Part shown: positions 1 through 64,000 of the stretch, piece by piece
How positions within the stretch are numbered: the first letter of the stretch is position 1
How the letters are laid out: each line of letters begins with the position of its first letter
Source: Sphaerolaimus hirsutus
Taxonomy: Eukaryota; Nematoda; Chromadorea; Monhysterida; Sphaerolaimidae
Direction of reading: 5' to 3'
Assembly (NCBI GenBank): GCA_964036195.1
Contig: OZ038452.1
Location: 8,488,704 to 8,552,703, forward strand
DNA: 64,000 bases
Notes under the pieces: model-generated
What the model was told of the DNA's origin: nothing
Databases searched by the model: none
The model's input: the letters and a program-made list of their open reading frames with translations, nothing else
Made by a program: the position numbers and the translations under genes

Positions 1-2633
1 TTTCGCTTCACGTCGGACGCTGTGGGCGTGGCTGTGTCAGCGGGTTTGCCCGGCGGTGCGGTCCGGACAGGCTCAGCGGGCTTGGCGGGCTCGGCGGGCA
101 TGTCGGGCTCGGCATTCTCGGGTGGGTTCTGCTTATCCGCACACCACGGAACACGCTCGTTTGCACTCTGAAAAAATGAGAAATGTTGAAAGAATTTTGC
201 ATTAGAAAAAGCTGTAAAGTAGCGCATGCACACGCTAGTTTACTGCCACATGTAGGTAAACTGATAAAGCAGCTTTGAACGCATTTCAGTTCACTGAAAT
301 GGTTTATTCATTGACTGCAGTTGCCAGAGACATCACTGTATGAAACGCAAATGCGTTATAAGTTGAGGTATCAGTTTACAAAAATGTTGCGGTAAAGTAG
401 TGTGTGCATGACCATTAGTACAACAGAAGCTGGATTACAGGGAAGCTAACTAACACCAAAGAATGACACCGAAAATGAGGGAAAAAAGGTATAGATGGTG
501 CATGTACTTCAGCGATGTACATGCTTAATAATTAGTTGAAATCAGAATCCACCTTCCTTTCACCAAAACCGGGAAAGTGCACAGTTAATAGTCCTAGAAG
601 CTACAAAAAACTTGAAACGGTAAGTGCCACTTACAGTTAAACTTACACTGTCGAACAGCCTACCTGCCATTCAGAAAGTTATTCGAAAAAAGTTAACAGT
701 AAAATGGTAAACAGTGTCGGGCTAACGATATCCATCAGGCGACGCGGAAGCGAATCTGTGCGGTGGTAAATTGGAACGGGGCAAAACGGGCCCGGTGTCC
801 TCGTCGTGTGCCGAATCCAACCGTCGTCACCGGGACCCGAGTGAACCCAGCCCTGGCCCTCGTCCAAAACATCTGCACAAAGAGCACGTTACAATGAATG
901 TTTCGTTTCCATGTTAAACTGACAGTTAGAAAAGAGTACCGTCTTTGTACATGGCCGGCAACGGGGTAGTGCACGTGGGCATGGCCAACTCGTTCCGGAT
1001 TTCTTGCAGGGTCTGCGAAATAGGAGAAACATTTTGAGAAAATGTTTTGCAAAAGGAAATTAGCCATGTATAATTTTGTAAATACAAAATTATAAAATCA
1101 GAGCAGTTGAAGCCAGTTTCGATTCAGCCAATGTAATTCTCACTTTGTAAGAAACAATTAAAATTTTAAGACAGTGAAAAAGTGGGCATTTTGATCGCTG
1201 AAAAATATATATATGGCACACACTGAGACATTTTTGATTCCAAGAATATACACCTTTCTAAGAACCAATTAAAATTGTCAGCCAGTGAAACAGTGAGAAA
1301 TTTGATGGCTGAAAAATATATATATGGAACAGACAGAGACATTTTCGATTCCATCAATCTACACCTTTCTAAGAACCAATTAAAATTGTCAGCCAGTGAA
1401 ACAGTGAGAATTTTGATGGCTGAAAAATATATATATGGCACACACTGAGACATTTTTGATCCCAACTTCTGATGCATGAGGTGAACAATTTTAAAAAGAT
1501 GGGAAAAAGTGATTTTACAGAAGGATTTTGGTATAACAAAAATTTAAATATGGAACCCACTTAGACATTTTTTGATTCCAAACATACCTGCAGAATGTGC
1601 AAAATTTTCAAAACAGAAACATGGGGAAATTTTATTTCACATGAAAGATTTTGGTTATACACAAATATAAATATGGAAGCCACTTAGACACTTTTGATTC
1701 CAACGGAATATGCAGAAGGTGAAAAATTTTCAAAAGAGAAACATGTGAAAAATGGATCTCACATGAAACATTTTGGTTGAACAAAACTATATATGGAACC
1801 CTGTCAGACACTTTTTGATTTCATACATATACGCAGAGTTTGCCAAAACTTAGAAACGGAATTATGGGAAAAAGTCATTTTACATGACCGATTTTTGGTA
1901 TAACAAAAATATAAATATGAGCCCATTTCCCTACTTTTTTGATTAGTATACGTCTCCATATTTCACCAAAAAACAATCGTACTGAACTAACTTCGGCGGT
2001 GATTGTGCCCTTCACCTTCTGCACGCCACTGCTTTTCGGCTGACGATCAGTGCGCTTATCTGGCACGATCGGATCGCCATACTGAAATACGTAAGAGTAC
2101 ATGTATTGAAGAATTTACCAAACTGAACATTCTTATATTGAAACTAACGCATACTTAACATTTACATTTAACGAAAACAAAGTGCAAAAAGGATGAAAGT
2201 AAGGAAGTAAACTTACTTCATTCACAGGGGCAGTTCTGTACTCGCACGTCCTGTTGTGCTCCTCCCTCAAGCGCTTCTTTTCCGCAATCTTCCCGGGGCT
2301 TTCCGGCGGAATTGGTAGGCCGGCCTCCATCGCCAAGCGCTCTTCCTCATCCTGCAACACATTCAGAAACGTCTAAAACATGTCTCAAGAACACTGAAAG
2401 AATTCTTACTGAAAGTAAACTAACGTAAATACCGTGACACCGTGGCTTGTCACAAACGAAGAGCGCAAACTTTCGCTTTGGCTTCTCGGCTGCGGCAGCG
2501 TCTTGGCCAACTGTCGGCGTCGAAGGCTTGGCCTTCTCGGCTGTGGCAGTGTCTTGGCAAACTGTCGGCGTCGGGGACTGCAAACCCCCAACAACGACAG
2601 TTTTCACGGGCAATTCCTTGGCGGGCGGTACGA

Positions 2634-2680
<47 letters not shown>

Positions 2681-3974
2681 ATGGACACGGAAGCCGTAGT
2701 GCTTGCAGCGGGTGCAACCACTGCGGACGGCACAAGGGGACCACCGTACACGTTCGTGGCTGCCTCACGTGCCTGCCGTTGCAGCTCCTGCTGCAAAGTG
2801 ACAGTGTGTGTGTGATCAAACTATCAGTTTACATCTACATTTTACATAATGGGTAAAAGGTGCTACAGTATGTCTGTCACAGTGTGCAAAGTTACACTGT
2901 CATGGCAACATCAGTTTACATCTACTTTTTACATAAGTGGTGAAAACAGCAACAGTAGTTCACGTTGCGCAAACTTTCACAAAAGTGTACAGTGAGGTAA
3001 TGCCGGAAAGAGAACGTATTCAAATAAAGAAAAAATGACAAACCATTTTTTTCTCTTTCAATTGCAGCCTCTTCTGGTCTCTGCGCCGCTTCGCCCCGAT
3101 TCTGTCATTTTCCAACTTTCTCAGCCTTCTTTGCTCCTCCATCGACAATTTCTGCTGGCGCGCTCTTTCCTCCTCGCGCGCTTTTTCCTGCTCCTCCAAA
3201 CGGTCACCGTCAGCGGGGACTTCCGGCTCAGCCGGAGACTCCTGACTCGCGAACAAATCCTGAAAAGGAACATTGTGTACACTTTTGACACGGTGGAAAG
3301 AGAATTCCGCATAGTTGAAACAAATGAAATGTGAGTTTACCAAAAAGCACAGAAGTTTGCTAAATTAGAGCTGAATTTAGACAAATTTCAAATAAAGAAT
3401 AAACTGTGTGTGTAGAAAAAGTTCAGAAACCCGTACAAATATAAGTAGCAAACCTGCGACAAAACCCTGCTAAACGAATGTGCGAGGTGATCGTCGGGGA
3501 CAAGCACGCGCTGCGGCTCGGAAATGTCGCGCTGAGAACTCTGCGCGGCCTGCCCTCTGGTGCGCATGTTTGTGCCTCGGCCGCGCACGGGCGGTCCAGT
3601 CGGAACGGTCTGAAGTGGGGCAAATGATTTGTAAACATTGGTTGGCTTATCTTGCATTGTAAATATCGCGTTGGCTTGTAAACATTCGCAAATTGTAGAT
3701 AAATTGGCAGATGTCCAAAACACACTTGTACTCAAACAAAAATGATAACTAGAAAATGCATGAAAAGAAATGGTAAGATAACCAAAGAAATCGGATGAGT
3801 AACCTGTTCTGGGGGCTGGCTCTCAGTTTTCTGCTTTGGCGGCCGTCCACGTTTGTTTCCATTTTTGCCTTTGCCGCCATCCGAAGTCGTTTCCGCGGTC
3901 GCGGAAACGTTTTGCGATCGGCCGCGCGCCATACCGCTCAAAGTTCGGACCATTTTCGACGCGAAATCAATCAA
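1..3974 (-). CDS. AT-hook, low-complexity protein gene, 3' end beyond window
   Basis: Nine minus-strand exons join with consistent phases: 3974-3804, 3609-3454, 3259-3044, 2790-2425, 2351-2217, 2081-1992, 1012-940, 872-727 and 167 to beyond base 1, about 507 residues so far. All use GT donors and AG acceptors. Exon 1 carries an AT-hook-like KRGRPPK. Exon 2 has RG-rich sequence. Exon 3 is a highly charged Glu/Arg/Lys helix, probably coiled coil, with KRRR basic clusters. Exon 4 holds a (PA)n stretch coded by a GGGCGC hexamer array. The last visible exon is Pro/Ala/Glu-rich. I recognise no catalytic domain. The start, ATG at 3974 or 3950, lies 231 bp from the divergent transposase start. Harbinger elements usually carry a second DNA-binding protein, so this may be that partner, but no Myb/SANT fold is visible and a host nuclear gene is equally possible. 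Confidence 0.6.
221..415. repeat. Harbinger-like MITE in an intron of the AT-hook gene
   Basis: Imperfect inverted repeats beginning GCACACGCTAGTTTAC on the left and reading GTAAAGTAGTGTGTGC on the right enclose about 160 bp with the internal motif CAGCTTTGAACGCATTTCAG. Ends and internal motif match the copies at 22.7 and 27.6 kb, and the ends match the right end of the transposase-bearing Harbinger element at 9956. Confidence 0.6.
1148..1945. repeat. Tandem array of ~115-120-bp units (intronic)
   Basis: Three units about 114 bp apart share AACCAATTAAAATTGTCAGC and GCTGAAAAATATATATATGG. About four more diverged units of roughly 120 bp follow, each with TTTTGGTATAACAAAA-like and GACATTTTTGATTCC-like segments. 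The array fills the 980-bp intron between the 2081-1992 and 1012-940 exons. It shows no coding potential. Confidence 0.75.
2634..2681. repeat. GGGCGC hexamer microsatellite inside coding exon 4
   Basis: About eight in-frame copies of a GC-only hexamer encode alternating Pro-Ala on the minus strand. Because the period is 6, length changes keep the frame, so this should be a length-polymorphic linker. Confidence 0.85.
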
Positions 3975-4205
3975 ACGGTCTATTGTTCACTTTTCCACAA
4001 AATTTTCGCTTTTTATTTCTTATCTGTGAAAGATATGGATTTGTGACAAAAAAAAGTGACACGTCGTGATACAATTTTATGTTATTCATGGTTACTTTTT
4101 TGAATTACATGTTTCATTTCTGGCTACATGCCAGAAATGTCTGGCATATGGCCAGAAATCTGAAATATCGATTTACAAAAACTGTCCCCAAAAAAACGTT
4201 TCAAA
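3975..4205. promoter_or_regulatory. Divergent promoter with clustered TGGC/GCCA palindromes
   Basis: This 231-bp gap separates the start codons of two divergent genes and so must hold both promoters or 5' UTRs. At about 4118-4160 four half-sites form overlapping palindromes: CTGGCTACATGCCAG, ATGCCAGAAATGTCTGGCAT and CTGGCATATGGCCAG. Such symmetric half-sites often bind dimeric proteins; binding by the transposase or its partner is inference. Confidence 0.4.
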
Positions 4206-7200
4206 ATGGCGCACGATGAATCCGTTTTGGGACAAATGCAAAGAATGAACGAAGCGCTAGAGCGGAATTTGGATGGAACTGCGCCACTAACGCACAATCA
4301 GAAGAGACAAATTTTAGCCGCTTTTTTGGCAGTCGGGAACACGTTGTTTTCGTATGATGTGGACAACGACGACGAAGAACAAGAGCAGGAACAGCAGAAT
4401 GCCGCGCAAGAACAGGGTGATCAGGGCAGGAAAAAGTACATGACACCGTATTTACTAGAAAGGGCGCGCTCCAGGGGCAATTACTGGCGAGCTGTTATTG
4501 CCTGCAAGAACACCGATCCAGCATGGTTTTACAAACTGTGCAGGGTTCGTTGTTTCACAATTTCTGTTATTTACGTAAAATATACAGACGTATATAACAT
4601 CACTTACTGTGTTGTGACATTTTCATGTTATTGTTTACAACAACATTGCAATCGAACAGTAAACTGATATGTATGAATGAACGCAGTTTACCGATAACGT
4701 TCACAATGATTACAAATTAATTACAGCTGTGGCCAACTGAATTCGAACAGCTGCACGCGATGCTTACAGCTGTCGACCCTGAAACTGGTGAACAGTACCT
4801 GAGAACACGAGATGAAAGAAGACACATCGCTGTAGTGACAACAGAAATGCGACTGTTTTACTTTCTGTATACATGCGCAAATGGCCGGGAAGTTGAAGAT
4901 TGTGCCGGCCAGTCACAGGTGATACCATTTTTCATGCTTTTAGATTGCTTTATAGTTCATTGTATTTTGGAAAAACATTTACAGATTTCCGGCGCTACGA
5001 TTAGAACGATTATTGACGAAGTGTCCACCGGAATAGTGAAAGTTTTGAAGGACCACTTGAAACCTATGGGGAGTGATTTAGGGCAAATGAAAGATTTCGC
5101 GCAGCAATACTGGAAACTGTGGCAGATGCCGAACTGTGTGGGGAGTCTGGATGGCAAACACATCCGTATTCGCAAACCCGCTGGTAAGTACATATCATTT
5201 TACGCATTCTACTTTTGCCCTCATGTGTGTTGTTTCCAGTAAACATAAACATGGTGAGTCGTATGCAACGTCACGGTAAACTAAGCGTCGCATTTGCGAC
5301 GCTTGCGACGCTTGCGACGCGTGCGTCGCCTTCAATCATAAATAGTCGCCAGTTTACCAAGGTTGCAAATTTTTTTGTGAAAACGTCGCTTTTCGTCGCA
5401 TTTTGCGTCGCAAACGTCGCAAAATCGTCGCTTTTGCTTGAGTTTAACCGCAACCCCCACCGATTTGAAAGTAACTTCATTTGGGTCATGGGAATGTTGT
5501 GCAAATGATTTTTGGATGTACTTGTAGAGAAAAAAATTGCGCTTCTTCTGACGTACCTGGCTTCTCATAAAAGTGATCCAAAAAAAAGTTATGATTTTTT
5601 TTAAAAAAGGGCCAAATTGCGCGACGAAATGGCGACGGTCTGGCGACGGTCTGGCGACTGTAGAAAAATGACTAAATTCACAGTGATGGGAAACTGTGCA
5701 GTGAGGTGGAAATGTTTACAGTTACAAAAGTAAATGAAAAACGCCTTGCAGAGGGTGGAACGAGATACTGGTGCTACAAGGGCTTCTCGTCGATTATACT
5801 GTTCATCAGCGCCAGCGCGGATTTGAAAATTCAGTACGTGGACATCGGTATGCCGGGGCAGGCTGACCGTGAAAGTATACCCCGTGTTATACATACGTGG
5901 TATACCGCCACGCGAACAGCATTTTTTATAACGCGCACCAGTATTTATTTGCGCGGTTTTGTTTATACTCCAACACGGCACTACGGGTTAAGCAGGCGCG
6001 CGTGTAATAGGGGTCAATCGTTTAGCGCGGTACTTTTTTTCACTAACACGCATCATTTGGAATAAATCGGGTTAGATCATTTGTCATACCCCGAAGTAAA
6101 TATTTTTTGCGGGTTAGAGCGTGTGATAACTAACTATGGCAGAAAAAGTTAAAGTTAAAAGTTAAATCTCCAAAATGTGGTAATGTAAATATATACACAT
6201 AAATGTATCAATAAGTGCCAGCACTAACGATTGCAAAAAAAAGATTCGAAAATTTCGAAAATATTTTCAAATTTTTGAATTTTTCCATTATTTTTATTTC
6301 ACCCCTGGAAAAAACACTTAAAAATCGATTTATTTTTAAAAAATTCAAAAATTTGAAAATAGTTTTCAAATTTTTCAGGGAATTCAAGGCGACAAACCCC
6401 ATGCCACCTGCGGCGCGGCACCCGGTGACCGCCCGCGCCACCGCGCCCTATCAGCCATGCTCTGCATGCTATTGGACGACATGTTGCTGCCGACCAAGGA
6501 GGGGGGTCCGCCGCGCAGCCGATCAGATCGGCTGGCGGTGGAGGGAAATGAATGGTCGAGAAACGGCCCTGCAGCCGCGTCGCTGCGTCTACGCTGCGTG
6601 CCGCAGACATCTGGCATCATGCCAGCGACCCATCGCCGGGTAAAATTTTCCACCTAATTATAGGCAGAATGCAAAAATGCGCCAGGCGAAACCTACAAAA
6701 AATGCCCTAGCGCGCCGGCCCACCAAAGTTTCCAAAAATGAGTGAAAATATTTGAGTTTGTAGGTTTTTTAATACAAAATGGCCGACTTATGGAAAAGCG
6801 ACAAGCGTACACAAATAAATGCGCAAAAAGTGGAGAAAATGAAACGACACCTAAATAATAGGGCATGAAACAATGTCCTAAATTGTCGCTCGTGCGCCCA
6901 GGCCCACCAGCCCGCAGGCCGCCGCCGCCGCGCCACCCCGCGCAGAAAAAACTTCAAAAAAATAGGTGACGACTGCCAAGGTGGTGCCGCGGCGCACTTT
7001 TTATAGGTGGCGCCGATCCCAAATTGCACAACATCTGTTGGCAATTTGGGCTCTAGTCATGGGAAAAACATTCCCAAAAGATTGCGATCACTTTGATGTG
7101 ATGCAATCTGTGCACAGGCTCAGCTGCGAGCCTGTTGCACAACAAAGTGATCGCTGTGGCCGATCAAAATAATCGGCCAGGCGCGCCGAGTTGATCGGCT

Positions 7201-9098
7201 AAGCTGCGCTGTTTGGGCCTAATCTGGCCGAGCGAATGCGCCATGGGAAACAATGGCACCCCAATGAAAGGCCCATGCCGCACCACTGCCCCGGAAATTT
7301 GCTAATGGGCAGGCGGCGGCGGCAAAGTGACATGTGCTGGCAGAAAATTTTTTAATTGGGGCCACATACGACAGTATGGAAACCTACCATAACCCATCTG
7401 AATAATGAACAAATTATACAGTTTTTTTCCATGATAATATTTTGTTTTTAATTTGGAATAATTAATTGTGAAATTTATGACAAGATTTTATTCATTTAAT
7501 TACGGTAGGATTCTGCACATACTTTGCGATTTTCGCCACGTTAATCCTGTCCCTATTTGATCTCTATTTTTGCCAATTGATCCCAGCTCAAAAGTTGACC
7601 ACAAACCCGCCCCCCACTTATGTAACATCAAACATGCGGATCCCCTTATGTCACAAAGAAATGCCATGTGCCCTGATTTTTGACTCAAAACAAAGAGATA
7701 ATCTCATGAGAAAACACTTTTTTGATCCTAAATATTGGACAACAGATGGAAATCTTTGTCCAATCTCAAGTGCCGCGTGCACCGCGGACCCCTATAAATA
7801 CCAATCCCGTTTTTTTGGAAATCATCGATCAGTTGGCATTCTGATTTCGGCAGAACCACATTTTGGTGTGCCAAGTAAGGAAATGAGTGGTCACAGCAGA
7901 GCCGCATTTTGGCGCGCTTTTTTGTTGCAAAATTTTTTTACGTGGTATTCAACCTCGGTATAACACGTTTTCTGCTTTTTACAAATAATTGGATGGGGTG
8001 TACGTTTTTCTGTAACGCGCATGTCTTCTAATAATGGGGTATACAAATACGTATAACCCGCCCTGTTGCGTGTTATTGATACATCAATTGTCTGCGCACG
8101 CGCTCATCTGCGCGTTAGACGGGTAAGATATCGATTTCTAGGTGACCTCTTTTTACGTAATAAACAAAAGGACGTGTTAGCACGGGGTACATATGGAATA
8201 ATTAGCGTGTTACGTGGTATACCAAAAAACCCTAAATCTCGCGGACAGCCTGTGCCGGGGTCACAAGCAGATGGTGCTGTGCTGATCACGTCTGATTTCG
8301 GGCAGGATTTGATGTGAGTTTACATCCTTTTTGACATGTTCCAATGAGGTGCTATACATTTACACATGATAAAAGTGATACATTTACACAGACATGGCAG
8401 AATGCTTATGGCGCCACCGTGCTTGCTGCCCGGTGCAGATGCCAACGAACCTGCAAATACCATTCCGAGTTATTTTGTGGGTGATCAAGCGTTCGCGTTG
8501 CGCAAGTGGTGTATGGTGCCATATGCGCTGCATGCAGATGACAGCCAGCGACACTTCAACTATCGGTGTGTTTGAATATTGTGAAAGAAGCGTTGTTTGG
8601 TAAAACTGAAATCTAAATTTGACTGCAACTACTGCAGCTTATCCCGAGCTAGGCGCACTGTCGAATGCGTCTTTGGTATTTTGGCTGGCAGATGGCGCAT
8701 ACTGATGACCTGTATCGCGATGGAACCGCCACGCGTACAAAGACTGGTTATGGCCTGTTGCCACCTGCACAATTGGCTGCGTGATATCCGTGGGGAAAGT
8801 GCTGCCAACCAATTTGATGAAAATGGCGATGAAAAACCACAAGATGACCCGAACGACACTGTTGAGCGAAATGTAAGTTTACCTTGCATATTCACTGTTA
8901 CAATTCAACATCACATAAATTCATTCCCATACACAGCTGCAGTGGCGACCAGTGTACGACAACATGGATACGATCGATAACGTGCCAATCCGAAGGGACG
9001 TTGACGAAAGAGATGCGCGCCCCATCAGGGATGCAATCAAGGAGTGGATGATGACGGACGCCGGTCGTGTTCCGTGGGTGAATCCCGCTGACTGCTGA
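4206..9098 (+). CDS. PIF/Harbinger transposase (DDE_Tnp_4), interrupted by a hAT insertion
   Basis: Exons are 4206-4544, 4727-4918, 4985-5183, 5752-5858 continued at 8261-8313, 8392-8565, 8638-8872 and 8937-9098. They encode 486 residues if the insertion is ignored. The PIF/Harbinger DDE fold is clear: first Asp in SLDGKHIRI, then YKGFSSIILF, second Asp in FVGDQAF, and Glu in RRTVECVFGILAGRWRI. The N-terminal 150 residues include an acidic Glu/Gln-rich stretch and a tryptophan-containing region that may bind DNA. Intron phases all agree, and the flanking codons meet exactly once the 5859-8252 element and one duplicated 8-mer are removed. No other stop or frameshift is seen, so the transposase was intact when interrupted. 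As it stands the gene should not make full-length protein unless the insertion is spliced out. Role: nuclear DNA cut-and-paste transposase. Confidence 0.9.
5859..8252. mobile_element. hAT-like non-autonomous element inside the Harbinger transposase
   Basis: The 2394-bp insertion begins CAGGCTGACCGTGA and ends with the complement of CAGGCTGTCCGCGA. It is flanked by the direct 8-bp repeat TGCCGGGG (5851-5858 and 8253-8260). An 8-bp duplication and CAG ends fit the hAT superfamily. Subterminal zones repeat motifs such as CGTGTTA and GTGGTATACC, typical of transposase binding. Inside are a TTCGAAAATTT foldback at about 6225-6395, related to the TAACGATGGC family, GC-rich non-coding stretches and one 128-codon open frame (7577-7963) that I do not recognise. 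No hAT dimerisation or DDE domain is visible, so it depends on a transposase made elsewhere. Confidence 0.85.
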
Positions 9099-9892
9099 AT
9101 TTGCAACTACGTTGAATATAAAAATCAAACTGAAATATTTCCGTTGCAGTGGCAGTTAGCATTAAAGTGGCACTGGAATGGTAAACTGATGTAACAAATA
9201 CAAAAAATTCATTTTCATGCTATCTGCTACAGCTACACTTCATTTTTCGATTGCAACCGGTTATAATGGTTGTTATGTAGTACACTGTCGTTGAATGGAC
9301 AATTTTCATTCACTATTCGATTTTTGGCTGATTTTTTCTTTTTTAATTGTGATTAAATCATAATTCGCAAAGTCTTTCGTTTCACGCCGCGAAAAATTGT
9401 GTGATGTGTGCAGCTAATGTTCCTCTTTCATGTGTGATTTTTTTTTCCGGATTCGGGCTTTCCGTTCACGTGCTAGTGATTTATTTGCGTTTAATTGAAA
9501 TAAAATCATAAAAAATCGAAAGTTTATATTTCATGTCCGCTGTGTACACCAATCGATAGCGCAAAGAAAACTGATAATTTAGAACGTTTCAATAAACGAA
9601 AAAACGTAACAGGTGATTTTATAAAAATTTATTTCCACAAAAAAATGATAAATTCAATAAAAAATCCAATGTTGCACTTAAAAATATTTTCAAAATTTTG
9701 ACAACATCTACACAACGTACTGTACACGATGACGCAAAAAAATTGCATAAACAATGCTCCGTTCTTCCACAATTAAAGAAATTAGAAATTAATGTTTACA
9801 GCGTAAATTCACATCACAGGCAAACTTGAAAAAAATAAAGATGGCGGCCTAAACTCCGCCCACTTTTACTATGCGTGAATTTAGCCGGTAAA

Positions 9893-9956
9893 CTAAAAAA
9901 TGGAGTTTACCGCCAGTAAACTGAAAACGCCAGTAAACTAGTGTGCGTGGGGCCAA
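9893..9956. repeat. Right terminal inverted repeat of the Harbinger element
   Basis: The transposase stop at 9098 is followed by about 790 bp of AT-rich non-coding DNA ending in repeated AGTTTACYGGCG-type units and the terminus read inward as TTGGCCCCACGCACACTAG. The same end is found on MITEs at 221, 22686, 27553 and 56953. The matching left end is not in the window, unless it has decayed, so the element may begin left of base 1. Confidence 0.6.
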
Positions 9957-10514
9957 TATGTCGAAAATAAGGAATTGAAACCAAAATAACTCTAGAACGC
10001 CATGAGCTACAAGAAAACCGTATACATCGTTGGAAAGCCCGTGTCAGATAGTACCTTGACACCAATTTTCAGATCGATTGGTTGAGTTAGAAAAAAGTTA
10101 TTCAAGATTTTATTTCTGTGGTGGCATTCTTGTTGTTGTTGTTGTTGTTGCCCGTGATACTTAAAAGTGCAATAACTTCTTTGCAACTCAACCGATTTTG
10201 ATGTGTAATGGCTCACATGAAAGAGCATATGATGCCATTTGTTATTTGAAAAATATTTGTTCACAAGCTCCGCCCACTTTAGGACTGTAGCCATTTGAAA
10301 TTTTTAAACCTGAATAAATTTAAAATTTGAATACAAACCTGGCAATAAAAAAAATTTGTTGATGTGTGCAGTGGCAAGAGCTTTCAAATGAGCCCTTTTT
10401 TGTCAATTTTGGTTGACATTTAGAAAAGTTATTTAAGTTTGCGTGTTTTGCGTAATTTGCGCAATACAGACTGTTGGTAGAATAAAAGCATGTGAATTTG
10501 AGGACTCTTATCAT

Positions 10515-11237
10515 ATTTTTATTTTATTAATTATTATCATTATTTTCATTTTTATATTTTTTAATTTAATTTAATTTTTAAATTATTTTTTATTTAAATT
10601 TTTTTATCATGTTATTTTATTATTATATTTCATTTATATTTGAATAAATTTTTATTTTTGTTGCTTATACTTTTATGTTTATACTTTTATTTGTATACAT
10701 TTTATTTTATCAATTTTTATATTTTAGTTAAATTATTTTTTCAACTTTTTCATTGTATTTTTTATCAATTTTATTATTTGTATTTTATTATTCTATCTAT
10801 TTCATTTATTATTTTTTAAATGTTCATTTTTTATTACAATTTTTTTATGTTCTTTTGTCATATTTAGTATTAATCTTATTTTTATCATTTATTATTTTTG
10901 AATATTTGATTTTTTATTCTGTTTATTTATATTTGTATTTTAACTTTTAATTTTATTTTGTAAGTTTTAGTATTTAAATTTCATTTTTTATGTAAAATTG
11001 AATTATTGTTAAAAAGTTATTCTTCTCGTTTTTTTAAATATTTGTATTTAACTTTAAACTTTCGCTAAGTTTTTTTCATATAATTGCTTGTTTTGTTTTA
11101 CATTTTTTATAATTTAAATTTTATTTATTTTTTTAAATTTTTTTAGATGATTTTTATAATTGTATTTCTATTAAAAAATTCTTAATCAATTTTATTCATT
11201 TTTATTCATTTTTATTTTTTGTTGATTTTCAATGTTA
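10515..11237. repeat. Extreme AT-rich low-complexity tract
   Basis: About 720 bp of T-rich sequence built from TTTTATTT, TTTATTATT and similar words, ending directly at the assembly gap. It has no coding potential, and the gap probably exists because this tract could not be assembled through. Confidence 0.8.
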
Positions 11238-11437
11238 NNNNNNNNNNNNNNNNNNNNNNNNNNNNNNNNNNNNNNNNNNNNNNNNNNNNNNNNNNNNNNN
11301 NNNNNNNNNNNNNNNNNNNNNNNNNNNNNNNNNNNNNNNNNNNNNNNNNNNNNNNNNNNNNNNNNNNNNNNNNNNNNNNNNNNNNNNNNNNNNNNNNNNN
11401 NNNNNNNNNNNNNNNNNNNNNNNNNNNNNNNNNNNNN
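11238..11437. other. Assembly gap of exactly 200 N
   Basis: The run of N is exactly 200 long, a conventional placeholder for a gap of unknown size. The order of the two flanks is supported only by the inverted-arm structure around it. Confidence 0.99.
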
Positions 11438-11990
11438 GAATTTTTTTCCTTTTTGTCTCAGATAGTTGAAGGGTGTGAAACTTTTTTTGCATGGATGTGT
11501 ACGTCTAACACTGTAATCTGCCTTGAAAACTATTGAATAAATAAATGTCTGGGTTCCATGTGAGACATTTCTCACAATGCAGATGTAATGATATATTGCT
11601 TTTGTGCATTTAACAGTCAATACATGTAACTCTTGTGATGTAATACAAATAGTTTCCTTATTCAGGTGGGATATGTAACCACAGTAAAGTGTGTTATCAG
11701 TGAAGTGTATGCCATTTTCTAAGCAATGATACATTTCTTTTGTGCATCCAATATATATTAATGTCCATTTGAGGGATGCACTTCATGTCCATTTGAGAGA
11801 CACACTTCATGTCTATTTGCTGTGGAGGCAGCGTCCACTTTTTGTTTGGCTTTAGCCATTTTTTTACTGATATACTTCTTTTGTGTGGCCAGTGGCCCAG
11901 GCTTCCCCGAATGACACCCAGTAGGTGTCTTGCTGAACAATATATATATATGCTGGCGAGTAGATGGTGCCACTCCACAAAAATGGTGCC
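11438..11990. other. Non-coding stretch between gap and satellite
   Basis: No gene is supported here. Open frames reading into the gap are artefacts. The segment holds short repeats such as CATTTGAGRGAYRCACTTCATGTC near 11760-11815 and an ATATATATA tract at 11940. Confidence 0.5.
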
Positions 11991-11994
11991 ATTT

Positions 11995-13395
11995 TGGAGT
12001 TTGACATTTGACTTGACATTTACCACTTGAAATTTGACTTGACATTTACCACTTGAAATTTGACTTGACATATGACTTGTTATTTGACTTGACATGAAAT
12101 TTGTCACTTGACATTTGACATGACATTGATCAGTTGACATTAAACTTGACATTTGACTTGGCATTTGACATGACATTTATCACTTGACATTAAGCTTGAC
12201 ATTTAACTTGACATTTGACTTGACATTTCACTTGAAATTTATTACTTGACATTTCACTTGACATTTCAATTGAAAGTTATCACTTTGTATTCACCTTGAA
12301 ATTTATCACTTGACATTTGACTTGACTTGACTTTAGACTTGACATTTACAACTTCACATTTGACTTGACATTTATAACTTGACATTTGACTTGATATTTG
12401 ATCACTTGACATTTAACTTGACATTTGACTTGACATTTAACTTGACATTTGACTTGACATTTCACTTGACATTTGACATGACATTTATCACTTGGCATCA
12501 AACTTGACATTTCAGTTGAAATTTATCAGTTGACATTTGACTTGAAAGTTATCACTTGATATTTGACTTGATATTTTATCACTTGATTTTTTATAACTTG
12601 ACATCCATCACTTGACATTTATCACTTGATATTTATCACTTGACATTCATCAATTGACATTTATCAATTGACATTTGTCTTGACATTCATCACTTGACAT
12701 TTGACTTGACATTTCACTTGAAATTTATCACTTGACATTTATCACTTGACATCTAAAACTTGACATTTGACTTGACTTGACTTTAGACTTGACATTTACA
12801 ACTTGACATTTGACTTGACATTTGACATGACATTTATCACTTGACATTAAACTTGACAGTTCACTTGAAATTTATCACTTGATGTTTAACTTGACATTTG
12901 ACATGACATTTATCACTTGACATTAAACTTGACATTTCAGTTGAAATTTATCAGTTGACATTTGACTTGAAAGTTATCACTTGATATTTGACTTGATATT
13001 TTATCACTTGATATTTGATAACTTGACATCTATCACTTGACATTTATCACTTGATATTTATCACTTGACATTTATCAATTGACATTTATCAATTGACATT
13101 TGTCTTGACATTCATCACTTGACATTTAACTTGAAATTACTCACTTGACATTTATCACTTGACATCTATCACTTGACATTTTTCACTTGAAATTTCACTT
13201 GAAATCTACCACTTGACATTTATCACTTGATATTTGACTTGATATTTTATCACTTAATATTTTATCACTTGACATCTATCACTTGACATTTATCACTTGA
13301 CATTTGGCCTGACATTTATTGCTTGACATTATCACTTGACATTTGACTTGACATTTATAACTTGACATTTGATATGACATTAACCACTAGACATT
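11995..13395. repeat. TTGACATTT minisatellite (~1.4 kb)
   Basis: Some one hundred diverged copies of an 11-bp word, CTTGACATTTG/A, alternate with a TATCACTTGACAT variant to give 11-, 22- and 33-bp higher-order spacing. It is not CRISPR: there are no unique spacers. A similar TGACATTTTACAGGG tandem occurs inside the element at 31540-32585, so the two may share an origin. Confidence 0.9.
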
Positions 13396-14349
13396 TATGA
13401 CCTGATAGTAATCACCATGCAAGGTCACATGCTCAGTATCACATCAAGCAGTAGTTCAGGCATGTTTGCGCATTTTACACAAAACAAGCAAACTTGAATA
13501 ACTTTTGTAAATCTCAACCAAAATCGCCAAAAATTGGCTCATTTGAAAGCTCTAGTCATGGCGCACATCAACAAATTTTTTTTATTGCTGCATTTGTATT
13601 CAAATTTTAAATTTATTGAGGTTTGAAAATTTCAAACAGATACCGTCCCAAAGTGGGCTGAGCCTGTGAAAAAAAATCCCGAAAATAAGAAATGGCATCA
13701 TATGCTCTTTCATATGAGCCATCAACCATGAAAATCGGTCGTGTTTCAAAGAAGTTATTGCAGTTTGAAGATTGTCGGGAGAACAAGAAGAACAACAAGA
13801 ACAACAAGAACAACGACAACAACACTACTTGAAAAAGAAAATCCGTAATAACTTCCTTCGAACTCAACCGTTGGATCTGAAAATTTGCATGGTGGTACTT
13901 TTCGACACGGGCTTGTTAATGGTGCAGTCGGTTCTGCACTAGCGCATTGCGTTCCGAAGTTATTGCGATTTTAAATTTGCGATTTCCGCATTTTGGTGTG
14001 TCCGACCATATTATGGGTGGGTCGCTTGCGCCCTCCCTCGGCAGCGAGGGATGGCGCTGGCGCGCCCACCCGATAGACAACCAATTTTTCACGTTGAAAG
14101 CAGGGGCTGAAAATTTGACACTTTATTGTTAACATTTGAAACTTAATGTTGAGCACGAGAGAGCCCCATTGGACACGCACCACGGACCTGGAATTGGAAA
14201 TGAAACTTAAAATGCGATTTACTCAAAATCGCTTTTTGTGGACTTGTCGACTTTTAGAATTAGACGCCTCATTTATCAGCTTGGGAAGTTTCGGCTGTGA
14301 ACTAAATGTGTCAAGTCACGTGCTGAAGGCAATATAATTTATTCAGATG

Positions 14350-14515
14350 GGGCATAGATTGAATTGAGAAGTAAAATGGCAAAATGAAGAGAAATAACTT
14401 TTTTTCACTTCGCTTTTGCCAATTTACTTGTTTTTTTTCACTTCGCTTTTGTCAATTTAAATCGCTTTTGCCATCTTACTTCTGACTTCTCAATTTGCGT
14501 AACTGGCGCCAGGAT
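14350..14515. repeat. Palindromic MITE (TTCACTTCGCTTTTGCC type)
   Basis: Imperfect inverted repeat: ATTGAGAAGTAAAATGGCAA on the left pairs with the right end TTTTGCCATCTTACTTCTGA followed by CTTCTCAATTTGCG. It belongs to the same family as 18246-18397. The flanking 13990-14350 sequence shows no gene. Confidence 0.65.
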
Positions 14516-14683
14516 TGATAAAATTTGACGCTCACCTATCTCCAATTTAATTTCAGTGTGCATCACTTGCATTGTGACTTCGTGGTTGCTAGTGGCCGGA
14601 ATTTTCCGTGTCCAATGGATGCTGCTCATTCCGCATGTTGCGTGGCAGGTAAGTCAGTCTTGCTGACGATGCAGCTTATTTTA

Positions 14684-14757
14684 TGTGATCTCGGTAGTTA
14701 GTGTTTAGTGCATTGGCGCGCCAATTACAGGCGTGTGGGTTCGATTCCCACCTCAGA
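14684..14757 (+). other. Degenerate tRNA-like sequence / SINE head
   Basis: A near box-A word (TAGTTAGTG) and a perfect T-arm GTGGG-TTCGATT-CCCAC with an acceptor-like pair (ATCTCGG with CTCAGAT, one mismatch) resemble a tRNA. The anticodon arm is replaced by the palindrome ATTGGCGCGCCAAT, so it cannot work as a tRNA. It is either a relic or a tRNA-derived repeat with Pol III promoter boxes. Confidence 0.35.
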
Positions 14758-14864
14758 TCATACATTTTTTTTCGTTATGCTTTAAATTAAAATTGACTCT
14801 AATTTCGTTTAATGTAATGGGTTCATTGATCGATTGACCACTCGACCGCCGAAATACCGTAGCA

Positions 14865-15060
14865 GTCTTGTTAAAAGTACTGCAAAAAATTTTTAAAGTA
14901 TGCGTAAACGTAAAGTATTTAATTTTACTCACCCCGGTACTAGTGATGTTAAAAGCGCCAAGCGCCAATTGCACTTTTACATCACTGCAGAACGTAATTA
15001 CCAAAGTGCAGAAAATGTAAAGTAAATACTTTTACTTTTCTCACGAGTTAAGGTGTAAAA
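14865..15060. repeat. Decayed hAT MITE fragment with nested GCGCCA MITE
   Basis: The sequence starts TTGTTAAAAGTACTGC and continues GTAAACGTAAAGTATTT, as in the family at 37080-37591. A short TAGTGATGTTAAAAGCGCC to TTACATCACTGCA element is nested within. The remainder to 15676 has no gene; it contains AGCTAGATAGCTAGGCA-type repeat words at 15455-15560. Confidence 0.5.
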
Positions 15061-15676
15061 TACAATTTTCATGCGCGTGTCCCTGGAATGACGATTTTTG
15101 AGAAATTTTTCTACAATTTTCACTCAAAATCACAATTATCGTACCCTTTTGCCCATTTTCACCTTCAAATCCACTAATTAATGTGATTTTCAGCTATTTT
15201 TGACTTTGAGTGAATTTGAGTTGGCTCTGTGCCATTACGCATCTAAACCCATTATGCATCTAGAACTGGCACGCATTTAACTATACCTACATGGCATGCT
15301 GAAAATATGCAATAAAACACACGATCTAGTGATTTTAAAAGTTAAAATCTATAAAAAGTATGAAAATCAGTTACTTTGTTGTTAGGGTAAAATTGCTGGA
15401 TGTTAGGTTGTTAATTGGGTGAAAATTAGGGTAAAATTGCTCAAAAGTTCTCCAGATAGCTAGATAGCTAGGCATTTTGTGGGGGGCTGTTCAGGGGAGA
15501 GTAACCACAAAAATTTGCCTCTGGTTAAGATAGAGAGCTAGGCGGTTTGGGCTGGGATTACCCGCCCCCTTTCTCACCCCTGCAGGTATAATGTGTCTAT
15601 AATGGGTCTAGATGCATAATGGGTTTACATGCATAATAGGCCTGACCCATTACGTTTATTTACGTGAAACATTTTA

Positions 15677-16054
15677 CCGTATTTCCTCTACATACCCCCA
15701 GGGGGTTTATTTTTTCAGAGTGGAAATTTTGAGGGGGGTATTTCGAGGGGGGGGCTTATTCGAGGGGGGGTTTTAACAAAAAAACAATCAATGAAGCCAA
15801 ACCATACAAAAGAGCTTTGTGCGGTTTGATTCATCGAATGGAAATGCAGCACATTCGGGTGCAAAGATGCAATGGAATGTGCACTATCAATGGAAACAGG
15901 ACATACATGTGTATGTAGTGTGATAGAAACGTGCTTGAAAATTGTGATGAAATAATAATCCCCCCACTTGAATAATTCCCCCCCTCGAATAGTTCCCCCC
16001 TTAAGAATGTCACGAAAAAATAATTCCCCGGGGGAATTATTCGAGTAAATACGG
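15677..16054. repeat. TA-flanked C-run MITE
   Basis: Ends CCGTATTTCCTC and TAAATACGG are flanked by TA on both sides. Subterminal runs of C/G (GAGGGGGG, AATTCCCCCC) repeat on both arms. A TA target duplication fits the Tc1/mariner/pogo-type superfamily; that assignment is inference. Confidence 0.75.
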
Positions 16055-16114
16055 TATATGAGTATCTGCGATGGAAACTGGCATCAAAAAATACATCATG
16101 TACATTGTATACAT

Positions 16115-16245
16115 GATGTACATCATTCCAGACGGGAGGTATTTCGAGGGGGGTTTATTTTTTTCCTCAGCTCAAAAACACCTGGGGGTATTTCGAAGGG
16201 GGGTTAATTCAAGGGGGGGTATTTCGAGGAATTACGGTAGCTGTA
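16115..16245. repeat. Partial C-run MITE copy
   Basis: GGTATTTCGAGGGGGG, CACCTGGGGGTATTTCG and GAGGAATTACGGTA match one arm of the TA-flanked family. A second partial arm lies at 16690-16770 (CCTCGAATTAACCCCC to AAATACCGTAT), so the pair brackets the exon-like segment between them. Confidence 0.55.
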
Positions 16246-16306
16246 ATTTCATATTTGACATCACTTTTCTACATTGGCACCAATTTCCAAACTGCCCAAC
16301 CTGCAG

Positions 16307-16447
16307 ATGTCGCACGAACTGTGTCTGACTGGCCAAATACTGCTCTATTTCTATCTGACCTGGCACGGAATGATGGTATACTATTCCGCCTTGGTGCTGA
16401 TAATAACCAATGGAATCGTGCTGCTCACGCAAACTTGGCTGCTCACT
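16307..16447 (+). CDS. Isolated transmembrane exon, gene unknown
   Basis: A 47-codon open exon begins right after an acceptor-like CCTGCAG and ends before GTTAAT. Third positions are GC-rich, as in the real genes here. It encodes a hydrophobic segment with LLYFYLTWHGMMVYY and VLIITNGIVLL, probably one or two membrane helices. The QxLLYF...W...Y layout loosely recalls the TMEM17/TMEM216 ciliary family, but this is a weak resemblance. No partner exon was found nearby. It could be an orphan exon of a larger gene or a chance open segment. Confidence 0.3.
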
Positions 16448-16868
16448 GTTAATTATGGTGCGCTTTTCGCGCTGAAAATGAATTCAAATGTCGCATGGGC
16501 GTTTTCATTTTCAGAATGTCTCAAATTATTGAAGATGCGGCACACGTTGACTACGATCATACTCGAAGGGAACCGAGCCGTGTTTGATGATCAGTGTTGT
16601 TAGATGTATGTCGTCGGTGGTATTTGCTATGCTTGCTTCTTTGCTATGAACTTCCACAAAAATTTCTGACGAAATAATAATAAAAAACCTGGAATAAACC
16701 CACCTCGAATTAACCCCCCCCCCATCCTCAAAATTTTCTGGTGAAATAATTATCGAGGAAATACCGTATAGGTATTTTATTTCTGTATACCTAATTGCAA
16801 AGATGCGGCAACAGTAGCATCATTAGTTCTTATTACTGTAGCCTGTTCATCCACTTCTAACTGCAGCC

Positions 16869-17829
16869 CAGAGTTGTTAAAAGTACTGAACTTTTTTCAA
16901 AGTAAACGTTAAAGTAAAGTATTTTATTTTTACTCAACCCTGAGTACTGAAAACGTTGAAATATTTTGAAATACTTTTAACTGCGTAAAACGTGAGTAAA
17001 ATACTTTTTTCAGAGAAAACGTAAAACTGAGTATTTTTCCTCACAGAAAACGTAAAAATGAGTATTTTTCTCATATAAATTGTTAAAGTGAGTAATTTTT
17101 CTCACAGAAAACGTAAACATCAGAAATTTTGTCAATTTTTACTCTAGAATACATCAAATACCGTATTACCTCGAATTAACCCCCCCCCTTGAATTAACCC
17201 CCCCTCGAAATACCCCCCCTAAAATTCGGCTGAGGAAATAATAAACCCCCCCCTCGAAATACCCCCCTAAGATTGAGTGTAAAGAGAACGTACATGACAA
17301 ATACCGCAGTTTGTGATCTGTACCATGCAGAACACACGTTAAAACCGATGATTGAGTGATGTTAGGGAAGGGTTTATGTATATAAACAGTTATATATGCC
17401 TATAAACACATCTACATCTATGTAATTGTTTGATTTTCCTACGTCTGACTAGTGGGGAATTTCCGAAAATTTCTGGCGAAAAAATAGACCCCCCCCCTCG
17501 AATAAACCCCCCCCCCTCGAATTATCCCCCCCTCAAATTTTGCTGGCGAAATAATAAACCCCCTGGGGGTATTTCGAGGTAATACGGTATGTGTTTTTTG
17601 CTCCCGATAACTATTTCTTAGGAAAATGTCTTGTTTTTGTCACTTTCTGTCTGTTAAAATGTAATTTTCTATGTCCTGCTTGAATACGCGTCCGGTACTC
17701 GCGTACTTTCAGAAAGTACGCGAGTAAGTGCGTACCGGTATTTTTTTTCGGGGGGAAACGTAAACGTATTTACACAGCAATCTAGTATCCGTATTTATCG
17801 AGTAAACGTAATACGTTTTGACAACTATG
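16869..17829. mobile_element. hAT MITE (CAGAGTTGTTAAAA family) with nested TA-MITE
   Basis: The left end CAGAGTTGTTAAAAGTACTG and right end GTTTTGACAACTATG are flanked by CTGCAGCC and CAGCAGCC, 7 of 8 identical. Subterminal AAACGTAAAG and GAGTATTTTTCTC words recur. The 17161-17587 C-run element is inserted within, giving 961 bp in all. Confidence 0.8.
17161..17587. repeat. TA-flanked C-run MITE, near-identical to 26935-27357
   Basis: This 427-bp copy is flanked by TA, with ends CCGTATTACCTCGAATTAAC and GGTATTTCGAGGTAATACGG. Its core (GAGTGTAAAGAGAACGTACATG and onward) matches the 26.9-kb copy almost base for base by eye, so the two are recent relatives. Confidence 0.85.
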
Positions 17830-18056
17830 CAGCAGCCAATCAAAATCATTCTCAAAAATATGACGCAAAAGCCAGCCTCAGCACGACAACTGCCAAAGAT
17901 GCACAGATCCATTCAAGTAATGGAAATGAAATGTAAAATAAGGAACTGGGAAGCACAAATAAGTTTTCAAACAAATGTTATCCTTACACACACTAGTTTT
18001 TTAAATCAAAATTATGAAAAATTAGGATTCGTAAATCAGCTTTAAATGCAAGCACA

Positions 18057-18243
18057 TTAAATCTCATCGGACCAATCATAAGCTATTTGCAACACGACGG
18101 CACTGTGATCCTCATCAGCGACAACTACATCAAAAGCTTTCCGTTCGTTGTCGTAGGCAATGTCCTCCTCGGTCAAGCACCCATGTTCACGCACCGTGGG
18201 TGGATGATCGAGTGCACTCAGTGAGAAGTGCCTGGCTCTGGGG
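18057..18243 (-). CDS. Possible 3'-terminal exon of an unknown gene
   Basis: An open minus-strand segment ends at the stop 18059-18057 and encodes an acidic tail including CLTEEDIAYDNERKAFDVV and ending YDWSDEI. An acceptor-like CCCCAG sits at its 5' side, at the very edge of the MITE at 18246-18397. I do not recognise the product. No upstream exon is identified, so this may be the end of a gene cut by the MITE, or chance. Confidence 0.25.
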
Positions 18244-18245
18244 CC

Positions 18246-18397
18246 AGTTCCGCAAATTGAGAAGTCAAAAGTAAATTGGCAAACGCGAAGTAAAGAGAAA
18301 TAAAAATAAAAAGTAATTTCTCTTCACTTTGCCATTTCAGTTCAATTCACTTCGCTTTTGTTGTTTTACTTCTCACTTCTCAATTTGCGGAACTGGC
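18246..18397. repeat. Palindromic MITE, ends CCAGTTCCGCAAATTGAG
   Basis: The 152-bp element has ~30-bp inverted ends (CCAGTTCCGCAAATTGAGAA against TTCTCAATTTGCGGAACTGG) and internal CTTCACTT/AAGTGAAG words. It is a paralogue of 14350-14515. No clear target duplication is seen. Confidence 0.8.
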
Positions 18398-18639
18398 ACG
18401 TGTTCATCCGAAGGTCAGCCAAACTGAGTTGTGATCTATCGGTCCCTTTTCGCGTATACCTCCCTCCATACCTATAATATTTACGTGTGTGAAAACTTCT
18501 CAAGTGAACAAAGAAGTGTCAAGAAAGTTTCAAGTTCCACCATGTGTCCAGTTCAGATAAGTGACGATACATATTTACACACGTGGTAAGTGATGAGAGA
18601 AGTCGAAAATTAAAAATAACATAAAAATATTGGCACTTT

Positions 18640-19128
18640 TCTTACGCTACGCTATGCATTTTTCTGAAGAACTTAAACAGTCCACTATGATGTCGTCATT
18701 AATAAAATCAAAATTGTGCCAAAACGTTTCAGGAAAACAACATTCAGCTTGTACATGAATACGCCTCTTTTTTGCATGCACGCGTGCATAAGTATCATGC
18801 ACGCGCGTTATCGACTGAGACCATCTAATTTTAAGAGTAAAGTAATTTTGGGAGCACAGTGAAAGTTTACTAATACTACCCACCTATATAGATTTACTCG
18901 GCGGTCCGCAATGTATGGGTCCAAAATTACTTATGTCTCAGTCAATAACGCGGTAGCAGGATACTTATGCACGCACTTTTACAAAAAGAAAAATATCTCA
19001 AAAAGAAAAAGGCGGAATCGCGTGCAAGTGATGAATGTATTTTCCCGGAAACATTTTTTAAGTACCTATATTGATTTTATAAACGATGACGTCATGATGG
19101 AGTGTTTCCCTCAGAAAAACGCATAGTG
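18640..19128. repeat. Foldback element with GATGACGTCATC arms
   Basis: Left-arm words (ATGCATTTTTCTGAAGAACT, GATGTCGTCATTAATAAAAT, ACTTATGCACGC in reverse) return inverted at 18935-19128 (GACGTCATGATGGAGTG, CAGAAAAACGCAT). A third copy of one arm lies at 35440-35560 beside the first visible GPCR exon. Confidence 0.65.
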
Positions 19129-19246
19129 TGTGGTCAGCGGAGTATAGGTATGCGAAAATAAGTACTCTTGTCAATTTGTAGCTGTAACCCTACCTGCCAC
19201 TTTTCTGAACAGTTAGAGTTTTTCTTCTCACTTAACCAATAGGCCC

Positions 19247-19884
19247 CATGGGCCAGATTTAATACTTCCTACAGATTTGTAGGGTAGGGCGTACGCCCGA
19301 TAGATTTTTTAAAGTTCAGCCGCATCGACGCACATGCACCGAGAGCAAGGCGGTCCGTAAAATACAAGAAACTATCCCTTAAGGTCGCCGATATTGCAAT
19401 ATGATGTATATCGCTTCGATTTTGGCCCGGAAATCACGATTTCGTCATTTCTTGGCCGTCTGCCAATTCGTTTTTTATTTTATTTTGTCGGGCGGGTTAC
19501 TCGCATAATTCGCGCTTTTGTACGCTCGTGCATGCATTTCTTTGTTGTCGCTGCCCTCATGGTTTCGGTTGCAGACAGTGAACACTAAAAAAGTGACCAC
19601 CTGATTACACAAAAGCGCGACTTATGCGAGTAACCCGCCCGACAAAATAAAATAAAAAACGAATTGGCCGACGGCCAAGAAATGATGAAATCATGATTTC
19701 CGTGCCAAATTCGAAGTGATTTACGTCATATTGCAATATCGGCAACCTTAAGGGATGGTTTCGTATATTTTAGGAACCGCCTTGCTCTCGGTGCATGTGC
19801 GTCGGTGCGGCTAAACTTTGAAAAATCTGTCGGGCGTACGCCCTACCCTACAAATCTGTAGGGAGAATTAAATCTGGCCCCAGG
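19247..19884. repeat. Foldback element with ~270-bp arms
   Basis: The left arm starts GGGCCAGATTTAATACTTCC and the right arm ends GAATTAAATCTGGCCCC. Long inverted blocks include CTACAGATTTGTAGGGTAGG, GGCGTACGCC, GAGAGCAAGGCGG and CGGGCGGGTTACTCGCATAA. The loop is about 90 bp. It encodes nothing recognisable. Confidence 0.85.
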
Positions 19885-19955
19885 AGTCAAACATCAAACT
19901 GCAATTGAATTTTGCACTCTCACTGAATTAAACTCCCGCTCCCCCTTCACACTAG

Positions 19956-20132
19956 TCTAACCGCTCAACAACGTGCAAAAAGGGCACCAGTTATCGGGCA
20001 CCTGGCAGGGCTGATCTTGGCGGGCATGCTGTGCACGTTGAACGACACCACCGCGCCCGTCGCCTGCCCGGTCGGCCTGCGCGACTGCGGCAAGGTGGCG
20101 CCCGACGTCCGGTCTTTGATGCATCTGGTTCA
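19956..20132 (+). CDS. Internal exon of an unknown plus-strand gene
   Basis: A strong pyrimidine tract ending CACTAG precedes an open segment that stops at the donor GTGAGAG (20133). Codons from about 20010 are almost all G/C at third position, as in the confirmed genes, and only in this frame. The product has a short hydrophobic stretch (GHLAGLILAGMLC), an N-glycosylation site (NDT) and two Cys in ACPVGLRDCGKVAPD, suggesting a secreted or extracellular segment. I cannot name the family, and no neighbouring exons were found. It lies opposite and 3' of the GPCR. Confidence 0.4.
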
Positions 20133-20878
20133 GTGAGAGGTCTTTGTCACTTAGAGCTACGATGTGCGATGGCGCGAGGCCCAAAAAGTTCCCCAAATGT
20201 AAATAGGTAAAGTCGGCGGACATTTCATCCTACAAAATCGGAGAGTTAGAATTCGCTTGTGAATAGAGCAAACAACAAAACTTGTGTCCCACGCGGACGC
20301 TAGAAATTGAAAAAGAAAATCATATTAAAAGAAAAATGGACATTTCGCTGTGTGCGTGCATGCCATGCCCTAGTTATCTACATTTTCAACGTTGCTCGTT
20401 GAAAGCGAAAGAATTTCACCGTTCAAGCTATCGTTTTACCGTTCAAACTACCGTTTTCGTTTTCATTTTATTTATCATTCGTTGGCTCTCTTCCAACAGA
20501 AGAGAACTTGGCGGCCGGCCAAAATTTCGAAATCCGCTATAAATATGAATAAAATAGGCCCACAATAGCTATATAAGCATGTATATAAACAAAAATAGCA
20601 ATTATGAAGGTGGAAATTGGCAAAGCGTAGCAAATTTTAACGATTTTTAGCGAACTTTGAGTTTTCACTCTCATTTGTATATAATACGGTAACTGGTAAC
20701 TGGGATAAGGGCCAAGTTTTCATATGTGACCCGATCTATTCCAATAGTTAAAATATTGCGTTACAATTCCTAATGCCGTCATGCACTCTCCGCTGGAGAG
20801 ATTGACGCAAATGTTTGTAGGGCGATACGTCTGCCCACTTTATGCCCAATTTCGAAATGTTGTCGACGAATTGTTACA

Positions 20879-23800
20879 TCACATACACAATGGGAAGCAA
20901 ACGCACGGGCATACGATGGAGCTGATCGGCCGCCAGATGACGGCGTTGAACGCGCTCCAGTAGTTGGAACTCATGGTGCAGTATATGGGCAGGCCGACGG
21001 CGCTGTGCGCCAGCGTGAGAAACTCCAGCATGTCGCCCAGCTGCATGTACATGCTCGTGTACACGGACTCCGTGTACACTGTGGCCAGCAGCGCGATGCA
21101 ACCGTGCGGCAGCTCGGCCAGGGGGTAACGATGGCAAAAAAATATTCGAAAATTCGAAAACATTTTCGAATTTTCGAATTTTTTCATAATTTTCGAATTT
21201 TTATTTCACCCCTGAAAAAAACACTTAAAAATCGATTTTTTTTTCTTCAAAAAATTCGAAAATTCATAAATTCGAAAATTCGAAAATAATTTTCGAATTT
21301 TTCAGGGAATTCAAGGCCAGAAAACGTGTTCATAAGTTAAAGGTGATAAATCAATCCGCAATTGATATTTAGTGTGTCTGAATAAGCGTGAAGTAATGGA
21401 GAAAAAAACGTCAAAAACGTTGAAATGGCATTTGTGGTGGACAACGACACATCCATTTCGGAATGCACCAAGAAACCGGATCTATTGCAAGTACGATGCT
21501 CTACTACCGTGACTATTGAACTATTGAACCCCTGCCCAGTGATGTAAAAGCGCCATGGCGCTGGAGCCTGGTTCTAGCGCCAAAGCAAAAAACGCCATGG
21601 CGCTTCTGGCGCTTGGTGCCATTTTGCTCTGGCACTAGGGGTCAGAAAAGCGCCGTGGCGCTTTTGGCGTTTTTCACATAACTACGGGCCCCGCCCACTA
21701 GTTTACCATTATGACATGTCAACTATTTTGGTAAACTGTTTTGACAAAACAGTATGAAACACTGAACAGAGTTTTACAGTGTTTCATACTGTTTTGTGAA
21801 AAATTTTTACCAAAGTCATGAAAAATTCTCTGGAAAATGGCAGACTGTGCTAAATTTAGCTAAACTAAGGTAAATTACAGTTAAAATAAGGTTAAAAGGT
21901 GATCCAAAACTTAAAACTATCCAAATACAGCATTCAAAGGTTCAAATTCGATAGTTTTCCAAAAAAAATTCGAAAATTAACCAAAAAGATTTGAAAATTT
22001 GAACATTCAAAAATTAAATTCGAAATTCAAAAATTATTTTGAAGAAAAATTCGAAAATTTAAAAATTCATTTCAGAAAAAGCACTTAAAAATTTAAATAC
22101 TTTTTTCTGTGGGGTTTGCCATCATTACCAGGGGGCACTCCCAGACCCAGTAAAAAGCTTTGTCAAATGTCAAATGTCATGCAAAGTGTCAAAAGTTATA
22201 GAAAATGCCCGGTAAAATGGCAAACGTACGTTGCACTTTGCATGACATTTTACATTTTACATGGCTTTACACAGAGTCTGGGAGTGGCACCAGAACGTAG
22301 AACACCGCCAGCGCCGTCAGCACCTGGGGCCAAATTCAATTAGTCTCACTCGCTCTTCCCTCAGCCCAGTCGATTGTGCATAAATACCTAACCAGTTACT
22401 GATATACCATATACAATCGAACAAGAATAACTTATCGACCATATATCCTTGAATAACTCCCCCCTGTTGGCCGAGTTAGAAAAATTAACTCGATCTGTGA
22501 CGTTATGAAATAACACTTTACGAAAGGCCTGGCAATAACTTGAAAAAATGGTGCAAAATACACAAGGGCAGCTTCCAATAGAAGGGCGTCTCCAATAGAG
22601 GGGCGGGTAAAAAGTTGGGGTACCTAAAAAATAGAAGGGGCCCTTCTATTAGAAGAACTACGGTACCTATTTATTTACAATGAATGTGGCCGCACACACT
22701 AGTTTACTAACACAAGTAAACTCAATTTGGGTGCCCATAAATCAGCTTTGAACGTATTTGAGTTTACCAGAATACGTTTTTTTAGATCCTCGTCAACTGT
22801 AGTTTACAGATACCTCATTTTGGTAAACTCAAATGCGTTCAAAGCTGATTTATGAACACCCAAAATGAGTTTACTTCTGTTAGTAAACTAGTGTGTGCAG
22901 CGCCATTAAGGCTGCTCAGAAAAATGATTCGATCTAATTGAATTTCGCTCCTGTTCACGAAACGCGTTGGCCCGCTGACGCATGTGCGATGGAGATCGAT
23001 CATTTTTGACTATTGCGGAATTCACGATGTCGACTGCGAATGGGGTGAGAGCTTGAAGAGTGATAAAACGTAGAAGTGAGTATTTCTTCGATTTTGTACC
23101 CAGGACAAACAGAAAATTTGGTAAGTGAAAGTGAGTGTCGTCGCTTACCCAACCGCTGCAAGTTTTATCATCTCCGCTGCCATTTTTGCAGCCATTTCAA
23201 CTAGTTTTGAGCTTTTTTGATTTTTATACATCCCATCAATTTTTCGTTTCACGTTTTCTGTTCTAGCGTACTTTCAAAAAGTAAACCTTAGTAACGTTGA
23301 GTACAGGCATTCTTCCGGAGGAAACGTAAACGTACTCGAGTATATGTATTTATTTTTCAGGTAAAGGTAAATACGTTTTAACAATATCCTGTGTGGAAGG
23401 ACCAGACCTTATCTTGGTTGTCCCTTATATATGAGTAATTTTTCAAAATTGCTTGTATGTTGATCCACTCTAATCTTAAATTAAATTAAATTAACAACTA
23501 GGCTAAAAACACAACTCAATACCGGACCTGAACACCCGAACCCGATACACACGAAATCTTTTGGAACCTATACCCGATACCCAACCCAAAATTCTTTGAA
23601 CTTGATAACCTCTACCTGAACCATAGACGAAAAATGTTCCAAATTTCTGGCAGTGACAGTGAGTGACAGGTATTCTAGAGGCGGTGACAATAAATAGTCT
23701 TTTTAAGTCATAGAATGAGAAAAAGTGAGAAAAATCGCTAAAAATAGGTGAAAATGACTAAAATAGGTATATAAGCACATATATAGCCAACAATAGTCTA

Positions 23801-26800
23801 AAAATGGGCAATAATAGGCATGGCACAATAGTGGTTTTGAAGGTGGGTAAAAACTGGGTAAAAAGTAACGAAACTTGACAAATTTTCTAAATTTTGGAAT
23901 TTTTCAAATTGAATTGGAAACTCGATTTGAAAAGCATACTTGAAATTTTTCAAAATTCGAAGTCATTTGAGAAAAAGTACTTAAAATTAAAACACTTTCC
24001 TGTAGAGCGTTTATCAATAGTGTTACAAAATGCCGAACATCTAAGCATAAAATATATTCTTCACAAAAATGCATTGCGAAAGCAGAGTGCAAAGCAAAAT
24101 CCTAAAGGCATCGACTGAACGGCTTCTACACTCACTTGATCAATGCTCACTTTATTCATGCAAATGTGTACGCAAACGTGACGTACTAGGTATTTCAAAC
24201 ATTTGAATTTAGGCGGGTGCTGCGTGCAGCGGGTTTCGCCTGGCCCAGCCCCGAGAACACTTTTTTTGTTCGCCGAATGCTAATTTCGGAAAGCACGCTG
24301 CCTAATGCATCTACTATGGAATGTCCCCCCAGAAAAAAGTTATTTTTGTTGCACAGAACCACTAATCAATGAATCTGGCGGTGATTGTCATCGCGAAGAC
24401 ATCTCATTTTGTGGCGGTGACATCCCAAAAGCAGGCGGTGACAATCACTGCGTCACCGCCACATTTTTCGTCACTGACCTGAACAAGACAATTTTGAAAT
24501 TTTCAACCCCAATCTTAAATAGGTACATTTTCTGCACTCCAATATTACTCCCAAAAGGTAAACCTATGTAAAAGTAAAGTACAGCTACAACCCCTACAAC
24601 TACAGTATTAAAGTACTGCTACTTTTTTCTGAGGAAACATGAACATATTTGCTCAGTACTCAAGTATAAATAAACACCTTCCCGGTCACGTCCGGCACCC
24701 ATTTTTTGATTTTACTTCTCACATCCTATACCCAGTTCTAGGGTGCCGCAGAGGCTGAAACTTGGGGGAGATATTGGCGCAACCCCCCTCTACCTCGCAT
24801 GAATTAGGGGGGTCGCGGCGACCCCTCTCAGGGTGGGTCGCCCTAAGTGCAAAAATTTTTTGTGGCTTTTTTGGTGTCCCACAGCAGGTCCGGCACCTGC
24901 TGATTTTTGAGCTGTGGGAGCGGTATAAATCTAAAATTTTGGGGATGTGTTACCAACACCACTCCCCTACTATACAATATTCAATAATGTGAGATTAACG
25001 TGAAAAATTTCTCAAAAATTCGCTTATTCTCCAAAAAACACCACTCCCCAATAGATGGATGACAAAAAATCCACTTTTTGGAACTTTTTTATTAGACACT
25101 TGAAGAGATGGTTTACAATACTTTAAAGAGAAGGGTTTGATGTTTCAAGTTATGTAAAGAACCATACCTCTAAAATGCATGCATTGCTAAATTTACTTGG
25201 GGGAATTTCAAAGTGTGAATTTTGCAAATTTTTGTTCCTGCAATGATGTCATTATGATGTCATAAAATTTGCCCTAAGTAAATTTTGCAATGCAGGCATT
25301 TTAGAGGTATGGTTCTTTACATAACTTTAAACATCAAACCCTTCCCTTTCAAGTATCGTAAACCATCTCTTCAAGTGTCTAATAAAAAAGTTCTAAAAAG
25401 TGATTTTTTTGTCATCCATCTATTGGGGTGTGGTCATGGTTGGTTTTAGTAAAATTCTTTTTACTAAAATTGTATTTTATTTTTATTAAAATTGTATTTT
25501 ATTTTAATTTTATTCATGTTTCAGTTTATTTTATTTTATTTTATTCTGAAATGTCATTAATAAAATAAAATGAAACTATTTTACAAAAATTTTACAAATA
25601 TTTTACAAAATCTTTACAAAAAATTGGAAATCTTGGATGCAAGGACATGAAACAATGTGCATGCTAGAAGCATGCAGATGAATACAAAAATTTTTTATGT
25701 CAACTTTTGCCAAGAGTTGTGAGGTAGGCATTTTGTATTTTGACCCTCAGGAGGTCCTGGATATATGCATCTAATTGCTCCTCCCAAGGGAAGATACCTC
25801 AATTTTGGTTGTTTTTTTTAGTGGGGGGGAGGGCTTGCTTGGTGGGGGGAGGGTTCAATAAATAGGCTTTTTCAAGGTATGGAACAAAGAAAATGGGAAA
25901 CAAATCACATAAATTAGTGATCTTTAAGGTGAAAATATTTTTAAAAATGTGAAAATTTGCAATTTTGAGCAATGATATGTTTCAATCACAACAATGAAAG
26001 ATACAACAAGGCACTAGTTCTGCAAATTGGCAGCTAGGAACTTAAGCAACATGATAGAAAACTTTCTATAGAATTTAACAGACACTCAAGTTTTTGTAAA
26101 ATTTTACTAAAATTGTACAAAAATTTGTATTATTGTACAATTTTACTAAAATTTTACAAAAATTCGAATTTTAATAAAATTGTATTTTTATTTTATTAAT
26201 TTTCCATTTTATTTTATTTTATTTTATTCTCTAATTTTCCATTTTATTTTTATTTTATTTTTATTTTTTTCTGAGATTTAGCCAACCCTGGGTGTGGTGT
26301 TTTTTTGGAGAATAAGCGAATTTTTGAGAAATTTTTCACATTTATCTCACATTATTGAATATTGTATAGTAGGGGAGTGGTGTTGGTAACACATCCCCAA
26401 AATTTTAGATTTATACCGCTCCCACAGCTCAAAAATCAGCAGGTGCCGGACCTGCTGTGGGACACCAAAAAAGCCACAAAAAATTTTTGCACTTAGGGCG
26501 ACCCACCCTGAGAGGGGTCGCCGCGACCCCCCTAATTCATGCGAGGTAGAGGGGGGTTGCGCCAATATCTCCCCCATGTTTCAGCCTCTGCGGCACCCTA
26601 GAACTGGGTATAGGATGTGAGAAGTAAAATAAAAAAATGGGTGCCGGACGTGACCGGGAAGGTGTTTATAAATAAAGTAAACGTAAAAAAGTTTAAACTA
26701 CTGCGATTGAATAAACTATTGTATGGACCATTTGCCATAATTATTGCAATTCAAAGCTTTAAAAAGGTAATGACAAACGAACACATTAGTGAAGTCAATG

Positions 26801-29800
26801 ACAATCGGTTATTTCGACGCGTATTTATGCTTCTTAGAAGCATGGTACTGTTGCATTCATCATTGTCCTTCTGCAAGACATTGTCAATGATTATAATTTA
26901 GGTTTCCATCAATATTAGTTAGAACATTTACATACCGTATTACCTCGAATTAACCCCCCCCTTGAATTAACCCCCCCCTCGAAATACCCCCCTAAATTTC
27001 GGCTGAGGAAATAATAAACCCCCCCCTCGAAATACCCCCCCTAAGATTGAGTGTAACGTGAACGTACATGACAAATACCGCAGTTTGAGATCTGTACAAT
27101 GCAGAACACACGTTAAAACTGATGATTAAGTGACGTTAGGGAAGGGTTTTTGTGTATATACAGTTATATATGCGTATAAACACATATACATCAATGTAAT
27201 TGTTCGATTTTTCTACGTCCGCGTACGGGGAATTTCCGAAAATTTCTGGCGAAATAATAGACCCCCCCCTCGAATAAACCCCCCCCTCGAATTATCCCCC
27301 CCTCAAATTTTGCTGGCGAAATAATAAACCCCCTGGGGGTATTTCGAGGTAATACGGTATGTACGTAGTTTCAGGGCTTCTGCCGAAGAGAATGACACAT
27401 GAAATAATCTACACGCGGGTGATTTCGAAAAATTGATGCTATAAAGATCTTAACAATAATTGCGGCAAACGCAGAGGGAAGAAAAGTGCAAACGCATAGT
27501 GCAAACGTGCAAACGCAAAACAGCAGAACACAAAGGGGAAAAATTGTCGTAATGTGCCTACGCACACTAGTTTTCATACGGAATTTCGAAAACTCACAAA
27601 TCAGCTTTGAACGCATTTGAGTTTTCTACGATGAGGTGGCCGTCAACTACAGTTGACGCAGACAAAAAATGACTAATTGTGGAAAACTCAAACACGTTTA
27701 AAGATCATTTATGAGTTTTCGAAATTTCGTGTGAAAACTAGTGTGCGCAGGGCCAATAAGACGACTTGTACAGTTTTCGTAGTCTGAAATGTTTCGTAAG
27801 TGGCCTTTATGTTCAGGAAATATTTCATCCCCACAGCGTATCCAACAGTATCGTATCGCGAGGGTGTAAAAAAATCGGAAAGGGAAACAGGAAAAAATTT
27901 ACACTTGTCGGAAAATGAAAATGTAAACAGATTTTTTTTGCACTTTCAGGAAAACGAAAAACGAACAACATGAAGTGCCACAAAACGGAAAGCGGAAAAC
28001 GGAAAGCGAAATTTGCATGGAAATGAAAAAAATTGCTGAACTTTTGCTGGAAATTTTTTACATGACGTAAAATGATGTTCTAGAATTAATTTAAATTAGT
28101 GTGGATGATGCTACAGGTCTCCAATTTTTCTTGATAATATATGTATCAATACTTTAATTGTGACCAATACAAAGTGTTATCATTTACAGCTATTTAGATA
28201 AAATTGAAAATTCCAATTTTTTTCATTTTACGTCATAATTTTACCTCAGGGAACTAATTTAACATTTTATGTCAACGATTTCATGCAACCATTGACATAA
28301 AATGTAAAATTAGTTCCCTGACGTAAAATTGTGACGTAGAATGGAAAAAATTGAATTTTTCAAATTGATCTAGCTGTGACTGATAACCCTCAGTATTGGT
28401 CACAATTAAGGTATTGATACATATACCGTATTTCCTCGAAATACCCCCCCCCTCGTTTGACCCCCCCCCCTCTCGGGACCACTATGAAACAATCACCCCC
28501 CCCCCTCGAAATACCCCCCCAAATTGAGTGTAAAGGGAACGTACATGACAATAACTGTAGTTTGTGTTCTGTATACTGCAGAACACACGTTAAAACAATG
28601 TCGGTGTCACGTTAGAACAGTGTACATACCATCTACATACTAATATTAGTCTACAGAACCTTATAAATGGCAGTTTTTGTTGCATTTTTCGACGTCTGCG
28701 TACGTTTCAGACGACAATTTCGTACTTGGTTTTCAAAAAATTTCTTGTGAAATAATAACCCCCCCCCTCGAAATACCCCCCCCCCCTCGTTTAACCCCCC
28801 CCCCCCCTCTCGGGACCACTATGAAACAATCACCCCCCGGGGGGTATTTCGAGGAAATACGGTATTATCAAGAAAAAATTGGAGACCTGTAGCATCATCC
28901 ACACTCATTTAAATGAATTTTACCATGAGCTGTAATCTCAGCTTGAAACCGAAAATTGTAGTGGAAAACGAAAAATGAGCCAGAAAAATACGGAAATGAA
29001 AAAGAAAAAAAATGGAAACGGAACAAATTTTGCTTTCGGGAACGGAAAGTTGACACCTATCGCTGATACCTATCGCTGCGTAAAGGCGTCAATTCGCTCC
29101 ATATGGAATAGCAAAAAAAATTCAACAAAGAATTCTAATGGCAAAACTTAACCGGTATCAGTTTGGCCCTGTTTTTCCGGCTATTTCTCATCGTCTTTAT
29201 CACAGCTGCACTGAAAGCCACTTGCAGACAACAGGGCAGCAGCCGCAGAAACACTCCCACTATGAAATTGGCAGTCTTCACGAACGAGCATTCATTGTAC
29301 CGAGCGACTTCCGAGAACTCAAATCCATATAGGATAGTGTCTGAAAGAAAGTTTATTGAAAAAGCAAAAAACACGGAGAAATGTGGATGGATGACGAGTA
29401 AGGATGGTCGGAGTTTTTAAGTATTTAAAATTGCTAAAATGTGTTGACACTGTTTTTTAAGTGGTAGCAGAGATTTTTAGCACAGAGTTACACCTTTTTT
29501 GCAATTTTTTGCATGTGTGCGATGTCGACTTTTAGCCAAAACTAAGTGGACTTGTCGACTTCTTTTCGTCCAATTTTTGGCCTCAATTTTTCCCCAAAAA
29601 TGTCAAATTTATCACTATCATTATAGGGGTGTGTGTAGGGCTTGAAACTCGATTTTTTTCAAACTCGAGTTTGAGTCTCAACCCAAAAAAAACTTCCGGT
29701 CGAGTTGGCGAGTCGAGTCGGGCGAGTCAGTGAAAAGTCGAGTCGAGTCAGGCAAAAATCTCGAGTCTCAGGTCGAGTTGGTTGCGTTTAGGGTGTCAAA

Positions 29801-32800
29801 TTTCCTTTTCCTGTTTTCCGTTTCCGTTTAACGCAGGCAATTTTTTTCCCTTTTCCATTCCGTTTTCCGGCTGCTGAAATTTTTTTCTCCGTTTTCCATT
29901 CTGTGTTCCGGCCAAATTTTTAGTTTTTCCATCTTTTTGCCATTTTCCGGCTCAATTTCCAGTTTTTCCAGCTTTTTTCCCATTTTCCACCTCAATTTTC
30001 CATTTTTCCACCTCATTTTACCTTTTTCTGGCTCAACTTTCTGTTTTCTGTTACAGCCAAACTGGTAAACATTCATGCAGATTGTCAATTATGTGAATTT
30101 TTTCTGTTTCCAGCAAAATTTATGCAATTTTTTTCCACTTGCGGCAAAATTTCAGCAATTTTTTTCTATTTTCCAGCAAAATTTCAGCACATTTTTTCAT
30201 TTCCATGCAAATTACCTTTTTCCGTTTCCGTTTTTCCAGGCCATTTTTCCGTTTTCCGGCTGCTAAAAATTTTTTTTCCATTTCTGTTTCCATTTTCCGC
30301 TAAGTGCAATTTTTTTCTGTTTTTTGTTCCATTTTCCGGCTGCTGAAAATTTTTTTACGTGTCCGTTTCCGCTTTCCGTAAACAAATTTACTTTTGGTAT
30401 GACCCTTGCAGAAATTTTAGATGCTGGTTTCTCTACCAATGTTTTCACACACACTCAATCAAGTTTAAATGCCAACAGTTTATTTTTATATCAAAAGAAA
30501 GCAAAAAATATGACTTACATGTTCACTTTCTTGATGTTGCCAGAAATAAAGTTGCAAAAAAAACCCAGCTTAGCGATGGAAATACAGCATATTTTAATGA
30601 TCTGGTTTTTTAAATAAAAAGCAGTGTTTTTTAGAAAAACCATTGAAGAATGTCATCAGTAAACCACCAGGCAAATTACATGTAACGCCAATGTCAGGCA
30701 ATGATTGAAAAGCAACTTCCCTTGTCAGAAACAAGTATTTTTTATATTCTTTAAAACGGGGCACTCATCACACAAAGATAATCAGCTTGGGACGTATCGG
30801 GTATTTTTGAATGGGAGTGTTTGGTGAATGGTCATGGTGAATGAATGGTGGGGGCTCGCTTACCACACACAAATGGATTCATGCCATTACACTGGCCCTA
30901 TCATAGGCACCACAACATGGCACCATTGGCAATAAGAAACTTGTGTTTTAACATCATTCAATACATATGCCAAGCCAATTATTGAAATATTGTGTGTGGG
31001 AATATGCACTTGCGCGCAAAATTTTTAAAAAATGTGTCAAAAAATGATATCAAAATTGATATTTTTGAACATAATTCAATGGGTACCACATTATTCAATT
31101 TGCCAAAATTTTGAGTTGAGTCAGGCAAAAACATCGAGTCTCGAGTCAGGGCCATATTTTTACGGTCGAGTAAAGTCAGTACCCAATTTTACCCTCGAGT
31201 CACGAGTCGTGTTGTGTCGAGTCGAGTTGAGTTCGAGCCCTAGGTATGTGGGGTCAAAAAAAGTTATTGAAAATAATGAAAAATGTGCCTGAGTAGCAGC
31301 GCTAGATGACTTTTCCAGGCCTAACCGGAAATTTTCGTATATTGGACTTGTCGACTTATAGAATTGGACGCCTCAATTGTTAAATCAAGCGCACTATTAG
31401 CGTCCTCCGGACTGAGGCAGTGTAGCATCTCATTGGTCACGCCGCCGCCGACCACCGTCTGCAGGACGAGCGCGGGCAAGCTGAACATGGCCGTGGCGAA
31501 CAGCGTGGTGAACACGAGCAGCGCGGCGATAGAGTGCACCTGGGGGCAGTCCCAGACCCTGTAAAATGCCCTGCAAAATGTCAGACCATGTAAAATGTCA
31601 TGTATCATGTAAAAGACCCTGTAAAAAATAAAATGTCTTATAAAAGACGCTGTAAAGTGTCATGTGTAGGGTGTCAAATTTTTGTTTACCGTTTTCCGTT
31701 TCCGTTTTCCGCAGGCAAATTTTTTCCGTTTTCCGTTCCGTTTTCCGGCTGCTGAAATTTTTTTTCCGTTTTCCGGCAACTTTTTTTTCCGTTTCCGTTT
31801 TTCCGCCTCATTTTCCGTTTTCCGGCTCAATTTTCAGTTTTTCCGCCTTTTTTCCGTTTTCCGCCTCAATTTCCAGTTTTTCCGCCTTTTTTCCATTTTC
31901 CGTCTCACTATTCCATTTTTCCACCTCATTTTACCTTTTTCTGGCTCAACTTTCTGTTTTCTGATCAGCCAAACTGGTAATAATTCATGCAGATTGTCAA
32001 TGATGTAAAAAAATTTCTGTGTCTAGCAAAATTACTGCAAAATTTGTCCACTTCCAGCAAAATTTCAGCAAATTTTATCCGTTTTCCGGCAAAATTTCAG
32101 CAAGTTTTTTCCATTTCCATGCAAATTTGATTTTTCCGTTTCCGTTTTTCCGGCCTCTTTTTCCGTTTTCCGGCCGCTGAAATTTTTTTTCCGTTTCCGT
32201 TTCCGTTTTCCGCCAAGTGCAATTTTTTTTCCGTTTTCCGTTCCGTTTTCCGGCCGCTGAAAATTTTTTTCCGTTTCCGTTTTCCGTAAAAAATTTGTTT
32301 TGACACCCTAGTCATGTGTATCCAAATCTTATTGTATCTAAGATGTATGTAAAATATGGATTCACATGACAGTACAGGGTTTTTTACATGACACCTGACA
32401 TTTTACAGGGTCTTTTACATTACACCTGACATTTTACAGGGTCTTTAACATGACACCTGACATTTTACAGGGTCTTTTACATGACACCTGACATTTTACA
32501 GGGTCGTTTACATGACACATGAACATGGCATTTTACACTGTACTTTACACTTTGCATGGTGTTTTACAGGGTCTGGGACTGACACCTGGGGGCGGCCGTA
32601 GCGACGCGTGGCCACCGCGCACGAGCCCGCCCGCACGCACTTGTCCAGCCAGCGAGCGCACCTGCCCTTGGAGGTTTTGTTGCCGCTCGGCTGCTGGCCC
32701 GACCACAGCACCAGGCACCTGCGCAGATTACCAGTATTTTCTCACCAGTAAAAACTTTTCAAAATTCAAAATTTGGAAATTTGAGACGTGTGAGATTGAG

Positions 32801-35371
32801 AGTGAAACGTCATTTGAGAGTGAAACGTCATTTGAGAGTGAAACGTCAAGAATGTAAAAATGAATACTGAGAAATTTAAAACTATTATGAACAATTCAGC
32901 AATCGGAAAACTGAAATATGGAACGGAGAATGTTTGAAATTGGAAAATTCATTTTAGAAAAGACATCAGAAAACACATTTAGAAAAGTGAATAGGTGCGC
33001 TCTAAAGACTGTGCTGTAAATACTGCAAACGAGTGCCAGCGGCGCCAAAAACTGCACCTGATAATGGTAACGATAGCGATCATCCAAATGACGGCCGCGT
33101 GGATCCACAGCGACATCCACGATTGCAGCCACAGAAAGTGCACCCAGAACCAGGAGCGCAGCGACAGGGTTTCCTCGCAGCTAACCGATTGGGAAACCCT
33201 GCGCTCATAGCGCGAATCTTTGGCGGATTTAGGGCGGCCGGTCCGCAACGATTAGCATTGATAAAAATCACCAATTTGTTGAGGATATAATTAAACATAA
33301 TCTCAGAAAATCTCTCAAGAAAAAAATATAATCAAATCTCTGTCAAAAAATCTGGAAAAAATATAAATATCAGAATTTGAGAGATTTTCTGATATCTTTA
33401 AAAATCTCAGGAAATATCTCAAAAAGAAAATATACCTAATCAAATCTCTCTGGAAAATCGTGGAAAAAATATAAATCTCAGACAATCTTATATTTTTATG
33501 AGATTTGTTGAGAGTTTTTATATATAAATCTCGCAGAGATTTTCGCACGATGCATGCTTTTTCACCAAGCATTTCTCGAGATATAAAAGCGTGCGTATTG
33601 GTGGACCCCCACACTAAAGTTCTACCCGAGATTTTCGCTATGCCTGTACTTCCACGTGGATATCACTTGCAACATCATTGCGCCTGTGTGATGGATGACC
33701 AGTAACGATGGCAAAAAAAAGATTCGAAAATTCGAAAACATTTTCGAATTTTCGAATTTTTTCGGAATTTTCGAATTTTTATTTCACCCCTAGAAAAAAC
33801 ACTTAAAAATCGATTTATTTTTCAAAAAATTCGAAAATTCAAAAATTCGAAAATTCGAAAATACTTTTCGAATTTTTTAGGGAATTCAAGGCAAAAAAAC
33901 GCACTCATAGGTTCAACGTGCAAAATAAAACGACAAATGATACGCGGTGCGTATGAAAAAGCGAAACAAAACAAAAAAACGTCCAAAAACATTGAAATGT
34001 ATAATGTGAAATGTCTTGCAAGTGTCAAAAGTTATGAAAATGCCCTTGAAAATGGCTAACATGTTTGAAATTTTCCACAGCATTTCCATGACTTTAGACA
34101 ATGTGCATAACACTTGACATTTCACAGAGCATTTTACAGGTGTCTGGGACTGCCCAAAGGAACTGCACATATTTATAAGTAAAAGGGATGTGATCAAAGA
34201 GATACTCCAGCCACATAACACCTTACATTGAAATCTACCATATCCCATCTGAATAAAAGAACTAAAATTAAAAAAAAATCATCATATTTATCAAAGCAAT
34301 TTGATAAATATAATTAAAAAAATGTAATGTTTGTCCTTTTATTCAGATGGGGTATGGTAGATTTCATTGTAAGGTGTAATGTTGCTGGAGTATAAGAGTG
34401 GTTTCGAGTATTGGTTTGAGAAGTACCCGTATCTTGTGAAGTCAGCACTGTATGCACTGAGTACGCTCAGTGTGTCACCCACTTCCAAAACAGTCCCAAT
34501 TCTGCGTTTAAAGCTTCAGATTCAATATTTTTCCAAAAAAATTCGAAAATTATTTGAAAAAATTCGAAAAATAGCCCAAAAAATTCGAAAATTGCCAAAA
34601 AAGATTCGAAAATTCAAAAATTCGAAAATTAAATTCGAAATTCGAAAATTCATGTCAGGAAAAATTCGAAAATTCAAAAATTCATTTTGGAAAAAACACT
34701 TAAAAATTTAAATACTTTTTTTTGGAGGGTTTGCCATCGTTAATGACCAGTGACTGTACACATTTTACTGTCTGTAGTGAAATCTACCATATCCCGCGTG
34801 AATAAAGAACCAAAAAATAAACTTTTGTTATTTTATTACATTGCTTTCATTTAACTATCAGTGAATTTTCTGCTTAATCTTTATATCACTTTTTGGACAA
34901 ACATAGTAAGATTCACTGTAAAGTATGGTTTCAAATGAGCATACACATTGTGCACTTTAATGTTTACGTAAGTCACTATGGCAATATTTAAAGGCACCTG
35001 AAACTTTACGAGTTTAAATCACCCGATATAATATTTACAAAAATACGGCAATGGAATAGAACAACAATGGAATATATTGGTGCCATGGCGCTGGCACCTT
35101 ACGTGAATTGCCGCCAGCTGAATATCTCCAGGCTTCAACTTCTCTGGCACTTTTCCATCGCTACAGTAGATTCACAAAGTGCTCAAAACGCACACAGGTC
35201 AGCCATGGCGACGCCCGACAGCAACACGTTGATGGGCAAGTGGCGCATCTTCCTGGACGTGAGCACGCGCATGTGCACGCTGTTGGCGACTAGACCCACC
35301 GCGCAGAGCAACAGAGAAATGTAGCGGTGGTACGAGCCGTACATTCGGTTGACCATACCCAAGTGCTGGAT
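20879..35371 (-). CDS. Peptide GPCR, DMSR-like (rhodopsin family), 5' exon(s) missing
   Basis: Seven exons join with matching phases: 35371-35196, 33180-33058, 32718-32586, 31539-31395, 29340-29153, 22323-22291 (33 bp) and 21112-20879, giving 343 residues without the start. Order: TM1 (ISLLLCAVGLVANSVHM), start of TM2 (INVLLSGVAMADL), TM3 (SWMSLWIHAAVIWMIAIVTI then Arg), a Cys-rich second intracellular loop, TM4, an extracellular loop with Cys and NNT, TM5 (LLPCCLQVAFSAAVI), TM6 (LTALAVFYVL then LPHGCIALLATV) and TM7 (LTLAHSAVGLPIYCTMSSNY). The LGD...YCTMS pattern is typical of DMSR/Srw peptide receptors. The tail may end in a Cys-rich CPCVCFPLCM at the stop 20881-20879 or be spliced on at GTATGC (20914). 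The end of TM2 seems short, so an exon may be missed in the 2-kb first intron. Two introns are made of one transposon family. Located in the plasma membrane; ligand unknown. Confidence 0.8.
21126..22127. mobile_element. hAT element (TAACGATGGC family) in a GPCR intron
   Basis: This 1002-bp element has ends TAACGATGGCAAA and TTTGCCATCATTA and perfect 8-bp flanks CCAGGGGG (21118-21125, 22128-22135). The subterminal arms are long TTCGAAAATTCGAAAA palindromes with AAACACTTAAAAATCGATTT. It sits inside the introner-like copy at 22136-22290, so it is the younger insertion. Confidence 0.85.
22136..22290 (-). mobile_element. Introner-like element, GPCR intron between exons 6 and 7
   Basis: Read on the transcribed strand the intron opens GTGCCACTCCCAGAC exactly at the exon 6 donor. 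The other end reads GTCTGGGAGTGCCCC next to the exon 7 side. The ends match the 31540-32585 and 45774-45969 copies. The host triplet CTG appears on both sides. With its nested hAT, this element accounts for all but a few bases of the 1178-bp intron. Confidence 0.7.
22686..22905. repeat. Harbinger MITE (~220 bp)
   Basis: Inverted ends GCACACACTAGTTTACTAAC and GTTAGTAAACTAGTGTGTGC carry inner inverted blocks CAAATGCGTTCAAAGCTGAT. They match the Harbinger right end at 9956. Confidence 0.85.
22906..24672. other. Gene-free intron sequence with decayed repeats
   Basis: No coding exon is supported. It includes a decayed CAGAGTTGTTAAAA-type fragment (about 23265-23390), AAAATAGGTATATAAGCACA-type repeat words near 23760, and a fragment of the same hAT-like family at 24560-24672 that resumes after the 24673-26666 insertion. 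Confidence 0.4.
24673..26666. mobile_element. 2-kb foldback element with near-identical arms and 8-bp TSD
   Basis: Outer arms of about 370 bp (24673-25050 and 26285-26666) are near-perfect inverted copies, beginning AACACCTTCCCGGTCACG. Inside the left half lies a second hairpin (25050-25440, CTTTACATAACTT against AAGTTATGTAAAG). The direct repeat TATAAATA flanks both ends (24665-24672, 26667-26674). A 76-codon open frame occurs identically in both arms, but only because they are copies. No transposase is present. It was inserted into an older hAT-like repeat. Confidence 0.85.
26935..27357. repeat. TA-flanked C-run MITE
   Basis: TA flanks are at 26933-26934 and 27358-27359. Ends and core match 17161-17587 closely. 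Confidence 0.85.
27553..27756. repeat. Harbinger MITE with TAA duplication
   Basis: The 204-bp element is flanked by TAA on both sides, as expected for the TWA targets of Harbinger. Ends are CGCACACTAGTTTTCAT and ATGAAAACTAGTGTGCGC-like; the inner block is CAAATCAGCTTTGAACGCAT. Confidence 0.85.
27866..29058. mobile_element. hAT MITE (TAGGGTGTCAA family), triple nest
   Basis: Outer ends are AGGGTGTAAAAAAATCGG and GGAAAGTTGACACCT with GGAAAACGGAAA repeats. Inside is a palindromic element (about 28085-28920, GGTCTCCAATTTTTCTTGAT against its complement), and inside that the TA-MITE 28426-28862. The flanks TATCGCGA and TATCGCTG are only 6 of 8 identical. Confidence 0.65.
28426..28862. repeat. TA-flanked C-run MITE inserted in a palindrome
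   Basis: 437 bp flanked by TA, with ends CCGTATTTCCTCGAAATACC and GGTATTTCGAGGAAATACGG. The intact opposite arm of the host palindrome shows the pre-insertion sequence with a single TA. The core is almost identical to 43511-43961. Confidence 0.9.
29790..30409. repeat. CCGTTTTCCG-rich hAT-like MITE
   Basis: It starts TAGGGTGTCAAATTTCC and continues with many TTTTCCGTTTTCCGGCTGCT-like units. The right end is decayed (GGTATGACCCT). Open frames here are low-complexity Phe/Ser/Pro products of the repeat, not genes. Confidence 0.6.
30410..31394. other. Gene-free GPCR intron sequence
   Basis: I see no exon here. The 29630-29785 and 31110-31240 segments carry inverted TCGAGTCGAGTC and GACTCGAG repeats, so a decayed element probably spans the 29790-30409 insertion. 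Confidence 0.4.
31540..32585 (-). mobile_element. Introner-like element forming GPCR intron 3-4 exactly
   Basis: The intron runs GT-AG from 32585 to 31540 on the minus strand. Its first bases GTGTCAGTCCCAGACCCTG and last bases GGGACTGCCCCCAG are the inverted ends of the element. The host CAG precedes the donor and recurs as the acceptor. Internal ~31-bp tandem units (TGACATTTTACAGGGTC) repeat about five times at 32385-32520. Without the nested hAT (31667-32310) it is about 400 bp. Removing it joins RYGRPQ to VHSIAALLVF in frame. Confidence 0.75.
31667..32310. mobile_element. hAT element (TAGGGTGTCAA family) nested in the introner
   Basis: 644 bp, ends TAGGGTGTCAAATTT and GTTTTGACACCCTA, flanked by perfect GTCATGTG repeats (31659-31666, 32311-32318). 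The interior is repeated CCGTTTTCCGTTTCCG. Confidence 0.9.
33302..33545. repeat. AAATCTCTGAGAAAAT-type AT-rich repeat
   Basis: Many short words (AGAAAATCTCTCAAG, AATATAATCAAATCTC) recur in both orientations. The same family occurs at 35745-35880 and 36930-37065. Confidence 0.65.
33703..34742. mobile_element. hAT element (TAACGATGGC family) in the first GPCR intron
   Basis: 1040 bp, ends TAACGATGGCAAAAAAAA and TTTGCCATCGTTA, perfect flanks ATGACCAG (33695-33702, 34743-34750). Paralogue of 21126-22127. It carries a broken introner-family end near 34140-34157 (GTGTCTGGGACTGCCC) and an inner palindrome of CTACCATATCCCATCTGAAT type at 34225-34380. Confidence 0.9.
34751..35195. other. Intron sequence, possibly holding a missed TM2 exon
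   Basis: No exon is firmly supported. An AG (ATATTCAG) and a donor GTAAGG lie 15 bp apart on the minus strand near 35100-35120, but that is too short to judge. The segment also carries AATCTACCATATCCC repeat words. Confidence 0.25.
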
Positions 35372-36070
35372 CTGTAAGGCGAGGAATGGACTGCGGCCTC
35401 TGGCCCTGATTGATTTGAGGTATACACGGTGGACCGCACGCCTCGACTGCATTTTTCTGAAGGAAACACTCCATCATGACGTCATCGTTAATAAAATAAA
35501 ATTTGTTCCAGAAAAAAACGTTCCGGGAAGATACATTCGTCGCTTGTACTCCGCCTTTTTCTTTTATTTTATTTTTCATTTTCTGAAGCTAATGTTTGTT
35601 TGTGATGAATTGTTGGGCTAATATTTTTGAGCACACTCAAAAAGTGCAGAATAAACAACTCAAAATCTGCCAAAATTAGCCGATTGGTTTGGTATAGTCC
35701 TCAATTATGACTAGCATTGAAAAAATGGCCAATTTTGAGAAAATATAATTAAATATTATCTCAGAAAATCTCTCAAGAAAAAAATATAATTAAATCTCTT
35801 GGGTCATTTTAGAAAATATAATTAAATCTCTGAGAAAATCTCTTTCAGTTACAAAAAAATCTCAGAAAATCTCTCAACTTGAATTGTGTTTTAATTGGTA
35901 TTTCAAGTATAAGCTTATTTTTTAAACTTTAGTTGCAAAAGCTTTAGTTTTGTTTAAGTTTTTCATCAACAATTTGATCAACACATTATCTACTGACAGC
36001 ACGCTTTGTACTACTGTTAAGGGCATTGTCAGCGTCGCAGCTTGTCAGCCCAAAAAGTTATCTAGACCCC
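35372..36070. other. Upstream of visible GPCR exons, repeats only
   Basis: The 35440-35580 segment is an arm of the GACGTCATC foldback family. The 35745-35880 segment is AAATCTCTGAGAAAATC repeat. The first GPCR exon(s) with start codon were not found here. Confidence 0.4.
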
Positions 36071-36074
36071 AGCC

Positions 36075-36146
36075 GCCACAGTAGTCCGGCGGTTAGGGCG
36101 CTCGTGTTCTTTACGAGAGGCACAGGTTCAATTCCGGCCTATGGCA
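36075..36146 (+). tRNA. tRNA-Arg(UCU)-like sequence, probably a pseudogene
   Basis: A 72-nt cloverleaf can be drawn: acceptor GCCACAG/CTATGGC (one C-A mismatch), D-stem GTCC/GGGC with an 8-nt loop, perfect anticodon stem CTCGT/ACGAG with loop GTTCTTT (anticodon TCT), 4-nt variable loop, T-loop TTCAATT. The T-stem ACAGG/CCGGC has two mismatches and position 37 is T, not a purine, so function is doubtful. It has no intron. Confidence 0.45.
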
Positions 36147-36149
36147 ACT

Positions 36150-37079
36150 GCAATTTTGCACTCTTTCTCTACCATATACTATTTGCAAAAATAAAAAACG
36201 TATTTGGGTACATGTTTCCTCATAAATGAATACATGAATTTCAGGTGTGATGATTCAAACAGAATTTTTCTTATGACTTTTTACACCAAATTTTGGTAAT
36301 TATAGCAAAGCATGCAGTCAACATAGTTGTTAAAACATATTTACATTCACTCAAACATGCATATATTTGAGTACTGAGTAAATCAATACATTTACATTTC
36401 CTTTGAAAAAGGTACCAGTACTGTATTTCACCGTGTAAAGGACCCCTGTGCACAACACCCTGCCAGGGTGTTATACAGCTGCATAGCACCCACAGGGGTG
36501 CACCACTCATTGTAATTACGTGGCAGGAATTTTTTCATTGAATTGCTGCATGCTGGGAAACAAAAAAGCCTAAATATGAAGGGACATGTATCACAAATGG
36601 TAAACAAGCATCTAGCCATACTACCCGCTGAATTTGAATTGGAGAAATACGGTACTCACCTTTATGTATACTTTTTGAAAGTACACAAGTACAGAAAATG
36701 TATTTCAGATAGGTTTTTATATCAGCTTTTTCAAGTCATAGAATGAAAAGGGGATGAAAAACCCTAAAAATAGGGACAAACTACCAAAAGGGGTGCATAA
36801 AATATTTCATCACCCTGCAAATATTCACTATCACCAAATTTTCACTTTCCACCAGTTAAAATTATTGCGCTTTGTTGGCTGAATATTCAATCATTGCTAA
36901 AAATCAATACATCACACATGTTGTATAGAGAGATTTTCTCAATCAGAGAAAATATAATTAAATCTCTTTGGAAAATCATGGAAAAAATATAAATCTCAGA
37001 AAATCTTATATTTTCTGAGATTTTCTGAGATTTTTTAAATTTAAATCTCCCAGAGATTTTTTCAATGCTAATTATGACC
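36150..37079. other. Gene-free repeats
   Basis: Fragments of hAT-like AAACATATTTACATTCACTC sequence (36320-36430), the GGTATATAA-type family near 36720 and AATCTCAGAAAATC repeats at 36930-37065. No gene is supported. Confidence 0.4.
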
Positions 37080-37591
37080 CACAGTTGTTAAAACGTATTT
37101 ACGTTTACTCGAAAAATACGCGTAAACGCGTACTGCGTAAATACGTTTACGTTTCCTCTAAAAAAAATACCGGTACTCACTTACTCGCGTACTTTTTGAA
37201 AGTACACGAGTACAGAAAACGTACTTTAAGGGGGCAGAAAATATCATTTTGCCAGACGATTTTTCTAAGAAATACTGATCAGGAGAAAAAACACATCATT
37301 GACGTATTTCAGCGTCAAAATTGCAAAAAAATACTCATTTTTACGTTTTTTGTGCGTGAAAAATACTCTCTTTTCCGTTTTCTGTGAGAAAAAATACCCA
37401 TATTTACGTTTTCATTGGAAAAAATACTCATTTTTACGTTTTCTGTGGAAAAAAAGTATTTTACGCACGTTTTACGCAGTGTAAAAGTATAAAAAAATAC
37501 TTTACGTTTTCTGAACTCAGCTGTGAGTAAAATAAAAATACTTTACGTTTACGTATACTTTGAGAAAAGTACAGTACTTTTAACAACTCTG
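37080..37591. mobile_element. hAT MITE (CAGAGTTGTTAAAA family), intact
   Basis: 512 bp, ends CACAGTTGTTAAAACG and TTTTAACAACTCTG, perfect 8-bp flanks TTATGACC (37072-37079, 37592-37599). The body is built of AAATACGTTTACG and GAAAAAATACTC repeats in both orientations. This copy defines the family best. Confidence 0.9.
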
Positions 37592-38568
37592 TTATGACCC
37601 AACCTATTTCTATTCAGGTAGACAAAAATCTTTACCGCGTTCGCTATACTTTGCCCGAAATCCTCAATAGAGTAGCTGTCATTACAATAAAGTTGATTAT
37701 CAGCCATCTGGTTGTCTCATAAATTATTTGTGCTTCTGTGCACCCAGAAACTGACCGTTGGTATCACAATTGCGAAAATGTATTTACATTTACTCGACAA
37801 ATATATAGGTATACTCGAGCTACCGGGAAAATACTTTTACGATCCTCCCGAAAAGTAGCTGTATTCGCCTGCATGTATAATTTTTGAAAGCAGGCATATA
37901 TCAAGCGCAGAGAACATATTTTTCATATGATTCAGTGCATATTTTGAAGAAGAAAACTCGTAGGTAGTGAGCGCCAAAAGCACCATGACGATTTTCCAAC
38001 CCCAGCGACAAGCGTCAGCCAATGACGCGAGAGCAATGGCGCCAAGTGCCAAAAGCGCCATGGCGCTTTTTGCATTATATATAACACCAGGCGCCAGCAC
38101 CGTGCCGTTTTGCATCACTACTCATGGAGTTCCAGTAATTTTTGAATGTTTGGTGAGCCTATACCCTGAATGAGTGTGCCCCTTTGAATGTGTTCCCTGA
38201 ATGAGTGTTGAAAAAATGACACATTTAGATTTTGAAGCAAAACACTTATTGAATTTTCATGAGTAGAATAAGATTGAAAAATATTACCTACATCCCATTG
38301 CATTTCCTTAGAAAAACGTTTCAAAAGAACTTTAGAAAAACACGTTAATTTACATTTTCTGAGGTGTAAAGTACTTAAACGGCTCTTTTGACATTTAGCC
38401 GAAGTAAAATTTTTATTTGTTTTCTTGATCGAGCAGTGAGTCAATTTAAAACAATTTAAAGTAAAACAACTCTGATGGGCATAAAAACGAACATCAAATA
38501 TTCAGTTTTCAAGCAAATTTGCAATAATCAAGAGTACAACAGAGCAGATCTTAAGAATTAGTTTTGAT
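37592..38568. other. Gene-free repeats
   Basis: It contains a GCGCCAAGTGCCAAAAGCGC-type fragment at 37970-38125 and decayed AAAACGTATTTACATTTACT sequence. No coding segment is supported. Confidence 0.4.
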
Positions 38569-38755
38569 TAGGGTGTCAACAAAAAATTTTTACGGAAAAC
38601 GGAAATGGAAACGGAAATTTTTTTGGCACTTTCCGGAAAACGGAAACAGAAACGGAAAAAGTTTTGCACTAGCCAGAAAAAAGAACGGAAACGGAAAAAA
38701 ATTTTGCCTGCGGAACTCGGAAATGGAAAACGGGAAACGGAAAGTTGACACGCTA
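38569..38755. repeat. Short hAT MITE (TAGGGTGTCAA family)
   Basis: 187 bp, ends TAGGGTGTCAACAAAAAAT and AAAGTTGACACGCTA, flanked by GTTTTGAT and GTCTTGAT (7 of 8). The body is GGAAACGGAAA repeats. Confidence 0.85.
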
Positions 38756-39012
38756 GTCTTGATTCCATTTTCCAAGTGGGTGGAATATGCTGGTTGAGCA
38801 AATGTTACTGACAAATGCGACACCGCCCGTTCAGTGGAAAAACAACAAAGGTCACTGAAACAAACCAACCGTCAACCAAATTGTCTAATGTCGCTCAGAG
38901 GCTACGTTAATTAAGTCCGAAATATCAGAAGATGTCAAGTGAGTAGTGATGGAATGCCGCCTGGTGCCATAGGCGCATGGCGCTATTATCCGGCGCTCTT
39001 CCATCAATACAC

Positions 39013-39758
39013 CAGAGTTGTTAAAAATACTGAACTTTTTCAACGTAAACTTAAACGTAAAGTATTTTTATTTTACTCACCATCGAGTACAGACAACGTG
39101 TAAAGCAAACATTTTTGTTATTATTATACGCTGCGGAAAAGGTGTGTAAATTATTTTTTCTTTCAGAGAAAACGTATAGAAGTGACTATTTTTCTGACAG
39201 AAAATGTAAAAGTCAGTTTTAACTCTGGAAGACATCACAGATGTGATTTTTCCCTCTGGAACAGTATTTCTTATGAATATGATATGCTGTTATTCAAGGT
39301 TTATTTATTTTCGAAGTGAAGGGCAATGCCTGTAAATGACACTTAAAATACGTTTTCTGTATTCGGGTACTTTCTAAAAGTATAAAAGTACGCGTAAGAT
39401 AGGTAGGTATACTCCAGTTACTTTACACCCTGCACGCATGGTTCCCGCTGGAAGCGTGCCAACGATTTTTTACGCATGCGATTTTCATAAAAAGTTTAAA
39501 AAAAGTAATCGTTGTTATAATGCTAAACGTTAACTTGATCACAACAATGATTTTTTCACCGTTTGTACAAAAATCGCATGCTTTATCATCATTGGCACAA
39601 TTCCAACGTGAGACATAAATAAGTGCGAGGGCAGAGTATCATGTCCGCCGAGTATACCTGTATTTTTTTCAGAGGAAACGTAAACATATTGACTCAGTAC
39701 TCATGTAAATACCTATATGTATTTTTCAAGTAAACTTAAATACGTTTTAACAACAATG
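39013..39758. mobile_element. hAT MITE (CAGAGTTGTTAAAA family)
   Basis: 746 bp, ends CAGAGTTGTTAAAAATACTG and TACGTTTTAACAACAATG, flanks CAATACAC and CAATATAC (7 of 8). It contains an inserted GCATGCGATTTT palindrome at 39470-39590. Confidence 0.8.
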
Positions 39759-39765
39759 CAATATA

Positions 39766-40091
39766 CCGTATTTGCTCGAATAGTTCCCCCCTTGAATGCC
39801 CCCCTCGAAGAATCCCACCCCCTGTAAGACGAATGAGGAAAGAATAATTCCCCCCTTGAATAATCCCCCCTTTAAATATTTTATAAATTCGTTGTACCCA
39901 ATTTGAACAAAAATGGCACGTTATTGTGTTTATAAAGCATATTTCATGAAATGAGTTGATAGAAACATGCTTGAAAAAGTTGACGAAATCATAATTACCC
40001 CCCCTTGGATAATTCGCCCCTCGAATAGTTCCCCCTCAAAAATGTCTGACGAAATAATAATCCCCCGGGGGGATTATTCATGCAAATACTG
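39766..40091. repeat. TA-flanked C-run MITE (AGTTCCCCCC variant)
   Basis: Starts CCGTATTTGCTCGAATAGTT after TA and ends TTATTCATGCAAATACTG before TA. It directly abuts the hAT MITE at 39013-39758. Confidence 0.65.
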
Positions 40092-40103
40092 TACGTGTAC
40101 CTG

Positions 40104-40386
40104 TGATAGGCGCCAAACATGTCGTTGCGATATGATCTGGTACAAATGCGATCACCGTTTCACCACACGTGTGGAGAATACTATTCGCTCGAAAATTGGT
40201 TCACAATATTTGAGAATAATCAATGATTTTCGGTGGAAGAAAGGAAGGATAGGAAAACTTGAACAAGGAACGAGCCAGAAATATGTATTAACAATATCTG
40301 ACGAATGTGCAAGCAAAGCACCTGGGATCGGACCTGTTTTCATTCTTCAAATGTTTGCGATTTCCGTTTTTTCGTGTCTGGTTTAA
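40104..40386 (+). CDS. Unplaced open segment, weak
   Basis: An open frame of about 90 codons downstream of the MITE ends at TAA 40384-40386. It carries several Cys at its 5' side and a hydrophobic C-terminus (GPVFILQMFAISVFSCLV) like a tail-anchor or GPI signal. Third positions are not GC-rich, unlike the confirmed genes. No family is recognised and it may be chance. Confidence 0.2.
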
Positions 40387-40863
40387 AAGATTTCGTGAAA
40401 ACAAACACTTAACATGGCTTGCTTAGAGACTAACCAGCACATTTTTGTAACCTGGTCAGTCCACTTCAAAAAGGGTTATCTGGAACTTTTAGTGTGATTA
40501 CTAACTAATTGCGTGTCATATTGGCAGATTTAATTGGGATGTAAAGTACCCAACACTCCCCACCAATCGAAATCCTAGTATTGAGAACTCATAATACTAT
40601 AACAGCCAAATCTAAATTCATAACTTCAAACAAATCTAAAAAATATTGAATATTGCGCACAATTTCATATCACATATTTTATCAACATTGAATATTTCGA
40701 CGGAATATAAAATATTTCATACCGACATCAGAAATAAGCATATTCAGAACTATGGCCTGAGTTTCAAACCCAACCGTTACGCGCGTATATACATTAGTAT
40801 TATTTTCCCTTTATGCATACTCAGCTTAATGTCCATAACGAGATTTGCACCTGATTATGTTTA

Positions 40864-43800
40864 TCACATCAGCCATTTTGTGTCATGTATAACCTTGGTG
40901 CTGTTCGCGCTAGAATTTCCATCTCCACCCCCCGAGCCCTTTGTTCCATGCGATTTTTGCCACGCCTCTTTGTATTTCTGTTTTCCAATTTCATCACCGC
41001 TGAAATTTATGAAATTGAAATTGAAAACACTGATAATTAACTAAATATGTGGAGGTGGCATCAAACAATAAAGGTTGCACAGTGCATAATACCAAACATG
41101 ATCAGTATTCTGATTTAGGAATCCAACAAATATCAGCCCGCTAAATGTGCCCACATACTGACTGGCATCCTCACATTAAATTTTAATTAACATTAAATTA
41201 ACAAACTATTCAATGGTTTGGACATCAGTATTGCTCAATGGAAAGCCGCCATCGCTTTCCATTACATAAAGGTCAGTAAAACGTGAAGATTCTAAATTCA
41301 AACCATTTTGCAGTGAGATTTTCAAAACGCATGATTTTGTCAAAATAAAATCAAAGAAAATGCAACAAAAAAACAACGAAAATATGATAACCTATTTCCT
41401 CGAAATACCCCCAGGGGGTTTATTGTTTCATAGTGAGAATTTTGAGGGGGTAAAACGAGGGGGTATTATTTCGCCAGGATTTTTTTTAAATCCCAGTACT
41501 AAATTGTTGTTTGTAACGTACACAGATGTTGAAAAATGCAACAAAAACCGCCATTTATAAGACTCTATAGATTCTATCTAAGTACGTAGACGTATAAAAC
41601 CTGTTCTAACATCATAACACGGGCATTGTTTTTATCCTGTGTTCTGCCTTTCCCGGATCACATTTATGTTTTTGTCATTTATGTTCTCTATATAGTATAT
41701 TGGGTGGGGGGGTATTTCGAGGGATGGTGTATAAATTCATAGTGTCCATTTTGAGGGGGGGTATTTCGAGGGGAATATTTCGAGGAAATACGGTAGGCAA
41801 ATCCTACTGAAAAAATGGAAAAGTATCAATGCGATATTTTTTATTATTTCCTCGTAAAAAACTTTGCCAAAAACCTGGACAAATTACACCTTTTTTTTTC
41901 TTATATTTATTTTCTTACATTTAAAATAAATATATACCGTATGTCCGTACACAGGTATGTCTTACTATGAATTTCATAAACATTTCTGACGAAATAATAA
42001 CCCCTCCCTCGAATAAGCCAACCCCCTCGAATAAGCCCCCCCTCTAAATACCCCCCTAAAAATTTCCACTCTGAAAAATAAACCCCCTGGGGGTATTTCG
42101 ACGAAATACGATAAATTTCCCGAAATCTTTGGACTGCCAGTTACAGTAACACACCTCGTCTTACTCTCTACAGCTTTGCTGAATCTAGTGTCTTCCTCCC
42201 GATGTTGATAGGAGTCATAAGTGAGTATTTCATGCGGGCTGGTCGAATCGGTGGGCTTGCACGTCACTTTGAACGCGGCATCGTGCGCGGTCATGATGCG
42301 ACGATCGTGTTGCAACACTATCACATTCGTGTAGCTCATGTCATCCTGTAGGGGGTGGAGGGGGGTTACTGTTCAGATTGGTGGGGCGTGTCGGATTTTT
42401 GCTTTGTTGACAAAAAGATGACAAGTGATGTAAAAGTGCCATGGCGCCAATTTTGCGTGGCGTCAGGAAAGAAACGTCTGGCGCTGGCGCCTTTTTACAC
42501 CACTAAATACAACTTTGAAGGAGTGCTTTTATGAATAGCAGAAGGATGATGTCCCGCTTGAAAACCACGCCCATTTAGAGCCAATGCACTGGCTCTGTTT
42601 CTACCATTTTGTAGTAAATATGTTCGTTTAAAAAAAAATATTTTACCTACTATGGAATCATGAATTCGTTGAGTGAACTGCACCATTCTGCGGATAAAAA
42701 TATTGCATTGTGCGTGATACTGGAGGTATTTATAGGTAATTGTACTGGAACAACATATTTATAATTCGTTTACCATCGAATAATTTTTTGAAACTTGCAA
42801 ATACACATGATGGGCTTTTACAAACAAACTGATCCGTATGAACAGGGGGCTGTTGAATGGCACTTTACAATACCAACAATTTTTAGGTAAACTCGGCAGA
42901 CATGAAACGAATCAGGTATTCGGCCCTTGGTTACCAATGACGTATCTTTTTTAATTCGAACTTGAATGGACGGATTCCATCCGGTTCACGATACTTTTGA
43001 TTCAATCCAACTTTTTATGCGAGAACGAGATGAGTTTGATAGACAAATCGTTATAGAAAGTCAGATTGTAAGGTCTTAGGTCGGATCTTATCGTCGCAGT
43101 CTCGACGAATTCCTTCAAAAAAGAACGTATGAACTTCCCAGTGCGTCCAAGTTACCTTTGCATTGAATACGAATGAGGTAAAAGACGCTAGATTTCCGCT
43201 CTCGTCAACGAAAATGACCGCGGTATCCAATTAAATCAACATGTGTGTCAACTCGTGTGTGCGCCGCCATTAGCGACCAATTGCGTTCGCTTAATCGCAT
43301 TCCGCAGCCATTTTTGGTGACGCAGACGGAAATCCTGCATCTTTCATACTGGGTAACATTCTCTCAAACGGTAACTTGGACGAGTGCCAACTACGAATAT
43401 ACGCAGTTGTACGAAAATCCCGTAGAGCATTGACTTCCATAATGTCCGTCGAGTTTTAAACCTATGTGCATGGCTATTCTATACATACGAATAAACAATA
43501 ACATGATATACCGTATTTCCTCGAAATACCCCCCCTCGAAATACCCCCCTCGTTTAATCCCCCCCCTCTCGGGACCACCATGAAACAATCACCCCCCCCC
43601 CTCGAAATACCCCCCCCCCAAATTGAGTGTAAAGGGAACGTACATGACAATAACTGTAGTTTGTGTTCTGTGTACTGCAGAACACACGTTAAAACAATGT
43701 CGGTGTCACGTTAGAACAGTGTACATACCATCTACATACTAATATTAGTCTACAGAACCTTATAAATGGCAGTTTTTGTTGCATTTTTCGACGTCTGCGT

Positions 43801-45035
43801 ACGTTTCAGACGACAATTTCGTACTTGGTTTTCAAAAATTTTCTTGTGAAATAATAACCCCCCCCCCCCTCGAAATACACCCCCTCGTTTAACCCCCCCC
43901 CCCCCCTCTCGGGACCACTATGAAACAATCACCCCCCGGGGGGTATTTCGAGGAAATACGGTAATGTGAAGCTGGAACGGACCTCCCTTATGGTGTTGCA
44001 CTGATCATAGCCAAATGTGAACACGACTCTCTGTTGGTTATCCACGAAAGTGCGGCAGTCCGGAGCTTTGTCGTAGCCGCCATCCGTGTAAACGACGCCC
44101 GAAAATGGCCCCTTTCTGTGTGTCACTATGAGCTTGAACGAATCGGGTGCGCAGATTATTTGCACATTGAATGGGCTCGCATCTGCGAAGGGGACGCCCG
44201 TAAATATAACGTTCTTATCTGATGGAAGATATACTTTTGTCAACTTTTTACCTGCCGTTCTGTTGGAATTGGCGTTTTATTTTTTCACACATCAAAGGTA
44301 GCATAGGAGGGAATCCGTTATATTAGAAGAAACACAGTATTTTTGGCACCATATTTACGTGTGTATTTTTTGGCACCAGTCGTTTTAAAAATTATTTGAA
44401 GATAGCTGTTTGAACATTTGAATGCAAAGTCATCGGACAAAACGGAAAGTGGCGCCAATTCGCTCTTATTCTGTTAACTATATTAATGGAATTACCGTAT
44501 ATCCTCGAAAAAGTCCCCCCTCTCGATTAAGTCCCCCCTTTTGTGAGTGTGAGGAAAAAACAACTCCCCCCTCGAATAACTCCCCCCCCCGCCCACTTTG
44601 ATGGGTAGAAACATTTCATAACATTTCACATTTACAAAAAACGTTTTGAATAAATATAGGTATGTAATATCTTGCAGCTAGAATTCACTAACATTGTTTT
44701 CACTGCTTGAATTTTGAATTTTGTATTTCTACAAATCATTTATGTTACCAAATTCACCCCATTTATGCAGTAAATTTATCATACATTTTACTGGAAATAC
44801 TTACGAAAAAATAACTCCCCCTCGAATAACTCCCCCCATCGAATAAAACCCCCCTCAAAAACTTCTGACGAAAAAATAACTCCCCGGGGGACTTTTTAGA
44901 GGATATACGGTACTTGTAGATCGATGCAAAAAATATCCACCAACCAGATTTCCAATGGTCCAAAGCTGCGTATGCCACATTGAACAAGTTACCAGACAAA
45001 AATAAGCAAATTAACGAAAACACACTACACGCCAT
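40864..45035 (-). CDS. Small secreted ZP-N (cuticlin-like) protein
   Basis: Five exons with agreeing phases: 45035-44945, 44218-43983, 42345-42165, 41291-41207 and 40999-40864, encoding 242 residues. The start is chosen because MACSVFSLICLFLSGNLFNV makes a good signal peptide with AYA before the mature part; an in-frame ATG lies further upstream. Residues ~30-130 match the ZP-N half of a zona pellucida domain, with four spaced Cys (QIIC, PDC, DQC, VTC), PFSGVVYTDGGYD and NVIVLQHDRRIMTAHDAAF. The usual ZP-C half is absent: the last two exons are hydrophilic, without Cys, and end in a Gly/Ser/Asn-rich tail. So it is either a ZP-N-only extracellular protein or the last exons are misassigned. Nematode cuticlins build cuticle or apical matrix. 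Three of the four introns carry TA-MITEs. Confidence 0.75.
41391..41793. repeat. TA-MITE in the third ZP-N gene intron
   Basis: Ends CCTATTTCCTCGAAATACCC (one arm slightly decayed) and CGAGGAAATACGG, with GAGGGGGTATTATTTCG-type subterminal words. Confidence 0.7.
41938..42111. repeat. Truncated TA-MITE beside the exon 3 donor
   Basis: One arm is intact (CCCCCTAAAAATTTCC to GGGGGTATTTCGACGAAATA) and the other is decayed to TACCGTATGTCCGTAC. It starts about 52 bp inside the intron. Confidence 0.6.
42346..43510. other. Second ZP-N gene intron, little structure
   Basis: It contains a GCGCCA-type hAT MITE at 42425-42506 (AGTGATGTAAAAGTGCC to TTTTTACACCACT). The rest is unremarkable. The open frame at 43245-43433 shows no domain. 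Confidence 0.4.
43511..43961. repeat. TA-MITE 20 bp from the exon 2 donor
   Basis: 451 bp, flanked by TA. The core matches 28426-28862 nearly base for base, with the length difference in the C-runs. It ends 20 bp inside the intron. Confidence 0.9.
44495..44910. repeat. TA-MITE 33 bp from the exon 1 donor
   Basis: 416 bp, TA flanks at 44493-44494 and 44911-44912. Ends CCGTATATCCTCGAAAAAGT and ACTTTTTAGAGGATATACGG, a subfamily with AACTCCCCC words. Confidence 0.85.
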
Positions 45036-45773
45036 GTTCTCAAGAATTTTAATGTACATCTGTGCAAGAATGATCATCGATAATATCATATAAAATAAAT
45101 AGATGGGTCACAACAAAAGGAACGACAGATGAAAGTGAAAACAATATCGCCTAATTCTCCACGGCCGCTCTGTGAAGTGCAAAAATCGATTTGCGAGCGA
45201 AATAATGAAAGTGTACATAGACATTAGCGTTTTTAATGTCCACACCGAGGTTTCGGAATCACGCATGAATTTCGCAGTGAAATTTGAAATTGTCGCGAGA
45301 TTTTCCAGCGCTAGTTTCAATGAGCGCGCATGTGAACGACCAGCGTCCAGTCTAAAAAACGATACGCAGTGTGCGTCGTGTATTGGAGAAAGAAACGCGT
45401 GAATTCATGTGCACAAACTTCATGATGAAAGTACATAAAGGAGATAAAAAAGAATAAAGAGACAGTTTTTATGGCATGGTGTATGTTTGGCAATCGGTTT
45501 ACATATGGAGCTTCCACTTCTCAAAGTCGATAACCCATGATATTGCATAGGTAAATAAGTTTCATTTTCGATTATCTGCCAGCGATGCATATCCAATGGC
45601 CGCGCTCGCTGATTATCGTAACGTTCCAAATTTCGGTTCTAAAGTGTCCACTTTTTCACTTCTGTTGTGTTCTTACAACGCGCAGCTGTCCCACTACTTT
45701 TGGATAACACCTTACCTGCACGTTCAGCTGTCATCTGGTGTAACGCGTGATTCATTCTAGTACCCATCTGGTG
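45036..45773. other. 5' flank of the ZP-N gene
   Basis: Presumed promoter/5' UTR side. No exon is supported; open frames of 60-76 codons on both strands show no domain or codon bias. Confidence 0.35.
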
Positions 45774-45969
45774 CCAATCCCAAGCCCTGTAAAGTGTAAA
45801 GTAAAGTGTCAAATGTAAAGTCAAATGCAAAGTAAAGTGTCAAGTGTCATGCAAAGTTCAGTAATAAAAATTCTTTTTTTTTGTTTTGATTGACACTTGA
45901 CTTTGCATTTGACTTTACATTTGACACTTTACTTTACACTTTACAGGGCTTGGGACTGCCCCCAGGTGG
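45774..45969 (+). mobile_element. Introner-family copy outside a recognised gene
   Basis: About 196 bp starting GTGCCAATCCCAAGCCCTG and ending GGGACTGCCCCCAG, near-palindromic (AAAGTGTAAAGTAAAGTG against its complement, ~60-bp arms). It has GT...AG at its termini on the plus strand. The flanks are CATCTG and GTGGC. No open reading frame continues across, so it may be intergenic or in an untranslated region. Confidence 0.7.
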
Positions 45970-46638
45970 CTTAGAAACAGAAAGTGACCAGTCCAGTATT
46001 GATAATATCTGTACAGTGGTTAGGCGATTAGGCTGAAAGTGACACACGCTACTGAAATGTTTCTTTGTTGTGCCTATGAGAATCGTATAAATAGGCACCG
46101 CTAGCTAGCTATCGGGACCGGTGAGATTTAGTGCTAAAAGGCAAAACAAGATTGAAGCTTCACATCCAGTCCTGGTAGCTTGCTGAGTGATCAAGTACCA
46201 CTACTTTTATATTCGTTCTGAGTGACAGCGAATGAATAGATCCTGGCCTGTGCAACGGCAGTTGAGATATATTCGAACCTAAGAAACCTGAACCCAAGTC
46301 CTACCCTTAGGCCACAGAATAGTAACACTAAGCACAAATTAGAGTTCTACAATCCAAACGTGCACGTAATTACCATCTCAAACTCCTGGGCTCTAACCGC
46401 GTGGCATTTGGTCTTGCTATTTGGTCAACGGCATCAACATCGAGGACATAGGGCGTTAGGTAGCAAAGTCCCACTTTACTTTACACATTTCTTACTGTTG
46501 TTTTTTTCTCCACAGAAAGAGTGGACTTTGACCGGATACCTTAGCCTCTCTACTCAGCATTACAATTCACAAAGCACAGCTACCATATTTCTGACTCAAA
46601 AATTATTGAATGAGCCCGAAAGTAAGCATCGTTGAGCA
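45970..46638. other. Gene-free stretch
   Basis: No gene is supported. A short G/C-biased open segment at 46409-46465 (codes a peptide with LVNGINIEDIGR) is noted but has no clear acceptor. Confidence 0.3.
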
Positions 46639-47457
46639 CAGAGTTGTTAAAAGTACCAAACTTTTTTCAAAGTATACGTGAACGTAAAGTATTTATTTTT
46701 TACTCAGCCCTTGAGTACAGAAAACGTAAAGTACATTTTTTTACTTTTACTCATGAGTAGTGATGCGAAAAGCGCCAGAACTTTGGCGCCAAGCGCCAAA
46801 AGCGCCATGGCGCTTTTCCGACCCTTAGCGCCAAGCGCCAATGGCGCCACAGGAAAATAGCGCCAAGCGCCAAAAGCGCCATGGCGCTTTTTGCTTTGGC
46901 GCTAGCGCCAAGCGCCAGCGCCAAGCATTTTGTTCCTGGCGCCAGCCAAAAATAGCGCCAAGCGCCAAAAGCGCCATGGCGCTTTTCATAGGTATGGCGC
47001 CAAGCGCCAATGGCGCCACAGGAAAATAGCGCCAAGCGCCAGCGTCATGGCGGTTTTACATCACTACTCATGAGTAAACGTGAGTAAACGTATGTTTCCC
47101 TCCGCAAAACGTAAACGTGAGTATTTTTGAGAAATGTTACTCCAATTTTAACTCAAAATCACACATTTTCATAACTTTTTGCATATTTAAGCTAATTTTG
47201 GCTAGATATGTGCTTATATGTTCATTTTCGACTATTTTTCCAAAGTTTTTAGCAAATTCTCTCATGTTTTTCCTTCTATGTCTTCAAAAATCGACATAAA
47301 AGATGATCTGAAATACGTTTTCTGTACTCGCGTACTTTCAAAAAGTATACGTAAAAGCGAGTACAGTTACTTTTTTCGGAGGAAACGTAAACGTATTTAC
47401 TCTGTACTCGAGTATACATATTTATCGAGTAAAAGTACATACGTTTTAGCAACTATG
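46639..47457. mobile_element. hAT MITE (CAGAGTTGTTAAAA family) with a nested hAT MITE
   Basis: 819 bp, ends CAGAGTTGTTAAAAGTACC and ACGTTTTAGCAACTATG, flanks GTTGAGCA and GCTGAGCA (7 of 8). The body has AAACGTAAACGTGAGTATTT words. Confidence 0.85.
46758..47066. repeat. Nested TAGTGATG hAT MITE made of GCGCCA repeats
   Basis: 309 bp, ends TAGTGATGCGAAAAGCGCC and GGTTTTACATCACTA, perfect 8-bp flanks CTCATGAG (46750-46757, 47067-47074). The interior is repeated GCGCCAAGCGCCAAAAGCGC and its complement around several GCCATGGC centres. Confidence 0.9.
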
Positions 47458-50237
47458 GCTGAGCATTCCCGCTAGAGTGCGGCTGATGTGGCGCGGCAAA
47501 TCCTCTTTGATCTAAATTTTTGGCGCGCAGGTCCCTTTGATGTGATCATTTATTTTGGTGACTTCGCCGCCGCATCGCATGAATGGTGTTAGTGTGAAAA
47601 TGTCTCTATTGTATTTATCCATTTATTTTGAAATTTATTTATTGTCCATTCAAACTTCAAAGCATTTGAGTGATTCCATAGAGAATTAGACAGGGATTGC
47701 GTGTACATTCAGAACTACAATAACAGAAGTCAGTCAGTACCCTTGTTGTTGGTTACTACCAGTTGAGAATAAGATAAGGTGCATTCAAACCTGTGGCCTG
47801 AGGACAGCCCCAGACCCTGTACAAGACTCTGTAAAATGCTGTGTGTGTCATGTAAAAGACCCTGTTAAAATTTCATGTAAACTGGTGGAAAATATAAATG
47901 AGAAAATCACTTTATTGTATTTTACAGATCCCACATGAAAGCTGTCAGGCTGTCATCTTGTGTGAGGGTGACCCCAAGTGTTCACTATATATACCCTAGG
48001 GGGGCACCCCCCTCAGGCCACCCTTGGTGCAGAAAATAATTTTTTTATCATTTTTTTCTGGAAAATATAAATGAGAATTCCATACAAATTTTTGTTCCCG
48101 ATGAAATTTATATTTTTAATAAATTTTTTTCTAGACACTTTAGACAAAAAAGTTGTTTTGACATTGGTAGAGTGTAAGTACGTGCAACTTTTCTACCCCC
48201 TCAGAAACCCCAGAAGCCCCACACAATGATGGCGTTGTTGATCAAATTAAAATTTTTTTTGGAGAAAAACGTAGGTTAGAAAAAGTGGACAATCCACTAT
48301 CCCAAGCTATTTATGGAGCACATGGGGGCCAGAATTGGCTCGCTCAGTGTCAGGGGCAACATATGGCTGCTCCTGGGCCCCGTTTTTGCACTTATGTATT
48401 TTTTATAGCAAATGAAAAAAACAGCCCTGTGTAAAGAGGGCACTCACGTGACAGCGCGTCCAGCGCCTGCAGTGTCATGATGCTAATCACAAAATACTTG
48501 TGCCCATTCAATGTGGGCACTAATTATCTGATAAGAACCTATAGGGGCCGATGGGCAATGTGCCCTGTATCTAGTGTGACTGGCCCAGACAAATAAAGAG
48601 GTCATGTCCAGAAAATCAAAAATCACAGTTTTTTTAATTACAACCACAATTAAGGTAATCACAAAGTTTAAAATCATTGTTGACATGGCTTCGTGGCACA
48701 TGTCTGTATATTGGGGGTAATTTTTGTGTGGGGGAGTGGGTTGGGGGTCAAAATATACCCCCTACTTACCAGTGGGTCAAACAATGGCTTTGGGCAAGCC
48801 ACAAGGAATTTTTATTTTTTTTAAAACCACCAACACAAGTGTATTCATCACTTGTGTTGTCAGCACACCAAAAAAAGGCTTCACACTTTACCACAGCCAT
48901 ATTTTGTGTTTTTTTTGAAAATTCTCATTTATATTTTCCAGGAAAAAATTGGCAAATTTTTTTCATTTATCTGTAGCAGCAGAACAGGGGGGTGCCATGG
49001 GGTGCCACTTGGCATTTATGTAGGCAAATGTTGTGGGCACCCCCACAACAAATGGTAGTCATATTGGGCTGCACGTTTCCCTGTGAGATTGTTATGAAAA
49101 ATGAAGTACCTGATTTCTCATTTAAATGTGCCACCAGTTTATATCCAAATCTTATTCTGTAGTATCCAAATCTTGATTTGGATACAAAACGTAAGATTTG
49201 GATACACATGGCAAATTGTAGGAAAGGTCCCCATATGATAACTTGTGAACTTGCCAAAAAATTTTACATTGCTTTAAATCGAAATAAAATAGAGTAAAAA
49301 TAGGTACATAACCATGTATATATATATGTATATATAGCGATTAGGAAGATGAAAATTGGCAAAATGGAGCATAATTTTGGTTATTTTAAGCAAAATATTA
49401 GGGAAACATAGCTCGGACATGGACATGGGTCAAATTGCTTGTGTAAGTTGTCCACTGGAACAAGTCATCATATGTGACCTGATCCAAATTGTAACTGCCC
49501 TATGTATATACATAAATACATGTGTCCTGATTCCCAAATGTTCTATCATACTAATTTGAGCAATTTATGCACCTGTTCACATTTTTTTTGCATTTTGTGT
49601 GTGATTATGGTATTTTTAGTTATGAAAAATAAGCTATTCCAAAATTTTAGTCATTGATCATTTCATCATATGACATTAAAAGCTGATTGAATAGTATCTA
49701 CCTGAGTTTGGATAAGCTGAAAATAGATGTGTGATTTTTAATTACCATTGTTTTTATTGATATAGTGCTACCATATTGGTGTTTTGAGTAGATGTAGAAG
49801 TGCTGTAAATCTTATGATGTTCTACAAAAGTCTTCTTCACACAATATGATGACATTTTCTTTGTAAATATTCTAAAATGTCTAGATATTCTATTCTGCGC
49901 TGAAAGTGGGTGAATCCAATACAAAAAGTGCCAAAACCTGCCGTTCTATTTGAGGTGTCCTTATATTTGAGGTATACCATTCTATTAGAAGTGTTCTTCT
50001 GTTGAAGGTATGCCACTCTATTTGAAAAGATACGGTTAATAGCGCGAAAATCTTACGTGGTATCCAAAACTTACTTCTCACAAAAAAAGAAAAAAAATTG
50101 CGACAACGATCTACAAGCACGAGCGTGCCTTCTTCATCCCTAGCGGCCTACTATTTCTCACTGCCAATTCAATGCCATAGCAGCTTAACCCAGTTTAATA
50201 GCACTAACCGTCGGGCTTTCAGCTTTTTAAAATCAAA
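47458..50237. other. Repeat-rich, gene-free DNA upstream of the caspase
   Basis: At 47803 an introner-family end (CAGCCCCAGACCCTGTAC) begins. Inverted AAAATATAAATGAGAA / TTCTCATTTATATTTTCC blocks at 47879, 48058, 48920 and 49118 suggest a decayed ~1.3-kb element. A GGTATATA-type repeat lies at 49300-49560 and TCTATTTGAGGTGT repeats at 49945-50040. No gene is supported. Confidence 0.45.
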
Positions 50238-53200
50238 ATGGCGGCTCCAATGAGTGACGCGCAGCACGATTTTCTCGTACAAAATGAAGGTTTGCTGGCG
50301 CGTTCGCTCGACTGCGACAAGCTGGCAGCTCTCTTTCGCGAGAGAAACTTATTCAGAGAGCATCATATGAAGGAATTTGACAGATTGAAGGTAGTCTGAA
50401 GAGTTTTATATTTTTTGGTCCTGCCTGTTTTTGTGGATATTTGTGTAGGAGGTAAACATTTTCTCTGTTCGTTTACTAATTGGCTTAGGTCCAAGTGACA
50501 CTCGTACCTCCTTCCAGAGAATGAGCGCGTCACTAAAACACTCAGACCTCAGACCAGACCTCACTCACACCTAAAATATCGTGAAAATATTACATATTTG
50601 TATGTAAAGCATATCCAAACCAAATAAATGCGAAGTACAAACCGTATCCAAATCAATAATCTCAATCGAATTTTCGGCATCATCAAAAAAAGTCGCAAAA
50701 AGAATGCCGATGAATTGAATCACTGTGTGGAATTGAGTTGTTCTGTCTGTGAACTAGTATGCATTTACGAATGGTCGTATATGGAGCCATCTCTCTCCGA
50801 ATATATACCACGTCTGTGTGTATATACCACCACGTCATAATGTGTATATACCACCACGTGTATATGTACATCCATCGCAGAACGATGACGCGCAGCGGGC
50901 AAAAGTAATCCTGGCAAAAATTCGTTCGCGTGGCAGTGCGGCATACCCGCTGTTACACGAAGCTTGTCTGCGGTTCAATCAACACGATTTGGCTGACTTG
51001 TTGGCTGAAAATTTGCACAGTGACGTTCAGTTGCAGCCCGGAATCGCTGATCAGTACAATTTCAGTAGCGCTAGTTTGGGCTCCTCCAGGAGGTTTGTTG
51101 TATTTATAATATTTTGACACGCTGGTGCCGAGCACGTTGAACGTTTGGTTTGCGGGTCGGTTTTTGCAATAATTTCGAAAAGAAGTTGATTGTAATTTTT
51201 CATTTTTAATCGTATACTTTTTCTCGTTTGTTGTTTTCTCGAACAAAATGCTGAGCAAAATGAAGTTTTGTTCTTTTTCGCAGGATGTATTTTGTGACAA
51301 GCGTTAAATTGTGTCACCCTAACATGCGGTTATGTTTTTCGCGTTTCGCAGTGAATCACCAGTGCCATCACCGGGCCGTTTCAATCTCCCGGCCCCGGCG
51401 TCCCAAAATAGTGTGGACATAAATCGCAGCTATTATCAACGGAATTGGCCGCATTTTTATAAACAATTTGAAAGTGGTCAGTGACTTATCATACTGGTCT
51501 TTCAAACTTAATATTATTTTGAATCGTGGTTTTTGACCAAGGAGGTACGCAGGGGGGCGCCCCCCCCCGTTCCCGGGCCGGACATAAAAATTTGCCAGAA
51601 ATGGCTCTTTGCTAAAGCGATTTTGTAGGCACTTGTGAAAATTTTTTTGCGCGCAAGCGCGCAAATACCGTCCCAATGATCGCTATGTATTTTTCAAGTA
51701 TCTAACAGCGTTAGAAAGATTCTAGTACGGAATATAGGTAAATATATAAATATACCTATATAGTAGACGTTGGCGCCAACGCCAGCGCCAATACTGCCAT
51801 GGCGTTGGCGCCTACAAATGACGCCAGCGCCATGGCTCCATTTCTTTACTATAGGGCCAAAATTTAGAAACTAGGGCTGTATAGAATCCGCCCCCCGCTC
51901 AAAAAATCCTGTTTTTGACGCAAATCTTGCGATCTTTGCAGTTGTGCCCACCAATGGTATACTGGATCTTAGCGAAACGGACATTCCTGGTTTTGGTGCA
52001 GCAATTGGCATTCCAGATGTGGTGGTCACTGGCCTGCCAGCCGACTTCAACAATGATGAGGTGCGATTTTTCGTGGGGGGGGGGGGGGTTTGTCGGATTT
52101 TTTTTTACCATTCCGGTTTCGGATACTTTCATCCTTTTTTATCACATTTCGAAATCCGCAGCACTACCGCAATTTTACGAAACCGAAAGGACTATGCTAC
52201 ATCTTCAATAATCGACGTTTTTTCGGGCCACCCGGCGAAGTTCTACCCGAGCGGCTGGGCACCGATACCGATGCGATTAATTTGCGGAATTTGTTCACCA
52301 AATTTGGTTATCAGGTCAAGATAAAGCAGGATCTCACAGGAGAGGTTGGTTAATAAAATGTTATGACCAATTGATAGTGTTTTCCACTGAATAAATAGTC
52401 ACCCGTGAAATTGCACTTTTCAAAACAAAACAGCGGATTCTGCATTGGTGATTGATAGGTATGTTCCTTGGCTTTGCTTCTGGTTGTCGCTACTCTACGG
52501 TTTTCCCCGGGGGGTTCAGTAGAGGGGTTTTATTTTAAACTCCCAAGTCATATTCTGTCTACCCCCCACTGTCAAATTTTTCTTGGAACAGAAAGCGGGT
52601 CTGATTTTTTACAAAAGTAGATTCTTAACGTAGCCCCAACACAGAACATCCAAACAGGGGTCTCCAAGATTTTGGCCCTCGCGGGGGCTGGATAGGTAGC
52701 AAATCGCTCCTCGGGCGGGATAGATAGCTGAAAATTTTTCGCGGTGGGGGGGCTGGCGGGGCACAATATATAGGCTTTTTCAAGGTTAAGAAGGCAGAAA
52801 TTGGAAAATCGCTTATAATCAGTTAAAAGTAGCCAAAAGTGGCTTTAAAATGGCAGAAATAGGTATATAACAATGTATATAGCGGGAAAGCACGATTTTG
52901 AAGGTGAAAAACTATAAAAAGGTACGAAAATTAGTGATTTTGAGCGATAATTAGGGCAAAATTTTGATAGCTTTGGGGGTAGTAGCCAAAAATTTTGCCT
53001 CGGGATAGATAGATAGCTGAGCGGCCTCCGGGATAGTAGATGGCTGGCCGATTTGGGGGGGGGCAGCCCCCCCCAGCCCCCCCCTAGGAGACCCCTGCAT
53101 CGAAACATCCATGTGAAATCACAACATGATTTCTAAATTCTACTGAACCCCTGCTTGTTGCTATGCAAATTTTATCGGAGTTCGATGTTTAGATAAATGT

Positions 53201-56200
53201 TGATGCTGTCTTCTAGCCGTGGGGATCTTTCTCCAAAAAACACAGCGTGAACACATGCATGAGCTGAATGCGGTTCCACTTTGTAAATAGTTCTTTTAGA
53301 ATATAACGTCGTTCTACTTGTGGTGCTTTCCCGCCAGTATTCAATACTTTCATAATCTTGAGTAAGTTCAATATTTTCCTATATCTATATTCGATTTGAC
53401 GAATTACTCAATACTAGAGTTCAAACGGGATCCCGATCCCCATAATTTTCGGGATTTCGTGGTCCTGATCCCGAAATCTTGAAAAGCCGATTCCGATTCC
53501 GAGACCCCGATACCGAAAAAAGCCCCCCCAAAAACAATCGCGATCCCGTTTGAACCCTACTCAATATTCGACATTTTAAACATATCGCCCGAGCAAACAT
53601 ATTGATTTTCACGCTGAACTTCGTTTAAAAAGTTCTTCCACGCAGGAATTGATGTCGTCCATGGCGAGATTCGCACTGAAGAAGCAACACAACGAGTGCG
53701 ACAGTGCAGTGGTTGTTTTTCTGACGCACGGTATAGATGTACATGTTTACGGAACTGACGGGAAAGCAGTGCCTGTGAGTAGACCCGTTTATCCGATTTT
53801 TTACTATTCTAGGGGGTTTGGACGTTGTTAGGACGCTGCCCTAGTGAAATGGGTACTTTATTTCGTGCTGTGTTTATTTTCCACCAAAAAGTGCAGGTGT
53901 TGTTGATGATGACAGAGACGGAAAGTGAAGTTGACAAAGAAATTACCATGTAAAGTGATTTATTCTCGAGTGAAAATAATTCCTGTCAGGGGTCTCCAAT
54001 CATTGGAGTCCAATGGGCATCCAACCTCCTCACCCAAAACCGTCCACCTATCTATCTATACTGTGGGCCGCTCAGCTATCTATCCCGGAGGCAATTTTTT
54101 TGACTACTCTCCTCTGAACCCCCCCCCCTAGCCCTCCTGAGGAGCGATTTGCATCTATCCAACCCCCGGAGGTTCTAAATGTGGATACTCCTATCCCTGT
54201 TCTTGTGTCTTCTTTTCTGGCAGTGATTATGCGACCCCAGAGGACCCCAGTAAAGGCACAATACGTCGGCCTTTATTTTGATTGATATTTACTCATTTTC
54301 TACTAGAGATAGATATTTTTTTATATAATTTTATATTCTGTATAATTTGTAAAAATAAATAAAAAGATCTGTAAAATGAATCTAAACACCACTTTTGGGA
54401 CATTCTAACAACATTTTTCAGATTGCCGACCTGGTCAAGTGTCTGGACATGCAGCACTGCCCGGGGCTGCGCGAAAAACCCAAACTGGTCTTCGTACAGG
54501 CGTGCCGCGGCAGTGAGTTGTAACATAGTTATAGTTTTTAAAGTCTTGTTCACATTTGCCTTTCAAAAATTATCGCTATTATCGATTTTGAGTGACGATT
54601 TGTGAATTCAGCGACAATACAATTTGTTGTTGTGCTACTTTTCAGAGGAATACGACAGTGGGCACGGGCGCGACAGCAGCGACGGCTGGGTGCGCCAGCT
54701 GTTCGGCTGTTTCAATGGAACTGCCGCGGATGCGAATGGACCACAAGGTAACACTGATAGACGAAAAGTTTTCGATTGTGGCGAAAACACTCAGAGCATG
54801 TAAACTCTCAGCACGTCTAAGCTCCCATCGCATCTAATTCGCTCCCAGCGCATATAAACTCTCAGCGCATCTATACACCCTATGAGCCGACCACGCGGCG
54901 GCACAATACAAGGTCAAACGTGTCTTAGAAAATTTCGATTTGCAAATAAATAAATAGTTATTAATGGAACAAAAAATAAAAGTTCAAATTCCGCAATTAA
55001 AACCGCTTCAAATTCCGCTTCAATTGATTCCATCTAATCAGTGCAACCGGCAACAATCTCTTTAAAAAAAACTTCTCCAACTATAGGTGTTTAAAAACGT
55101 ATCACCCACCCCCCTCCCAACCTTCTATTCACCTACCCACCCACCCAGGCTCCTCCAACGGGGCGACGCCATCGTCGCAGCAGCATGTGCCGCATGACGT
55201 GCCGCGCGGCTCGGGCGACCAGCTCTACTACCGGTGGACGCGCATGACGCCCAGCGACTCGCAGCTGCGGCTGTTGCAGCTGGCCGGGCACTCGATCGTC
55301 GCTGATTTTCCAGACGCTCTGCAGGCTAGTGTGAGAGGATTAGTCCTTTACCGAATCCTACTTTAATTTAATGAAAAATATCGTGATTAATTTCATAATT
55401 AATTATTCCATAGTAAAAACGAAATATTTTGATGAAAACAATGTATATTGTTTGGTACATTATTCAGATGGGTTATGGTGGGTTTGAATACTAATGTGAT
55501 GTCCGCCGAGTATGCGAACACTGGTTCACCGCCGAAATTTCCTAAATGTCATTTTATATGTTGGGATATCCTGATATGAATGAGAGATCCGAATTTATTA
55601 CTTAATGACCCTACATTAAAAAATTTCCAAAAGTTTAGTGTTCCGAAATTCCAAAGTCTTCCACCATGTCGGAAATTTGCACCTACACCCCCCCCCAAAA
55701 AAAATAAAAAAATAAAACCCCCCTACAAAAATCACCCACTGACCCACCTAACCCCAAACAACCCCATTTCACCTCGTTCGCAGGTGCGCAGCAAGCTGCC
55801 GTCGCAGGCGGACATCCTGCTGGCGTACGCGACCACGCCCGGCTACGTGTCGTGGCGGAACAGCGTCAACGGCAGCTGGTTCGTACAGGCCGTGTGCACC
55901 GTGTTCAACAGGGACGCGCACAAGGCGCACGTGCTCGACATGTTGACTACGGGGAGTTTGGGGTTGACTTGGTTTCGTGTTGTTTGGGGGTTGTGAGGCT
56001 CTTGACTCTTTAAAGTCGATTTTCTCAAATATTTTTCTACTTTTCATCAATTTACGAATGCAAGCTGACAAAATGAATTTAAACTGCTTGAAACTGATGA
56101 ATATCTATTTGGTTGATAGTTTTATACGGGTTTTTGATGGGTATTTCAAAGGATGGGTGATCAAGACAAATGGAGTTAGGGTTGTATCATATCTCACATT

Positions 56201-56431
56201 TGTAATGTGCAATAGCATTTTCTTTCAAATAGTGCACCTCTCCCCACAACAAAACCTAAATTTACTTGTCTGCAATTTTCTCGCATCACAGATCAGTTAT
56301 CTTTTCAGGTCAATCAGATGGTGGCGAAAAAATTCGCCAGCAGCGACGGCGGGTTTAAGCAAATCCCTTGTCCCACGACTATGCTCACAAAAAAGTTTTT
56401 CTTCTATCCCAAACATTATGATAAGCTGTAA
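50238..56431 (+). CDS. CARD-containing initiator caspase (CED-3-like)
   Basis: Eleven exons: 50238-50390, 50881-51092, 51352-51476, 51942-52060, 52162-52344, 53646-53774, 54422-54512, 54646-54747, 55149-55330, 55784-55951 and 56309-56431, 528 residues. Residues 1-~90 resemble a CARD ([40 protein letters not shown]). The p20 part starts near [13 protein letters not shown], has the catalytic His in [15 protein letters not shown] and the Cys in VFVQACRG. A Gly/Ser/Gln/His linker leads to p10 with [15 protein letters not shown] and the end [16 protein letters not shown], as in CED-3. Role: cytosolic cysteine protease cleaving after Asp, activated by induced proximity to start apoptosis. All junctions are GT-AG except the exon 10 donor, which reads ACG|GGGAGT where GTGAGT is expected. 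Introns 3, 5 and 6 hold repeats. Length is close to the ~500 residues of CED-3. Confidence 0.92.
51750..51850. repeat. GCGCCA-palindrome hAT-like fragment in caspase intron 3
   Basis: GTTGGCGCCAACGCCAGCGC, a CCATGGCG centre and AATGACGCCAGCGCCATGG resemble the TAGTGATG/GCGCCA MITEs at 46758. Confidence 0.5.
52660..53105. repeat. AGCTATCTATCC-family MITE in caspase intron 5
   Basis: Inverted ends of AGGGGTCTCCAAGATTTTGG / CCCTAGGAGACCCCTG type, with TAGATAGCTGA and GGTATATAACAATGTATATA words inside. A partial copy lies at 53985-54185 in intron 6, and related sequences at 15455-15560 and 62880-63060. Confidence 0.65.
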
Positions 56432-56952
56432 TTATGGGATGTTTTATTTCAATTTTTACAAAAATATTTTGTGTACAGAATTTTTTTTCAATTTGTGGTA
56501 GCTCTGCTCCTCTTAGGGCAACTTTATGTTGTTTTTAGCTTCAAACGTGGCATCTTTTTACGCTGGGTGTTGGTTTTTCAATATTTATCCTCCCCCACTT
56601 AGCATTCATATCGTCAAAAATGTGGACATTTTACCGGTCTTGTCGCATTGAAATATAGGGGTAATTAAATAAGACACATGTATTTAGTCGTTTTATTTTA
56701 TTTTGTTTGCCATACACATTCACAAAAGTCACATTTTGTACGTTTAGGAAATATTTTTCAATGATCTTTTTATATCCGATCGCTATCTCACAGACACATT
56801 TCAGAACAAAACCCGCATCATTTCCTCACTTTAAAAAGTAGTCACTGCGTTTGGGACAGAGAGCTTTCTGCTTGAATTACATACTTCACTGGTGTATATA
56901 AATAACACTTTTTGTATTTGTGACAAACAAATGATTGCCAAATTAGTTGGAA
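56432..56952. other. 3' flank of the caspase
   Basis: AT-rich, no further exon. It presumably contains the 3' UTR; no clear polyadenylation signal stands out. Confidence 0.35.
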
Positions 56953-57178
56953 TGGCGCCACACACGCTGGATGTCAACTGAATTTGTGTCAACTGAATTT
57001 TAGTGAATTCTGTTATATTTCAACATTCCTATCTGATAGAGCACAGTTAATTTTACACCATGACACTTAATTTCCATTGTTTTTGTTAAGTCTGATGCTT
57101 TTAACGGATTTTTTTGTGTTATTCAGTTCACATTGAGTTGACACGAATTTGTGATGTCAACTATCGTGTGTGGGGCCA
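56953..57178. repeat. Harbinger MITE variant
   Basis: Ends TGGCGCCACACACGCTGG and CGTGTGTGGGGCCA with arms GATGTCAACTGAATTTG / CAAATTCGTGTCAACT-like. Related to the Harbinger family by its CACACAC-GGCC end but with a diverged interior. Confidence 0.7.
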
Positions 57179-58170
57179 ATGAGACATGCACAGGGTTCAT
57201 ATAGATGAAAGTTGTACTGTGTGAAATCGTATTTGCATCACGTGGTATCCACTGACATATAAAGCTCACTGCCACAACACTTTTTTGCGCAAAAATTGTT
57301 TTCATTTTTCAAAATAACAATTAATGCCGTGTCATCAGTTTATGAAATTTATGAAGCAGTTTACTGAATATAATGAACAATATTGTAGATGTTCTTGTTA
57401 TAAGCAACAGAACAGACTTCAAAACTTAATTGGCATTTATATACATAGGTATTTAAGTATTTTGCTCGCTGAAACTTCATGTTAGGTATCGCTCATTCGT
57501 TGACATAATAAAAATTTAAGACTGATATTCTAATAGTTGTAAAAAAATGTTTTAAATTACATGAACTCGGCTATTCACAATATTTTAACGATCAATCTAT
57601 TTTTTAACAGAAGCATTATAAAATAGTCGTTCTGTGCGTAATCTAGTTAACATTTTCAAAATTCATCCACTGTTTCAACAATATGTTTTTGTCAATTTTT
57701 GTGAACATTTGTAAATATCGTTTCACTTCAATTATGTTTTTATATTTATATTCATCATTTATCAAATAAAAAATGAAAGACGAAAGCTGGTGACATAAAT
57801 ATATATGTATAATATTTAACCTGTTTTGCATATCCATATCATACTACGGATGGGTCTTTTTTAAAGATGTCTTTTTTAAAAACGACATCAACAGCGGACC
57901 AAAAGAGTTTTTTAGAGAGCAGACTAAAAATAGTAGACTTCCACTAGTTTTTTACATCATTTGTATCAAAACTTCCATTTTTGCATGCTAGTCTATAATA
58001 AGAACCCATTATAAAATCTGAAGTTCTACACAGTCACAGTCAAGTAACACATCATTCCCAATGCATAATGTTTTTCTTGGCATATTTTTCTGATTTATAT
58101 GTAAAATATTTATTTACAATTTAAATTTTTTTCGAACTATGTTTCGGTTGATTAAATGCGATATCTGTAA

Positions 58171-58342
58171 AGTTGAGTAGGTGTATTTGGTTGGTTTGTG
58201 TAAACCCGCAATTCTTATGTTTCAATGATTATTGACTAGGGCTCACTTTGGTTGTGTAGTCAGATCAGTTCAGTCTAATAAAGTCCTTGTATACAAACTT
58301 GGACCCGGGGTTGAGGGACCCCCTCCTAAGTCCCTCCAAACT
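58171..58342 (+). repeat. 5' LTR
   Basis: 172 bp with inverted AGTT/AACT ends. AATAAA is at 58277-58282. It differs from the 3' LTR at a single A/G site. Confidence 0.93.
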
Positions 58343-58647
58343 GGTGCCGCGACCGTGCCCGACTCGGCCCGACTTCGCCCGACTACCCGACTTGCCCGAC
58401 TACCGGACTTGCCCGACTACCGGCGCCCGACATCGTCGACTCGACGCCGACATCGGGATCCAGCAAAACTGACGTCGTCAACGATTGCCCAACTACCAAC
58501 GGCATCAACTACGTCGAGCGACCATCGACGTCTGCCGACTACTCACCGCTATCGACTATCTACGGCAGTTCAACTTGACAGAAACGTCCATCGCAGCAGG
58601 CTACAGCCGTGCTGACAACGAATTCTACCGATCAACAATGACACAAT

Positions 58648-60852
58648 ATGTCGACAATTTCGTACGATGCATTCATCGGCTTCGTGGACCAATCGCTTGC
58701 TAACAAGGATCGAGCAAAATTCGACCAGCTGCGCAACATTTTGAAGGCCCACAACCCCAATGACCTGCCTGACGATGAAGACATGTGGCGCAAGATATCG
58801 TTTGAGCGTTATGCAGCGAAGCTGAAAACGGTGGCTGCTGCGATTCGAGACACGGGGGTCACCAATTTGCTGGATACGCTCCCACGGCAAGCTGTGGCTG
58901 CGACTACTGCATCGTCATCGGCCCCCGCCACTGCATCAGAATCACCGGAAATCGTCAAACAGCTGTGCACCGTCATGCAGACAATGATGAATCAACAGCA
59001 AGCAATGATGAACCAACAAGAAAAACAAGCGGAAGCCTTGACATCTGCTGTGCAACAGCAAGCCACGATGATGAACAAGCAGGAAAAAATGCTGTCGCTA
59101 GTTGTGGACAAGTTGACAAATTCAACTGCAGATGCTGGCAAGACAGAAACCGGCCACGCATCGCAACCGGCTGTCACCGACCTAACATCACCAAAGTACT
59201 CTGTACACGAGAAACGCTTGTGGGCGCCGCTACTGGATGAGCGTTTCCCCACATTCGATGGCGAAGATCCGCTAAAATTCAAGCTGTGGATCAACGATTT
59301 GAAGGCGCGCATCCAACTGACAGAGGCTCCAGACAAGTATGCCATCATCCACGTGCGCAAATGCCTGACTGGTCGTGCGCTACGTCAATTCGAACGCCTA
59401 CCAGATGAGGATCGTGAAACTTTTGAACAAGTCTGCGAGTTTTTGGAGTCGCAGTATGGGGATCATTTTGCCCCCCAGAATGCGATGAACAAATTGCTGA
59501 ACCTGCGCCAACGACCAAAGGAACATGTCCGCGACTATGGTTTACTTGTCGACAGTTTAGTGCGCCAGGCGATGCCCGATATTCAGCCAACTGCTTTGAA
59601 GATCCAGCTGAAACACTACTTCATGTCTGGTCTCAACAGCAACATTCTTCAAAATTCACTCTACACACTGCCGACATACGAGATGATGTCATTCAAGGAG
59701 CTGATTGATAATGCGGAGCGGCTCGAATTTGCCGACAAGAGACAGAAAACCTACGGGAAACCAGAAATGTTCTGCATTTTTCACAATAGCAGAGGACACA
59801 CTACGAATGAGTGCACCATGGCCCAAGAAATGGCTAAAAGTGCAACGTTAAACAATCCAAGGATTCAGCGTGGCAGAACGTCAAACAACCGTGGCTTCAA
59901 TTGGCAATCAAGCAACCGAGGTCGTTTCCCGCCACGAACGTCGTCATTCCTGCGCCAATTTCAGTCAAATACAGATAGATTCCCTGCCCGACAGAATTCG
60001 GAAAAGTGGTGCACATTCCACAACTCCCGGACACACAACACAGAGGACTGCTCCAGTCAAAGGCAGTTCAACAGGCCATTCAATGCCGCCAGGCCTCCAT
60101 TCAATGCTGCGAAGTCGCCAATGAAAACTGAATGGCGGTCATCAAAAGTGAATCACGTTCAATTTGGGGCTGATGCTGAGGCTGAACCAGACTATCGAGC
60201 TCAACAGATTAATCGCATTCAACATGCAATGCAGTCAATGGGCCTGTTAGCACATAAAGCGTGCAACAAAATCAACCGGCCAACTGCGTACCTGAACGGT
60301 ATCCCATTTTCTACCTGCCGACCTGATAATGGGGCGGATGTGTCAATTGTGACCCATCGTGTGGTCAAGAAGCTGGGGCTGACAATCAAACCCACCAGCG
60401 AGAAACTACACGCTGCAAACGGAACTGCATTGGACACAAACGGCTGTGTCAACATTCAAATTGAATACGCCGGTGGCAAAGCGGTGCACACCTGCTTCGT
60501 ATCTGACGACATCGATTATGACATCCTACTGGGTGAGGATGTGCTGCCGAAACTTGGCATCCGCATGACAGCTGCAGATGGAAGCAACTTGTTACCAGAG
60601 GCTGACACTGTCAACGCTTCCCCGGACATTTGCCGCAGATTGGTGCAACACTGCAAGTTGGAAGATGATGACGAATCGGCGCTGGTTATTTTCGCTGACA
60701 AGGAGGGCCAGCTGATACAAGCTGCCCATGTGCCGCTGCTAGATTGCAAACCGGTCACTGAATTGGTGATGCTGTTTTCGTTCGAGACGCACCTGCCATG
60801 GGAAGCCGCAAAGCAAAACTTGACTTGCCGAATTCCCGCGAAGGTGAGATAG
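58648..60852 (+). CDS. Gag-protease polyprotein of the LTR element
   Basis: A 734-residue open frame. Residues ~100-160 are Gln/Met-rich and likely coiled coil. Residues ~190-345 form a retrotransposon gag domain (LWAPLLDERFPTFDGEDPL; KCLTGRALRQFERLP). Two zinc knuckles of the variant form C-x2-H-x4-H-x4-C lie at ~376-389 and ~455-468, separated by Arg/Asn/Phe-rich sequence. The protease starts near 545, with the active-site region at ~559-564 reading PDNGAD, where D-T/S-G is usual, and a second conserved block DILLGEDVL near 622. The frame ends soon after. A short segment in another frame, ending at the stop 60951-60953, continues with a basic peptide (VIKFTNGKHRTVPINML) that may be the remnant of a pol/integrase tail. 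Gag should form particles in the cytoplasm. Confidence 0.88.
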   Translation: MSTISYDAFIGFVDQSLANKDRAKFDQLRNILKAHNPNDLPDDEDMWRKISFERYAAKLKTVAAAIRDTGVTNLLDTLPRQAVAATTASSSAPATASESPEIVKQLCTVMQTMMNQQQAMMNQQEKQAEALTSAVQQQATMMNKQEKMLSLVVDKLTNSTADAGKTETGHASQPAVTDLTSPKYSVHEKRLWAPLLDERFPTFDGEDPLKFKLWINDLKARIQLTEAPDKYAIIHVRKCLTGRALRQFERLPDEDRETFEQVCEFLESQYGDHFAPQNAMNKLLNLRQRPKEHVRDYGLLVDSLVRQAMPDIQPTALKIQLKHYFMSGLNSNILQNSLYTLPTYEMMSFKELIDNAERLEFADKRQKTYGKPEMFCIFHNSRGHTTNECTMAQEMAKSATLNNPRIQRGRTSNNRGFNWQSSNRGRFPPRTSSFLRQFQSNTDRFPARQNSEKWCTFHNSRTHNTEDCSSQRQFNRPFNAARPPFNAAKSPMKTEWRSSKVNHVQFGADAEAEPDYRAQQINRIQHAMQSMGLLAHKACNKINRPTAYLNGIPFSTCRPDNGADVSIVTHRVVKKLGLTIKPTSEKLHAANGTALDTNGCVNIQIEYAGGKAVHTCFVSDDIDYDILLGEDVLPKLGIRMTAADGSNLLPEADTVNASPDICRRLVQHCKLEDDDESALVIFADKEGQLIQAAHVPLLDCKPVTELVMLFSFETHLPWEAAKQNLTCRIPAKVR

Positions 60853-61155
60853 AATCGTTTCCATCGCCAAAGGCTGCAGTGATCAAGTTCACGAATGGCA
60901 AGCATCGTACTGTGCCGATCAACATGCTGCAACCCAGATTCACAAAGAGTTGATTTTGATATTTGAATATTTTGTGATTGTGTTCTTTCTCAAATTGTAT
61001 CTCTCGCCTTTTGTAAACAAATCCCAGTGTGTGTTTGTGATAAGCGCGCTTGTGTGAAACCAATTTGTGTGATCTTGTGTGATGTGTTTTATATTACTCT
61101 CTCTCATATCTTTTCTGATTATCCGTGGTCGTATAATCTTTGTTCGCCCCCGAGG

Positions 61156-61327
61156 AGTTGAGTAGGTGTATTTGGTTGGTTTGTGTAAACCCGCGATTCT
61201 TATGTTTCAATGATTATTGACTAGGGCTCACTTTGGTTGTGTAGTCAGATCAGTTCAGTCTAATAAAGTCCTTGTATACAAACTTGGACCCGGGGTTGAG
61301 GGACCCCCTCCTAAGTCCCTCCAAACT
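61156..61327 (+). repeat. 3' LTR
   Basis: 172 bp, 171 identical to the 5' LTR. Preceded by CCCCCGAGG, a short purine stretch in the polypurine-tract position. Confidence 0.93.
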
Positions 61328-61584
61328 GTAATAATGGGACAATACATTTAATAGAATCAATTTTTAGGTGCAAATCACTTTTTAAATGTTATCCGTTGTG
61401 TCAAAAAACGGCGTCGTTGAAAAAGACATTTTTCCATCCCTATTCGATACTTATTTCTGCATTGCTTATGCGTATTCTCAATAAATGCGATCTCATCAAC
61501 ATAAACCTACCTTTTATTCACTTCGTGCAGTTGGCTTCTGTCCCAGCCAACTATTATCGCAGGAAAAGATACGACGGCCCAAAA

Positions 61585-63279
61585 ATGTCCTCCAAACGAA
61601 AATCGGCGTCGGGCGGGTCGGAGTCCACGCGGAGCGTGTCGCACGCGCGCAAGTTCTCCCGCTTCGACCGTCAGGCCAAGGGAAGAAAGATTAAATTGGA
61701 CAAGCAAAAGGTTTGTTTAAGTGCCGGTTTTAGTCGAGTGATTTTGGGTTTGGTGATTCGTCTTACCCCGTTTTTCGGGTGTGGGTGCGCGCGGTGCGCA
61801 ATTTTTGCACTGACAGTTTGCTGTCTAGTATTTATTTCACAGATAAACACTGGCTTTTAGTTGTGGACCGTTTTTATCGACTTGGCTGTGAGGATATAAA
61901 ATGACTCAAATATAAGCACTTAACTACTAAAAAACATCTGAGGATGGCGCTTGATTTAAAAAACACCATTTCATAGAAACTTGATTATTTAAATCGGTCA
62001 GTTTAATGAATTTGATCGTTTCCAGCCGTACTCCCACCACTTCAAATATAGGCCACGCCCCTTTGCTCAGGCGAAACGCGAGCGCCGTGACGCGAACAAA
62101 CGCGAACGCGAAGCGACTGGCGCGGCCAAGCCGCAGGTGCGCACCATCGAGAACACCAGGGAAGTGGACCCCACGTCTGTTGATGATGATGATGCTGAGG
62201 TCTGTTTTTGGGGTGTTTGTGTTTTACCGCCAGGGTTATGAGATTCAGTTGTGAATCGTGCAGGAATTTTGTGCCTTTGAACTTTTTAGTTAGATGCATC
62301 AACTTAGCCATTGTGGTTCCGCATCTAGTTTACGACCGAAATTTCGAAAACTTCTTTCCGGTAAACTTGAGTTTTCGTTGAAAGCTTTTTTATGACCTTT
62401 TGAAATTTCGGCTGTTGAGCAGTGTGCATAAGGCCGTTGTGTGCCGATCACAAGAAGCTTGAAGGCCTTCGCACTCCTTGATTTTTATTTTCAAACTAGC
62501 CCCTGTCTCTCGTTTCGACGTTTGTAACTCAGCGTTCGAAAACCGTTAGGCCTCTTTTACACCTTTTTTCTGTGACGACTCCGTCAACATGAAAAAGTTC
62601 AATAATTCAAGTAAAAAGTTCCATATTCATTAGATAAGATGGCCAAGTATACAATTTGCAATTTGCATTCTGCGATTTGACATTCATATATGCCTAGGTG
62701 GTTTTCGAGAAACTATACCCGAATTTTCGCTCAAAATCGCTATTTTTCCTACCTTTTTATAGATTTTCACCTCCAAAATACTAGTTTTTGTTCCTATTTG
62801 CCGATTTTCAGCTATTTTTAGTACTAAATGATCTTGTATACCCATTTTAAGCTATTTTACACCTACTTTTAGCGATTTTTCTCCCTTTTCTTCCTTCTAC
62901 ACCCTGAAATAGCCTATATATCAAACCACCACAACCCCCCCCCAACCCTCCCCAACCCTCCCCAACTCCCCCTCCCCAATTTTTTCCAGCTATCTATCTA
63001 TCCTGAAGGCCGCTCAGCTATCTATCCAACTACTCGGAGGGTCAAAATTCAGGATACCCTGCTTGAATTATTGAACTTTTTCATGTTGACGGAGTTGTCA
63101 CAGAAAAAAAGGTGTAAAATGGGTCTTAGAATGTGGACCCAAATTTTTCCAGTGTGACGTACGCCATTGTTTGTCATTTTCAGGTGCAATATGAAGATGA
63201 GCATGATGAATTTGCTCCATATTTCTCCGGCAAAACCGAACCTAAAGTGTTGGTTACATTGGCGCCGAAAGCTAAACTG
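61585..63279 (+). CDS. RPF1: Ribosome production factor 1 (Brix family), N-terminal exons
   Basis: Coding exons are 61585-61710, 62026-62199 and 63184-63279, all phase 0; the gene continues past the window. The start ATG follows an acceptor-like CGTGCAG at about 61531, so a 5' UTR intron or a trans-splice site may precede it. Residues 1-42 are Lys/Arg/Ser-rich. Exon 2 is a basic helix (KRERRDANKREREATG) followed by TIENTREVDPTSVDDDD. Exon 3 reads EDEHDEFAPYFSGKTEPKVL. These match the conserved RPF1 region just before the Brix domain (TIDN...DP..., DEFA.YF...PKILIT in the human protein, from memory of the family). Role: nucleolar factor for 60S subunit and 27S/ITS2 pre-rRNA processing. Intron 2 holds two transposable elements. 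Confidence 0.85.
62311..62437. repeat. Short Harbinger-like MITE in RPF1 intron 2
   Basis: Ends TGGTTCCGCATCTAGTTTAC and GCAGTGTGCATAAGGCC, with inner GAAATTTCG and GTAAACTTGAG words. A decayed or internally deleted copy. Confidence 0.5.
62552..63128. repeat. Inverted-repeat element in RPF1 intron 2
   Basis: Arms of about 65 bp (TTTTACACCTTTTTTCTGTG, CTCCGTCAACATGAAAAAGT and their complements at 63060-63125) enclose ~440 bp with CCCAACCCTCCCC and AGCTATCTATCC-family sequence. Confidence 0.8.
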
Positions 63280-63324
63280 GTACGATTTTTATGCTGTTCT
63301 GTATGTGAACGCGACACTTCTGAT

Positions 63325-64000
63325 TAGGGTTGGCCGATGTTTTTTTTAAACGTTTTTTTATAAAAAAAACGTTTTTTTTTTTAAAAAACGTGACGTCCGA
63401 AATGTTTTTTTTTTTTAAAAAACATCGGCCGAAATTTTTAGTACTAAGCACTAGGTATTTTGCAAAATTTTTGCGCGCAAGCGCGCAATTTCACACACAA
63501 ATTGACATTGGTGGTGGTTTTCATTGGTTTTGTTGCATTTTTAGTATCAAAACATCCATTTCTATGTGCTACCATGGGTGAATAAGCCGACAAATGTTGC
63601 TGTAATATATAATATTGAGGTAATGTGCTTCCATGTACCTCCACAGTGTGTAACTTCACTCCCAAAGTAACAACCTCCTTTTATAACCTTGTTTGATCAC
63701 CATTCCGTGCCAAACTTTACCTGAAGTCACAAACATTCGACTATAAGGCGATATACGAACGATATGTCGACGAAAAATGGATATTTTTGACACAAATCAC
63801 CACTTATAATGCTATCCCATGGCTCCACAGCCATTATATGGTCATATTTAACATCACAGAGTATTGCCAGTGTCTGATATACCTATATATGTTGACACTA
63901 GGTCATATCTGGGAGCTTTAAAAAAAACAACGTTTTTTTATAAAAAAAACGTTTTTTTGATAAAAAAAAACATCGAGTTAAAAAAAACGTTTTTTTTCCA
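63325..64000. repeat. AAAAAACGTTTTTT palindromic element, right side cut by the window
   Basis: Begins GGGTTGGCCGATGTTTTTTT with three or more AAAACGTTTTTT palindromes. Similar palindromes return inverted at 63920-64000 (AAAAAAACATCGAG). It lies in the third coding intron of RPF1. Confidence 0.65.

Follow-up and report, generated by a model that had tools for sequence, protein, structure and literature searches.

A candidate family of transposon-made introns in an animal genome, with 3' ends that may be set by the insertion target

The minus strand of the 64-kb stretch of DNA analysed here (the window; C3:8488704-8552703, in an assembly of 348 Mb and 762 contigs) carries a gene for an Srw/DMSR-type GPCR, which we modelled as seven exons (35452 to 20879) with 378 codons plus a stop and no internal stop (Table 1). 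Frame and splice consensus guided the choice of its start and of the boundaries between exons 1 and 2 and between exons 4 and 5. The product of the whole seven-exon model matches Pfam 7TM_GPCR_Srw at 1.8e-24 (87.1 bits); a single database relative was found at E 0.001 or better, and its family has many members named 'dmsr-1-like'. A small exon may be unrecognised, because the TM2-TM3 region is partly absent relative to the family profile. The exons have a G+C content of 48-73%, against about 39% in their surroundings, and every boundary of the model except that at the element we call copy B ends in AG.

Other features share the window with this gene. A 736-aa open frame on the plus strand (58642-60852), which matches Ty3-type gag and, weakly, aspartic protease, represents the gag of an LTR retrotransposon, and a tRNA-Arg(TCT) is predicted at 36075-36146 (+). 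By eye, we also noted two minus-strand exons resembling a ZP-domain (cuticlin-like) protein (44221-43983 and 42345-42160), as well as repeats bounded by inverted CCGTATTTCCTCGAAATACCCCC termini and containing long G-runs at about 28430-28860 and 43500-43970.

Table 1. The GPCR gene, the candidate introner copies and the elements nested in them. Positions are those of the window, except for the CNOT9 copy, which is placed on contig C1.
Feature	Position	Strand	Remarks
GPCR exon 1	35196..35452	-	ATG at 35452-35450
GPCR exon 2	33058..33198	-	
GPCR exon 3	32586..32718	-	
Left TSD copy CAG of A	32586..32588	-	exonic
GPCR intron 3	31540..32585	-	candidate introner copy A (32585-31543) + right TSD copy CAG (31542-31540)
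hAT-like element nested in A (644 bp)	31667..32310	-	TIR TAGGGTGTCAAA; 8-bp TSD CACATGAC at 32318-32311 and 31666-31659
GPCR exon 4	31395..31539	-	3' end picked by frame
GPCR exon 5	29153..29340	-	
GPCR exon 6	22291..22323	-	
Candidate introner copy B (159 bp), exon 6/7 junction, TM6	22132..22290	-	TSD CTG at 22293-22291 and 22131-22129
hAT-like element over B's right edge (1,002 bp)	21126..22127	-	TIR TAAYGATGGCAAA; 8-bp TSD CCCCCTGG at 22135-22128 and 21125-21118
GPCR exon 7	20879..21118	-	TGA at end
Candidate introner copy C, 192-bp near-palindrome	45771..45962	+	flanks CTG / CAG; no long open frame around
CNOT9 candidate introner + TSD	C1:10595878-10596052		

Intron 3 of the GPCR gene is 1,046 nt long. 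Read on the minus strand, exon 3 ends ...GGCCGCCCCCAG, the intron starts GTGTCAGTCCCAGACCCTG and ends GGGTCTGGGACTGCCCCCAG, and exon 4 starts GTGCACTCTATC; at greater length, the intron starts GTGTCAGTCCCAGACCCTGTAAAA after an upstream exon that ends CAG, and finishes with TTTTACAGGGTCTGGGACTGCCCC followed by CAG. The termini of copy A are inverted repeats, identical at 17 of 19 positions, and its two ends were found with 0 and 2 mismatches, where 100 shuffles gave an expectation of 0.00 at up to 3 mismatches. CAG stands before the left tip and again after the right tip, a 3-bp direct repeat that brackets the element, and exons 3 and 4 join in a single frame (GRPQ|VHSI). An earlier note on this DNA had given the position and letters of the intron, read its ends as the inverted termini of one element, placed the donor in the left terminus, derived the acceptor AG from a duplicated host CAG, and stated that removal leaves a continuous frame (GRPQ then VHSIAALL). 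Coordinates and letters are right on direct reading of the minus strand, the terminal repeats and the 3-bp duplication are as it described, and the joined gene gives the Srw match. The further claim that the intron is exactly one element holds at the ends, which are exact, but not inside, where a 644-bp hAT-like element is nested. A relative of this nested element, 81% identical, lies at 30389-29786; without the insert and the target-site duplications (TSDs), the core of copy A measures 391 bp. A TSD of 10-11 bp for copy A, from CCCCCAGGTG on both sides, was considered and dropped: the TSD is 3 bp, because CCCC is the right tip of the element itself, common to copies A, B and C.

A second copy (B) in the same gene splits TM6 between FYVL and AELPHG, within a segment that aligns without gaps to a 110-protein family profile. 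Exact removal of B gives 87.1 bits against Pfam, loss of AE 79.3 and addition of VPL 84.1. Copy B now ends ...CGTTACCCCCTG|GCCGAG, with the next exonic AG at +6 and in frame; both A and B start with GT, and the intron-end AG is present for A and absent for B. Because of the hAT-like element over the right edge of B, the closest AG upstream now stands at -93, and splicing of B may be poor as a result. Neither insertion is brand new, because A and B have each since received an element with an 8-bp TSD; we take these elements to be hAT-like from this TSD length and their tips. A third hAT-like element of 1,040 bp occupies GPCR intron 1 (33703-34742, minus strand; TIR TAACGATGGCAAA, 8-bp TSD CTGGTCAT), and its ends are 85-87% identical to those of the element over copy B.

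The earlier note had proposed a search of the whole assembly for the element's ends. The 348 Mb contain 1,561 exact matches to the 19-base left end (790 + 771) and none to a reversed control pattern. Exact TIR patterns gave 0, 0 and 2 stretches in viral contigs and 0 in prokaryote contigs; one of the viral stretches (L001) resembles viral coding sequence. As a sample we took the first 100 left-end places along contig C1, all of them GTGCC and so a single exact left-end variant. Dropping duplicates by left flank left 96 left ends, of which 85 are followed within 700 bp by a right end; the other 11 are excluded from the family counts. The 85 copies have a median length of 183 bp, and their right tip, read inward, is GGGG in 58, while the left tip (GTGC/GTG) is fixed by the search pattern, so that the sampled donors are GT by selection. 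Flanking triplets are identical in 56 of the 85 copies (CAG 29, CTG 24, CGG 2, CAT 1; 53 are CAG or CTG) and non-identical in 29. Genome-wide, 603 of the 1,561 left ends follow CTG, and the count of right CTG is 557. The consensus of 69 copies is palindromic and 189 bp long, and all 74 elements of up to 450 bp close their ends as a predicted hairpin, the strength of which does not separate AG from TG copies. Element plus TSD is a multiple of 3 nt in 39 of the 85 copies and leaves a remainder of 2 in 28 and of 1 in 18, a skew that may merely reflect common family lengths.

Several sampled copies have close neighbours. L018 and L019 (C1, ~3.59 Mb) both match Oscp1, one with CTG and one with CAG; L066 and L067 (C1, ~9.55 Mb) lie ~5.6 kb apart and both match P-type ATPases, perhaps within one gene. 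L047 and L048 belong to receptor-like paralogues ~17 kb apart and have the element in the same flanking sequence, so it predates the duplication or rode along with it.

An insertion was called coding when both flanks are coding in one frame after removal of the element and one TSD copy. With a codon model built from the window genes only, 23 of the 85 copies are called coding, 19 in sense and 4 in antisense orientation (p = 0.003), a polarity to be read beside that of control CWG sites in the flanks, which are likewise sense-rich (271 sense, 94 antisense), as the closeness of sense exons would lead one to expect. The coding-call rate is 0.27, compared with 0.081 (n = 4,533, flanks) and 0.075 (n = 1,699, window) at control CWG sites, which themselves include real exons. 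The best frames of left and right flank agree in 32 of the 85 copies, against a mean of 17.7 and a maximum of 29 in 1,000 shuffled pairings; a self-trained codon model gives 24 sense and 3 antisense calls, and under it the agreement, again 32, is matched by the best of 1,000 shuffles. The 3 or 4 antisense calls are unexplained and weigh against the introner reading. Since 62 of the 85 copies have no coding call, many may lie in non-coding DNA.

We then turn to the proteins that are restored when the elements are removed. Thirty joined sense peptides, hand-picked for long open frames, were searched against Pfam in three sets of ten, which gave matches at E 0.01 or better for 8, 3 and 4 peptides. 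The Pfam alignment spans the junction in 11 (L018, L019, L047, L052, L053, L066, L076, L079, L081, L083, L089), and a PDB comparison spans it in L067, for a total of 12 of the 30 hand-picked peptides; L034 and L073 have a Pfam match on one side only, and L077 a weak match below the family cut-off. None of ten antisense joined peptides, mostly of high coding score, has a Pfam match. Gap-free alignments cover 95 residues of the CNOT9 joined peptide against solved CNOT9 (GVIGAL|VKTDEQEV) and, against PDB entries, 84 residues of a Na/K-ATPase (L067) and 95 of an ATRX-like helicase (L083; AANR|VIIFDASWNP); for BCKDHA (L052) the PDB alignment spans the junction with a single gap, far from it. The CNOT9 segment occurs at one place in the assembly, in the two exons that flank the element, and 266 residues across three exons are 49, 77 and 80% identical to a reference sequence. 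The other intron of this gene is GT-AG (GTGAGT...CAG). Retention of the element would shift the frame, as element plus TSD is 175 nt. The earlier note's proposal that this family makes introns de novo is supported by the 1,561 left ends, the identical TSDs in 56 of 85 copies, the 19:4 sense excess and the exact restoration of conserved domains in genes unrelated to one another.

The 3' boundary is where these copies divide. Among the twelve genes whose alignments span the junction, five have CAG as the right triplet (L019, L053, L066, L067, L089), six CTG (L018, L047, L052, L076, L079, L081) and one CGG (L083), so exact excision would leave GT-TG or GT-GG ends in seven. A count of exonic copies with exact GT-AG boundaries, also suggested earlier, therefore comes out mixed, with five of the twelve genes having such boundaries and the seven others ending in CTG or CGG. 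About half of all copies are without CAG at the 3' boundary and have CTG or another triplet instead, so splicing by the canonical GT-AG rule cannot account for everything. Of 26 CTG copies, 25 have an AG at -19, partly by construction because this position is inside the right-end search pattern (up to 3 substitutions), and all 26 have one within 45 nt. Competing acceptors are conceivable, as AGs frequently occur at -19 and -31; either of them would shift the frame if joined to the terminal GT donor. The donor consensus is GTRAGT, which the element's GTGYCA matches poorly.

Mismatched TSDs carry a direction. Among pairs with a single-base difference in which CAG is one member, the CAG is on the right, the side inside the intron, in 14 cases and on the left in 1 (two-sided p = 0.001); counting all mismatched pairs with one CAG, the figures are 14 and 5 (p = 0.06). 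This bias suggests selection for AG, as it is what such selection would give, and it favours the spliceosome over a mechanism to which the dinucleotide makes no difference. An age test of CTG/CAG against CTG/CTG copies over the right 45 nt was not significant (p = 0.13, n = 6 and 23). Five CTG/CAG copies are 73-87% identical to the consensus (one over only 60 nt), with class medians of 88-90%, which does no more than suggest a greater age.

We conclude, with a probability of about 0.87, that intron 3 is of introner type, formed by a non-autonomous DNA transposon (MITE) that inserts into CWG, duplicates it and is excised as an intron. The anatomy, the copy number, the TSDs, the sense excess, the exact restoration of proteins, the predicted hairpins and the direction of TSD changes are shown by analysis of the assembly. 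In the mechanism that we propose, a MITE with a 189-bp near-palindromic consensus would transpose into a CWG triplet and duplicate it; with tips of GTGYCAG on the left and, read inward, GGGGCAG on the right, a sense insertion into an exon would read exon-CWG|GTGYCAG...CTGCCCC-CWG|exon. The left tip, beside the retained left TSD, would provide the 5' splice site and the right TSD the 3' splice site, and removal of the element with one TSD copy would restore the reading frame exactly in any codon phase. With A at W, the new intron would be GT-AG from the start; with T (or with CGG), it would end in TG (or GG). An RNA hairpin may join the two ends, an internal TTTTACAG ~19 nt upstream may serve early AG recognition, and the second splicing step may use the terminal TG, a two-step choice with which the AG at -19 and the closed hairpin ends, holding the splice sites together, would fit. 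In ageing copies, mutations that turn the right triplet into CAG would be favoured.

The copies would have to be transcribed and spliced, and they would probably have been moved by a NuwaI-type transposase; a mobilising PHIS transposase would be expected to have ends like GGGGCAGTCCCAGACCCTG. No autonomous element for the introner was found in the 64-kb window. By eye, an intron-rich PIF/Harbinger (HARBI1-like) transposase gene lies at 4207-8877 on the plus strand (SLDGKHIRI and GGTRYWCYKGF motifs); it was considered as the autonomous partner and rejected, with no matching TIR around the gene. On balance, and by a modest degree, we favour the wider reading that several hundred transposon-made introns are routinely spliced in an animal, with a 3' end set by the target site and about half ending in TG (a few in GG), among them one in the only CNOT9 gene found; hairpin and upstream AG would allow the wrong dinucleotide, and AG ends would evolve base by base.

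Other readings of the same loci differ in how well they bear these observations. MITEs are common in introns, and no coding signal surrounds copy C or many of the sampled copies, as would suit ordinary MITEs that entered pre-existing introns; yet both tips match both exon ends to the base in A, B and the 12 verified genes, and the TSD spans exon and intron with no remnant of an older intron, which leaves this origin scarcely credible. A more serious contender, possible though in our estimate rather unlikely, is that only the CAG copies are true introns, while exonic CTG and CGG copies give up a few residues by splicing to a downstream exonic AG, or are spliced inefficiently, or represent young insertions that are harmful or heterozygous. 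The right-side CAG excess does imply that AG is better, and canonical in-frame alternatives with the terminal donor exist for some copies, in a search of limited span with the added letters unchecked for stops: at +15 and +18 in CNOT9, at +18 in OSCP1 (L018), at -9 in L081 and, in the GPCR, at the GAG at +6, which keeps the frame and costs AE. Such alternatives would delete 5 or 6 residues or more from CNOT9, 12 from the ATRX-like protein (L083) and 6 or more from OSCP1, where the other option is a gain of 15; the one in L081 adds three residues, the sole one in L052 within the span searched adds 19, and L047 and L079 have none in that span. Alternatives that use internal donors add or change residues, and the GPCR profile score falls without AE from 87.1 to 79.3 bits. 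Nor do recent or harmful insertions sit easily with a copy B old enough to host a nested hAT-like element, with a CNOT9 segment that has no second place in the assembly, or with the 603 of 1,561 left ends that follow CTG.

Alternatively, excision might be independent of splice sites, with an RNA hairpin (or a DNA mark, as for ciliate IESs) removed by a non-spliceosomal activity to which the AG is irrelevant. 'SOS splicing' of transposons offers a parallel; the phrase was absent among the matches listed in a full-text literature search. Self-closure of 74 of 74 elements, AG and TG classes alike, would suit such a mechanism, as would the near parity of CTG plus CGG copies with CAG copies in verified exons and the Amoebophrya introners, which, in the available text of PMC7789003, combine inverted repeats and short direct repeats with non-canonical ends and are modelled as hairpins. 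But removal through a hairpin or at the DNA level is blind to orientation, whereas coding copies stand at 19 sense to 4 antisense, antisense peptides at 0 of 10 in Pfam, and the left tip has a GT; single-base TSD changes, moreover, put CAG on the right side in 14 cases and on the left in one. We therefore regard this explanation as improbable and retain the introner, excised by the spliceosome, as our reading.

These copies bear on an old question, that of how introns originate and whether their splice sites must be right at birth. One family gives many aligned replicates in a genome that is animal by its gene content, with the CAG/CTG target as a natural coin toss, which makes it possible to measure directly what a non-AG end costs and how mutation repairs it. 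A CWG-targeting transposon group would be linked to intron birth, its target CAG being itself a splice-site consensus, and a change of GGG to GTG at one tip suffices for a donor. If our reading is true, new introns are born outside the AG rule and brought under it later.

Intron formation by introners, and the occurrence of hairpin introners with non-canonical ends, are already in print, as far as the available portions of both sources go (PMC9860276; PMC7789003), and the earlier note's statement that introners are known to create introns in some eukaryotes finds its source in the first of these. In the excerpted text of Gozashti et al. (2022; PMC9860276), DNA-transposon introners have GY/AG core sites. 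They resemble the copies described here in their TIRs and short TSDs in coding sequence, in taking one splice site from the element and the other from the TSD, in their enrichment in genes, and in their aquatic hosts, from copepods to protists. Unlike those introners as there described, about half of the verified insertions here keep CTG or CGG at the 3' boundary, and CAG seems also to arise by later mutation of the right TSD. Amoebophrya, a dinoflagellate parasite with >60% non-canonical introns of varied ends, many of them RNA-seq confirmed, has introner elements with inverted repeats, direct repeats at the boundaries (3-5 nt there) and a predicted hairpin, according to the part of PMC7789003 available; the present case differs from it in a genome whose genes mark it as animal, in the GT-AG ends of the other introns of the two genes read, in a fixed GT donor and in a single variable base, set by the target.

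Non-AG splicing in an animal would not be without precedent, because tunicates have non-canonical introns (PMC13326754) and the copepod Eurytemora GA/GG donors (PMC5714493), many of their introns thus lying outside GT-AG in the passages available. Here the deviation is at the 3' end and follows a transposon's target triplet, which those passages do not describe. The closest transposons appear to be the NuwaI group of PHIS (PIF/Harbinger-related), with 5'-CWG-3' TSDs, TIRs of 12-61 bp, usually a GGG start, and animal hosts; 53 of 56 identical TSD pairs here are likewise CAG or CTG, a 3-bp CWG duplication, and the creation of introns is not described in the available sections of that source (PMC4482050). 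The left tip of our element differs in being GTGY rather than GGGG, which gives the donor, and the element is a MITE without a transposase. A full-text search by titles and abstract starts, with most subscription papers and preprints outside its scope, found no description of a NuwaI-type introner family. In humans, TG serves near an AG as a 3' end for the U2 spliceosome in 36 genes, always as an alternative to that AG and never as the sole site, and this use has been read as early recognition of AG with a late choice of TG, as far as the accessible text of PMC2374985 reports. Sole TG ends would accordingly be exceptional; here, in a repeat family, TG would be the sole boundary restoring the protein exactly.
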